DNA from: Panopea generosa
Lineage: Eukaryota > Mollusca > Bivalvia > Adapedonta > Hiatellidae
NCBI GenBank assembly: GCA_029582155.1
Contig: CM055908.1
Coordinates: 18,143,406 to 18,207,405, forward strand
Length of the DNA stretch: 64,000 nucleotides
Reading direction: 5' to 3'
Below are positions 1-64,000 of the stretch, piece by piece. Made by a program: the position numbers and the translations under genes. Below the pieces are notes generated by a model that ran no database searches, was not told where the DNA came from, and saw only the letters and a list, made by a program, of their open reading frames with translations. Each line of letters starts with the position of its first letter. Within the stretch, counting starts at the first letter, position 1.

Positions 1-146
1 AAGCCTTTTTTATAAGGTGTCCAAAGGCATCTATATTAGGTGTCCAAAGGCGTCTATATTAGAGATGTCCAAAGGCGTCTATATTAGAGGTGTCCAAAGG
101 CGTCTGTATTAGGTGTCTAAAGGTGTCTATATGAAGTAAAGGGTTA
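1..146. mobile_element. MITE family M1, right end (copy A)
   Basis: Repeats of a ~25-bp unit GGTGTCCAAAGGCGTCTATA(TTAGA), then the family end TATGAAGTAAAGGGTTAA. The other end lies beyond the window. Confidence 0.75.
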
Positions 147-819
147 AATGGTTTAAACATATTTTACTGCATAATTCACATAATATGCAAATGGGTTGGG
201 CCACAAGTTCTAGCAACATTAGTTACAGCCCTCTCCTTTAAATAATAAAATCAATATTAGAAACCTTGAGTATAACAGATATTTGCCTTCATCAATATGA
301 TACTGAGCAAACTAATTATTAACACATCAAAAAGAAGTTTTATACATATATCACCAAAGTTGGTACGCAGAAATAGTTTGTCTTGCTTTTGTTTCGAGCA
401 TTGCTACGAGTATTATTTAGATGTTGATATGGATAAAAAGTTTAAAATACCAGGGGTGGATCTTACTGGAATTAGTAAAGAAAAAAAAGGAAAAGTCAGT
501 TTTGTTACTTGAATTTTATCAAAAATTAATACATGTACCATTTCTTACTTGTTTGTCCCTTTATAAAAAAACTTTAAAACAGATGTTTAAAACGTTACCC
601 TTGCCGATGGCCAAGTGTAAACAAATTCAATACGCTGATAATAACTATAACAAAACATACTGACCTTAATTAGGCAAAAATGATTCATTTTGTTTTCAGG
701 TTAAGAAACATAACATAACGTATAATGCTTTTTTAAAATTAAAATTGTAAAAAAAAACCACATAAATAGAATAATAATTAAATTTGTGTTTCTTGGTAAA
801 TTTGATTTAGGTTGACTGA
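147..819. other. No feature seen (AT-rich)
   Basis: Short open frames near 300-660 have no recognisable motif or splice-site support. Nothing else repeated. Confidence 0.5.
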
Positions 820-967
820 CAGTCGTAACGAGCAATCTGAACACTTCCTGCACTGTTTTCCACTCTGTCAGTTAATATAAACATAATTCACCCATTTCTG
901 ATACGTGGCGAATTAATGCTTTCAAATTGGAAGAGTCCAAGAAAATGCTTATGGAGCAAAGGGTTAA
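820..967. mobile_element. MITE family M1, diverged partial copy (copy B)
   Basis: Contains the right half of the central palindrome (GTAACGAGCAATCTGAACAC, TTCCTGCACTGTTTTCCACT), the shared CTGTCAGTTAATATAAACAT stretch and the end ATGGAGCAAAGGGTTAAC. It lacks the internal minisatellite. Confidence 0.65.
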
Positions 968-1611
968 CAGAGTAACTTTATGTTGAAGCCAGTTTCTAGT
1001 TGTTTTAGACCTTTAATCGATGAAATCTTACTTACATGTATACACATTATAGAAGTGGTGAAAAGGCGAATGCTTGTTGGAAGGTATGGCTGAACATTTG
1101 GGACTTGACCAATGGATATATAACACTGCTTGGTAAATGATAATATAGCTGGTCTATTGGGTTGGGGATGGAGTTGTCATATTGTATTACTGTGTAACAG
1201 TATTTATAAAAATCCGCAATGACAAAAGAACGACATATGTATGTGCGGGTTTTTGCATGCTAGATTATTTATATGGAAGTATGCGTGTGTACATGTGCAT
1301 CAATTATTTAGTTTCATTTTCAAGCAGACATGTATGTACATGCGAAAACACAGCAACAGGGTGTTCCATTATATTAATGGGATTTTAGACGGTTACAGTA
1401 TACAGCTGAGCTTGCATCCATTACAATTATACATTTACAAGGTTTGAACATCAAATTCATTGTGTTTTCTCTTTAAATATATTGTGTTAGAACAATGTCA
1501 CAAATTAAAAAACAAAACAACTCCTAAAATATAATTTAAGAAACATAATAAAACTCTAAATTTGTCAGAAATGTCAACACAATAGTTGAAAACTCGGGGT
1601 TCTAAATCAAA

Positions 1612-1726
1612 TCATCTATAACTTGCTTGTAAGAAACCATCTATAACTTGTTTGTAAGAAACCAGCTTGTAAGAAACCATCTATAACTGGCTTGTAAGAA
1701 ACCATCTATAACTGGCTTGTAAAAAA
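1612..1726. repeat. ~25-bp tandem repeat
   Basis: Four to five copies of AAACCATCTATAACTGGCTT(GTAAG), one of them shortened. Confidence 0.7.
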
Positions 1727-1960
1727 GCAGCTGTGCAAGCACTTTTTCTTTTTAATAACTTTTAGAAACAGAACATTCTAACACAAATAATTTATGGCTG
1801 ATAACTGTGTTTATTGAATTAGAACTGTTAACTGTGAAAACTTTATCATTCCCCTACTGGTTTCAAAGGAAGGGACTATAGGTTTACCCTCCCTTTGTCC
1901 ATCTGTCCTGTCATCCACCATCTGTAAGTTGTAGAAAGACATCCTGTTTTTGACATTTAT

Positions 1961-2021
1961 GGTAGTCTATGGTAGTCTATGGTAGTCTACTGTAGTCTAC
2001 AGTAGTCTACGGTAGTCTATG
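1961..2021. repeat. 10-bp tandem repeat
   Basis: Six units of TATGGTAGTC, drifting to TACAGTAGTC in the middle. Confidence 0.75.
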
Positions 2022-2290
2022 ATAAGAGCGCAAAATGTGTTTTAATTTCATAAATTTTTATCGGTAGATAAAAAGCATTCCAAACAAACTTCAGTAAGTT
2101 TATTTTGTTTGTTTTACTTATATTCATCACAAGTGTGATATCATTTTGTATTGACATTTCAGACAGTAGTCCTTTGAGAGTAATATTTATTCATGATTAT
2201 TATGTTTTAAGTGTAAAGGTTGACTATTGTGTTAACATTAAATTTGATTCCTATGGAATTCTGGCAGATTGAGCTGCGTGTGCATTGTTT

Positions 2291-2860
2291 GTAGGTGGTT
2301 TTATGATCATAAACAGCTGCATGTAGGTGGTTTTATGATCATAAATAGCTGCATGTAGGTGGTTTTATTATCATAAACAGCTGCATGTAGGTGGTTTTAT
2401 GATCATAAACAGCTGCATGTAGGTGGTTTTATTATCATAAACAGCTGCATGTAGGTGGTTTTATGATCATAAACAGCTACATGTAGGTGGTTTTGTTATC
2501 ATAAACAGCTGCATGTAGGTGGTTTTATGATCATAAACAGCTGCATGTAGGTGGTTTTATGATCATAAACAGCTGCATGTAGGTGGGTTTAATATTATAA
2601 AAAGCTACATGTAGGTGGTTTTATTATCATAAAAAGCTGCATGTAGGTGGTTTTAATACAGTAAACAGCTCCATGTAGTTTGTTTTATTATCATAAACAG
2701 CTGCATGCAGGTGGTTATATCATCATAACAGCAGCATGTAGGTGGTTTTATTACCATAAACAGCTGCATTATATAGTTTAACTACCATAAACAGCTGCAT
2801 GTAGATGGTTTTATTACCATAAACATCTGCATGTAGGTGGTTTTATTACCATAGACAGCT
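2291..2860. repeat. 32-bp minisatellite
   Basis: About 18 copies of GCATGTAGGTGGTTTTATGA(TCATAAACAGCT). Copies alternate between GATCAT and TATCAT, and decay towards the right end. Confidence 0.9.
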
Positions 2861-3028
2861 CTATATATACATTACATACAGGTAAATTGTAAGGAAACTG
2901 TATTACCTTAATGCTAGTGCTTTGTTTTGGTCTACAAATGACCACCATTGTTTTATATTATTAGCATTACAACAGCTAAAAATAAATTTCTGTGTCACAG
3001 TACAATTTACTGTTCAACAGTTGTTGTT

Positions 3029-4027
3029 TACTGTGAAATCATTAATTTTCGTGGGGTACTAATTTTCGTGGATTTTGTGGGAAGCCTAAACAACCAAATC
3101 AAATACCCACAAATTTAGTTATGCTGTCAATATAAATTACCTCTCTTTTCATATACCCTGCGTGCATGGCATTGTGGTAAATAATCCATCCTTTATTAAT
3201 GTATTTTCTTTCGTCATATTGCATCAATATTTACATTGATGTTTTTGTAAAAATTGCAAGAATTTTTTATTACCGTATACATATCATCTTTAATTCATAG
3301 ACGTGTGTGTGTAGTGAGATGTGTTATAATTTACTCTACTTCAATCAAATGTCAGAGTTGCTAAAAAAAGACCGTCACCTTGCAGCAAAATCCTATTGAG
3401 TTGAAATAATGTGGCGTATAGGCCTACGGTAAACAGTTTAAAAAAAGTGTAAAACATTGTAAAAGGACAGTATGCGTACGTACAAAGAAAACTATAACAC
3501 AAGTTTCAAGTGAAGTAATATCTTTTGTTTAGTGGTATTTTTTTATTCTATTATATACTTGTTTCATTTTATGATTAAATATATGGTGATACATTTTTAA
3601 TGAATAAAACAAACAAATCTCTTAAAAGACGCAGCACATTAGTTTACTGTCCATTTTCATAGTCACGTGACGTGGCACTATCGTTATTTACACCGGGCCT
3701 GGGTTCTGAAACCCTTTCTTGGATTAGATGTCGTTCTTCTCCTTTCCTCACCTGGTGTTTGCATAACAATTAGTCTTGTAAATAAGGGTACTAATTGGAA
3801 TGTGTCAACTCTTATTGGCACAGCGGGGTGCAATAAACCCTGACGCGCGACGTGTGAATTACAGCAAAGGTTAACAACTGGAACGCACTATGCCATATCG
3901 AAAGTGTAAAAAAAAAAGAATTTTTTTTTTTGAAATTAGTTTTCAACGAATTTATGTCCCCACAAATATGTCTTTAAAGTGGAAACCACGAAATTTAACA
4001 CCCACAAAAATAAATGATTTCACAGTA
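3029..4027. mobile_element. 1-kb non-autonomous TIR element
   Basis: Left end TACTGTGAAATCATTAATTT(TCGTGGGG) and right end CCACAAAAATAAATGATTTC(ACAGTA) are inverted repeats, and TA is present at both edges. A second internal inverted pair (TTTCGTGGATTTTGTGGG / CACGAAATTTAACACCCAC) lies inside. TA target duplication and CTGTG termini suggest a Tc1/mariner-type relative (inferred). No transposase reading frame is visible. Confidence 0.75.
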
Positions 4028-4504
4028 TTTCAGAATAATAAGCATTACAGTCGCAGGTTGACTGGCTTCTGTATTAAATGTTGAACATAAAACCTCCATA
4101 TCGTTTCAATTCCATCGTCACATTTACAGATCAACTTATCTCTTTTATAAATGATATGCATTGCTTCATGCAGAACAATTTGAAATATCAACCTATTTAT
4201 TGGCTATAAATACCCTGACATTGCATGTATGTGGACATACAGCAAAGTTATATATGATTTTCATTGATTGTATTATATACATTCATCTGTTTAAAGTGAA
4301 AATTGCTATTTATGAATTTTGGAGAACATATTGTTATACTGCCATTATTATCGTGTACATTTTCTTTAATCAGAAATGTTTATGTCTTATGTTTATTATG
4401 TCAAAATAGAAGGTGACACAACAGAGCTGATTTGTATGAAAAAAAGTGAACTACAAAAAAAAAATGAAATTAAAACATGCACAGCAGTAACTGTTATCTT
4501 TGTT
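4028..4504. other. No feature seen
   Basis: AT-rich DNA between the TIR element and the 53-bp array. The short frame at 4,161-4,409 is hydrophobic by composition only. Confidence 0.5.
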
Positions 4505-6345
4505 TGTTTTTTTGTACCAACTCAAGTCATACCTGGTTGATTGCCCTTAGAATGGTAGATATTTTTGTACCAATCCAAGTCATACCTGGCTGATTGTCCT
4601 TAGAATTGCAGATCTTTTTGTATGAACTGGTCATACCTGGTTGATTGTCCTTAGAATGGTAGATCTTTTTGTACCAACTCGAGCCATACCTTGTTGAACG
4701 TCCTTAGAATGGTAGAAAGTTTTATACCAATCCAAGTCATACCTGGTTGATTGTCCTTAGAATTGCAGATCTTTTTGTACCAACCAAAGTCATACCTGGT
4801 TTATTGTCCTTAGAATTGCAGATCTTTTTGTACCAACCCAAGTCATACCTGGCTGTTTGTCCTTAGAATTGCAGATCTTTTTGTACCAACCCAAGTCATA
4901 CCTGGTTGATTGTCCTTAGAATGGTAGATCTTTTTGTACCAACCCAAGTCATACTTGGTTGAACGTCCTTAGAATGGTAGATCTTTTTCTACCAATCCAA
5001 GTCATACCTGGTTGATTGTCCTTAGAATTGCTGATCTTTTTATACAAACCCAAGTCATACCTGGTTGTTTGTCCTTAGAATGGTAGATATTTTTGTACCA
5101 ACTCGAGTCATACCTGGTTGATTGTCCTTAGAATGGTAGATCTTTTTGTACCAACCCAAGTTATACCTGGTTGATTGTCCTTAGAATTGCTGATATTTTT
5201 ATACAAACCCAAGTCATACCTGGTTGTTTGTCCTTAGAATGGTAGAGTTTTATACCAACCCAAGTCATACCTGGTTGGTTGTCTTAAGAATTGTAGATCT
5301 TTTTGTACCAAACCAAGTCATATCTGGTTGATTGTCCTTAGAAGGGTAGATAGTTTTATACCAATCCAAGTCATACCTGGTTAATTGTCCTTAGAATTGC
5401 AGATCTTTTTGTACAAACCCAAGTCATACCTGGTTGATTGTCCTTAGAATGGTAGATCTTTTTGTACCAATCCAAGTCATACCTGGTTGATTGTCCTTAG
5501 AATTGCAGATCTTTTTGTACCAATCCAAGTCATACCTGGTTGATTGTCCTTAGAATTGCAGATCTTTTTGTACAAACCCTAGTCATACCTGGTTGATTGT
5601 GCTTAGATAGTAGATAGTTTTATACCAATCCAAGTCATACCTGGTTGATTGTCCTTAGGATTGCAGATCTTTTTGTACCAACCCAAGTCATACCAGGTTG
5701 ATTGTCCTTAGAATGGTAGATATTTTTGTACCAACCCAAGTCATACCTGGTTGATTGTCCTTAGAATGGTAGATATTTTTATTCCAATCCAAGTCATGAC
5801 TGATTGATTGTCCTTAGAATTGCAGATCTTTTTGTACCAACCCAAGTCATACCTGGTTGGTTGTCCTTAGAATGGTAGATATTTTTATACCAATCCAAGC
5901 CATACCTGATTTATTGTTCTTAGAATTGCAGATCTTTTTGTACCAACCAAAGTCATACCTGGTTGATTGTCCTTAGAATGGTAGACCTTTTTGTACCAAC
6001 CCAAGTCAAACCTGGTTGATTGTCCTTAGAATGGTAGATATTTTTATACCAATCCAAGTCATAGCTTGTTGATTGTCCTTAGAATGGTAGATATTTTTGT
6101 ATAAACCCAAGTCATACCTTGTTGAACGTCCTTAGAATGGTAGATCGTTTTGTACCAACCCAAGTCAAACCTGGTTGATTGTCCTTAGAATGGTAGATAT
6201 TTTTATACCAATCCAAGTCACACCTGGTTGATTGTCCTTAGAATGGTAGATATTTTTATACCAACCCAAGTCAAACCTTGTTGATGGTCCTTAGAATGGT
6301 AGATATTTTTGTACCAACCCAAGTCAAACCTGTTGATTGTCCTTA
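4505..6345. repeat. 53-bp minisatellite, 1.84 kb
   Basis: About 35 copies of TTTTTGTACCAACCCAAGTC, ATACCTGGTTGATTGTCC, TTAGAATGGTAGATC. Two main variants differ at the end (AATGGTAGAT or AATTGCAGAT) and are interspersed. Short deletions occur in several units. Confidence 0.92.
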
Positions 6346-6977
6346 ATTATAGTAACATATATACTTGAAACTCGTTATTTTGATATTTGAGGGAATACTA
6401 AAAAATATCATATTAAAAGATTTGCCTGAAGATAAATATTTATTTTCATCACCTGATTATTGTACACTGTGAATAGCCATTACTCTATCCATTACACTAC
6501 GGCCCCACTATAACACAAATAGACATCTGATTGATCAGGAGGATGATGGAACTTTAAAGAAAAAGAACAACAGGGGCATTAAAGTAATAATCATTTTTAT
6601 TACAACAAAAAAGGTAAACAGAATGGTACTGTAATATTTAACAAACTGAAATAGTACACAAAAAAGTCCTGTACACACAGGAGTTAGCCAATATATCAAA
6701 ATACATAATATTTACGCCATTAAAAATGGAACTATGGGTTTTATATCAAATATAAATACATCATGGATGATGAACCAAGACAAAATCGTCTTACCTTGTT
6801 TTTCAATTTTTAAACTAGCAGTTTTTGTCAGTTTAAAACACAAATTTAACAATTTAATTTATTTTGTAACATATATGAACCTGTAAAAATGAGAGCAGAT
6901 CCGGAATTGAAAAATATATTATGTTCAAAAACATGCGTTTTAAAGGTGTTAAGTACATGTATATGTTTGTGTCATTA

Positions 6978-7280
6978 TTTTCAATCGTCGGATACCCACG
7001 CATATTCCATTCCGATACTCTCCATTCATCACCCGTGGGATATTACACTAGCTTTGCGTCATTTCTATCAAGCAACAACGCAACCATATGATTGGTTCCT
7101 TCATGAATTCATGAAGGGAATGTTATCCAATCACCACTAGTTTCATGCAAACACATAGGACGTTGTTAACATTAGCTGTATTCTGTTCTGTTAAAATAAA
7201 TCGACGCAAGAGTTAGCGTAATTTCCCACGGGGGATGGATGGAGAGTATCGGAATTGCCACCCGTGGGTATCTGATGATG
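6978..7280. mobile_element. Foldback/MITE-like element with ~90-bp inverted arms
   Basis: Left arm GGATACCCACGCATATTCC, TTCCGATACTCTCCATTCAT, CACCCGTGGGATATTACAC. The right arm is its reverse complement (TTTCCCACGGGGGATGGATG, GAGAGTATCGGAATTGCCAC, CCGTGGGTATC). GACGCAA/TTGCGTC closes the inner part. A fragment of the same family lies near 58,725. Confidence 0.75.
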
Positions 7281-7734
7281 ATATTTTCTTACAATTAACA
7301 TAGTTACTGTAGTACTATACTAACATAGTTACTGCAGTACTATAATCATGAAAAAAGAAACTGTATAAACTCTCGAAAAAATCTCGTAAATTCTCTGTAT
7401 AAAGTTAATTACTAAATGTAGCATTCATACAATGTCTATAAATGATGGTATATCTACAAAAAAATGGCTCGATCCATTCGCAAGAAATATCCAGAAAAAG
7501 GTGAGAGTTTTTTTCCGAGGAAGTAATGCAGTGAACATGATTGTACTTAAACACATAGTAATTAATATATATACATAAATAAATGAGGCCATTACAAAGA
7601 GCATTTATCAACCATCACAATGTTTGACACAAGACATAGGACAGCAAGAGGACATACATGATTGTATTTACCTATATGAGGTTGCTATGGTTACATGTAG
7701 TTCTCTAATATTACAAAAGGCTAAATATAGCCTT

Positions 7735-7930
7735 ATTCACTACTGTGGTTGAATGGGGTTTAACACCATTTTCAACACATTTCAGGTTATGTATAGCATA
7801 TCCAGTTCTATTGCTGGGGGAAGACATCTACAACCTTAGTGGTAAGAGGTGGATGATCTTGGATGGGGCCTAAAACCACTTGGCCAGGAAGATTCCCATT
7901 GTGGTTAAAACACTTAGTATATAACCATGT
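7735..7930. repeat. Degenerate SINE-like dispersed repeat
   Basis: Shares GGGTTTAACACCATTTTCAA, CACATTTCAGGTTATGTATA and CAAATCCAGTT-type words with 33,000-33,070, and related text near 31,680. Family and ends uncertain. Confidence 0.45.
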
Positions 7931-8274
7931 ATGTGCAATGTTAGAATATATAAATACAATCTTTCTGAAAACTATATAGTTACATTATGCAAACAAAATA
8001 CCCCCAACGTGTGGGCAGGCCCTTTTTTATTTTTTTAAAAGAGGTTTCTTTTTCTCAATGGATGAACAACATCAAATTCGGAATTTTCACTGTTAAAAAA
8101 TGTAACAAGTATATCATTACTTTCTATTTTCATTGTTATAATAAAAAAAGTTTCAAAAACGATCTGTATTTTTTTTAAAAACTTTTTATTCATATTGTCA
8201 TAACAAGCATAACTTAAGTATAGAGTTTCAGATGGTTATACGCCAATTAAAACTTATCTAGTTTACTTCAATTG

Positions 8275-8445
8275 TGTAATAAGTTATTACAATTGATACA
8301 AATCAAGCTGAAAGTCTTCCTGGGTAGATTAATTAAGTAGGAGTCATACTCGAGGACACCATACATAGCTGTGGGGGGATTGAACCCACTACCCTCGGAT
8401 CCTGGGTTTGATGCTCTACCACTTGACCACATGCTACATGTAATA
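8275..8445 (-). mobile_element. tRNA-derived SINE, family B
   Basis: On the minus strand the head reads like a tRNA: GTGGTCAAGTGGTAGAGCAT (A box region) and GTGGGTTCAATCCCCC (B box). The body matches 31,690-31,925 (AGTCTTCCTGGGT, CATACATAGC). Confidence 0.7.
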
Positions 8446-8888
8446 CTTGGAGATTATTATCTTCATATGGTTATGTTTCCATAGGTGTAAAGATTAATCT
8501 ATGTGTGAACATGAGTAAAGGTCGATTTCACAATTGACATGTGTACCCTTACAAAGAAAAGGAGCCATCATGCCCTAAAGTCACTCTACTACTACTATTA
8601 TTTGCTTATGGTATGCTGAACTTAATTTAATTTCCGTACACTCATTACTTTATACCAACTGCAGGAAAAATATATTAATCAAATTAAAGTAGTCAAGACA
8701 TCAACTAATTTCTTGTTGTCTCTATTTTCTATTGTTTATTGTGTAAATTTCATAAATCTATGAATATTTGAAAAATGCAAATGCTGTACGCAAAACATAT
8801 TGTGCATATATTAACACTTCAAAAGAACTTGAAAATGATATTATTAAATAACAAATAAACACTTTAAATTAATAAACATTAATGAAAG

Positions 8889-9205
8889 CCAGACCCGATC
8901 TACGTTCAGTTGGTAGCACATCTGACTATCAATCGAGTGGTTCGTGAGTTCGAATTCCCTTCCAGCCACAGTCTCCGTCATGACTGATATACGACATTGC
9001 GTCTCATTATCATTCGTCTCTCAGCTCTGATTAGAGTCTGCCAGTTATCAGTTTTTTGCCGAGATGTGGTGTGCTCGAGTACTGGTTAGCTTTTCAGGAT
9101 CCCAGAAAACAGTGGTTAGATTAACTGATCATCTGTTAGCCTGCTATGGCATAAAAATGATGCTAGATATTCAATCAATCAATCAGTCAGTCAATCAATC
9201 AATAT
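8889..9205 (+). mobile_element. tRNA-derived SINE, family A, with AATC tail
   Basis: Head CAGTTGGTAGCACATC and B box TTCGTGAGTTCGAATTCCC. Body words shared by all family A copies: GACATTGCGTCTCATTATCA, GGTGTGCTCGAGTACTGGTT, AAACAGTGGTTAGATTAACT. Ends in (AATC/AGTC)n. A second piece of the same 3' end follows at 9,207-9,256 (CATCTGTTAGCCCTAAATGG). Confidence 0.82.
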
Positions 9206-9259
9206 TAATAATCATCTGTTAGCCCTAAATGGCATAAAAATTACGCTAAGTAATCAGCC

Positions 9260-9729
9260 AATGAAATACATGTAGCACAAAAACAAATTCGAATGAAATT
9301 AGGTAAGGAATTGGCACAATGCGAAATTTTGTAAATTTTGGACAAGTAAAAAATTGTTTTCTGAAAGATTTTGCACATGCCGTGTTCGATTTCTTTTTTT
9401 TATTTAAATTGTCATTTGCCAACAAAGGGAAGTAATCTGATCATTTTTTTAAAATAGTTATGAATGTATGAATTTACTATTGAATGTCAATACAATGTAC
9501 TGTTGAAGTGAATTCTCAAACATTATCAATATTAATTCTATTATAACTATTAAGCAAAAAAATCAATTCTATTGATATTAAATTATGTTCAAATCTAAAA
9601 ACGAATGTACTTAAATAATTTATCATTCTTTTGTGACTTTATATTGAACAGCTATATATTTGTACACACAATGTATTTCTATTGTGCCAATATGGTCATG
9701 ATACAAGAAATAAAGTTTAAAGGGTGTAT

Positions 9730-9762
<33 letters not shown>

Positions 9763-10384
9763 GAAGCATCTCATTATCATCAATAAATAAAAATCCAAAT
9801 GGTTTCATATATATACCAAAACATGACAAAACTGATAATTCATTTGGAGTGGTAAATTTGAAACAAAATCTCCTTCCTAAAATGAAACAATTTTTACTAC
9901 TTGTACACCTGTATAAAGGATCAAATTAAAATCAAAATGAAATCATGCAACTTATTTAATTCGTCATAAAACATGTTGCAATTTTAGTGGGAAATCTATT
10001 TTAGTCTAAACTAGGCGCATAGCCCAAGTCGGGAAATTCGTTTTCAATATATTTTTGACATGTTTAAATAGGTATCCTTTTGGTAACATGGGGTCAGTGA
10101 GTAATATATAGGCATGGTATGTAAGGAAAAAACGTTTTTAATTAATTTTAAAAGTTTGAAAAATCATGATAAATTCCCTTTAACATAAAACATACAGTGA
10201 TAACAGGAACATCTTCCATGATCTAAAAACTATTGTTTGAGTTGGTCAAAACATGTGCAATCAAAATACACATGGTTATATCACAGAATCTCTATAGCAA
10301 TGCAATATACATATCAAATATACATATAATAACAATTTATACTGTTGAATACAAACTGTAAATATTCAGTACATATTATATATT
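9260..10384. other. No feature supported
   Basis: AT-rich. Near 10,030-10,185 a stretch ending ATTCCCTTTAACAT resembles ends at 46,010 and 54,470, perhaps a decayed MITE. Confidence 0.4.
9728..9764. repeat. (TCAA)n microsatellite
   Basis: About nine TCAA units; possibly the tail of a lost SINE. Confidence 0.9.
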
Positions 10385-10592
10385 ATTTAGCATGGAAACG
10401 TGTGAAGAATTAACACATCATCCTTAATGATTAGCAAGGAAACATGTGAAGAATTAACACATCATTCATAATGATTAGCTGGTAGCAAGGAAACATGTGA
10501 AAAATTAACACATTATTCATAATGATTAGCTGGTAGCAAGGAAACATGTGAAGAATTAACACATCATTCATAATGATTACCAAGGAAAAGTG
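10385..10592. repeat. ~54-bp tandem repeat
   Basis: Four units of GCAAGGAAACATGTGAAGAA, TTAACACATCATTCATAATG, ATTAGCTGGTA. The first and last are shortened. Confidence 0.85.
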
Positions 10593-10669
10593 TAAAATAA
10601 CAAATAATTTTTCATGTGCATAAATATTTAGGGGATTTATTTCTAAAACAAATAGAAATGTGTCCATAG

Positions 10670-11400
10670 GACATGGATTTTCACCCGCTTTATGTTTGAA
10701 AATTTTTTTTTTATGTCAAATAGGGGGCATAAGTTCTGTACAATCTGACCAACAGCAAATATCGAACTTGTCCTGTATTTCATATTTATAAGTTTATGCA
10801 TCAAATTCCATATACAACTTATTGACTGGAAACTTATTTAACTTCAGACAGTTCAATGGGCAGGGAAAACATTTTTTACCGAAAATTTGGTAGTAAAAGG
10901 GCCATAACTCCATTTAAAATTGAGGTTGACAAATACCAAACTTGACCTGTGTTTCATAGCTATACATAAGATGCTTACAAAATCCATTGACCCTTTCATA
11001 TGTTATTATTGCCGGGCCTGATTAACTCAGTCAGTTATCAATCCGGGGGTCGTGAGTTTGAATCCCCCGCCTTGCAACAGTCTCCGTGATGATAGATATA
11101 CAACATTATGTCTCATTATCATTTGTCTCTCACCACTGATTCAAGTGGGAAAGTTATCAGTTATTTGCGGAGATAGGGTGTGCTCAAGTACTGATTAATC
11201 CCAGGAAACAGTGGTTAGGTTAACTGATCGTCTGTTAGCCCTCGATGACACAAAAATGATGCTAAATATTCAATCAGTCAATCAATCATATGTTATTTTC
11301 TGGAAACACATTTTATCTTAGGAGGATGGACAGACAGGGGTAACATCTGAAAGCCCTTCACCATTCATTGAGTAATGGGAGCAACAAAATTCATGAAATA
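10670..11400. repeat. Bivalve-type dispersed repeat, split by a SINE
   Basis: Contains AAAGGGCCATAACTCCATTT and CAAACTTGACCTGTGTTTCA words typical of the 'gggccataactc' repeats. The same element resumes after the SINE (TCTGGAAACACATTTTATCT, GGATGGACAGACAGGGGT). Confidence 0.6.
11008..11286 (+). mobile_element. tRNA-derived SINE, family A, with 11-bp target duplication
   Basis: GCCGGGCCTGATTAACTCAG head, GTGAGTTTGAATCCCCC B box, CAATCAGTCAATCAAT tail. It is flanked by CATATGTTATT at 10,997-11,007 and 11,287-11,297, a direct target-site duplication. Confidence 0.9.
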
Positions 11401-11611
11401 ACAGATGATTTTCCTACCCATGTACACATATCAAATCCAGTCAAGTGATTTCCATCTCTGTTTATCCAGTCGTTAATGATGTATTAAAGATTCACCAATA
11501 TGAATTACATAAATGTTATGTAATTAATATATTATCCTTTTATGTACAATTCATCATGTAATATTGTCATAATGAATAACAATTACAGCTTCCAACACAA
11601 CAAGTCCTTCT

Positions 11612-11875
11612 TTAACCCTTTACTTCATATAGACGTCTTTGGACACTTCTAATATAGATGCCTTTGGACACCTAATAATATTAGACGCCTTTGGACAACT
11701 CTAATATAGAAGGCTTTTGAATTATTGGGTGAAATATGTTTATATTAACTGACAGAGTGGAAAACTGTGTAGGAAGTGTTCAGATTGCTCGTATCTGAAC
11801 TCTTCCTGCACTGTTTTTTTAAGGCCTTCTGTGATTGGTGCGGGGAAAATGCGTATCTATGGAGTAAAGGGTTAA
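11612..11875. mobile_element. MITE family M1, inverted copy (copy C)
   Basis: TTAACCCTTTACTTCATATA at one end and TATGGAGTAAAGGGTTAA at the other. Reverse orientation to copy F: the minisatellite (GACGCCTTTGGACA units) comes first, then TTATATTAACTGACAGAGTG, then the palindrome around GATTGCTCG at about 11,785. Confidence 0.8.
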
Positions 11876-12584
11876 ACTTCCTGTACACAAGACACCATTT
11901 GCATTTTTATCATATTAATTGTTAATTCCAACCGATATTTACAGCACATTTATGAATTTCTAAGTTTCTCAAATAGAGAACATTTTCAGAAAAAATAATT
12001 CACTAAGAATCGTTAATATAAAAAAAACTAAAGAAATTCAAAATTTAATGAATTATATTTAAAGTTACTGTTAAACAGACCAATTACATTGTACTTATCC
12101 ACTTGATGAAGCATGAACGAATGATATAGAGAATTGTGACAAAATGTTTGAGAATCATGCATACCTGCACTTTATATAAATACACACATGTACATGCATC
12201 TTATAGTCAATTCAATTCTATATGTAAAGCAATATGATAAATTAAATTGCTAGTAAGCTCAATACAAACCTTACAGGAATGATTTTCACTAATTTTGTGT
12301 CATTCAAAACAATGTGAATATGATTCCCCACCTCAAACATGGAGAAGAACTTCACAAGATTATATCTTCCTTTCTAATCCATAGTTATACTGAAACTGAC
12401 TTGTATGTATGTAAATTTGAATGAATATATATTAATACACATAAAGGTGAGTTACTGATAAAACATCTGAGTCAGGGTAACTGTATGTATCAACTGTTTT
12501 TCACGTCCGTAATATAACAAGTTGCTAAAACACCCACTAGTTTTATCTGATGCCTGAATCTTCATCAAGGAGAGTGAACTGTGT

Positions 12585-12945
12585 GAGCTAGCAGTCTTGA
12601 TGACACAGCCGGGGAGCCAGCAGTCTTGATGACACCGCTGGGGAGCCAGCAGTCTTGATGACACCGCCGGGAAGCCAGCAGTCTTGATGACACCGCCGGG
12701 AAGCCAGCAGTCTTGATGACACTGATGGGGAGCCAGCAGTCTTGATGACATTGCAGGGGAGCCAGCAGTCTTGATGACACCGCCGGAGAGCCAGCAGTCT
12801 TGATGACACTGCCTGGGAGCCAGCAGTCTTGATGACACTGCCTGGGAGCTAGCAGTCTTGATGACACAGCCGGGGAGCTAGCAGTCTTGATGACACAGCT
12901 GGGGAGCTAGCAGTCTTGATGACATTGCTGGGGAACTAACCAGTG
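12585..12945. repeat. 29-bp GC-rich minisatellite
   Basis: About 12 units of AGCCAGCAGTCTTGATGACA(CCGCCGGGG). Distinctly GC-rich against AT-rich surroundings. Because 29 is not a multiple of 3 and the unit lacks stops on the minus strand, all three minus frames stay open. These are not genes. Confidence 0.93.
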
Positions 12946-13084
12946 ACTTCCAACGTGCAATAAAAATGCATTCCCCACTTACTACTGCTGCAGTTTGCTA
13001 TCATGAAGTGAGCTGAATCATGGACAGGAATCATATGAATGGTGAATACATGGTGATGGACACCACTTACTTGTCTAACAGGAT

Positions 13085-13765
13085 ATAACACTTGGAATGT
13101 ATATATACTGTATATAGCCAAACACAAGGAATGTATATATATACTGTATATAGTCAATTCAATACTAATTATACAGAATAACATCCTTTTAATTACGTAT
13201 GCACAGTTCACAAAATGTAATAATTTCCTTACATTGATCATTTGCATTTCCTTAATAGACACAAAATGCATCATTCATAATACAGCAGTCAAATATGTAT
13301 AAATTTCTACCTCCATTTAGCAATCTGTCTGCACACATGTTTATTTCATCCATTCCATATCTAATTAGGCACTTTCCATTATACATTGTACATGCATGTT
13401 CACAAATGTAATGATTTCCTTGTATACATTATTCACATGTCTTAAAACACATAATGCATCATCCCTAACACATCTGTCTAGCCTGCATAAATTACCGACT
13501 CCATTTAGTAGTCTGTCTGTACATAAAATTGTTTGCGTCCATAATTATATAATTACGCACTTTTCAATATACATGCATTTTATGTATTATTCAGATGTCT
13601 TAAAACACATAACGCATCATCGGTTTGTGTCCCTAATTATGTAATTACACACTTTCCATATACATGCATTTTATGCATTATCAACATGACTTAGAACACA
13701 TAATGCATCATTCCTAACACATCAGTCTAGACTGTATAAATCAACAGTGTCTGCATGAGAAATGT
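13085..13765. repeat. Degenerate ~190-bp tandem repeat
   Basis: TTCACAAAATGTAATAATTTCC recurs about 195 bp later as TTCACAAATGTAATGATTTCC. AACACATAATGCATCAT and CAATCTGTCTGCACA-type words recur further on. About three and a half units, the last ones shortened. A separate duplicate of GGAATGTATATATACTGTAT lies at 13,096-13,160. Abuts the LINE tail. Confidence 0.65.
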
Positions 13766-13785
13766 TTGATGACTTGTGCGTATTC

Positions 13786-14347
13786 TGTCTTTAGTTTCTA
13801 CTAAATGTTGAACATCATTTAATTCTAGATTTACCATATAAATATAGAAAAGCTATTTCAAATTTTCGTTGCTCATGTCATAACCTAATGATAGAAAATG
13901 GAAGACACAATGGTATAGATAGGCACTTAAGATATTGCTCTCTCTGCTTAAAGACAAATACATATGTTATTGAAGATGAATACCATTTTTTCTTTGAGTG
14001 TCCATTGTATAACAATATGAGAGCTATCTATTTTAAAGATATTTGGTTACAAAACAGTTCTCATAACTTATTCTACTCCCTTATGTCGTCTACAAAAACA
14101 GATGAAGTTTTGTCAATTGCAAAATATTTGTATCATGCAATGAACTTAAGAAAACTAGAGCTTAATATTGTATAATCAGTAAAAGTATCTCGATTATAAA
14201 TTCAAACGTATCTGCATATATGCTATTTGTTACCACATGTATATTTGTCACTCTAATGTCAATTTGTACTTTTTGTATTTTGTGTTTTGGGCCAGAGGCC
14301 TATATTACCTGAATAAAAAATATAATAAAAAAAAATAATAAAAAATT
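13786..14347 (+). mobile_element. 3' end of a non-LTR retrotransposon (LINE), 5'-truncated
   Basis: An open frame to the stop at 14,175 reads FRCSCHNLMIENGRHNGIDR, then LRYCSLCLKTNTYVIEDEYHF and FFECPLYNNMR. This is the cysteine/histidine tail (CxxC...H...C) that follows reverse transcriptase in many mollusc LINEs. The 3' UTR ends in GGGCCAGAGGCCTATATTACC, TGAATAAA and an A-rich TAATAAAAAA tail. An upstream stop near 13,790 marks the 5' truncation. It is antisense to, and converges on, the host gene; its tail is about 18 bp from the host stop codon. The family looks like that of the broken LINE at 41.8-43.7 kb (inferred). Confidence 0.8.
13818..13823 (-). promoter_or_regulatory. Candidate poly(A) signal for the SH3BP2-like gene
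   Basis: ATTAAA on the minus strand, about 545 bp past the stop codon and inside the antisense LINE. An AATAAA on the same strand lies at 13,340-13,345. No nearer canonical AATAAA was found, so the 3' UTR probably crosses the LINE. Which signal is used is unknown. Confidence 0.35.
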
Positions 14348-14364
14348 CCACACTGATTTTCTGT

Positions 14365-14517
14365 TCAAAACTTAAGGCTTTTATACTTTGGATGAAGTCT
14401 GTAAGGTGTTTTAAGTCTGACGCCAACAGTGGGAAGGTCTTCGTTGTAGTAGTAATACAAAACATTCTCTAGGACCTCATCCTTATAACCCTTCTCTGCC
14501 AGAAAGTATACCCCATC
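14365..14517 (-). CDS. SH3BP2: Exon 15: end of SH2 domain and stop
   Basis: Acceptor tctatttcag|GATGGGG. 153 nt, encoding DGVYFLAEKGYKDEVLENVL, YYYYNEDLPTVGVRLKTPYR and LHPKYKSLKF, then TGA at 14367-14365. VLENVLYYYYNEDL is the second SH2 helix; human has SVGSMVEHYHTHVL. Its acceptor and first ~27 nt are the seed of the adjoining 68-bp tandem array. Confidence 0.94.
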   Translation of the reverse strand, partial: DGVYFLAEKGYKDEVLENVLYYYYNEDLPTVGVRLKTPYRLHPKYKSLKF

Positions 14518-17500
14518 CTGAAATAGACACATAGCTGAGCATTATGATATTGATAAATCTTCTACAGAAGAAAGTATCCCCTGTCCTCAAACATACACAT
14601 AGCTGAGCATTATGATATTGATAAATCTTCTACCTAAGAAAGTATATTCCATCCTGAAACATACACATAGCTGAGCATTATGATATTGATAAATCTTGTA
14701 CAGAAGAAAGTATATCCCGTCCTGAAACATACACATAGCTGAGCATTATGATATTGATAAATCTTCTACAGAAGAAAGTATACACCGTCCTGAAACATAC
14801 ACATAGCTGAGCATTATGATATTGATGAATCTTCTCCAGAAGAAAGTATACCCCGTCCTGAAATATACACATAGCTGAGCATTATGATATTGACAAATCT
14901 TCTCCAGAAGAAAGTATACCCCGTCCTGAAACATACACATAGCTGAGCATTATGATATTGACAAATCTTCTCCAGAAGAAAGTATACCCCGTCCTGAAAT
15001 ATACAAATAGCTGAGCATTATGATATTGATTAATCTTCTCCAGAAGAAGTATACGCCGTCTAGATAAAGACACATATCTGAGCTTTGTCTCTCAACGCTG
15101 AATTAGGTGGGAAAGTTGTCAGTTATTTGTAGAGATGGGTGTGCTGGACTACTGGTTACCCTGAGAGGATCCCAGGAAACAGTGGCTATGTTAACTGATC
15201 TTGTTAACCCTCAATGGCATAAAAAATGAAACTAAATATTCAAACAATGAAAGCAAACATTTATACTTATACCTCATGAAGTAAAACTGGGTGTTTTTTT
15301 AGCTGCAAACATTATGTTAATACCTGAGAAACGTGCTAAATGGTGAATCAAAGTATTGTACAGATTGGTGATTATTTGCAAGCCCTTGGCATATAGCCCT
15401 TGTTATACGGTTACATGAAAGATAAGGTCATTATAGATTAATTATTATCATCCAAATTTTTATTAAAAAGGGGAAAAGCGGGGGGGCAGGATTTTATTTT
15501 GTATTTTTTTAACATTTTTGATGTTGTATATATATTTTTATGTTTTTTTTAGAAATTAAAAAGGGTCGGGCAGCATGAACATTAGGGGGTGGGCGGGGAT
15601 AATAATCTAGCAATTCATTGATTATGATCTAAAGGTGTTTTTTTTTTTATACCTTGGCAGACTGAGAAATTTCTTCCAAAAGTTCTCCTCAGATCAAAAC
15701 ACTGCCATCCCAAGTTTTTACATATTAAAGATTGCCATTATATGTATCTCTATGGTTACATGTAGGACTTACATGTCACCAAACATATACATGTATCAAT
15801 AGCAACAAAATGAAGCTTCTCACTCACCGAGTTCTGTATCCGATATTTCTTGGCCTGGTCAATAGCAAAAACAACCAATACCTGAAATTATGAGACAAAA
15901 TTCATTGCAAATCTATTTTATCACATAATTTACAGTATAGGAGTGTAATGAACCAATGACAAATTTTTAGCATCAACCTAGTGTAATACCACTTCAGATT
16001 CATCGTTCAGTGTTTTTAGAATAAAACGGCTCTCTGACAATGTAAAATGCAGAATTGCTGTCTGATTTCCTCGAATATATAAATGACGTTGAATTGCATG
16101 TTTTTTGATGGAAACCAATATGCACATTTTTTTCTCATTCTTTACAAAGGTGATGTGTTAAACAAATGGTAAATATACACATTTCCTGAGTGATAAAAAG
16201 AGTCTCACATTTGTGATCCATTATCATTAAATTTATGAAACAAGTTGGCAAATATATATTATGTGAGACACTTAATGAACACTCACGTAAGATCTTTTAT
16301 TTGATCTTAATATGTTTAAAGGTTAAGCAGGTCTGGTAAAGCTATCCTCTTTACAACTTCTTAATGGTTCTGCTTGGCTGGGTGACCTTAAGCTCTTAGT
16401 CAAGGTCACTACTTCTCACTGCATAGGTTTTAGTTCAAGTCCAGCTCAGTATAAAAAAGTAGAGACCAAATGGTCACATAGCAGAGACCTATAATCATTT
16501 GGCCATGGTTGCCTAGTAGAGACCAAAGATCATCTGGCCATGGTCACATAGCAGAGACCTATAATCATTTGGCCATGGTTGCCTAGTAGAGACCAAAGAT
16601 CATTTGGCCATAGTCACATAGTACAGACTTAAGATCATTTGGCCATGGTCACATAGCAGAGACCTATAATCATTTGGCCATGGTTGTCTAGTAAAGACCA
16701 AAGATCATTTGGTCATGGTCGCACAGTAGAGACTAAAGATCATTAGGCCATGGTCACATAGCAGAGACCTATAATCATTTCACCATGGTTACCTAGTAGA
16801 GACCAAAGATCATCTGGCCATGGTCACATAGCAGAGACCTATAATCATTTGGCCATGGTTGCCTAGTAGAGACCAAAGATCATTTGGTCATGGTCACATA
16901 GCAGAGACCTATAATCATTTGGCCATGGTTGCCTATTAGAGACCTAAGATCATTGGTCACATAGTAGAGACCTAAGTTCATTTGACCATGGTCGCATAGC
17001 AGAGACCTATAATCATTTGGCATAGCAGAGACCTATAATCATTTCACCATGGTTGCCTAGTAGAGACCAAAGATCATTTGGCCATGGTTACATAGCAGAG
17101 ACCTATAATCATTTGGCCATGGTTGCATAGTAGAGACCAAAGCTCATTTGGCCATGGTCACATAGCAGAGACCTATAATCATTTGGCCATGGTTGCCTAG
17201 TAGAGACCAAAGATCATTTGGTCATGGTCGAGCAGTAGAGACCAAAGATCATCTGGCCATGGTCACATAGCAGAGACCTATAATCATTTCACCATGGTCA
17301 CATAATAGAGACCTAAGTTCATTTGACCATGGTCACATAGTAAAGACCTAAGACAATTTTGGCCATAGTTTCATAATAAAGACAAGATCATTTGGCCATG
17401 GCTTTACCTCCACAAAGGCCATATATTGTGCCCCTGAGCATTGTATTTAAAGTAGAGAGCAGGGATCATTTGGCCATTGGTTTGACCTCTACACAGGTCA

Positions 17501-20500
17501 TATTTGTGTGCCTTAGCACTGTACATCATCAGAAAATACCTGAACTACTGGTTCTACCTAGAAAGACATCCAGTAACAATTATGGAAATTACATTGTAAC
17601 TATTATTCTACAATCAATGTAAAATGTACAATGGATACTTTCATAAGATAACAGTCAATATCTTTTTAGTTGGCAGAGGACAACAAAACATCAATTTAAT
17701 ACTCAAAAATTCATTCATGATCCTTTATCAATTTGGAACCAAATCAATATTAGAATAGAAATTTTGACTTACCCTTCCAGATCCCTTCATTTCTGGTCTG
17801 ACCAGGTATACCCCATCTTCTCCAATGGCTTGAATTATACTGGAATCATAATTATACAACATATCATAAAATACTGACAGTGTGGTCAATAGAGTGGTGG
17901 TCAGTCACACCAGAGATTGTGAGTTTGATCCCAAGCTTGACCTGTCCACTGATGAGCTGACCTGTGGGCAAAGATACAAGCAGAACCCTGTTCTTACAAT
18001 AAACATATCTTTGACTGGGTAGAATTTCCTTACCCACAAATGCAATATAATAATAGAATCACTTTACCAGTACCAGCCTTAAAACAAATTCAAATTGTAA
18101 TATATCTAGGTACAGAAAACAGTCATTATCAGTTACTCTATAATTATGTGGTACTGCATTCGTGATGTTTCATGTTGCTTTTAGCAGTCTCTCAGCCATG
18201 TCACTACAGTGTATGAATTTTAAGAGAAGATTACAGCTAGTTATTAAATTAAAGTAAAGCGATAACTTACTCGTGCGCCCTCTGTTTGGCATCTCTGTCA
18301 TTAAAATAAACTGACGCCCAATATTCCTCTGTGTCAATATTCTCAAGCTCTTCCTGTAACCATAACAACGGGTAACAATCAGGATCTTGTTTCACCAAGA
18401 TTTTCTTAAGTATTACTTAAATACTTTAAAAACATAACTCAATTAAATTTTTTAGACTGGTTATTAATTTATTATATAATCAATATCAATAAAACCATAT
18501 GTAGTTTTACTGGAACCAGTATGTAATCATGATCACCTGGCTGCTTTTCTCAAGTTTTTAAGTATTTGAGTATATACTCAGATGTATTGGTGAAACAAAA
18601 GCCATGTGACAATCAGGCAACAGCATAGTCTTAAAGTGAAAAAAATTTCTGATTAAATAATACAAACTTACAATTAAAGGAAAAACAGAAACACAAATCT
18701 GATATTTTGGCTCATAATGCCCAAGCTGTCAGCAAAGGTGAATACTTACTGCATATGAAATATTTCAAGTTTTAATTTACTACTTATTAATATACAACCT
18801 TCAAATGATTCACAAACTTATAACTTTTTTGCATTAGTTTGTTCAGTTTGGTAATAACATAGCAAATGAAGCTAAATGTTTTAAGCAATTGAGCCTCATA
18901 TAATTTACAAATGAAACTGAGAATATGATCATATGAAACTTTGCATGTGAGAATTATATGTGGTTCAGTTAGTACAGACCCTAAACCACTCAAGTACCCC
19001 ATAATTGCACTCCGTTTGCACTCAGTTTGCACTCCGTTTGCGCTCAGTTTGCGCTCCGTTTACGCTCTGTTCGCGTGCACTCGATTCAGTGCGGTTTATT
19101 TAATGCACTCACAAACGCAAGTATTCGCTCATGAGCGATGTTAACTATCTTTATTTTATACTCCTCTTAGCATTCACTTTGTTTGTTCAGCGTTCACTCA
19201 TCGTTCAGTCCGCTCAGTTCGGTTTCAGGCCCATAACCAACCTGTCAACTCTTAAAATGATTCCATATTGATTTTTTAATTGAAGCTGTTAAAAAATGGA
19301 GTAATAAATAAAATGTATCCATGGGATTTAGTCAAGGTAATTGAAATCATAATCCGAATGTTTGTCTACATATTGTGTCACCCGCAGGGCGAAAGGTTGT
19401 AAATTTCGGATAAACCATTACTAATAATAGGGAAGATTAATGGAAGAGTCTATATTTTGATATGTGACCAGTGGTCTGTGTGATCAAAGAATATCGCACG
19501 TTCTACCGACTTCTATTATCCAAACCGAAATGTGTTTTTGTCAGTAACTTCTTCGATATATCGTAAGCCGTTTTTTACAGGAAAGCAAAAAAATGTTATC
19601 CACAAAATTTACCAATACATCATCAACATAAACTAAATATATTATAATTGTTATTAATAATTCAATACCGCTTATACGTCTTTGGATTAACAGTAATCCA
19701 TTCATTTGATTAGTATAAGCAGTGACCTAACAATATCTGGATATGTCACTGGTTTTTGTTAATGTTCAAACTTAAATCAGCTTTATAATCAATAATAAAA
19801 TTATGCAATGCATGGGTGATGAAAAATTTATTATAATTTGTGGGATGGGATTTGACATATAAAATAATAAATGATTTTTGAAAAATAATAATCTTGTAGT
19901 GTTTTTTTCTAGATCTGGGTCTAAATGTGGCTTCACTAAACTTAAAAAAGATATTCTGATATTATAAGATTTAATAAATAGTTTCGTTATCATAATGTAT
20001 ATATATGTACCTGAAATTAACCTTTTTTCAGTGTTTCTCAAATTATTTTTTTACTGATAGTATGATTCATGTTAATATATTAATTAAACTACAAACTATA
20101 TTAAATTTGTTTGAAAATATACCCACTGTGCTATACCGCTACTTAATAATATATGACACGCAGCAATACAGACACCCGTGGTGTTGATTACGTTATGCAG
20201 CATGCCAGGGAGAGCCGTGTCAATTAAATTATACGCCAAAGCAGTGACTTACTGGTCTATTGCCCACAGAAGAACCCTGCAGATGATTTCATTTTTATTG
20301 TAATAAGTGCCAGACGGACAAATCTTAATTGAACCCGCAGTATGTGATTGAAAAGAAAAGATATAAGAAAAACTGCCAGCTAATTAACAACAAATCAAAC
20401 AAATTCATTTAAGAGATTGGTTATTCGAGGTTTCAGAACGATACTTTAGTATGTAAACCCATGATATTAATATCATTAAATTAACGAAACGAAAACCCCA

Positions 20501-23358
20501 CGTTATAAAATATAACCAGTACTGAGTGAATGGTAGAAAGTGTGTCACACATATTAAGGGATGTGTATCTAGAGCTGTCAATTTACCACAGCTGGCATTC
20601 TGGATCTTGACTTTTGATGTAAAATAAATAAATTTAAAACAAAAAAAAATCAACATGCATGCATGGGCAATATACTTACGATTTAGTTGTTTTATTTTAC
20701 ATAACAAATGCATTTATTATAAATTACAAACATATTTGACAGTTTGCAGTTTTTGTCCATTAATTATTTGTCATTAGTCCCGTGGGTTAAATAAACAAGT
20801 CAATTACATTTCCAATCTGCAGGAGATGAATGTCAGCATATCTTTTGTTAAAAAAAACAGATAAAACTAAAAATCAGAATTGTTAATTTCACAAGATAAA
20901 AACAATCCTACAAATTTTAAAACTAATGAAAATGTAGTATTTATTTGTATTATTATTATTTTTTTTTTTTTTTTTTAAATATTATTATCATTGGATCTGT
21001 TATTATAATAAATATATATTGACTTCTTGATTTGTCACAGTTTTTATATTGGATACGTGCGTGTGTGTATTTTGATTTTAATTTGTACCAGAATAATGAA
21101 TCTTAATTTAACCCACGACATGTGATTCAATAAGAAGTATATAGTCAAAATTAATACTAAAAAATTGCAATTTTTTTCATAATATTATTATTATCATCAT
21201 TATTATTCGGACTGTCATGTTGTTTTGGCATACATACATTTATTTTACATTAATTTAATTTAGCTTGATTATGAAGCAAGCTTGGAGCTTATGCATATCA
21301 TTCTCCAGTGCATTCCTTTATTAGATTTGGTACTGAATTGTGTTTCGAGGGGTCATTGGGTAGAGCGCGGGTCAAACTCGCGACCTCTGCCGTCTGAAGC
21401 CAGTTCCATCCACTGCACTAGTAACCCACTTTATATTAAAGAATGATATTAATTTGGTACTATTATTTTCATATTTTAATGAGATGTGCACGAGTATACT
21501 GTTTTCACTTTAATTGCAATACAACAGTTTTATGTGCATTTTTTTCACAAATAAGCGCAGACTCTGTGTAACTATGTTTGGGGAAAAACTAAACTCCAAA
21601 TGAATTTAAAATGGGTAATTTTTATTTTGCCAAAATACTCAAACAAATAGAATCATAATCAAATAATTTTCCGCATATCTATGTTTTGTTTGATTCACAA
21701 ATGCATTGATTTTTTGTGTTTAGAGCTGTATATGCTTAAATTCAATTGAAATATATGTTCTGTATGTTCAATAACTAATTTATATCGAAATAGCAAGGCA
21801 AATAGTGATTTCATACTACATATTTTCGAATTGTTATTTACATCATATATAAATTTATTTATATTTTTGTTGCGCAAACCAAATCATGTTTAAATGTTCA
21901 ACTAAATTGGCCTTGAAACCGTAGATAACCATTGATGCGTCATCTATTGTATAATATGTTTTTAAACTTTATTATATTGATTAGCTCAATATTGATATTT
22001 ATGATATAATTGACAAATTGTTGACCAAAATTAGTTTTATCATGCATTATACCAAAACAACATTTATATAAACTACATGGTTTATATTTATGTGAACAGA
22101 AAATTTCTTATTTATCTCGATTTTGATTATTGACTTCACACTCAAATAATGAAAGAGGAGTGTATCTGAATGAACGAGTGCACTCAGTAGCGCACGAATA
22201 GTTTAGTTATCAGTTATCTTACTGTGTCTAGCGTAAAGTGCATATACTACGCATCTGAGTGCACTCAGCGTATCTGAGTGCACTCAGCGTGTCTGAGTGC
22301 ACTCGATCTATTTCATGCTTTCAGGAGTGCGTTTATTATTCAAAATCCAGCGTTCCCTAACAGTCCAGGTCCACTCCATCAGCGCTCTGTTTGCACTCTG
22401 TCTGCGCTACGTTCGCGCTCCGTTTACGCTCTGAGTGCACTCCGTTTGCATGCAATTGGGGTACTTGAGCAGTTTAGGGTCTGTATATTAATTCATTAAG
22501 CTTGACTGCGAAGAAAGCTCAAAGCTGTTATGAACAGCTCTTGAAACCAGGTACAACCAGTACTGGGTATTATTTTTTGAGAGGCATTGAGTTGAGTTTG
22601 GGATCAAACTGACAACAACTGGCATGAGAGGTCAACACTTTGTCCACCACACAACCACCCACACAATTGCCTGTATGTAAAACATTAACATACCTCTACA
22701 CAACAGCTACCACTGGAGCTACCATAGGAGCTAGTGGAAGGGATAGAAGATCTGTCAACTGGAGCAAAACGGCGTTCAACTGATGGTGATTTAGGCCCAG
22801 GCAAGTCAGTTCTCTCATACGATGGTCTAAACAAAAAAGAAAATGATTCTCTCTATTCAACAGGTATATATAGGTCCACTACACAGCTGAATTTTGTTCT
22901 TTATTCTGTATAAAATAATGTCTAGGATTTCCATGGTAAAAATAAATTCTTTTTTAAGTATTTTTTTCATAGCAGAAATGTATACCCACATAAAAATGCA
23001 CAATAACTGGTAAGTTGACCAGGTTAGTTTTTTTAAAAGAGGGTGCAGTGACACCCTGAAATTAAATGAAAAAAAGAAACCCTGAAATGCTTATAAATAC
23101 ATGCGTATGTTGAAATTTTATAAAAGTCACTTTTTTAACACCAGTGATGTCTTATTGCAGTATTATGCCATGCTAACTTTTGCTCTAATCATCTGCAGCA
23201 AGAAATCACAACCGCTATGAATCATTTTAAAAAATATTTAAAACCAAATAACATACCATTACCTTCTTTTTTTTTTAAGCATAAAAATCATGTGACCATG
23301 GGAAAAAAGGGGCATAACTGTTTAGTGAGACATTAATTGTTAAATATTTAAAGTCCAG

Positions 23359-23389
<31 letters not shown>

Positions 23390-26300
23390 TTGCATTGGTT
23401 CAGTTTAAGTGTAAACATACCATATATAAGTTCTCATAATAGCTTTGACAAATGCTCAGAAGCCTTCATGTATAGAAACACCATTTTAACATTTTTCAGA
23501 TTATATATGACAGAAAGATCTCAGAAAGGTCTCAGAACAAATCTTAGTAGAACCCCCATTGTTCTGCAAGTAAGTGGCAAACATTCTCATAGTAAGATTT
23601 TGGACCAAACAGTGGACTTGAACCTACAGCCTCACTGGCAATGGTGAGTGACAAGTGATCTTAAGATGACCACTCAGTCACTGAGAACCCTTTTAATAAA
23701 AATTAACATTTTTAAGCACCGGTGTAGCAGTCAATTCTTTCCTCATCTAAAAGTTTCCTGGAGTAAGAAATCAGCTAGCTGATTCTACCCCCCCCCCCCC
23801 CACCCCCCCTCGCAACCCACTTAATTATATCCCCCTGGGAAAGAATTGGCTAGCTGATTTCTAAAGTATTTACTAAGCTTGGTTAATTTTGGAGAAACTT
23901 GATCCAAGTTAAAAATGACTGAGAACAACAAATGTCTATACTCACTTTCTTTTTAGTTTTGGTGACTGAAAATAAAAATTAAAAATTAATGAAAATCTCT
24001 AAAACATATACATAGAGAAGTACTAAGAAGAAAAATAGTGTGTATGCTTGACAGTAAAAAGAAATTTTCATTTAAAAATAACTGGTCTGTGTTTTCTTCA
24101 ACTTTACACACACAGTACCCATCTTGCTGGTTTAATCACATGCAATAATTTTAATTAAAATCCCATTTTGTCTTATCACACACAGGCATTATTTGACATA
24201 ATCAAGGGGTGACCGAATAAATTTGAGTTTATTTGGCAGGTAGCAAAATGAATTTTCATTTGGAACACTTTGGATTTTCAACTACAAATTATTAGTACAA
24301 GATATTACAAGTGAAACCAAAAAATAAAACTATTTTTTGGTCAACATGATAAATAAAACCTGCATTTGTATTCACCTGATAAACTTGGAAGGCACTAACG
24401 AATAAGGTAAGATTTTGCAGGCATATATGTTTCTATTCCTGGTAAACAGAAGTCTAGTGAGGCCAACATAATGTTTGTTTGCTGTATCCCAAAATATTGT
24501 TCAATATAAAAAATATCAACGTTAATATCAATGTAAAAATAATACAACAAATATAAATGTACATGCAGCAATTGCCTGAATAATAATTATAAACAAGAGT
24601 TGTCAGATGACAACAAAGCTTGCCGATGGGATAAAACTCACCACCCATGCAAAGATTGAGATTGGAGGCAAACACCAAATTTTTTTAATTAAACGCAACT
24701 AAACGCAAAAGTTTAACCTGGGTGCCTACAGACGAAAGTCCAAAAGGGCCATAACTTTGCCAACATGCAACCCCGAGTTATGGTTCTCTGTGTGTTCCAT
24801 CGATGATGGTGAACACACATGTGAAGTTTCATTCATATCCAATGAGTGATTACATAGAAATCTTACCTGATATAAAACTTTAACCTGAAAAATTAAGTCC
24901 AAAAAGGGCCATAACTCTGCCAAAATGCAACCCAGAGTTATAGTTCTTGTCTGTGTGTGTTCCACGATAGTGGTGAACACACATGTGAAGTTTCATTTAT
25001 ATCCTAGAGTGGTTGCATAGATATCTTACCTGATAAAAAACTTTAACCTGAAAAATTAAGTCCAAAAAGGGCCATAACTCTGCCAAAATGCAAGCCTGAG
25101 TTATGGTCCTTGTCTTTGTGTTTTCCATTGATGATGGTGAACACACATGTGAAGTTTCATTCATATCTAATGAGTGACTGTATAGATATCTTAAACTTAC
25201 ATGCAACTAAATGCAAAAGTTTAACCTGGGTGTCTAAGTCCAAAAAGGGCCATAACTCTGCTATAATGCAATCCAGAGTTATGTTTTTTGTCTCACGGTG
25301 TTCCAGTGATGATGCTGAACACACATACAAAGTTTCATTCATATCAAATAGGTGGTTGCATAGATATCTTAAACTTAAACGCACAAGTTTACCTGGGTGT
25401 CTACAGATGACGCCAACAGCGCCGATGTTGGGGTCATGGCAATAGCTCTCTTTGGATATTCGTCCCAGCGAGCTAAAAAGTACTGTTTTCACAATCTGAA
25501 CAAAACAATGTCTAGTAGGCAGCAATTTTGATACATAACTATTACATATGCACATGTAATTTAATACCTGGTACTTATTTCTTATCTAATTTTACCTTTT
25601 TGTGATTCTTTGCATTTAAAACCGCTAAACCAATCTCTGCACCTAACTGCTGAACTTTACTGGTGCCTGTATAAATGGAAAAATACCGGAAATAAGCTGC
25701 TTGCTTGAATTGTCGGGCTGGAAAAGGAAGACATAGCATTTATTTTATTTGGCCTTATTAAGTATAGCCATTATTGTGAACAAAATAGTCATTACAATGA
25801 TCATAACTATAGAGTTACCTACAGTTACAGCGAATTATGAACTTTAATAATTAATCGTGAAATACTTATAACTGTAAACCATAGTTTATCATTTTTAATT
25901 ATCAAATGCTTATTATCTATATGTATAATTAATTATAGCTGATTAGTTTATTGAATTTAATTCTACACTTTTGATAGAGTAAATAATCTGTAAGTCAATG
26001 ATTTAATATTTATGCCCTGCTAAATGTCATGTGATCATCACATATGTCACAAGATACCTTCCTTTACCACTAGTAATTTGAGATAATGTATGGATTTCAT
26101 TGACATGATTTTATCTAAATAAAGAATTCATTTAAATATAGTCAGATTATGGTTTAGTCATTCAGTTGTCATGGGTGACTGGGGGCACACAGTAGAAATC
26201 ATCTGTCACAACGTGAAAGGTGTTTACTGATACATGTAGTTAGTTCATGTAAACTGTTGATACGAATTAATTAACTATCTTTAAAGCTTTAAAATGTTAA

Positions 26301-29300
26301 CATTATGGTGGAAGTCAATAGGTTGGTTTAGGTTAATAGGTTGGTTAAGGAAGTCATTAGGTTGATTTAGGAAATTAAAAGGTTGGTTTAGATTATTATA
26401 TTGGTAAAGGAAGTTAATAGGTTGGTTTAGGAAGTTAATAGGTTGGTTTAGGTTAATAAGTTGGTTAAGGAAGTCAATAGGTTGGTTTAGGAAGTTAAAA
26501 GGTTGGTTTAGATTATTAGATTGGTTAAGAAAGTTAATAGGTTGGTTTAGGAAGTCAATAGGTTGAGTTAGGTTAATAGTTTGGTTGAGGAAGATAAAAG
26601 GTTGGTTTAGATAGTTAAAAGGTTGGTTTAGGAAGTTAAAAGGTTGGTTTAGATTATTAGATTGGTTTAGGAAGTCAATAGGTTGGTTATGGTTAAAAGG
26701 ATGAATAAGGAAGTTAAAAGCTTGATGTCAACATGAACATCACAAATACAAAGTTTAACATTGATGTCTTTAGTGTCAACAGCACCAATGCCAACAAGAA
26801 CATCAATATGAACAATATCTTCATCATCACATGAATAACAAAAAACAGACAAAAGGACAAATTAAACTTACTATTAGACGTTAGCAAGTTTGAGTGCTGG
26901 TCATGGCGACTTCTGGGTGGTGCTGATGGAGGTTCATTAACTATACGTGGAGGTTTGTGTGGTGGACTTTCTGGGCGACTGTTGACTGGAGGGGGAAACA
27001 CATCATCCTTATGTTCAAAAGGTAGTGGAAGAGCAGGTCGTTCGTCTATTGTTGGATTATGAATTAATGGCTCTTCAATTTCATCATCAGAATCTAGAAA
27101 AAAAGAAAAAACTGTATTTTAAATATTTCCTTTTGATGATCAAACATTTAGAGAGAGATTATTTATTAAATCAGGACAGTAGACTTGTATGTTCGTTTGT
27201 TAAAGAATCACTTTGATAACGTCAGGACCCCACACATATAATAGTATTACTAATACGTATAATTCTGTAATGTTATCAGAAAAGTAATACTTTTAAGGAT
27301 TCTCCATGACTGATCAGTCGAAGGCGCCAACGTCTAACAACCATTTACAACTCACCACTGATGTCATGGGTTCGAGCTGAGCTCGATCACAAAAGTTTAT
27401 GAAAAAAAGTTTGCAAATTACTTGCCAAAGGACAGTGGTTCTACTCAGATTTTTACTGAGGTCTACCTTAACCAATAAAACTGGATATGCCATATTTATC
27501 CTGTTATGTGTCGGAAGTCACATGTTAAATCTCATTATAAAGCACTTGACAAGATCGTTCTTTACAATAGTTTTGGTAGATGATCTATCTTTATAGCTTA
27601 ATGATACATGCATTAATACCTTTAATGGAGGAAATTTTTTTTATGCAATTTGGTTTACTGAATGAAGAATTCTATTCTATAAATACATCAAACTGCAGTT
27701 TCCATTTATAAATATATAAAAGTATTGACAAAAACTTCTTCCTTATTTTATTTGACCAAGTCCTTTTCTCAAATTCATTTGGCAATATCTTCTTCCTTAA
27801 TTGATTTGATCAAGTCTTTTTCCTTAATTGATTTGAAAAACAAGTTGGCTGCTTTTAAAAAAACATCCAATGTTTAGGTCTTATAAACGATGTGGCAATT
27901 GAAGTGAATGAATGTGTAAGTTTGGTTCCTTGTACAGAGTACTAAATACACGGGTGATACCAAATCCCAACAAGGTTCCAGTTGACACAGTGAATTCCCT
28001 GCTGCAGGTGTGCCTGATAGTAACTTTGATGTTTAAATGTACTGATCTCAATCATTATGTATTGCCATTTGCATATTTAGAAAAAAACTTACCTTATATA
28101 TTGTCTAACATACTTACTGCTATGTTCTATACAATTTACAACTGTGATAATAATATATTTTAAAATAATTCGTATCCATTTTTTAAATTAATTTGTGGAT
28201 ATATCATATTTAAAAACAACAGTTAAAATTTACTGTTTTTCCAAACTTGCGCATTCGGCAATATATCTGATTCTGACGACATGCTGAAATATGTCACACA
28301 GGTAAACTATCTTTATATTTCTGTTGTGTTGAATAAAATAAACAACTGAAGCTGTTAATTTTGTTATTATTTTCAATGTTATGGGTTCAGCATATTATAA
28401 TAATTGAGTAAATACATTGTTCTTTGAAAATTATTTACATTAACTCGGTAGGAATCTGTCAGAAACGACGATAAATTGTCAAAAAAGATAAGTTTCAAGA
28501 CCTCATTTACGCAAGGAATTTCGGAAAATTCCTTGATTTAAGGCATCATTTTTTTCCTGATTAAATATGCCAAGAACAATTCATAGTTATCTCAATCAAT
28601 AGCGGTTTATACATTCCCATGATGCACTGTTTAGAAAAACAATGGTGACTTTCATGTGGCGAATGCTGTGTTTTTTTAACACATGATCGTGACGTTTCAA
28701 TATGGCAGCGCCCAGAGTCAATTTCTTAACTCGCCCTTATAATTACTCATGCAACCCTAACCAAAAACTCTTCCTTTATTGATTTGAAAAATACTTCTTT
28801 CTCAATTGATTTGACAAAAACTTCTTCCTTAATTGATATGGCAAATATTTCTTGCTTAATTGATTTGAGAAAGACTTCTCGTCTTACATTAAGTAAAAAT
28901 ACTATTTCTAAAACAATTCACCTTCATTGGCCCGTTTGATGCTGCATTGTTTTGTGTAATCTGATGATGGTATGAACTTGGAAGCATCATCATAGATGTT
29001 AGATTCCACGTCCTTATAGAAATTACTGTCATCTGTTTTACTGGCATCTTGTTTCACTTTTGATATATATTGTTTACTGTATGAAAAGAATAAACTAATA
29101 TTGACAGTAGTTAATGGATTAAACCCTAAAAAACACATCGGAACAATTATGTTATATATATATATTTAGGCCATAATAAATAAATTGCTAGATTATCATT
29201 CCCACCTTCCGTCTAATTTTCATGCCACTCCAACCATTTTTATTTTCATAAAAAAAATAAATAAATAAAAAATAAGATCCTCCCACCCTCCTCATTTTTA

Positions 29301-32300
29301 AGAAAAATTTGGATGATAATCTAGCAATTAATTTATAATGGCCTTATAGACATAGCTTTATAGATATCACAACACAAATATTTCTCTAAAATAAAACATG
29401 TTCTATTGAAATTACAAAAAATCACATGCTTTAGGGAACTTTCTACCTATAAATGTTCCAATTTTTTTCAATTTAGATGACTTTATTTTCAAATTTATAT
29501 ACAATGTGAAGTAAAGCAAGTGTCAAAGAATGCTGATCAATGTATGTTTTTGCTGGCTCTCGGTCTTAACTCTTTACTCCATGTGCATTTAAATTGGACT
29601 CTTCCAAACCCAAAAACCACACATAGTCAATTTCAATGAATAGATACATTTTACCTATTTATTCTGATAGACAAAAAAACGATGCAGGACCTGTTCTGGT
29701 TGCTCGTTACGAGCAATCAGAACTGGTTCTACACTGTTTTTAAAATCCTTCTATATTAGAGGTGTTCAAAGGTGTCCGTATGAAGTAAAGGGTTATGACT
29801 TCAAGTATTTAATATATTATTGATTTGTAAATCAGGATAGAAAAATATGTTTCATATGCTAATATTAATTAATATGGAGATTCATTAATATTATTCATAT
29901 TATCACTGGAGCATGCTGCAGGAAGACTAGTGCATGTAAAAACATAAGGCTAACAAATTTAGTTAAATTATTTCTGATTTATTTACCTTTTTCCATTTGC
30001 TCGCAGCATTTCTTTCTTGATGGCATCCATCCATGCCTGTAATATAAAATAGATATTAACACACTATAGCTAAATATTAAGTGTGCTGCTGCACGGGGAT
30101 AGATCATAGAAAATTGCAATGAATCTGCAAATATTATGTATGTGTAATTGGAATGAGAATTCATTATATGAGTGTCCCTGTGGGATGTGGATTAATTATA
30201 TGTGTGTCACTGTTGGATGTGTATTAATTCTGTGTGTGTGCCTGTGACATGAGGACTGATTATGTGCTTGCCATTAACCCTTTTCTTCATATGGACACCT
30301 TTGAACACCTCTAATATAGAAGACTTTTGAAAACAGTGTAAAACCAATGCCTATAGTATGTTCTCAGGACCAATTATATGAGAGTGCTTGTCGCTCAGAG
30401 ACACACTGTGTAAGTGTGACTTGAGGACAGGTTGTATAAGTGTGTCTGTGGTTCAAGGACAGGTTGTATAAGTGTCTGTGGTTCAAGGACAGGTTGTATG
30501 AGTGTGTCTGTGGTTCAAGGACAGGTTGTATGAGTGTTTCTGTGGTTCAAAAATAGATTTTGTATGAATTTGCCAGTAGCATGCATATAGATTGTATTAT
30601 CATGCATTGTACATAAGAACAAACTTTACGTCGATGTGACAGCATATAAATGGACTGTTTGCTTTAATCATACTGCATATATTAGGTATTATGAGGTTAA
30701 AAACACCATAAAATAAAAGTTTATATAGCCCCTCATATTATAATGAATGAAGTTTTGTTATCTTTCTACAAAATTTCATTATCTTTCTACATCTTTATTG
30801 CTACATACCATCCTTAACTGTGCAGAGATGGGCCAGTTTCATAAAAAGAGAACTAATATTAATTTTAGTTCAACCTCAATAAGCATCGACAAAATGACTC
30901 GCGATTCATAATGGCTTTCCTTTCAGTTGCATAATAACTTGTATAAATGTTACACTGAGGGTTCTATTTCTAAATAAGAAATTAAAACACTCAAATATGT
31001 GTGAAAGTCTTTAATTTTATCCCTGTATTTTAACACAGGGGAAAGACACCATATAGAAAAGTTACAATAAGGTCAAATGAAAAAAAAAATTTGTTTCCTG
31101 TGACATGCTGGAAAAAATTGGGTCGGTAGGTAGGAGTGTTTTTTCTCTCCATGGTTCATGGATTGAAATGGAAACGAAAGACGAAAAAAAAAGGCAAAAT
31201 AATGAATAATAAAATAAAAATAATAATAATCTTTTTGATTTGGTGGTTAAAATGTTGACCCAGTCAGGTCAAAGATAACAAAACTATTTTTTCATCAAAA
31301 TTTTAGCCTAAATATAATTCCATAGTTTTTCAATAAAGTATATTTCTAAATATTAAGTATCTACATGAAACAAATATGAAAATGGAGAAATACCCCAGTA
31401 TATGAGTGTGTAAACCCTGAATTTTGTTTCTGTATTGGAAAACGGGACAGTAGTCTAATGGATAGAGTGTTGGCCGCTCACGCCAAAGGTTGCGTGTTCG
31501 ATCCCCCGGTCGACCCAATGCCTCTCATAAAACAACACTCAGTACTGGTTTTAGGAAACGGACTCCAGAGCAGTTCATATAAGCTCTGAGCTTTCATCGC
31601 AGTCGAGCTAAAATAAATTAGTATAAACGGAAAGGGTTACATGGATAGGAGGCCTCATATTCCACATGTTCATGATCATAATGGCTGGCAGAAACACCAT
31701 TTTCAACACATGACAGTTAGTTTAAACTTATCTATTTGACTTCCATTGTGAAACCAGTTCTAAGTACAACTTAGAAGAATCACATTCAAAGTCTTCCTGG
31801 GTATAACCAGTACTAAGCATATGCAGAAAAAGTGTCTTGCTCAACAACATCACACATAGCAGTGGCGGAGGATCGAACTCTCCGATCGTGGGTTCGATGC
31901 TCTACCACTGGACCACGCCATCCACATGACATGTCATATATGGCCAAAAAAATGATCCGATAATTAGCATTACCATGTGCTCTTTTAACAGGAGTTAATT
32001 TTAATTAGTTTATATAATTTTTACAGTCTGTTTACTAGACTGTGGAAACGGTCTAGCTTTCTGTGCTAGGGACCATTACATTGCAGTGATACACGAACAT
32101 GCTGATCGGTCATTACTTCAGTGGAAGATGAAACTCATCACAGAGTGGTCAGTGCATTAGAGTGCTATAAATTGTGGGACAGACAGGTAATTCATACTTT
32201 TACAATATGGTATAGTCAAGGTACTAGAACAGACTATAATTAAAATAATATAAGAACTTCATATGGGTCAGAGACTTGGATAGAAATTTCATCCTGAGGA

Positions 32301-35300
32301 ATATTTGTTTTGACAGGATGAGATTCTGCTGATATAAAATTCTCATGCTGTGACGATGGAACCATATATGGAGTAACGTATAAAATCTATGTCGTTAATC
32401 ATATAATTCAACTTCTTGAAAGTGATTGTTGTAAAAATATATAATGATGTATTTAGTGAACATAATTATTCAATGTGTTTGGTATGCAAGAAAAAGAACC
32501 ATTCATCATTCTCTTTCGGTTCGGATAGAAAATTCCATCCCTTGGGATAACTATTTTCACGTGAACAAGGCAGAGTCGCGTTTCTTCCAAGGCAGTTATC
32601 CCTTGGGACGTAAGTTTCTTTCGCAAAATCAAATCCATGTAAGATTCTTATAATCCACTCTTTCAAGTAACTTGCCTTCATTTCTTGCTCTGAGGAGGCA
32701 GAGAAGAGGTAAGTTTTAAACTCCTGATGTGAGTGGACAATCTTGAACGTCCACACGGCTTCATTACGTGGAATCTCGCTTGCTCTATAAACACTGAAAA
32801 ATAAAACAACGAAATATAATATAGCAAAACAATAAACAATTGTTCTTAGAATTTATGAGTGTTCTAACAAATGCAGGCTTAGCAAAAAATTCATGTGACT
32901 TTGAGACCAAGCCAGGCTCAAACCCACAATCTCAGGGTGAGATTTATGTAATCTCGAGACATAGCCACAGTCCACTTGCTCATAGAGACAACACCATACC
33001 TAAATTAACTGGGTTTAACACCATTTGCAACACATGGCAGGTTATATATAGCAAATCCAGTTGTATTGGTGGAGGAACCACAAAATGAATCTGAGTAGAA
33101 CCACCCTAGCTCCTTCTGCAAGTAACTGGCAAACTTTCTCACATAAAGTTTTTTTTGCTGAGCTGGGCTTAAATCCACAACCTCAGTGCCGAGAGGTTAG
33201 TTCCATATCTGTAATGTTATGTGATAGCTTTTATTCCTCTTAAAACACTCTTTAAGTATGATTTCCTGTGAAGTCATTAGTACATCGTTAAGAGATGTTT
33301 CATCTCAAGATGACACAAGTGTTGATTAAAGGAAATAATCAGTTTTCATGCAATAGGAGTCCGTCACTGCTTGGCTACATCAAAACTGCTGGTATGAGTG
33401 ATTTTCATGGAATATGAACTATTTTTTAGACAACATGCATGGGATAAAGTACTTTTTTCTTTATAAGTATCAAATGTATATTATAAATAGATGGGGAGAT
33501 ATGGAAAGAAAAAAACAACTGTCAATAATGAATAAAGTCTAAATATTATACTTATTTATTTACTACAGTCAAACTTATGCAAGTGGTCACCTCTATTAAG
33601 CAGACACTTGTCTTAAACTGTGAGCCACATTTGCTATTTTCAACTTCTACACTTTCAGAGTGAAATCACCTGTATTAAGCAACAACCTGTTTTAAAAGGC
33701 CATATTTGCTTCTTCCCTTGACTAGCTGCTTAAGACAGGTTTGACTGTACATTAATTTAAAAAAAAGTCTGTCCATAATAATTATTATTCAAAAATATGT
33801 AAACATTGTAAGGTATATTTGAGGGATATCCCACACTGACCCTCTTGCACTAGGTATGGGGAGAATACTGAAATTAATCATTTATTGCTCAAATAAAGGG
33901 AATCAATTCCATGGCAACCAAAATGAAAAACTTAAAATATTCTCCTCTAAAATCATTAACCATATTTTAGAATAATTTCAAGGTAATTTCCCTCCATGGG
34001 TGAACCTCTACAAAGATTGTTCCAGTTGCCTTGTTTCAAATTGCCAGGTGGTGCGACTAGCTTTCCGAATACATTGTATGTTTAAAGTTTTAATTTTGAA
34101 ATTCTTCTCTGAACTTGCTTCTTTTTAAAATAATTTTGAAAATATTCCTTAGGTCTCATTTTATCAAAAAAAGGCCGCCACAGTGGGCAGGGCTGTTTTC
34201 ACAGGAATACTATATGGGGGGAAAATGAAATATATATCTATATTGGGAATAATTTTAATTACCTTGAGATCTGGAGCATTGTTTATTTACACCAGTAGAG
34301 ACAGCAGCACTAATAAGCGACCAGCTGTTTCCCCAAAAGGGATAACATTGTGAAATTTCAAAAATCTTCTGATGAGTCAAATTTGTTCATATTTTGGTTA
34401 CATGAACCCCTTGTGGTTTCAACTGAGTTCACATAAGGGGGTTACTATCTATTGAGGTCCATATTAGAGACATTAATTTTCACATAAGAATAAATAAATA
34501 TAACTATATGGGAAACCAGTAAATTTTATATTTCTTATCTATTTTATATATAATTTTAATCAACTTGAGATCTGGGAATTGTTTAGTCAGTACAGTTGAG
34601 ACTGGGTCCTTTAAAGGAGATTTAACAACTGTAAGTATGAGCTAGAGCCTATAATGGATAAAGCTGAAAGTTCTTTTCAAGAACTGATCAGCCAAATTTG
34701 TCCATATGACAAAGGGCTGTCAGTTTGATTCAATGGGATTCATTGGCCTAGTATTAATTAGGCAACTTTAACTTTTATATGGGAATGTTTTGGAAAAAAA
34801 AAACTGAATAATTTCTTTTTTTTATTAATTATAATTATTAATTATCTTATAGAAATTGGAAAAGAAATGTCGGATGAAATTAAATGAACATTTTGGGCCT
34901 CCTGTAATTATTTTTTATCTAAAAATCTCTGCTACAACATGAAAAAGAAATGTTTTTACTACACTTTTTTGCACTATGGCCAATATTGAGAAAGATCTTT
35001 TTTATATACCATATGCTATGTTTGTTTATTCATGAAACACTACACGTGTCAGAACCATGATATTTCTATATGTCTCATATTAGTTATATTGCAATATTTG
35101 ACCAAAAGCATACTGAACATTAGAAAGACATCATTTCATAACAATTTATATGGCATCTAGCATTGCACATCAAAAACAATTGAAATATTTTTATGCGAAT
35201 TTTCAGTTAATCCAGTAAGTTAATTGTTTACTGTACAATATGTACCTTGTATCGGTAGCTTTTCTATATCACCTTGAATTGACCTTTAACCCCAAAATTC

Positions 35301-38300
35301 TATAAAACTAGCTTCATTATCCAGGACAGTAATATTAAAGTATCATCCTAACAGTAGTAAACCCTCTAAGACTATAGTTTATTTTTACAATAACATTAAT
35401 TAATCATATAATTTTTAATTACACAAAGCAACAATTACATACTTAATTACACAGACCAACAATCACATACTATAAATTTAACCTAACCTAGCTATTTCAA
35501 ATACAAGGAAATGACAGCTACAGATATGTTAAAGTGTTCTCTCTTGCACTGATATGCATATACACGTCTGCACAATGCATCCTTCCCTGACCCTGCATCA
35601 CATGGCGGATAAACAGCGATAAACAGCGTATTTATTTTAAAAAATGTAATTTCGTTTTAATGGGTCTTTTCACCATCATAATTATTTTGAGATAATTGTT
35701 GATAATTTCCTTAGTGACATATAACTATCAATAGCTGTGTCGATATACAGCTTATTAGCAAAATCAGCGTCACTCAGTACAAATCATATCCGTCCTTTAT
35801 AACAACATAATATACATATACATACAATACAAGGAAGCAACCATTACCACGTCAGCCTCTCAGCCCCACCAATCAAACTGAGTGGATACTGCCAAAGATA
35901 AACAATACAACTGCACTTGAACTCCCATTAAGAGCATCATCAATTCTATGAAATGGACATTTAGATTTGGTTGAAAACGCTGTATATCATGAACAGGAAG
36001 TTAACAATATGAATGAGATTACTGAACCAATTATCTGAAGTAATTAAGACACTTGTGAAACCAGACACATAGATCTGAATGTAGACATCATCAGAATAGC
36101 ACACTTTATAAACACGATGGCCAATAAAGTAATAAGTAATCTTATTGATCGCAATATGTAACTCTTAAAGGGATTATATTGGCAAGTAACACAAACACGC
36201 TGTTAATCAATACTTTTCCTGTATGCAGTGTGCACACACAAAATAATGCTTATGTATTGGCATATAACCTTTATTTACTTGAAAGTTATCAAATTAACAG
36301 TAATTGAATATTGGCCAAAACTTTAATACGTCCCGCAGTATTGCGCAATGTTTACATTGAACTCCGTAAACTTCCCGAACAAAGCCTCGAAAACGAGATC
36401 GAGAACTAGTCTTCACGATGTTATCAGATGATTGATTGGAAACCCGAAAGCGGTTCTTGAAAATAGCAAATGGAAACAAAAACAAAAACGTGGCTTCAGA
36501 AACCGATGTTTGTAATAAAGAGGTTATGCAATTAGACACTTTAGACGCGTATATCTCTAAGTTATAAGTGTATCTTCATGCTGGGCGTGTGTATTTAGGA
36601 CAGGGAATTGACGGTAATGATCCCTTTGATCAACTCGCTGATTTTTTTTTTTAACAAAAAGGCCGCGTAATGTATTGAATGTTTTTAACCATACCTGAGT
36701 AGAATTTAGAACAGGTTATCAATTAAAAACAATTTTGGCTTAGCACCAAACAATGATGAGACCAAGTCAATGAATTATAATTTTCAACTCAGAAAGACTG
36801 TCTGATCCTCAATTATTGCCACTTTCAATAATTTCTTGCTTTTTGTGTCAGTGTTTGATTTATAGTTATCTTATATTGTTTTAATTATAGTCTGTTCTAG
36901 GACAAGTTTATAACTGTCGAAGGGCCAACTAATATTATTGTCAAATGTACATTGTCAAATGTACATACTCCAGAATAAACACTTGTCACTGAGAAATGCC
37001 CCCACCACACTTTATGACTCTGTCAATTGATCTCAAATTAGTCCAAGTCTCATTTAAACATTTTCAAAATTGAATAAATGTCTCATTACCAGAAGAGTAT
37101 TTTATTGCATTTTACATGCACTTCAACATTCTAAATTTTTATCTCAAAGGCTCCAATAAACCCCGACCCCACTTTACAAAAAAAAAAAACACACACCAGA
37201 CGCAGATATATATGGTGCATAAGGAAATATATGTGCAGACAAAAGGATGGCTGCATCAGAAACTGCTATCATACTTACGCATTATAGCCATAAAGTGCGA
37301 ATTTTCCTGACAATGATTTGGCTTCCTCGTGTCTAAAATAGTACAGGCAGCCATCATGAAGCACAATGTACATCCGCGGCCCTGAAAATAGAGCAGAAGA
37401 AATCATTTTAAAAAAGTATATCTTTAAACTTTTTAATATTCAGTAAAGTTTTAAGTGCACCACTTCAAACAGTTTTTAAGGAATAAAATCGCAACTATTT
37501 ACAGCAGTGACTAATGTGCATAGAAGTGATTGAATATTTAGCGTCATAATGTTCTGGGCTAACAGACGATCAGTTCACCTAACCAGCGACTCTTTCCTGG
37601 GATCTTTGAAGGTTAACTAGTACTCGAGCACACCTTCCCACTTGAATCAGCTGTGAGAGACAAATGATAATAAGACACAATGTTGTATATCAATCATCAC
37701 ACGGAGACCGTGGCCTAGTGCTGATTCGAACTCGTGACCCCTGTATTGATAGTCAGACATGCTACTGCCTGAGCTAACTGGGCCTGGCTGAAAAGAAGTG
37801 AACAGCGATAAAAATCACAAAATGTCAACAACAAAAAAACGATTTGTTTTATGATAAATCTGGAGGATCCCAATCTCAACAAGAAAATCTAGAACTCAAC
37901 TTAACTGAACATTGATAAGTAAAAGATATTGAGAACTGAAGTCAGATTTAAATATTTACATCAGTGTTTGGAAAAGTAATTACAGGACTGCAACAGATGT
38001 GTATACAGGTGCAACCATGGGCATCTTGGATTAGACATTGTGGTGACAAAACATTGAAATAAGAATTTAAAATGCATGCACTCAATTGGCAAGTAAGCAA
38101 AAACGAGATTAAAGAGTTTATAATCCAGGAGATAATAGCAGAATAACTGTTGCAGTTAATCAAGATCATTTTACCAAACACCTTTCATACAGCTGTATAT
38201 AACAAATAACTGTGTACAACTGTCAGTCAGATCATCATACAGCTGTATATAACAAATAACTGTGTACCACTGTCAGTCAGATCATCATACAGCTGTATAT

Positions 38301-41300
38301 AACAAATAACTGTGTACCGCTGTCAGTCATATCATCATACAGCTGTATATAACAAATAACTGTGTACCGCTGTCAGTCAGATCATCATACAGCTGTATAT
38401 AACAAATAACTGTGTACCACTGTCAGACAGACCATCACACAGCTGTATATAACAAATAACTGTGTACCATTGTCAGACAGATCATCATACAGCTATATAT
38501 AACAAATAACTGTGTACCACTGTCGGTCAGATCATCATACAGCTGTATATAACAAATAACTGTGTACCACTGTCAGTCATATCATCATACAGCTATATAT
38601 AACAAATATCTGTGTACCGCTGTCAGTCAGATCATCATACAGCTATATATAACAAATAACTGTGTACCACTGTCAGACAGATCATCATACAGCTATATAT
38701 AACAAATAACTGTGTACAACTGTCAGTCAGATCATCATACAGCTATATATAACAACTAACTGTGTACAACTGTCAGACAGATCATCATACAGCTATATAT
38801 AACAAATAACTGTGTACCACTGTCAGTCAGATCACTGTGTACCACTGTCAGTCAGATCATCATACAGCTATATATAACAAATAACTGTGTACCACTGTCA
38901 GTCAGATCATCATACAGCTATATATAACAAATAACTGTGTACAACTGTCAGTCAGATCATCATATAGCTATATATAACAACTAACTGTGTACAACTGTCA
39001 GACAGATCATCATACAGCTATATATAACAAATGACTGTGTACCGCTGTCAGACAGATCATCATACAGCTATATTTAACAAATAACTGTGTACCGCTGTCA
39101 GTCAGATCATCATACAGCTATATATAACAAATAACTGTGTACAACTGTCAGTCAGATCATCATACAGCTATATATAACAAATAACTGTGTACAACTGTCA
39201 GTCAGATCATCATACAGCTATATATAACAAATAACTGTGTACCACTGTCAGTCAGATCATCATACAGCTATATATAACAAATAACTGTGTACCACTGTCA
39301 GTCAGATCATCATACAGCTGTATATAACAAATAACTGTGTACAACTGTCAGTCAGATCATCATACAGCTGTATATAACAAATAACTGTGTACCACTGTCA
39401 GTCAGATGCTCATACAGCTGTATATAACAAAAGACTGTGTACCACTGTCAGTCAGATCATCATACATATATATATATAACAAATAACTGTGTACCACTGT
39501 CAGTCAGATCATCATACAGCTATATATAACAAATAACTGTGTACAACTGTCAGTCAGATCATCATACAGCTATATATAACAAATAACTGTGTACCACTGT
39601 CAGTCAGATCATTATACAGCTGTATATAACAAACGACTGTGTACCACTGTCAGTCAGATCATCATACAGATATATATATAACAAATAACTGTGTACCACT
39701 GTCAGTCAGATCATCATACAGCTGTATATAACAAATGACTGTGTACCACCCTCAGTCAGATCATCATACTGCTGTATACAACAAATGACTGTCTACCACT
39801 GTCAGACAGATTATCATACAGCTGTATATAACAAATGACTGTGTACCACTGTCAGTCAGATCATCATACAGATGTATATAACAAATAACTGTGTACCACT
39901 TTCAGTCAGATCATCATACAGCTGTATATAACAAATAACTGTGTACCACTGTCAGACAGATCATCATACAGCTGTATATAACAAATAACTGTGTACCACT
40001 GTCAGTCAGATCATCATACAGCTATATATAACAAATAACTGTGTACCACTGTCAGTCAGATCATCATACAGCTGTATATAACAAATGACTGTGTACCACT
40101 GTCAGTCAGATCATCATACATATATATATATAACAAATAACTGTGTACCACTGTCAGTCAGATCATCATACAGCTATATATAACAAATAACTGTGTACAA
40201 CTGTCAGTCAGATCATCATACAGCTATATATAACAAATAACTGTGTACCACTGTCAGTCAGATCATTATACAGCTGTATATAACAAACGACTGTGTACCA
40301 CTGTCAGTCAGATCATCATACAGATATATATATAACAAATAACTGTGTACCACTGTCAGTCAGATCATCATACAGCTGTATATAACAAATGACTGTGTAC
40401 CACCCTCAGTCAGATCATCATACTGCTGTATACAACAAATGACTGTCTACCACTGTCAGACAGATTATCATACAGCTGTATATAACAAATGACTGTGTAC
40501 CACTGTCAGTCAGATCATCATACAGATGTATATAACAAATAACTATGTACCACTTTCAGTCAGATCATCATACAGCTGTATATAACAAATAACTGTGTAC
40601 CACTGTCAGACAGATCATCATACAGCTGTATATAACAAATAACTGTGTACCACTGTCAGTCAGATCATCATACAGCTATATATAACAAATAACTGTGTAC
40701 AACTGTCAGTCAGATCATCATACAGCTGTATATAACAAATGACTGTGTACCACTGTCAGACAGATCATCATACAGCTCATAATATTTAACAAATAACTGT
40801 GTACCACTGTCAGTCAGATCATCATACAGCTATATATAACAAATAACTGTGTACAACTGTCAGTCAGATCATCATACAGCTATATATAACAAATAACTGT
40901 GTACCACTGTCAGTCAGATCATCATACAGCTATATATAACAAATAACTGTGTACAACTGTCAGTCAGATCATCATACAGCTGTATATAACAAATGACTGT
41001 GTACCACTGTCAGACAGATCATCATACAGCTCATAATATTTAACAAATAACTGTGTACCACTGTCAGTCAGATCATCATACAGCTATATATAACAAATAA
41101 CTGTGTACCACTGTCAGTCAGATCATCATACAGCTGTATATAACAAATAACTGTGTACAACTGTCAGTCAGATCATCATACAGCTATATATAACAAATAA
41201 CTGTGTACCACTGTCAGTCAGATCATCATACAACTATATATAACAAATAACTGTGTACCACTGTCAGTCAGATCATCATACAGCTATATATAACAAATAA

Positions 41301-44300
41301 CTGTGTACAACTGTCAGTCAGATCATCATACAGCTGTATATAACAAATGACTGTGTACCACTGTCAGTCAGATCATCATACAGCTCATAATATTTAACAA
41401 ATAACTGTGTACCACTGTCAGTCAGATCATCATACAGCTATATATAACAAATAACTGTGTACCACTGTCAGTCAGATCATCATACAGCTGTATATAACAA
41501 ATGACTGTGTACCACTGTCAGACAGATCATCATACAGCTCATAATATTTAACAAATAACTGTGTACCACTGTCAGTCAGATCATCATACAGCTATATATA
41601 ACAAATAACTGTGTACCACTGTCAGTCAGATCATCATACAACTGTATATAACAAATAACGGTGTACCACTGTCAGTCAGATCATCATACAGATATATATA
41701 ACAAATAACTGTGTACAACTGTCAGTCAGATCATCATACAGCTATATATAACAAATAACTGTGTACCACTGTCAGTCAGATCATCATACAGATATATATA
41801 TAACAAATACCTGTGTTAAAAAATCTAAGCTACAAACATCAGAGAAACCACCTAATAACATGTGACCAGTGGAAAACATATTTCGAAAATCTATTTAAAT
41901 GTGATGATAATGAAAATGAACAATATTTTAATGCAGATTGAAATGATATTGAAATAACTGTAAACATTAATGATGCAGAGGATATAATCTTCAATTCTGA
42001 AATTACAGATGAAGAAATAACCAAATCCATTAAATCATTAAACATATCCAAGGCAGGGAGTCAAGATGGTTTACCACCGAGCATATTCATTTATGGTGTC
42101 CACATATTGTTGCCCATACTCAGCCGTTTATTTAATCGTATATTTATGAGTGGTCAGTTTCCAGAAGATTGGAGTAATGCTATAATCGTTCCGATATTAA
42201 AGAAGGGTGACATAAATACAGTTGAAAACTACCATGGTATATCCTTATTGGACATATTCGGTAAAATATACACTATTATAATCAATAGAAGGTTTACATT
42301 TTTTGCTAATATATTTGACAAGATATCTGAATCCCAAGCAGGGTTCAGGTCAGGGTATTCTACTGTTGATAATGCATATATACTGCAAGCAATAATATCA
42401 AAGTATCTTTCAAAAAAGACGTGGGAAACTGTACGTAGCATTCGTCGATTTCAAGACTGCTTTTGACACTGTTAGTAGAGATAAATTTTGGACAACATTA
42501 AAGAATATTGGTGTTAAAGGTAAACTATTTAAATCAATACAAGCCATGTATGCCTGTGTTCGTTCTCGAGTGAGGCTGAATGAGAAACTTAGCGACAGTT
42601 TCGAGTGTCCAGTTCGATCGAAGCAAGGATGTTTGGCCTCTCCTATCCTGTTTGACTATTTATTAACGATATTGTGGAACTTATTGAAAACAGTGATCTT
42701 AGAGGAATACAACTTTTTCCAGACACAGTAGAACTTTTTATTATTTGCAAACGATATAGCTTTGATTGCTGATACAGTCATTGGTTTACAGAGACAGCTT
42801 CATATTCTGGGTGACTATTATTATGATCATAGTTGTTTGAAAGTCAACACAGGTAAAACAAAATTCATGGTTTTCAAAAATGGTGGAAGGCTTTCAAATA
42901 ATGAAAAATGGTTAAACAAAGGGTATCCATTAGAAATAGTTAAGTGTTTTACATATGTAGGTGTATTGTTTTCCATGCAACTTTCCTTTAATAAGATGGC
43001 AGAAGATTTAGCTTTAAAGGGAATGCATGTGTTGGTGTCAGTTCTGTCAAGTTTATATAAATATGGTCAGATACCAAAAAATGTGTTTTTTAAATTATAT
43101 GATACAAAAGTTGTACCAATTGTGCTGTATGGATGTGAAATTTGGGGATTTGCTGAATGCCAACATTCCGAAATAGTCCAACAATATGCTTGTAAACGAT
43201 ATATATGATTAAATACAATGTACTAAAGCTTCTAATGCAGCAGTGTTAGGTGATTGTGGCAGATATCTGTTATGGATAGAATCAACTACGAGATGTATTG
43301 AATACTGGGTTAAGATTATAAATATGCCAGAATTTCGATACGTAAAAAAATGTTATGAATATGTTGCAAGTACTAGACAAAAGTGGAAGAACTAACTGGG
43401 TCAGCTGGGGAATTCACTGGTTTTATCTTCTTATATAAGATCGTTAGCTGTTTTGCAAGTATTAAAGTCAAAGGGCAATCAGAAAAAATTAGTTGCCACT
43501 TTTTTTGAATTCTTTGTCTGTGCAACCAAATCCCAAAATTAACAGAAGTGCTGAAAGGTACCCAAAGACACTTGGAATATGAATAGAGAGCAATGGGAAA
43601 TGTAGAGTTATGACTCATTCTTGAATAATGACAAAATAATTCCCTTTCTGTACTTAAGTTTTTCTTGTCCAAACATATTTTCAAAAGCATGGACGTAAAT
43701 GTATGTTTTAGTTATATGAATGTAATATTGTTTAATTTTAAATTAATGAAAATAAATTTTAACTAGAAATGTGTCTGCTGACATGAATGAATTACTTCTT
43801 TATAAGAATTCTTCAATTGATGAAATATTGCTTTCGGAGAAAAACATACATGCAGAATGAAGAGAGAAGAAAAAAAAAACTATTTAGAACTTTACGAAAT
43901 GTTAAATAAAAAGAATAAATGTTATAATCCATTATTACTTTAAAAATGATATCTATGTCATAAAATGTAATTTGTAAGGTATATAGAGGGACGACCCACC
44001 GCGACCCTCATACACCTATTACGGGGTGATTAAATGGACCACCTTTTGGTGGTTGAAATAAAAAAAAAAAATTCTTCAATTGATCACTAAGTTTCACAAA
44101 CCCACAGTTAACCAACCATCATATTAAACACCAGTCAAAAAATCACCGGGGCAACGCGAGCAAATCTGTATTTAATGTTGATAGCAAGCTTGTGAACTTA
44201 TAAAATAGCAATCTAATATGTACACATAAACTTACATAGCAAACTTGTACAGACAATCTAATAAAATACATATTGTACTTACATCGTAAAATGAGACTGG

Positions 44301-47250
44301 AGCGTTTCTTTCTGAGCCATCCACAATAAGAACACTTATCTTCCTGTAGAAGGTCCTGACAACCTGTTAATATAAATCTCATAAACCAGTCAACAATATA
44401 AAAATCAAAGCGTTCTGATTGCTAAAGGCCATTAAAAATGGGCTGCATATTGCTTGGTGGAGAAGAAGGTTAGTAGTAGAATAAAAAACACATTTTCATA
44501 TGAAATACAAAAGGAATAAAGTGAATGAAACTTTTTTTATGTATTTATTGTTAATGTCATGCAGAAATGACTAAAATGCAATGTAGTGTCAGACATATCA
44601 GCAAATAAGTATATTTCAATATCTAACTAAAGGCATTTTTAATTTTTCACGATATTTTCTAACAAAAAATGCAAATGAAAATATAATAATGATTGAGATT
44701 TAAGTGCATTTAAACATAACATTATTTTTCCTTCTCTATGCAGTCTGAATATGGCTGTGTCAACCACAACCTGGCCAGATTTTAGTATCAAAACATAAAT
44801 TAGGTTACGTGACGCCTGACAATAATTTTAGCATATGAATGCTTACTTCGTTACGTAGTGCAAATTCACTTTCACAGAGATGTTAAACTTCTAATGGGTC
44901 ATTTAGGTATAAAGTCTTTCAAAATTATCAAAATATCATTGTGTGGTCACATCCACGTTTAAATTTTTTAAAAAGTTTTTCAATTGAGTTGTGAGCACAT
45001 TTCCAATACATAAATATGGTCAGTGAGCTGTATATGTGCTAACAAACACTATCCAGAACGCTTTAGAAATATAAAAAAAGATGTCAAAATTATAAAGCGT
45101 GACAAACGCTTTATAAATTATTTTTAAATTGCCGAGAATTCCATATTGGCTTCAAATTGAATTATGCGAGTCGTATTAAAAAACTTCACGTTTTAGTGCG
45201 TAGTGTCCTTTACCTGCCTTGAAAGTCATTTTGACAATTTATTTTGATTCGGGTGAGTTACACGCTTGTTTTATAAAGTGTTAGTCACGATTATAATTTG
45301 GGCATCATTTTGTTCGGGATTGTGTTTATATGCTCATATACAGCTAATTGATCATATGTTTGTATGGGAAATGTGCTCATAACTCAATTAAATTTTTTTT
45401 TTTAAAAGTTCAAACGTGGATGTGTTGCTTTAAACCATTCATGATACTAAGAATTTACTTCATTTCTTTTCACACACATTCATTCTTATAGAGGAATACT
45501 TCATACTTTTTGGTTGACAATCAGACAAAAGTGGAACTTGTCAGAAATCCAGCATAGGTACTTTAAAATGGCCTTTGGTGCAAACCCCAGTTGAAGGCCA
45601 ACAATAAATCATTCAATAATAAATATAAAAACAAGAGGACCACAATGGCCAGATCTTATGGTTATATAACTACTTTTTCAGTTTAATATAAATGTTAACA
45701 TAAAAATGCTAATGTAATTTTTCTTTATTTGAAGAGCTTAAGCTATTTTAGTAGAAAAATTGTTTCATCATAGAAAGAGTCTGAATGACGAAGCGAAAGT
45801 AGTCAAGCAGTATTTAAGTGCTGTCCACTTTTAGAATAGAGATTTTGTTCCAAGTTTATCACTCCAAATAAATATCAATTTTATCACGTTTTGGTGGATT
45901 TGAAATACCAAATCATTCAGATTTTATTCAATAATGATAATGATATGCTTTTTATCCATTCATATGTCTATGTTATCTTTTAAGACATGTATAGCGTTTT
46001 TACCTGATATACTCCCTTTAACAATCACTTAAATTAAGAACACTCTAAAAATGTTAAATGTACAAAATGGCTCCTTTCTTCCATTTTTAAAAATTGTATT
46101 TACTGGTAGGTATAAAATTGTATAAAGCTGCAAAATGTGCCTGTCATGTTCACATGAGACGACAAGTGCTGGCCAGATAAGCACTATTTCAAGGTATTTA
46201 AGTATTGAAATTTCTGAATAAAGCATTGATATTTAAATTAAGGGGTAAAATAAGCATTGGTTATTATCAATTTCAGTGTTGATTAGTTTGTTTTAAATGG
46301 CAATTTGATAAGAATGTTTATTTTTATCCTCAACATTTTGAAAATAAGCAATGCATACTAATTTAACCCTTTACTCCATAGATATGCGTTTTACCGCACC
46401 AATCACAGAAGGCCTTTGAAAACAGTGCAGGAAGAGTTCAGATTGCTCGTAACAAGCAATCTAACCACTTCCTGCACTGTTTTCCACTCTGTCAGTTAAT
46501 ATAAACATAATTCACCCAATAATTCAAAAGCCTTCTATATTAGGTGTCCAAAGGCTTCTATATTAGGTGTCCAAAGGCTTCTATATTAGGTGTCCAAAGG
46601 CTTCTATATTAGGTGTCCAAAAGCGTCTATATGAAGTAAAGGGTTGAGGGGTAAAATACTCATTTGAAGAAAAGCTTATCTGGAGCACTGGATGACCATT
46701 TAATTTGATATTTAATCACACAATTAGCAAAAACCTTACCTAAGAAAATAGAAATAGAAATACAGAGTAACAAAGATGGATTGAATTATATGAAAATTTA
46801 CAAAAAGAGTACAAATGAAAAGAAAACGGGTCGTAATCGTCGAGCTCAGTCAGTTGCGCATCTGCTATCAATCCTGGGGTCCAGAGTTTGAAACCCCATC
46901 TGCCCAGTCCCCTGTGATGATTGATATACCACATTGCGTCTCATTGTCATTTATCTTTCACCACTGATTCAAGTGGGAAAGTTATTAAGCTGCTCTTGAA
47001 AAATCTGGTTGTGCTCGAGTGCTGGTTTAGCTTTCTGGATCCCAGAAAAGAGTGGTTAGGTTAACTGATTTTCTGTTAGCTTTCCAACCCTAAATATTCA
47101 AACAAACAAACAAAAACTAATGGAGAGCATGATTATGAGTATACATCTGACCAAGACACAACACTTAGAAGTTGTTTGCTGATTTCGCTTACCAATGTTG
47201 TATAAGGGTGTAGGTATATTGTAAGATTCTGGTCTTTCCTGTTCCATCAT
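14365..47250 (-). CDS. SH3BP2: SH3BP2-like adaptor protein (PH - proline-rich - SH2), spliced gene
   Basis: Exons on the minus strand, in transcript order: 47250-47193 (coding part), 44363-44283, 37381-37279, 32793-32676, 30036-29987, 29076-28922, 27093-26872, 25666-25596, 23965-23946, 22826-22694, 18353-18271, 17839-17773, 15881-15828, 14517-14365. All phases agree, giving 455 residues (human SH3BP2 has 561). Seen: IGCQDLL at residues 19-25, PH domain about 34-135 with Trp in its last helix (KAWMDAIKKEM), acidic Tyr segment 150-165 (NFYKDVE, IYDD), SH3 class II motifs PHKPPR (233-238) and PSAPPR (244-249), SH2 domain about 347-440 with GVYLVRP (Arg379 is the phosphotyrosine-binding Arg). Known of the family: cytosolic, membrane-recruited adaptor for Src/Syk/Abl, Vav and PLC-gamma signalling, degraded after tankyrase binding. 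The start at tandem ATGs (47250) is chosen because its distance to IG(C/A)Q resembles the human one. The frame is also open upstream, so a longer N-terminus is possible. Assignment to this family is firm; one-to-one orthology is inferred. Confidence 0.9.
14518..15062 (-). repeat. 68-bp minisatellite made from the exon 15 splice acceptor and exon start
   Basis: Seven upstream copies repeat the acceptor and first ~27 nt of exon 15. The exon-like first base after each AG lies at 14585, 14653, 14721, 14789, 14857, 14925 and 14993, a spacing of 68 throughout, counting from the true 14517. Each unit reads (minus strand) ...TATGTTTCAG|GACGGG, then GTATACTTTCTTCTGGAGAAG, then intron sequence. An eighth, decayed unit ends near 15,062. 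Sixty-eight is not a multiple of three, so reading frames rotate between units. Confidence 0.93.
15070..15240 (+). mobile_element. SINE family A, 5'-truncated
   Basis: TTTGTCTCTCAACGCTGAAT, GGTGGGAAAGTTGTCAGTTA, CAGGAAACAGTGGCTATGTT and a CTAAATATTCAAAC tail. The tRNA head is missing. Adjoins the 68-bp array in the last intron. Confidence 0.75.
15424..15634. mobile_element. MITE family M2 copy
   Basis: Inverted ends AAGGTCATTATAGATTAATT and GGATAATAATCTAGCAATTC(ATTGATTATGATCT), with G-rich (AAGCGGGGGGG) and C-rich-complement interior. Same family as 29,166-29,346. Confidence 0.6.
15828..15881 (-). CDS. SH3BP2: Exon 14: SH2 central sheet
   Basis: Acceptor cataatttcag|GTATTG and donor TCG|gtgagt. 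54 nt, encoding VLVVFAIDQAKKYRIQNS. Human SH3BP2 reads VLVVWDETSNKVRNYRIFE here. Confidence 0.92.
16455..17392. repeat. 35-bp minisatellite organised as 70-bp dimers
   Basis: Units alternate between CAGAGACCTATAATCATTTG(GCCATGGTTGCCTAG) and AGAGACCAAAGATCATTTGG(CCATGGTCACATAG). About 26 monomers between exons 13 and 14; the dimer is the higher-order unit. Edges decay into single variant copies. Confidence 0.9.
17773..17839 (-). CDS. SH3BP2: Exon 13: SH2 phosphotyrosine pocket
   Basis: Acceptor ttatgattccag|TATAA and donor GGAAGG|gtaagt. 67 nt, encoding (D)IIQAIGEDGVYLVRPEMKG and SGR. GVYLVRP is the FLVR-type strand; its Arg (residue 379) should bind phosphotyrosine. Confidence 0.93.
17880..18040 (+). 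mobile_element. Decayed tRNA-like SINE
   Basis: GTGGTCAATAGAGTGGTGGT and GTGAGTTTGATCCCAAGC look like A and B boxes, followed by an unrecognised body. Low copy in this window. Confidence 0.4.
18271..18353 (-). CDS. SH3BP2: Exon 12: start of SH2 domain
   Basis: Acceptor atggttacag|GAAGAG and donor CACGA|gtaagt. 83 nt, encoding EELENIDTEEYWASVYFNDR and DAKQRAH. YFNDRDAKQRAH corresponds to the first SH2 helix. Confidence 0.9.
18975..22483. mobile_element. 3.5-kb TIR element, probably a DNA transposon derivative
   Basis: Left end CAGACCCTAAACCACTCAAG(TACCCCA). The right end reverse-complements to CAGACCCTAAACTGCTCAAG(TACCCCA). TA is present immediately outside both ends. Next to each end lies a block of ~12-bp words (GCACTCCGTTT, GCGCTCAGTTT), and both blocks run in the same direction. 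Interior AT-rich with a nested SINE (21,255-21,435). No transposase recognised, so non-autonomous or decayed. Sits between exons 11 and 12. Confidence 0.75.
21255..21435 (-). mobile_element. tRNA-derived SINE, family C, nested in the 3.5-kb element
   Basis: Minus strand: B-box-like GCGAGTTTGACCCGCGC and the family C body (AAGCTTGCTTCATAATCAAGC). Flanks an ATTA-rich stretch. Confidence 0.6.
22488..22665 (-). mobile_element. tRNA-derived SINE, family C
   Basis: Minus strand B box GTCAGTTTGATCCCAAACTC, then AATACCCAGTACTGGTTGTA, then AGCTTTCTTCGCAGTCAAGC. Directly beside the right end of the 3.5-kb element. Confidence 0.6.
22694..22826 (-). CDS. SH3BP2: Exon 11: Ser/Pro-rich linker before SH2
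   Basis: Acceptor tttgtttag|ACC and donor GTAGAG|gtatgt. 133 nt, encoding (K)PSYERTDLPGPKSPSVERR, FAPVDRSSIPSTSSYGSSSG and SCCVE. RTDLPG (298-303) has the R....G spacing of tankyrase-binding motifs, the place where vertebrate SH3BP2 has RSPPDG, but position 4 is Leu instead of a small residue. Confidence 0.88.
23356..23387. repeat. (TA)n microsatellite
   Basis: About 15 uninterrupted TA units. Confidence 0.95.
23505..23695 (-). mobile_element. SINE family D, degenerate
   Basis: Shares the layout of 52,130-52,312 and 33,085-33,210: TAGTAGAACCCCCATTGTTC, TGCAAGTAAGTGGCAAACAT, GGACTTGAACCTACAGCCTC, GACCACTCAGTCACTGAG. The last two read as B and A boxes on the minus strand. Confidence 0.6.
23766..23863. 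repeat. Small foldback with poly-C loop
   Basis: AGAAATCAGCTAGCTGATTCT and AGAATTGGCTAGCTGATTTCT are inverted arms around a run of about 15 C, one A and 7 C. Between exons 10 and 11. Confidence 0.65.
23946..23965 (-). CDS. SH3BP2: Exon 10: 20-nt microexon
   Basis: Acceptor tttattttcag|TCACC and donor AGAAA|gtgagt. Encodes SPKLKR plus two bases of a Lys codon. It is needed for the frame: exon 9 spliced straight to exon 11 reads T-I-V and then a TGA. Supported by strong splice sites and phase; it lacks homology because it is so short. Confidence 0.75.
24595..25480. repeat. Bivalve-type 'gggccataactc' repeat, four internal units
   Basis: Begins AACAAGAGTTGTCAGATGAC and ends GGCAATAGCTCTCTTTGGAT(...AGCGAGCTAAAAA), both typical edges of an abundant bivalve repeat. 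Four ~165-bp internal units start AAAGGGCCATAACTCTGCCA and contain GGTGAACACACATGTGAAGT, TTCATTCATAT. The apparent reading frames in it are repeat artefacts. No transposase seen. Confidence 0.8.
25596..25666 (-). CDS. SH3BP2: Exon 9: linker
   Basis: Acceptor ttatacag|GCACC and donor AAAAAG|gtaaaa. 71 nt, encoding (S)TSKVQQLGAEIGLAVLNAK and NHKK, ending in phase 0. Probably helical. No named motif. Confidence 0.8.
26318..26722. repeat. Irregular GGTTGGTTTAGG repeat
   Basis: About 20 short units built from AATAGGTTGGTTTAGGAAGT and shorter variants. Purine/T strand bias. Lies about 150 bp downstream of exon 8. Confidence 0.85.
26872..27093 (-). CDS. SH3BP2: Exon 8: proline-rich SH3-binding segment
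   Basis: Acceptor tttttttctag|ATT and donor AATA|gtaagt. 222 nt, 73 full codons with two split codons. Begins acidic (DSDDEIEEP), then proline-rich: FPPPVNSRPESPPHKPPR and EPPSAPPRSRHDQHS. PHKPPR and PSAPPR both fit PxxPxR. This matches the proline-rich centre after which SH3BP2 is named. Confidence 0.9.
27720..27850. repeat. ~31-bp minisatellite, block 1
   Basis: Units of TTCTTCCTTAATTGATTTGA(TCAAGTCT). The same unit reappears at 28,755-28,885. Confidence 0.7.
28755..28885. repeat. ~31-bp minisatellite, block 2, beside exon 7
   Basis: Four to five units of ACTTCTTCCTTAATTGATTT(GACAAAA), ending about 35 bp from the exon 7 donor. Confidence 0.75.
28922..29076 (-). CDS. SH3BP2: Exon 7: acidic tyrosine-bearing linker
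   Basis: Acceptor ttttcatacag and donor GAAG|gtgaat. 155 nt, encoding (S)KQYISKVKQDASKTDDS, NFYKDVESNIYDDASKF and a polar tail IPSSDYTKQCSIKRANE. FYKDVE and IYDDA are acidic tyrosine sites of the kind that Src/Syk kinases phosphorylate. The first lines up with human DSFYGAVE just after the PH domain. Confidence 0.88.
29166..29346. mobile_element. MITE family M2 copy
   Basis: Left TAGGCCATAATAAATAAATT(GCTAGATTATCATTCC), right (GGATGATAATCTAGCAATTA)ATTTATAATGGCCTTA. About 36-bp TIRs, ~180 bp total, ~90 bp from exon 7. Confidence 0.8.
29566..29795. mobile_element. MITE family M1 in an intron (copy D)
   Basis: Ends TTAACTCTTTACTCCATG and TATGAAGTAAAGGGTTA, with the central palindrome GTTGCTCGTTACGAGCAA and about two GGTGTTCAAAGGTGTCC units. 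Lies between exons 6 and 7. Confidence 0.75.
29987..30036 (-). CDS. SH3BP2: Exon 6: last PH helix
   Basis: Acceptor ttatattacag|GCATGG and donor AAAAAG|gtaaat. 50 nt, encoding AWMDAIKKEMLRANGK plus a split codon. It contains the tryptophan that is near-invariant in PH C-terminal helices. Confidence 0.9.
30274..30350. mobile_element. MITE family M1, fragment (copy E)
   Basis: TTAACCCTTTTCTTCATATG, one GACACCTTTGAACACC unit and a GAAAACAGTGTAAAACC remnant of the palindrome. The rest is missing. Confidence 0.6.
30385..30560. repeat. ~31-bp tandem repeat
   Basis: Five units of GTGGTTCAAGGACAGGTTGT(ATGAGTGTGTCT). A more decayed zone with TGTGGGATGTGGATTAAT lies at 30,165-30,260. Confidence 0.8.
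31440..31625 (+). mobile_element. tRNA-derived SINE, family C
   Basis: CAGTAGTCTAATGGATAGAG (A box), GTGTTCGATCCCCCGG (B box), then CCTCTCATAAAACAACACTC, CATATAAGCTCTGAGCTTTC, AAATTAGTATAAAC. Confidence 0.82.
31690..31925 (-). mobile_element. tRNA-derived SINE, family B
   Basis: Minus strand: GGCGTGGTCCAGTGGTAGAG (A box), GAGAGTTCGATCCTCCGCCA (B box), then TATGTGTGATGTTGTTGAGC, TTAGTACTGGTTATACCCAG. Confidence 0.8.
32676..32793 (-). CDS. SH3BP2: Exon 5: PH domain, C-terminal half, with a GC donor
   Basis: Acceptor tatttttcag|TGT. 118 nt, encoding (A)VYRASEIPRNEAVWTFKIV and HSHQEFKTYLFSASSEQEMK. FSASSE is identical to human SH3BP2. The donor is non-canonical, ATGAAG|gcaagt; the nearby gt at +5 would break the frame. 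Joined to exon 6 it gives MKAWMDAI, restoring the PH helix. Confidence 0.9.
32880..33240 (-). repeat. Cluster of two degenerate SINE family D pieces
   Basis: GAGACCAAGCCAGGCTCAAA(CCCACAATCTC) and GCTGAGCTGGGCTTAAATCC(ACAACCTCAG) are both B-box-like on the minus strand. Between exons 4 and 5. Confidence 0.5.
33564..33749. mobile_element. 186-bp TIR MITE, family M3
   Basis: Ends TACAGTCAAACTTATGCAAG and CTTAAGACAGGTTTGACTGTA; TA duplicated at the edges. CAGT termini and TA target site fit mariner-type MITEs (inferred). Confidence 0.75.
34140..34790. repeat. Dispersed repeat with two diverged ~390-bp halves
   Basis: AATTACCTTGAGATCTGGAG near 34,256 recurs as AATCAACTTGAGATCTGGGA near 34,556; other shared words are TCAAATTTGTTCATAT / CCAAATTTGTCCATAT. 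No coding. Confidence 0.5.
34795..36167. other. Intronic DNA, no feature seen
   Basis: AT-rich, with a short direct repeat of AATTACACA-type words at 35,395-35,475. No exon-like sequence between exons 4 and 5. Confidence 0.5.
36168..36629. mobile_element. Possible 460-bp MITE with short TIRs
   Basis: AAAGGGATTATATTGGC at the left and GACGGTAATGATCCCTTT at the right are imperfect inverted ends. The interior is richer in CG dinucleotides (CGTCCCGCAGTATTGCGCAA) than its flanks. Confidence 0.45.
37279..37381 (-). CDS. SH3BP2: Exon 4: PH domain core
   Basis: Acceptor ctattttcag and donor AATGC|gtaagt. 103 nt, encoding (W)PRMYIVLHDGCLYYFRHEE and AKSLSGKFALYGYN. Strands 2-4 of the PH fold; human SH3BP2 has WPLRFVIIHKRCVYYFKSS and GAFSLSGYN at the same place. 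Confidence 0.93.
37535..37795 (-). mobile_element. tRNA-derived SINE, family A
   Basis: Minus strand: GGCCCAGTTAGCTCAGGCAG, ACGAGTTCGAATCAGC, GACAACAATT-type body, then GCTAACAGACGATCAGTT-class words in reverse (CTAACAGACGATCAGTTCAC, ACTCGAGCACACCTTCCCAC). About 155 bp downstream of exon 4's acceptor. Confidence 0.8.
38188..41816. repeat. 50-bp satellite, 3.6 kb, with higher-order duplication
   Basis: About 72 units of AGCTATATATAACAAATAAC, TGTGTACCACTGTCAGTCAG, ATCATCATAC, with A/G at position 5 and AAC/CAC variants. The rare variant ACCACCCTCAGTCAGATCAT occurs at 39,747 and again at 40,401, exactly 654 bp apart, with matching neighbours (CATACATATATATATATAAC). CAGCTCATAATATTTAAC marks a second shared variant at 40,775, 41,030, 41,380 and 41,538. 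In the intron between exons 3 and 4. Confidence 0.95.
41818..43760 (+). mobile_element. Broken LINE: reverse transcriptase region
   Basis: Antisense in the intron between exons 3 and 4, directly next to the 50-bp satellite. Seen in order: ...SLNISKAGSQDGLPPSIF, LLPILSRLFNRIFMSGQFPE, DWSNAIIVPILKKGD, ISESQAGFRSGYSTVDN, FVDFKTAFDTVSRDKFW, SKQGCLASPILF, LFANDIALIADTV, VNTGKTKFMVFKNGG, FTYVGVLFS, YGCEIWGF. These are standard RT blocks. It is dead: a frame change near 42,430, an in-frame stop at 42,729-42,731, the catalytic FADD box reads FAND, and a stop at 43,206 with decayed matches beyond (IESTTRCIEYWVKII). The 5' part (endonuclease) is absent. Confidence 0.88.
44283..44363 (-). CDS. SH3BP2: Exon 3: start of PH domain
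   Basis: Acceptor attaacag and donor CGAT|gtaagt. 81 nt, encoding GCQDLLQEDKCSYCGWLRKK followed by RSSLILR. GWLRKK is the first PH strand. GCQDLL is the pre-PH motif shared with human SH3BP2 (GAQNLL). Ends in phase 1 with the T of the PH tryptophan codon. Confidence 0.92.
44948..45424. mobile_element. 477-bp foldback element with ~110-bp inverted ends
   Basis: Left CACATCCACGTTTAAATTTT, AATTGAGTTGTGAGCACATT, TATGGTCAGTGAGCTGTATA. The right end reads the same on the other strand (CACATCCACGTTTGAACTTT, AATTGAGTTATGAGCACATT, TATGATCAATTAGCTGTATA). No coding. Between exons 2 and 3. Confidence 0.82.
46363..46646. mobile_element. MITE family M1, best full copy (copy F)
   Basis: Begins TTTAACCCTTTACTCCATAG and ends CTATATGAAGTAAAGGGTTG, so the ends are inverted repeats. 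The centre is a ~66-bp palindrome: GAAAACAGTGCAGGAAG...GATTGCTCGT and its reverse complement. Four to five ~23-bp units (TATTAGGTGTCCAAAGGCTTC) follow. Inside the intron between exons 2 and 3. No coding capacity. Confidence 0.85.
46826..47112 (+). mobile_element. tRNA-derived SINE, family A
   Basis: GTCGAGCTCAGTCAGTTGCG (A box), CCAGAGTTTGAAACCCC (B box), the family A body and an AAACAAACAAAC tail. Ends about 80 bp downstream of exon 2. Confidence 0.82.
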
Positions 47251-47328
47251 TACAGGACTGCGGCGTGGACTTGGATCACGGTACGGACTCTGCTCTCGGG
47301 ATCTGTTGATAACATACTGGTTAAAGTC
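47193..47328 (-). CDS. SH3BP2: Exon 2: N-terminus of the SH3BP2-like protein
   Basis: Acceptor ttttattttcag|GAC and donor ATTG|gtaagcg. The phase-0 frame is open through the whole exon: DFNQYVINRSREQSPYRD, then DPSPRRSPV, then the tandem Met at 47250, then EQERPESYNIPTPLYNI. The Ser/Arg/Pro-rich first half is either coding from an upstream start or 5' UTR. Ends in phase 1. Confidence 0.85.
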
Positions 47329-47579
47329 CTGAAAATAAAAACAAGGTCGATTTGATCAGAGTTTTAATTTACACATACATAATTACAAAAATATCGTATT
47401 AACAGATAATACAATATCTTCAATAATAAATAGTTTATTTTGGAATTCAGTATACTCGTTGGGTTTTCATTTGGTTGGCATTTGTCATCAACCATCAGTG
47501 ATATCAACAAATACCATATCTAAGCATCTCCACATCATCGTGTGATGCTATAATACACTGCACCATTGTACTGAAACTG

Positions 47580-48250
47580 CTATTATATGGACACCAAGTC
47601 CATTATTATATGTGAATGACACCAAGTCCATTATTATATGTGAATGACACCAATCCATTATTATATGTGAATGACACCAATCCATTATTATATGAGAATG
47701 ACACCAAGTCCATAATTATATGTGAATGACATAAAGTCCATTATTATATGTGAATGACACCAAGACCATTGTTATATGTGAATGACACCAAGACATTGTT
47801 ATATGTGAATGACACCAAGTCCATCATTTTATGTGAATGGCACCAAGTCCATCATTATATGTCAATGACACCAAGTCCATCATTATATGTAAATGACACC
47901 AAGTCCATTGTTATATATGAATGACACAAAGTCCATTATTATATGTGAATGACACCAATCCATTATTATATGTGACTGGCACCAAGTCCATCATTATAAT
48001 TATGTAAATGATACCAAGACCATTATTATATGTAAATGACACCAAGTCCATTATTATATGTGAATGACACTTAGTCCATTAGTATATGTAAATGACACTT
48101 AGTCCATAAGTATATGTAAATGACACTTAGTCCATTAGTATATGTAAATGACACCAAGTCCAGTGTACTGACACTTCTATTATACTCACACCAAGTCCAT
48201 TATTATATGTAAATGACACTATGCCCATTATACTGACAACATGTCCATTA
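47580..48250. repeat. 28-bp minisatellite
   Basis: About 24 units of CCAAGTCCATTATTATATGT(GAATGACA). Variants CTTAGTCC and single-base losses cluster at the right end. Within 300 bp of exon 2's acceptor. Confidence 0.9.
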
Positions 48251-48778
48251 TACTGGACTTGGCTAAATTATATTATGCAAGGCTTAGGCGAGCAAAGCAT
48301 TTTTGTCAAACAGTTTGATAAATTCAATAATAAACGAGCCTGAATGTAAGATTCGTTTCATCACATAACTCAGGAAATTGGTAAGGATTGAAAAAATCGG
48401 GAATATTAGTTTCCGTCAGTCATGGCATGACATGATGCCTCAAAATGACTTTATATTTCCATGTAAATGTGACATCACTTATCGTATGACTGGTAAGTTA
48501 CAAGCTCGGCATTTAACATACTAGAGTTGAGTTTATAATATGGAAAACACCAAAATGGAAGAGATATTTCACTAGGTTAAGATTTTTAAAAAACACCTGG
48601 GTCTGGCAGGGATGAAAATCTAGAAATTTATTTATGATGATCTTACATTCTTTCTAAATAGGAATTGATAAGTATATTATATATCTAGGAAAGAAAGGGA
48701 ACTTAACAAGGCATGCACCTACATAAAATCAGAAAAAGACATCCTACATCCGCCTGCTGTTTAGTCAGGTCTCATGAA

Positions 48779-48985
48779 AGCGGAGACAGTAGTGTAATGG
48801 ATAGAGTGTTGGCCACCTCACGCCAGAGGTTGTGGGTTCAATGCCCAGCTCAACCCAATACCTCTCATAAAACAACACTAATATAACTTGGTTCTACCCA
48901 GGAAACGTACTCGAGAGCAATTCATATAAGCTCTGAGCTTTCATCTCAATGAAGCTACAAGAAATTAGTATAAACTAAACAAGGT
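48779..48985 (+). mobile_element. tRNA-derived SINE, family C
   Basis: AGACAGTAGTGTAATGGATA, GTGGGTTCAATGCCCAGCTC, CCTCTCATAAAACAACACTA, CATATAAGCTCTGAGCTTTC. Best match to 31,440-31,625. Confidence 0.82.
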
Positions 48986-49419
48986 CTCATGAAATCATTA
49001 GTTTAGAATTTGAGATGAGAAAAAGCCCACACAAAACTGTCAGGATAATTTGAAAAACATCATAATAGCATATGAGCAACAGAATGTGACAAATGATTTG
49101 TAACAGCATATAATGATTAATTACATCAATAATAAGAAACACCTAGATATTTATGAAATCCAAAGTCATATTATTACGCACCCAAAAAATCTTGAGTCAC
49201 CTGTTTTGAAAAAAGAAACTTCCTGGTTCTTTAGTAACAACTCTCTAGGTATTCAATGTCAAATGCACGAATGTTATACAAATGTACTAGGGTGTGATGT
49301 TTGGGTGTCATTATCATTAATCTCCGAACAACTAGTTAACATGGGGAAATTATCAGTGACTAAAGTGCTTAACATGGGGAAATTATCAGTGACTAAAGTG
49401 CATAAGCAGGTGACCTCAG

Positions 49420-50200
49420 GGTCATGTTATTTTTATTACCATCTAAGATCCTTAGGGTTCATGTTATTTTTATTACCATCCAAGATCCTTAGGGTTAATG
49501 TTATTTTTATTACCATCCAAGATCCTTAGGGTTCATGTTATTTTTATTACCGTCCAAGATCATCAGGGTTCATGTTATTTTTATTACTGTCCAAGATCCT
49601 TAGGGTTCACTGTTATTTTTATTACCATCCAGGATCCTTAGGGTTAATGTTATTTTTATTACCATCCAAGATCCTTAGGGTTCATGTTATTTTTATTACC
49701 GTCCAAGATCCTCAGGGTTCATGTTATTTTTATTACCATCCAAGATCCTCAGGGTTCATGTTATTTTTATTACCGTCCAAGATCCTCAGGGTTCATGTTA
49801 TTTTTATTACTGTCCAAGATCCTCAGGGTTCATGTTATTTTTATTACTGTCCAAGATCCTTAGGGTTCATGTTATTTTTATTACCATGTCCAAGATCCTT
49901 AGGGTTCATGTTATTTTTATTACCAGTCCAAGATCCTTAGGGTTCATGTTATTTTTATTACTGTCCAAGATCCTTAGGGTTCATGTTATTTTTATTACCA
50001 TCCAAGATCCTTAGGGTTCATGTTATTTTTATTACCATCCAAGATCCTTAGGGTTAATGTTATTTTTATTACCGTCCAAGATCCTTAGGGTTCATGTTAT
50101 TTTTATTACCGTCCAAGATCCTTAGGGTTCATGTTATTTTTATTACCATCCAAGATCCTTAGGGTTCACTGTTATTTTTATTATGGTCCAGGATCCTAGG
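49420..50200. repeat. 37-bp minisatellite
   Basis: About 21 units of GTTCATGTTATTTTTATTAC(CATCCAAGATCCTTAGG). Plus-strand frames stay open across it (MLFLLPSKILRVH-type), an artefact. One unit also sits at 50,563-50,596, fused to a SINE family A 3' end (TTAGGTTAACTGATCATCTC). Confidence 0.92.
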
Positions 50201-50864
50201 GTCAGTGTTTTTTTTATTTTTCAGCCATTTTTATAGCCATAATTCGGTCATAATTCCAATGGCAAATAGTTTTATTTTTGTCCCAAATGAGTGGTAAAAA
50301 TTCCCAATTGAAAGCTTTAATAATTTTTAATTGAAACTTGCCATAATTCCTTGATAAAATAAATAAAGTATTCCCCATTCTGAATTGAGAATAACATTGA
50401 TTCGGTAATTAAATGACCAGAGAAGCAAGTTTTGATATTTTTATAAAGTTAAACATATATAAGCAATGCAACAGTTTTCCCAATGCCAATGAAAATGCCA
50501 CTTGAAGTTCCGACGGTAAAGGTCATCTTCCTAATATAGGGAAAAAAGAACACTGCAGAGTACATGTTATTTTTATTACCGTCCAGGATCCTAGGTTAAT
50601 GGTTAGGTTAACTGATCATCTCAAAGGTAAAAACAAATATTCAAACAAATAAAACATAATAGGGGTGAAAACATTTCATATTGTATGATCACACTCAACT
50701 AGATGAATAAAAATACCTAATTACCCTAATTCAGCTTAACTTTCCTTAGTTTTAAAACAGTAAAACAAATTGTATATTAATTGTAACATGATTATTCTGG
50801 AAGGCTTTTTTTGTGTTTGTAAAAATTATGTGACTTTTTAACTAGAAGATGATATCAAAGTTAA

Positions 50865-52095
50865 ACAGGAGGGCCAGAATGGACCACTTGTGGCAGATGA
50901 GACAATGCCAAAGGTGGCAATTTTTGCACGTGTTAGAGTGTACATAAATTCATATATATGATACAATTTCTGACAATTCAAGGGCTGTAACTCCAGCACT
51001 TATTATCCAATTTGGCCAGTTCAAAACTTGTCCTAGATATCAATTATGGTTACATAATTACAACTGCCTAAGTTTATTGAAGATCAAAAATAAACAAGTG
51101 CACACAACATCAAATACACACAATTTTTGACAAATCAAAGGCCATAACTCGACAATATTTATCCGATTGGCCAGTTCAAGAACTTGTTCAATATATAATG
51201 GTTACATAATTACTGTGTTAGTCTGTTGAAGATTAAATGAAAACTGCAAGTGCTAGATGCATACAAGGTCAAATCATACAACTTTTGAAAATTCAAGGAC
51301 TATAACTCGAATACTAATTATCCGTTTTGGCCAGTTCAAAAACTTGTCTTAGATATTATAGTTATATAACTACTGTGTTGTTTAATGAGGATCAAATAAA
51401 AACTGAAAGTGCTAGAGTTTACAAAATATTTTGATGATTGATGGGCATGATAACTCCAACAGTAATTATCCAATTTGGTCAGTTCAAGAACTTTTCCAAG
51501 ATATATCTAAGGACTGTGTAAGTTTGGTGAGAATCAAATGAAAATTGCTGGTGGTAGAGTGCGCACAAGGTCAAATAATGCAGTTTTTGACAATTCAAGG
51601 GCCATTACTCTGACATTTATATTCCAATTTGGCTAGTTTAAGAACTGCTCAAGATATTATGGTTATATAACTAACATGGAAGATTGATGAGGACCAAATA
51701 AAAAATGCGGTTGTTGGAGTAAACCTCACACTCAATTAGTGCATTTTTAAATGTGTCAAAGGCCACAACTCCTACATTAATTATCTGATTTGGGCCATTT
51801 CAAGAACTTGTCTGAGATATTATTGTTATATAACTACTGTGCAAGTTTAGTGATGATCAAATAAAAAATGTGGGCACTAGAGTGCACACTAAGGTCACAA
51901 AGGATATTAATAATCTGATTTGACCAGTTTAAAAACTTGTCCGAGATATTTTAGTTATATAACTACTATATATAAGATTATTGAAGATCCAATGACAAAT
52001 TTGAGCGATAGTGGACACACATCAAATGTTCACAGATAGATAACAGGCGATTAGAATAGCTGACCTTGAGCTTCACTTAGGTGAGCTAAAATTAC
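50865..52095 (+). repeat. Long bivalve-type repeat with ~7 internal units
   Basis: Starts AACAGGAGGGCCAGAATGGA and ends CTTAGGTGAGCTAAAA. Between lie ~150-170-bp units with GGCCATAACTC, CCAATTTGGCCAGTTCAA(GAACTTG), GATATTATGGTTATATAACT, GAGGATCAAAT. A fragment (AACAAGAGGACCACAATGGC) is at 45,635. No open frame of note. Confidence 0.8.
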
Positions 52096-52129
52096 CTGAA
52101 TAAAAAGATAATTTCCAGTTTTATTGGTG

Positions 52130-52312
52130 TAAGATGACTTCAGAATGAATCTGAGTCTACAGGTTACCACCATCCTTCCGCAAGTTAATGTCAAACCTTT
52201 TAATATATAATTTTTGGATCAAGTAGAGCTTAAACCAACAGCTTAGTGAGGAACGGTAAATAGTCATTTAATGACAGCACTTTAAACCACTTGGTCACTG
52301 AGGGCCGCCTTT
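52130..52312 (-). mobile_element. tRNA-like SINE, family D
   Basis: Minus strand: CAGTGACCAAGTGGTTTAAA (A box), TTGGTTTAAGCTCTACTTG (B box), then AACTTGCGGAAGGATGGTGG. Lies just inside the intron after the 5' exon. Confidence 0.65.
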
Positions 52313-52496
52313 TCAATTTGAATTTATTCTGAGTCACATAAATCAATAATACTTTATAATGTTTCTACATACCAAAATTACATACCGTACCCATAACAAA
52401 AAAAGAAAATCAGATACATGTCAAATTCAAAAATAACACAACAGCTTTATGAACCTCCAGGAGATTCGTTGTTTGTTGCCCATAAACTATACTAAC

Positions 52497-52539
52497 CTGT
52501 GGAGATAGTAGATCTGTTAGCCATTTTGGCTGGTCCCAT
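52497..52539 (-). CDS. SH3BP2: Probable 5' exon of the SH3BP2-like gene, start unresolved
   Basis: A consensus donor (CACAG|gttagt) follows position 52497. Two ATGs lie upstream, at 52539 and at 52524; the second is in a good context (CCAAAATGG). Both ATGs are in a frame that, joined directly to the 47328 acceptor, reads ...STISTGL and stops. The frame that does join openly to the next exon reads PKWLTDLLSPQ, looks protein-like, but has no ATG and meets a stop just upstream. So this is either a 5' UTR exon carrying a short upstream ORF, or a 33-nt internal exon after the AG at about 52,530 with the first exon further upstream. The exon's 5' limit is not visible. Confidence 0.4.
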
Positions 52540-52599
52540 TACAGTGAAGAATAAATCACAACAGAAGTGTCACCAGCGATATAAAACTTCCTGGACAAA

Positions 52600-53210
52600 A
52601 TATCCTTAATATTTATTCCTACAACACAATTCCTTGGTCTAATTACTGTATCACAGCTTGTCGAGTACACTGTGGCGTTACAAGTCATACGCAGTTGCGT
52701 TACAAGTGTTCAACTTAGTTTAAATTACAATATATCCTGGGCTGCATGAATTTGTGTAGGTATTCACTGCATGTGTGATATAAATACAAGTTTTTTAGAA
52801 GAATGAAGACACATGATATGGTTGTTAGTTATAAGCAAGTTATAACACATTGAATATGTTTATATCCTTGACACTGATCAGGTGATGCACTTGGTGTATA
52901 TAAATAGGTGGCATGCATGACTAATATTACAATTTTAGGACTTGTAAGCAATGTTTTTTAACATGATGGTGAACAGGTTTCGCAGAATCAATGAAAGAAC
53001 TAAAAAATATATTATTTTTAATATTATAAACGCTATTATTAAATAATAATAATAATTCAACAAAACACTTCAAGGTTTTAGAGCCTATAAACTATGAGAC
53101 TTTAGGTTTATAATTTGAATGAATAACATAAAAATAATAATATAAAATAAATGTGTTCATGAAGTTTAGTCACTATAACATAAGTACTTTGAGTGAAGCT
53201 ATACAAAATT

Positions 53211-53252
<42 letters not shown>

Positions 53253-54926
53253 AGGTTTTAGAGCCTAAAGTATAGAAACTTAGCTATATACACCTTTGTT
53301 TTTTTTTATAATGATGAAATTGATGTGTTTATCAAGTTAAGTTATAACATAAGTAGTTTGTTTTGAAAAAGAGAAATGGCTGAGCTGAATGTAAAACCGG
53401 ATGACAACAAGACAATGCAAGGGTCCTGGCATTATAAATAGCTTTTCCATTTTTTTTAAAAAAAAGACTCTTAAGAAATTTTATATATACAATAAATTTG
53501 CAGCTTAGTTTCACATAATTTGAATGGACATGTCTAACTTCAGTCCTCCGCTGTGTGTAATTTTATTACGCTTAAAGTTTGATGAGGTATGGTAGCTGTT
53601 AGCTTAAAGACGCATCACCTACAACTTTCTGTTCCAAAATGATGAAAAGTTCATTGAATCACAAAGAGAAAGGTCACATTAAAAGATAATGGTTGATTCT
53701 GCCATTGTAGCTTACCTTATTCAAGAGAAATTTATAATACAAAGTCAGCATTTTCAGATTTATTCACCAAGCTTTTAGCATTATAACACGATACTGGCCA
53801 ATAAGTGATTCTATCACAGGCTGCGATTTTAGTATTTGGTTGACAAAATTAAAGAATTTAATACTACAAAGACAAAACACAATATAAGTTATAGGACAGA
53901 ATATCCATAATATATGATATTTGGTATAATGTGCAGTTTTACTGCTGAGATAAAAAAAAATATCGGTGATATCGGCGATGCCTCTTTAAAGGGAATGAAT
54001 TGGGACTTTTAAAAAATTTTAAAGTTGGCTATAAACAATTTTACTGATCTATTCTGCCAATATATACTGACTGACCTCGTATTATCAACAGAATATCTAT
54101 TTAGATATGCCAAAATAATATATTGAAAAAGTATTTCTTAACTTGGGCTACATGCGTATGTGTAACATTAAAATTGCAACATATTTTGTGACGTATAACA
54201 GGTTACATGTTAAAAAAATGGTTTCATCTTAAAAAAAAATCCAAATGATGTGAAAATCTTCAAGCAGTGATGTCTATTTTCAGAATGAGGATTTCATTTG
54301 AAGTTTACCACTTCAATTTAAATATTGAATTTTTCACGTTTTTATAGATATGACCATCCGTATTTTATGTTTCATGATAATGCGATGCTTTATGTCCATT
54401 TCTAAAATTATTTTTTAAGACATTTATAGAGTTTTTTTCCCTAGCCTGATAACTTCCTTTAAATACTAGATTTAAAAAAAAAATCTCCATCCAAAAACTA
54501 ACCCACAGAAATATTAGTTCAACTTTACAGGCATGATATATATATCCAGTAGCTTTTCTCTGATGTATATATAATTTCACAATATCCTAAATTATAGTCA
54601 CAAATTTAACTAAAACTAGTATCATTTACTATCAGGCTGCTTATAGTCATGAAGCATAAGTCACAGTATCTATCTACAAAGACCTGCACATAATAATATG
54701 CATACTTAATTAGGTCAAACAATTAGAGCTCTGTAAAAAGAACCCAGTACAGGAAAATATCATTTTGCAGGACAGGAAATGACTAGCTTAAAGATCATCG
54801 AAAGATTAATAATGGTAGTTATAGGTTATCATAGCAGATTCATATAATTACATAACCTTGGCCATCATATGTGCATCATATGTATAAATGATATATAACT
54901 TATAATCTTTGACGTCCTAATTATTC
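52600..54926. other. Upstream side of the gene, no coding seen
   Basis: Apart from the TA run, this holds AT-rich DNA. A stretch from about 53,985 (TTTAAAGGGAATGAATTGGG) to 54,470 (AACTTCCTTTAAATAC) may be a decayed MITE. No confident promoter or upstream exon found. Confidence 0.4.
53212..53248. repeat. (TA)n microsatellite
   Basis: About 18 TA units. Confidence 0.95.
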
Positions 54927-55212
54927 AGCCGGGCCCGATTAGCTCAGTCGGTTACGCATCTTACTATCAATCCAGGGGTCGTGAGTTCGAATTCCCGCAC
55001 GGCAACAGTCTCCGTGATAATTGATTTACGACATTGTGTCTCATCATGTTTTGTCTCTCACCACTGATTCAAGTGGGAAAGTTATCAGTTACTTGCAGAG
55101 ATGGGGTGTGCTCGAGTACTGATTAATCCCAGGAAACAGTGGTTAGGTTAACTGATCGTCTGTTAGCCCTCGATGGCATAAAAATGACGCTAAATATTCA
55201 ATCAATCAATCA
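54927..55212 (+). mobile_element. tRNA-derived SINE, family A, well preserved
   Basis: GGGCCCGATTAGCTCAGTCG (A box), GTCGTGAGTTCGAATTCCC (B box), body, and CAATCAATCAAT tail. Its B box is where the 1.7-kb duplication begins. Confidence 0.9.
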
Positions 55213-55496
55213 TCGTTTATAACTATGCAATTGAGAGCTAACAGACTTTCAGTTAACCTGACAACTCTTTCCTTGGATCCTCAAATATTAACCAGTACTC
55301 GAGCACTACCATCTCTGCAAGTAAACGATAACTTTCCTAGCTGAATCGTGGTGAGAATTTACAAATGACAATAAGACGTAATATGAGATACCAATCACCA
55401 AGGAGACTGGTCAGGCGGGGATTACAGCTCACAAACCCTAGATTGTTAGTTAGGCACGCTACCGACTGAGCTATTTTAACCTGGACCCAGCATGAA
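55213..55496 (-). mobile_element. SINE family A, inverted, tail-to-tail with its neighbour
   Basis: Minus strand: AAAATAGCTCAGTCGGTAGC, GTGAGCTGTAATCCCCGCC, GTGCTCGAGTACTGGTTAAT, GTCAGGTTAACTGAAAGTCT. Older than the plus-strand copy by divergence (inferred). Confidence 0.8.
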
Positions 55497-55684
55497 CCTG
55501 AATTTTAACTTTGCCGCAAGACCCTTGAAGGACTATTGGAGTTTACATCCTTGTAGATTAGTGACAGGATACATGTATGTATTTATGACATCCAGTTTTA
55601 TTTGTGATGAAAGGGATGAGATGAATCAATGATCCTGCATCACAATAGTTTAATTCAAATTATTTTAAACTTGTTATTTTACGT

Positions 55685-56030
55685 TGATTGTGAAACTCAC
55701 GAAAGTCTTCCTTGGCAGAACCTCAGTACTAAGCATATGTGGGAAAAGTGTTTTGATCATGGACACCAAACATAGCCGTGGCATATAGGATGAATCCTGT
55801 TGAACCCACAACAATCCCAGTACTGCAATCAATTTCATTTCTACACGTAACCAATATAACCTCGCTTATTAGAGTTTGTGGACAAAGTGCGGCTCAAACC
55901 CCCAACCTCAGCAGTCAGGAAGAGTTATACCATATTCCCCAGAATGAAGTGACTACCGTTTATTTGTGTGCTTGTATAAAAAGAGCAATTATACCGTCAG
56001 TGGAGGCAGAAAACAGTTGAACACTTGGCT
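55685..56030. repeat. SINE family B and D pieces inside duplication unit 1 (repeated at about 57,390-57,715)
   Basis: GAAAGTCTTCCTTGGCAGAA, TAAGCATATGTGGGAAAAGT and CACCAAACATAGCCGTGGCA match family B. GCTCAAACCCCCAACCTCAG resembles the family D B box. The short open frame over this stretch occurs in both units and is not gene-like. Confidence 0.6.
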
Positions 56031-58719
56031 ATGGAGAACCCAAAACATTCCTTTGATAACATGAGTTTAAAATAAAAACAATTAAATTGATTTTTAAAAG
56101 CAAGTTACTAATCATATTATAATTCATGGAATAAATATAAGACAAATCATAAACATATAATGATTTGACAATTTAACTCACAATAATATCCAGTTATTTT
56201 ATATTCTATACTTTTTTAAAATTATGAAAAATAATATAAGAACAAGCCTACTCTAATACATGTATATAGCTTTATAATAATCCAGTAAATAACACACTGT
56301 TGAAATAATAAGCCTTATCAACTGAAATACTTTTTTTAACTATTCCAAAACTGTTCTCAGCAGCTTAACAAATAACAATATAATATATATTTATACACAC
56401 TCCAAGTGTTAGTTGTAAGTGTTTTGTAACCTATAAACATAATCCATATATGGGCACTCCTTCAAATCCTTCGTAACCCACTTCTAGGAATTGAAAGATA
56501 ACACAATTATATTCCATGTTAAATTGGGTCGTCAGTAGTTACACAATACCGTTTCCTGTTTTACAAAAGTCATAAATGATTATCAACATCTGTAACAAAC
56601 GGGCCTGAGCACCCAGTGACGAAACAAAATTATTAATACTACCAACTAGACCACAAACATTACTTGTGTTCAGCATACCATCAAACAAATTCCCGCCCGG
56701 CAACAGTCTCCGTGATGATTGATATACGACATTTGTCTCATTATCTTTCGTCTCTCACCACTGATTCAAGTGGGAAAGTTATCAGTTACTTGTGGAGATG
56801 GGGTGTGCTCGAGTACTGGTTAATCCCAGGAAACAGTGGTTAGGTTAACTGATCGTCTGTTAGCCCTCGATGGCATAAAAATGATGCTAAATATTTAATC
56901 AATCAATCATCGTTTATAATTATGCAATTGAGAGCTAACAGACTATCAGTTAACCTGACAACTCTTTCCTTGGATCCTCGAATATTAACCAGTACTCGAG
57001 CACTACCATCTCTGCAAGTAAATGATAACTTTCCTAGCTGAATCGTGGTGAGAATTTACAAATGACAATAAGACGTAATATGAGATATCAATCACTAAGG
57101 AGACTGGTCAGGCGAGGATTACAGCTCACGAACCCTAGATTGTTAGTTAGGCACGCTACCGACTGAGCTATTTTAACCTGGACCCGGCATGAACCTGAAT
57201 TTTAACTTTGCCGCAAGACCCTTGAAGGACTATTAGGGTTTACATCCTTGTAGATTAGTGACAGGATACATGTATGTATTTATGACATCCAGTTTTATTT
57301 GTGATGAAAGGGAAGAGATGAATCAATGATCCTGCATCACAATAGTTTAATTCAAATTATTTTAAACTTGTTATTTTACGTTGATTGTGAAACTCACGAA
57401 AGTCTTCCTTGGCAGAACCTCAGTACTAAGCATATGTGGGAAAAGTGTTTTGATCATGGACACCAAACATAGCCGTGGCATATAGGATGAATCCTGTTGA
57501 ACCCACAACAATCCCAGTACTGCAATCAAGTTTCATTTCTACACGTAACCAATATAACCTCGCTTATTAGAGTTTGTGGACAAAGTGTGGCTCAAACCCC
57601 TAACCTCAGCAGTCAGGAAGAGTTATACCATATTCCCCAGAATGAAGTGACTCCCGTTTATTTGTGTGCTTGTATAAAAAGAGCAATTATACCGTCAGTG
57701 GAGGGAGAAAACAGTTGAACACTTGGTTATGGAGAACCCAAAACATTCCTTTGATAACATGAAATCAGTTTAAAATAAAAACAATTAAATTGATTTTTAA
57801 AAGCAAGTTACTAATCATATCATAATTCATGGAATAAATATAAGACAAATCATAAACATACAATGACAATTAAACTCACAATAATATCCAGTTATTTTAT
57901 ATTCTATACTTCTTTAAAATTATGAAAAATAATATAAGAACAAGCCTACTCTAATACATGTATATAGCTTTATGATAATCCAGCAAATAACACACTGTTG
58001 AAATAATAAGCCTTATCTACTGAAATACTTTTTTTAACTATTCCAAAACTGTTCTCAGCAGCTTAACAAATAACAATATAATATATATTTATACACACTC
58101 CAAGTGTTAGTTGTAAGTGTTTTGTAACCTATAAACATAATCCATATATGGGCACTCCTTCAAATCCTTAGTAACCCACTTCTAGGAATTGAAAGATAAC
58201 ACAATTATATTCCATGTTAAATTGGGTCGTCAGTAGTTACACAATACCAGTTTCCTGTTTTACAAAAGTCATAAATGACTATCAACATATGTAACAAACG
58301 GGCCGAGCACCCAGTGACGAAACAAAATTAATAATACTACCAACTAGACCACAAACATTACTTGTGTTCAGCATACCACCAAACAATGGACATATCGGCA
58401 GTGTGGATACAAAAGTTAAATGAGGTGTGTAACTGCCGTTCATGAAGATCTTATATTCGTATCCTGCGTCACAGCTGACTGGGTATAGCTACTACTGTAA
58501 TAGATAATATCTAGAAATCAAGATAATGAATTCATGAATGAATTAGGTTTTTATGACAAACCACTGCATGCACCCTCTCCTATTGGAAAGATAGAAAATA
58601 AAAGCACAGTATTTCTTGGTGGTGAAAAAAGTATGAGAATGGATCTGAGTTGACAGCTAGAGTTCAGCCATATTATGGAGAAAAAACTAAAGTTGTAGTA
58701 TCATCATTGGCTACCCATG

Positions 58720-58795
58720 GACAATTATCCATTCCTATACTCTCATGGATGGAGAGTATCAGAATTGACACCTAGGGGTACATGTATATCCTGAA
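58720..58795. mobile_element. Fragment of the 6.98-kb foldback family
   Basis: TTCCTATACTCTCATGGATG and GGAGAGTATCAGAATTGACA reproduce the inner arms, with TAGGGGTACATGTATATCC in place of the outer arm. Confidence 0.55.
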
Positions 58796-58799
58796 TTAG

Positions 58800-60074
58800 G
58801 GTAAACTTTGCGAGTTTATTATGGTCTCTTGGACTGAGTCGAATTTAAACACACGTGGTACATCCATTTTTTTAGGAGGACCAATATCATCAGAATAACA
58901 GCATGATTTATGTACCATTGAAAGGAGATGTGAACTGAAATCAAATAAATTTCCTAAATTATTGACTCAATGCAAATTTAAACCACAATCTTGAGAAAAA
59001 TTTATTAGATGGATATAAAATGCACTGGGAATATGATCCGCATTGTAAAGTGGGGGTTTCAGATAAAAATTGAGTTTAGCAACATGCATGAAAGGACAGA
59101 TCTTAAAGGGGGTAATAATTATATTGGCATTTAACTCTCAATATTGTGTCATAAATAAACATTACAAAATTAATATAAAGCTATACATAATATTTACATA
59201 TATATGAATGCAATATCTATATATAAAATTATATGTATATTGCCGCTTTATTATATGTGTGGGATTTCAGAAGCTAAAGCATTTTATTTGTTTACCTTTC
59301 CATTTTGAATGAATAACCGTCGGTATTCTGATTATCGTTAACCGCGATGGTGTAAATAATTGTGTGCAAATGCGTAGTTTACTACTGATGTAAACACTTA
59401 CTCTCAGGTAAAGTCAAACTTTTTAAAAAATTTATTAACTAGTATATAACTTCTGTAAAAGGGTAAGGTAGCCAATGAGTAACGGAGAAAATGTCAACAA
59501 TTGAACAAAACAAAGTCAGATCATTAACATAATTGTTTGAAAGTTTTCAGTTGCGAGCACTCATTACATAATACCATCAGTCCTTTCGTTATAACACATT
59601 TCACCCTTGCTACATTTTGATGTAAAAAAAACAACCCACAAGAAATACCTAACCGCGCCAAAAGGTTATTTAAGTTTGTTCTTTGTTTTCATTCAATTAT
59701 CTACATGGTACATTCACTTCCACACCTGAACATATACCTTATAAATAATATGACAAGTCCATTCTTCAGTTGTTGTTTGTGACAATTGCCTGTGCGGCAT
59801 ATGTAGCAAATTTTTATTTCAACCGCCAGAAAATTCAGAAATGCGAAGCTATGTACAGAATGTTTACGGAAATAAATGTAAGTATCGACAGTACTTTTTC
59901 GCGTCCTGCAATAAACATGTCCCTATTTTAATTAGTGTTAATTTAATAGCTTTTAGGTTAATTATGGCATTGAATCAGTATACAAGTATTATATATACAG
60001 AATGTCTCTATTTGCAGCTTTTGTGTGTAATTTGGTAATAATATGATCCCTTTAACTAAATATCAGAGAATCAA
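58800..60074. other. No feature supported
   Basis: AT-rich. A 65-codon plus frame at 59,841 lacks motifs or splice support. This is a possible place for the missing first exon or promoter of the SH3BP2-like gene, but nothing shows it. Confidence 0.35.
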
Positions 60075-60192
60075 TGCAGTTAATATAAACATAATTCACT
60101 TAGTAATTCAAAAGTCTTTCTATATTAGTCTGGTGTCCAAAGGCGTCTATATTAGAGGTGCCCAAAGGCGTGTTTATGAAGTAATGGGTTAA
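60075..60192. mobile_element. MITE family M1, right half (copy G)
   Basis: Starts at CAGTTAATATAAACATAATTC, carries two GTCCAAAGGCGTCTATATTAG units and ends TATGAAGTAATGGGTTAA. The palindrome half is missing. Confidence 0.7.
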
Positions 60193-61309
60193 TAGTGCGA
60201 CAATTTTTGTGACCACTCAACCACATACATGTAGCTAGTCTTGCTTTTCAAGTAGATCTATATCACATTTACAATTCATACAGCATACAACATCATTATA
60301 CAGTTTGAAATTTCATTTCGTACATCAGCATGATAATAAATAAAACTGAAAAAAAATATCGCGAAAACATCAATTACTAACTGATCTTAACAAGGATGAT
60401 TATAATTGAAATCCTGATATTTCAGATTTTTAAGTGTGAAAAAAAAATCGAAACAGCGGTTCATTATTAACAGGCCGGCTACATTTTTCTGTTTATTAAT
60501 AAATATCATTATCTGAGTAGCAGTTTCATTTAAAAGTACATCCTCCAATATTGACATATAATAGATTCTGTATACATTCCTTCACAATTCTTATAGATAT
60601 TAGATATAATTTCTAAATCCAATAGGCCTATGCCTATCAATATATAGATAAAAATGTATTGTAATGTACTGTAGTTTAGTGGTCATTATCTGAGTGCCCT
60701 GACTACTATATAAGATCTATGCACGTCTTTCACTAAAGTATCAAAAGATCCATTTTCTTGAAGGACAGCACATGGTTCACTACAAATAACTTTACCTAAA
60801 TGTGGTTATAAATTAATGTTACAATGATATAAAAAATATATCTGCTGTCATTCAGAAATGGGGATGTTTTTGTGGTGTGGCAGATAAATAAAATGCACTG
60901 AAATAGCCTACCCTGTAAGTGCTAAAAGCCAGAATTTGCATTCAAAGTTTTCTGTGGGAGTTTTCCAAAACCCCACCTAGGAACACCCAAATATGAACTG
61001 CTCTCTGCTTGTAACAGTCCATTTGACTCTAACTACAACCCTGTCCAACTATCTATTCTATGAATGAAAGTATTCAATCTTTTGATTAGGTTGTAATTCT
61101 AGCTATTAAAATTGGTCGTTATTTGGTATGCATTCTTCAAGGACAGACACATACCTTGGCTCACAGCGACAACTAAATTTTTTTACTTTTTTTATTATTT
61201 TTTACATATATACTCTAGACAGTAGTAAAAATAATTTTTACTTGTCCCCTTGCCTGTGAACACACTAAATAGCTCACTGAATAGATCATTTATGATAATG
61301 TTAACTGTA

Positions 61310-61627
61310 TAACCCTTTACTCCATAGATACATATTTTCCCACACCAATCACAGAATGCCTTCGAAAACAGTGCAGGAAGAGTTCAGATTGCTCGTAACG
61401 AGCAAACTGAACACTTCCTGCAATGTTTTCAACTCTGTCAGTTAATATAAATATAATTCAACCAATAATTCAAAAGCCTTCAATATTAGGTGTCCAAGGG
61501 CGTCTATATTAGGTGTCCAAAGGCGTCTATATTAGAGGTGTCCAAAGGCGCCTATATTTAATAGAGGTATCCAAAGGCGCCTATATTAGTGGTGTCCAAA
61601 GGCGCCTATATGAATGTAAAGGGTTAA
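61310..61627. mobile_element. MITE family M1, full copy with long internal minisatellite (copy H)
   Basis: AACCCTTTACTCCATAGATA to TATGAATGTAAAGGGTTAA. Central palindrome at about 61,364-61,430 (GAAAACAGTGCAGGAAG, CAGATTGCTCGTAACGAGCA). Five internal units, some with a longer spacer (TTAGAGGTGTCCAAAGGCGCC). Confidence 0.83.
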
Positions 61628-61629
61628 AA

Positions 61630-62940
61630 GGGGTCTAAAATACTTCAGGATCAAAATTATATGTTATCCAAATCATATAATAATGAATTTATGAATACAA
61701 GAAATCTCTAGTATAATATAATTATTATAGCAAAAGGTATAGTTAGTATTACTCTACAAACTCCTATGATTATTTCCTGAACATTTCCATAATATCCAAG
61801 CTCAGTATCTCAATATATACAGAACATTTAATAAATTTATTTAATATTTGAATTTGACCTAAAAAATAAAACGGTGTATTATTATATTAAACCAGCAAAC
61901 AATACCGGTAAGCATGCAGGCAAAATTATTAATGTGATATACATGTATGTGTTAAATGTTCAGAATATCAATCCACGATAATATTACCGGTATGTATAGT
62001 TTATAATAACCTTTCATAAATATTGTATATACCCAAATAAACTCCTTCCAAATTAATGGCCCCGCCCCTACTTCACCAAAAAAAAAAAACAAACAAGAAA
62101 AAAACACATTTTTATGAAGAAAAAACTTACCACTGGTAATTATGCAGAAAAAAATGCATTTTTTATGGGACTTTACATTATACAGTACTTCATACAAAAA
62201 ATAAATAAATAGAACTAATAATGTGTAATGTTTCTTACCACGATTTTTTTCTCCAAAGTTCTTTTAACCTCTAATACTAGCACTGATAACAACATATTTA
62301 TCAGATAAAATTAACTACATCAATTAAATATAGAATATAATTATAACAATACATGTATAACAATTACAAATTATCAAAGATTATGTTAAAATAATCTGCA
62401 TCTTCCATAAAATGAAGCTTCTAACTAACACCGGTCAGTATTCAAGAATACTATATACAAGTAACGAAGTATTTAAGACAGGATGAATAAATTTAGATAC
62501 ATGACAGTATGATGAAAGTACATATACAAATTATAAGTAACATACAAATACAGCTGTCAAGTACTGTCCATGTAATTAAGTATCAATTAGATATTGATTA
62601 TAATTGATCACCCAGGTCAACTATATAAATTGCAGGGTACAGATATATCATAAATCGCATGACAGTAACTGTGCACTGACAAAGTAACACCTGCATTTTC
62701 ACGCAGGTATTAAGATATAGTAAAGTTATGTCCTCCAGTTTAACTGGTAGATAGCAAGACATTTTTACAACCTTTGCACATACATACATACATATATATA
62801 TTTATAATATTATACAGATTTTTGGACATAATTTGAGCTTTAATTAAGTAAAGTTGAGATGACATACACTGTCTTAGACCAAATAACTCTGTTGGACCCC
62901 AAACATTACAATTTACGAGGACTGTTTGTATCAAATTTAA
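61630..62940. other. No feature seen
   Basis: AT-rich. GGCCCCGCCCCTACTTCACC plus an A-run at 62,060 resembles a fragment at 37,155 (CCCCGACCCCACTTTAC plus A-run), a small dispersed repeat of unknown kind. Confidence 0.4.
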
Positions 62941-62941
62941 A

Positions 62942-62972
62942 TGGATTGATTGATTGATTGATTGAATGATTG

Positions 62973-63019
<47 letters not shown>
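62942..63019. repeat. (ATTG)n microsatellite
   Basis: About 19 units with two AATG interruptions, then three CTGA units. Complement of the SINE A tail motif, but no SINE body adjoins. Confidence 0.93.
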
Positions 63020-63719
63020 TACTGACTGACTGACTGATCCTTACAAACACAGGACTTCAACTTTAAATTGACCAAATGTGCATTTGTACATTGAATTCCT
63101 TAAAGAATAAAATAAAATAAACACAGGAACATCATTCAATTCAAATATCACACGGTGATCACGCATTGTTTATTATATTTTAATAGTGTAGAAAATCCAA
63201 TGTTTTGTTTTGTTTTTATCTTCTTCATTAAATATAATCAAATAATTGGTAGGTTTGAGTTGAAGTTGGCGATAACTTGATTGTTTTCTTACTGTCAGAT
63301 TATTTGTGATAGTCATAAATACTGGGTATACATGGGGAACAGTTCTAGACCAGTCCTCCGGTCTCGTGTGAAAAAGCATACTGGGTCAGAATATTGGACT
63401 AATGTAATCGATCAATTAACATAATAAAAACAAATCATGAATCATGTAGACAAATATAACTATAATCTATGTCCATGTCCTGGTTGGTAAGCGAATCATT
63501 GTAATGAATACCTATAAATACTTTTTGTTTTGCAAATTCAGAAAGTTAACAGTTATAACATGAGTACTGTGTATTTCAAGTTGTACAATAAGGAATACCC
63601 AAATAATATGTATGTAATTTGTCTCAAGGTCTTAAGTTGTTTTTTTCCCTAAAACACAAGAATTTTCAGACTTAATCATTTTTAACACATCCGAGATATA
63701 TAAAAAAAAAAAAAAAATA

Positions 63720-63721
<2 letters not shown>

Positions 63722-63784
<63 letters not shown>
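63722..63784. repeat. (AT)n microsatellite
   Basis: About 24 uninterrupted AT units with TTTATATAT flanks. Confidence 0.95.
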
Positions 63785-63860
63785 CTGTTTCTGTCTTTCT
63801 CCAAATATTGTTTTTTACAAAGGGGAAGACTATTAAGAGTATTAAAGTTAATGAATTACT

Positions 63861-63864
<4 letters not shown>

Positions 63865-63917
<53 letters not shown>
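63865..63917. repeat. (TC)n microsatellite
   Basis: About 26 CT units, 80 bp from the AT run. An apparent minus-strand frame of alternating Arg/Glu is its translation, not a gene. Confidence 0.95.
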
Positions 63918-63920
<3 letters not shown>

Positions 63921-64000
63921 GTCGATTATCTGAATTATCAATAGGTTGAATCAAACAGATTGTTACTGATAATCGATGGTGAAAATATCATCCGTTTCCC

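Follow-up and report, generated by a model that had tools for sequence, protein, structure and literature searches.

In an SH2-domain gene, the last coding exon is preceded by a tandem array whose 68-bp unit spans the last intron–exon boundary, placing eight decoy 3′ splice sites upstream of the true one. The gene lies on the minus strand of a 64,000-nucleotide stretch of DNA, referred to here as the window. The anatomy of the array, its homology to the exon, its phasing and the stop codons that it contains can be read directly from the DNA. We consider it probable that the array is an ordinary minisatellite that was born on a splice junction, and that its decoys are largely ignored, perhaps while slowing splicing. 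Such minisatellite-like tandem duplications of an intron–exon boundary were named “mirages” in amphioxus genes (PMC3087553, PMC3902484, both consulted in part).

TRF delimits the array at 14501–15083, with a period of 68, 8.6 copies, 91% matches, 0% indels and a score of 935, and local alignment carries the repeat beyond this end to 15086. The array adjoins the last coding exon, whose first base on the minus strand is 14517, and seven copy starts follow at exact 68-bp steps from that base (14585, 14653, 14721, 14789, 14857, 14925 and 14993). Copies 1–7 differ from the consensus at one to seven positions. In each unit, a branch-point-like motif and a weak pyrimidine tract lead up to an AG, after which come about 27–36 nt that resemble the start of the exon. 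Local alignment revealed an eighth decoy acceptor, a degenerate one (TTTATCTAG/ACGG, first base 15059). An earlier note on this DNA had read the unit as the end of the last intron, its AG and the exon start, which is borne out by the array, its phasing and its homology to the exon. Its seven copies at exact 68-bp spacing also stand, whereas its total of seven decoys becomes eight with the degenerate one. All eight decoy AGs precede the true AG in transcript order, as it had stated.

Table. Coordinates of the array, its copies and the SH2 exons within the window (acceptor scores from a rough matrix)
Feature	Coordinates	Strand	Remarks
68-bp tandem array over the last intron–exon boundary	14501..15086	-	TRF and local alignment
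Copy 1	14518..14585	-	Acceptor before 14585 is TTTGAG, score -2.32; the copy's own end is the true acceptor
Copy 2	14586..14653	-	Decoy acceptor TTTCAG before 14653, score 3.76
Copy 3	14654..14721	-	Decoy acceptor before 14721, score 3.76
Copy 4	14722..14789	-	Decoy acceptor before 14789, score 3.76
Copy 5	14790..14857	-	Decoy acceptor before 14857, score 3.48
Copy 6	14858..14925	-	Decoy acceptor before 14925, score 3.76
Copy 7	14926..14993	-	Decoy acceptor before 14993, score 4.46
Copy 8, degenerate, slightly shorter	14994..15059	-	Decoy acceptor TTTATCTAG before 15059, score -0.33
Last coding exon (labelled exon 15), 50 codons and stop	14365..14517	-	Frame DGVYFLAEK...KSLKF; stop codon 14367-14365; in-frame part of SH2 match
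Preceding exon (labelled exon 14), VLVVFAIDQAKKYRIQNS	15828..15881	-	Phase 0 at both ends; donor TCG/GTGAGT
SH2 exon with DGVYLVR motif	17773..17839	-	Part of SH2 match
Exon coding for the N-terminal part of the SH2 domain	18271..18353	-	Part of SH2 match

Four exons (18353–18271, 17839–17773, 15881–15828 and 14517 to the stop) join in frame into a C-terminal stretch of 118 residues, with the last exon beginning in phase 0, like the end of the exon before it. The joined protein matches the Pfam SH2 family (E = 1.9e-05), its 25.1 bits exceeding the cut-off of 21, which supports the earlier placement of the array just ahead of the final coding exon in an SH2 gene. The exon numbers 14 and 15 are labels taken from the earlier note, the exons of the gene being only partly located. 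Among the 29 PDB matches listed, the structures nearest to the SH2 domain are RASA1 (E = 9.5e-06) and PLCG2 (E = 3e-04); the SH2 domain of SH3BP2 (2cr4, E = 0.023) is the ninth match listed, after chains of RASA1, PLCG2 and PTPN6. An identity with SLP-76 or BLNK was considered and set aside, as neither is among those 29 matches. SH3BP2 itself combines PH, proline-rich and SH2 regions. Upstream of the SH2 exons, the minus-strand ORF 32469–32852 is PH-like in Pfam (E = 6.5e-04, with 20.6 bits falling below the cut-off of 25.1), and the PDB gave no match to its PH-like piece at E of 1 or less; a proline-rich ORF lies at 26717–27118. The PH-like and proline-rich ORFs hint at a PH/proline-rich/SH2 adaptor of the SH3BP2 type, a lead only. 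Two different SH2 exons also have 12 bases in common (GATGGGGTATAC, at 17806–17817 and 14506–14517), which code for DGVY in each and may reflect either coincidence or internal copying.

The consensus unit is identical to the start of the exon at 22 of the first 27 nt and at 27 of the first 36, and copies 1–7 individually match the first 27 nt at 19–22 positions. Elsewhere in the window, on both strands, the best match to these 27 nt reaches 17/27; the final 40 nt of the intron are matched elsewhere at no more than 25/40. Homology and phasing are therefore beyond chance. The earlier note had staked its reading on this homology, and alignment found it. The inclusion of intron end and exon start within one tandem unit, with 68-bp phasing and 22/27 identity, is the first of three features by which we recognize a mirage here. 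An exact 35-base pattern of the unit gave 0 matches in viral contigs.

The second feature is the retention of splice-signal dinucleotides. The AG is kept in all eight decoys, as CAG in six, GAG in one and TAG in one (TATCTAG, at 15059). Scored with rough matrices of consensus values that were not trained on the host organism, the true acceptor at 14517 reaches 4.50 and six of the eight decoys 3.48–4.46, within about 1 bit of it; on the same rough scale, the three acceptors belonging to the other SH2 exons have scores of 4.30, 0.74 and 5.44. A branch-point-like TCATAAT lies 25 nt upstream of the true site and of seven of the eight decoys. Most decoys thus have the full form of a 3′ splice site, and on this rough scale strength does not single out the true site. 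The earlier claim that the pyrimidine–AG sites are nearly unchanged needs correction at 14585, where the sequence is TTTGAG. This decoy, which adjoins the true site, is the one with the CAG to GAG change, a single case that may reflect either chance or selection against the nearest competitor.

The resemblance of most decoys to the true site, in apparent strength and in the distance of the branch-point-like motif, favors an alternative in which they are used, constitutively or in a regulated manner, to produce proteins truncated within the SH2 domain; so does their position, nearer the donor than the true site. All eight decoy frames reach a stop inside the array, as the earlier note had foreseen: after 7 residues from 14585, 14653 and 14789, 9 from 15059, 44 from 14721, and 59 from 14857, 14925 and 14993. 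These products, 7 to 59 residues long and without a common tail, argue against use as isoforms. The peptide DGVYFLLEK, previously taken to be kept from the decoys in general, is kept only from the three decoys with 59 residues. In three of the eight copies, the exon-like part has an in-phase TAG after 7 codons, and the exon-like parts are therefore not kept as coding. Whichever decoy was used, the SH2 domain would be lost beyond the contribution of the preceding exon. One decoy protein still scores as a partial SH2, matching the Pfam family over most of the domain (23.3 bits), which again favors use.

The array contains no credible donor: the best of the 34 GTs scored within it with the rough matrix reaches -0.26, compared with 3.52, 5.04 and 5.46 for the donors of three minus-strand exons. 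Cassette use of single units, each taking up the 57 in-frame nt between a decoy and a GTATGT, was rejected on this score and on the early in-phase stop in three of eight copies. Masking of the decoys by RNA structure was also rejected, as the 621-nt fold has a z of 0.28 and 11 of 20 shuffles were as stable or more.

The third feature of a mirage, a homogenized interior with diverged ends, is visible in pairwise comparison of copies 1–7. Copies 5–7 show one to three differences among themselves and copies 1 and 2 differ at ten positions, while the distal copy is degenerate. Variation is also distributed unevenly along the unit. Across copies 1–7, 5 of 41 intron-derived columns are variable versus 9 of 27 exon-derived columns (Fisher P = 0.063); when the boundary is set at 36, the counts are 3/32 and 11/36 (P = 0.039), and the minimum numbers of changes are 5 and 10 (binomial P = 0.032). 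The lower variation of the intron-derived part is marginal. It would be unexpected if the splice signals were wholly idle; it thus counts against a plain neutral account of the array and is the sole hint of use. To this marginal degree it favors the production of isoforms, and likewise a second alternative, in which several 3′ sites are occupied together and delay excision of the last intron to an extent that scales with copy number.

The window is AT-rich, with a G+C content of 28–39% per 2-kb bin, and 36 arrays of period at least 10, in a list merged by hand from TRF output, cover 20.6% of it. A strong duplicate within 3 kb was found for 39 of 150 random window positions and for 1 of 16 edges of eight exons, namely the 14517 acceptor; the edge count is rough, with the edges of 29125–28922 and 27095–26900 guessed and some others one base off. 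At the random rate, at least one of the 16 edges would be expected on an array with P = 0.99, and one or fewer with P = 0.054. Mirages at other exon edges were rejected on this count, the single case among the sixteen edges being, if anything, few. With arrays covering so much of the window and so many random positions duplicated, no special cause is required for one to lie on an exon edge here.

Other repeats in the window were recorded as well. An array with a 50-bp unit in about 72 copies (38185–41816, 3.6 kb) adjoins ORFs at 41942–43208 that resemble a broken reverse transcriptase, the first of which matches RVT_1 in Pfam below the cut-off (E = 0.015). At about 55000–58500, minus-strand ORFs recur every ~1698 bp (58159/56461 and 57563/55865), which suggests that some 1.7 kb has been directly duplicated. 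A family of 23–27-bp minisatellites occupies five places in both orientations (11–132, 11627–11717, 46527–46632, 60119–60171 and 61488–61622), as if dispersed. Two arrays about 1 kb apart, at 27731–27836 and 28762–28903, have a nearly identical 27-bp unit.

Under the explanation that we favor, a minisatellite with largely ignored decoys, about 68 bp over the last intron–exon boundary would have been tandemly duplicated and then expanded. Splicing would proceed mainly to 14517, because the true site alone leads into the whole last exon. Acceptor strength, as judged with the rough matrix, appears not to explain the neglect of the decoys, which counts against this explanation; exon context, such as enhancers and terminal-exon definition, would instead select the true site. 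The decoys would be mostly silent, and may bind U2AF or U2 as competitors and so slow the removal of the intron. An occasional splice to a decoy would truncate the protein inside the SH2 domain and leave the stop codon in the last exon. Stops in a last exon escape exon-junction-dependent decay, and such transcripts would therefore not be exposed to it. Selection by exon context is our inference, and PMC5389562 gives no proof of it, since exon pieces of 14, 55 or 205 nt beside the upstream site left the outcome unchanged; effects of exon length on site choice are reported elsewhere, according to the same source.

Use of the decoys to make truncated isoforms is unlikely in light of what has been described for related structures. 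Reported mirages splice normally: Adh3 data and globin RT-PCR suggest that they do not interfere with splicing (PMC3087553, in part), and the same is described for the Adh and TnC mirages (PMC3902484, in part). The first option of the earlier note, a host that ignores the decoys, thus agrees with the amphioxus reports. Duplicated β-globin 3′ sites were spliced very inefficiently and to the distal site only (PMC5389562, in part). We regard as more doubtful still a broader proposal, that mirages recur across animals through minisatellite birth and that the nine 3′ sites here form a length-variable splicing brake holding several U2AF/U2 complexes. A slowing of last-intron removal that scales with copy number, taken as the main effect of the array, is improbable to a slightly greater degree. 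Two U2AF or two U2 can be bound at once to duplicated 3′ sites, and this concurrent occupancy is reported to slow splicing (PMC5389562, in part). That the animal has a shorter repeat or none is highly improbable: tandem arrays are easily misassembled, but copies 1–7 are all mutually distinct (1–10 differences), unlike a simple false duplication.

With its nine near-identical 3′ splice sites, this intron amounts to a natural competition experiment. Six decoys are close to the true site and differ from it chiefly in that the remainder of the exon does not follow them, which would make the share of exon context in acceptor choice readable. Variation in copy number among individuals is plausible for such a repeat and, if present, would let the locus show whether stacked acceptors slow splicing.

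The closest known structures are the amphioxus mirages, described in the globin genes BflGb6 and BflGb9, in Adh3 and in TnC, together with PGBD5 repeats (PMC3087553, PMC3902484, in part). The novelty that the earlier note implied is reduced by this precedent. As in BflGb6, the unit here consists of the 3′ end of an intron and the 5′ part of an exon; many units keep their splice dinucleotides, and end copies escape homogenization, as in the interior turnover with diverged ends of BflGb6 (PMC3087553, in part). In contrast to the amphioxus cases, the host here is an SH2-domain gene. The unit measures 68 bp, compared with 150–160 bp in BflGb6 and 10–72 bp in Adh3, and there are eight decoys, compared with BflGb6 haplotypes of 6 and 3 units (PMC3087553, in part). 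Among the literature matches listed, which cover few subscription journals, mirages under that name occur in the two amphioxus papers only, and the present array may extend them beyond cephalochordates. The G+C content of the window, 28–39% per 2-kb bin, suggests a host other than amphioxus, whose genome has a G+C content of about 41%.

The duplicated β-globin 3′ splice-site design is reportedly that of Reed and Maniatis from 1986, and PMC5389562 put it to the test again. Minisatellites at exon–intron boundaries, able to alter gene structure, are also described in human segmental-duplication genes, where internal tandem repeats may form new introns, whereas the array here lacks a credible donor (PMC2812944, in part). 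The β-globin constructs resemble the array in their tandem 3′ sites, the upstream one having a piece of exon only; they are artificial, carry two sites and were studied in nuclear extract, while here nine sites occur naturally (PMC5389562, in part).
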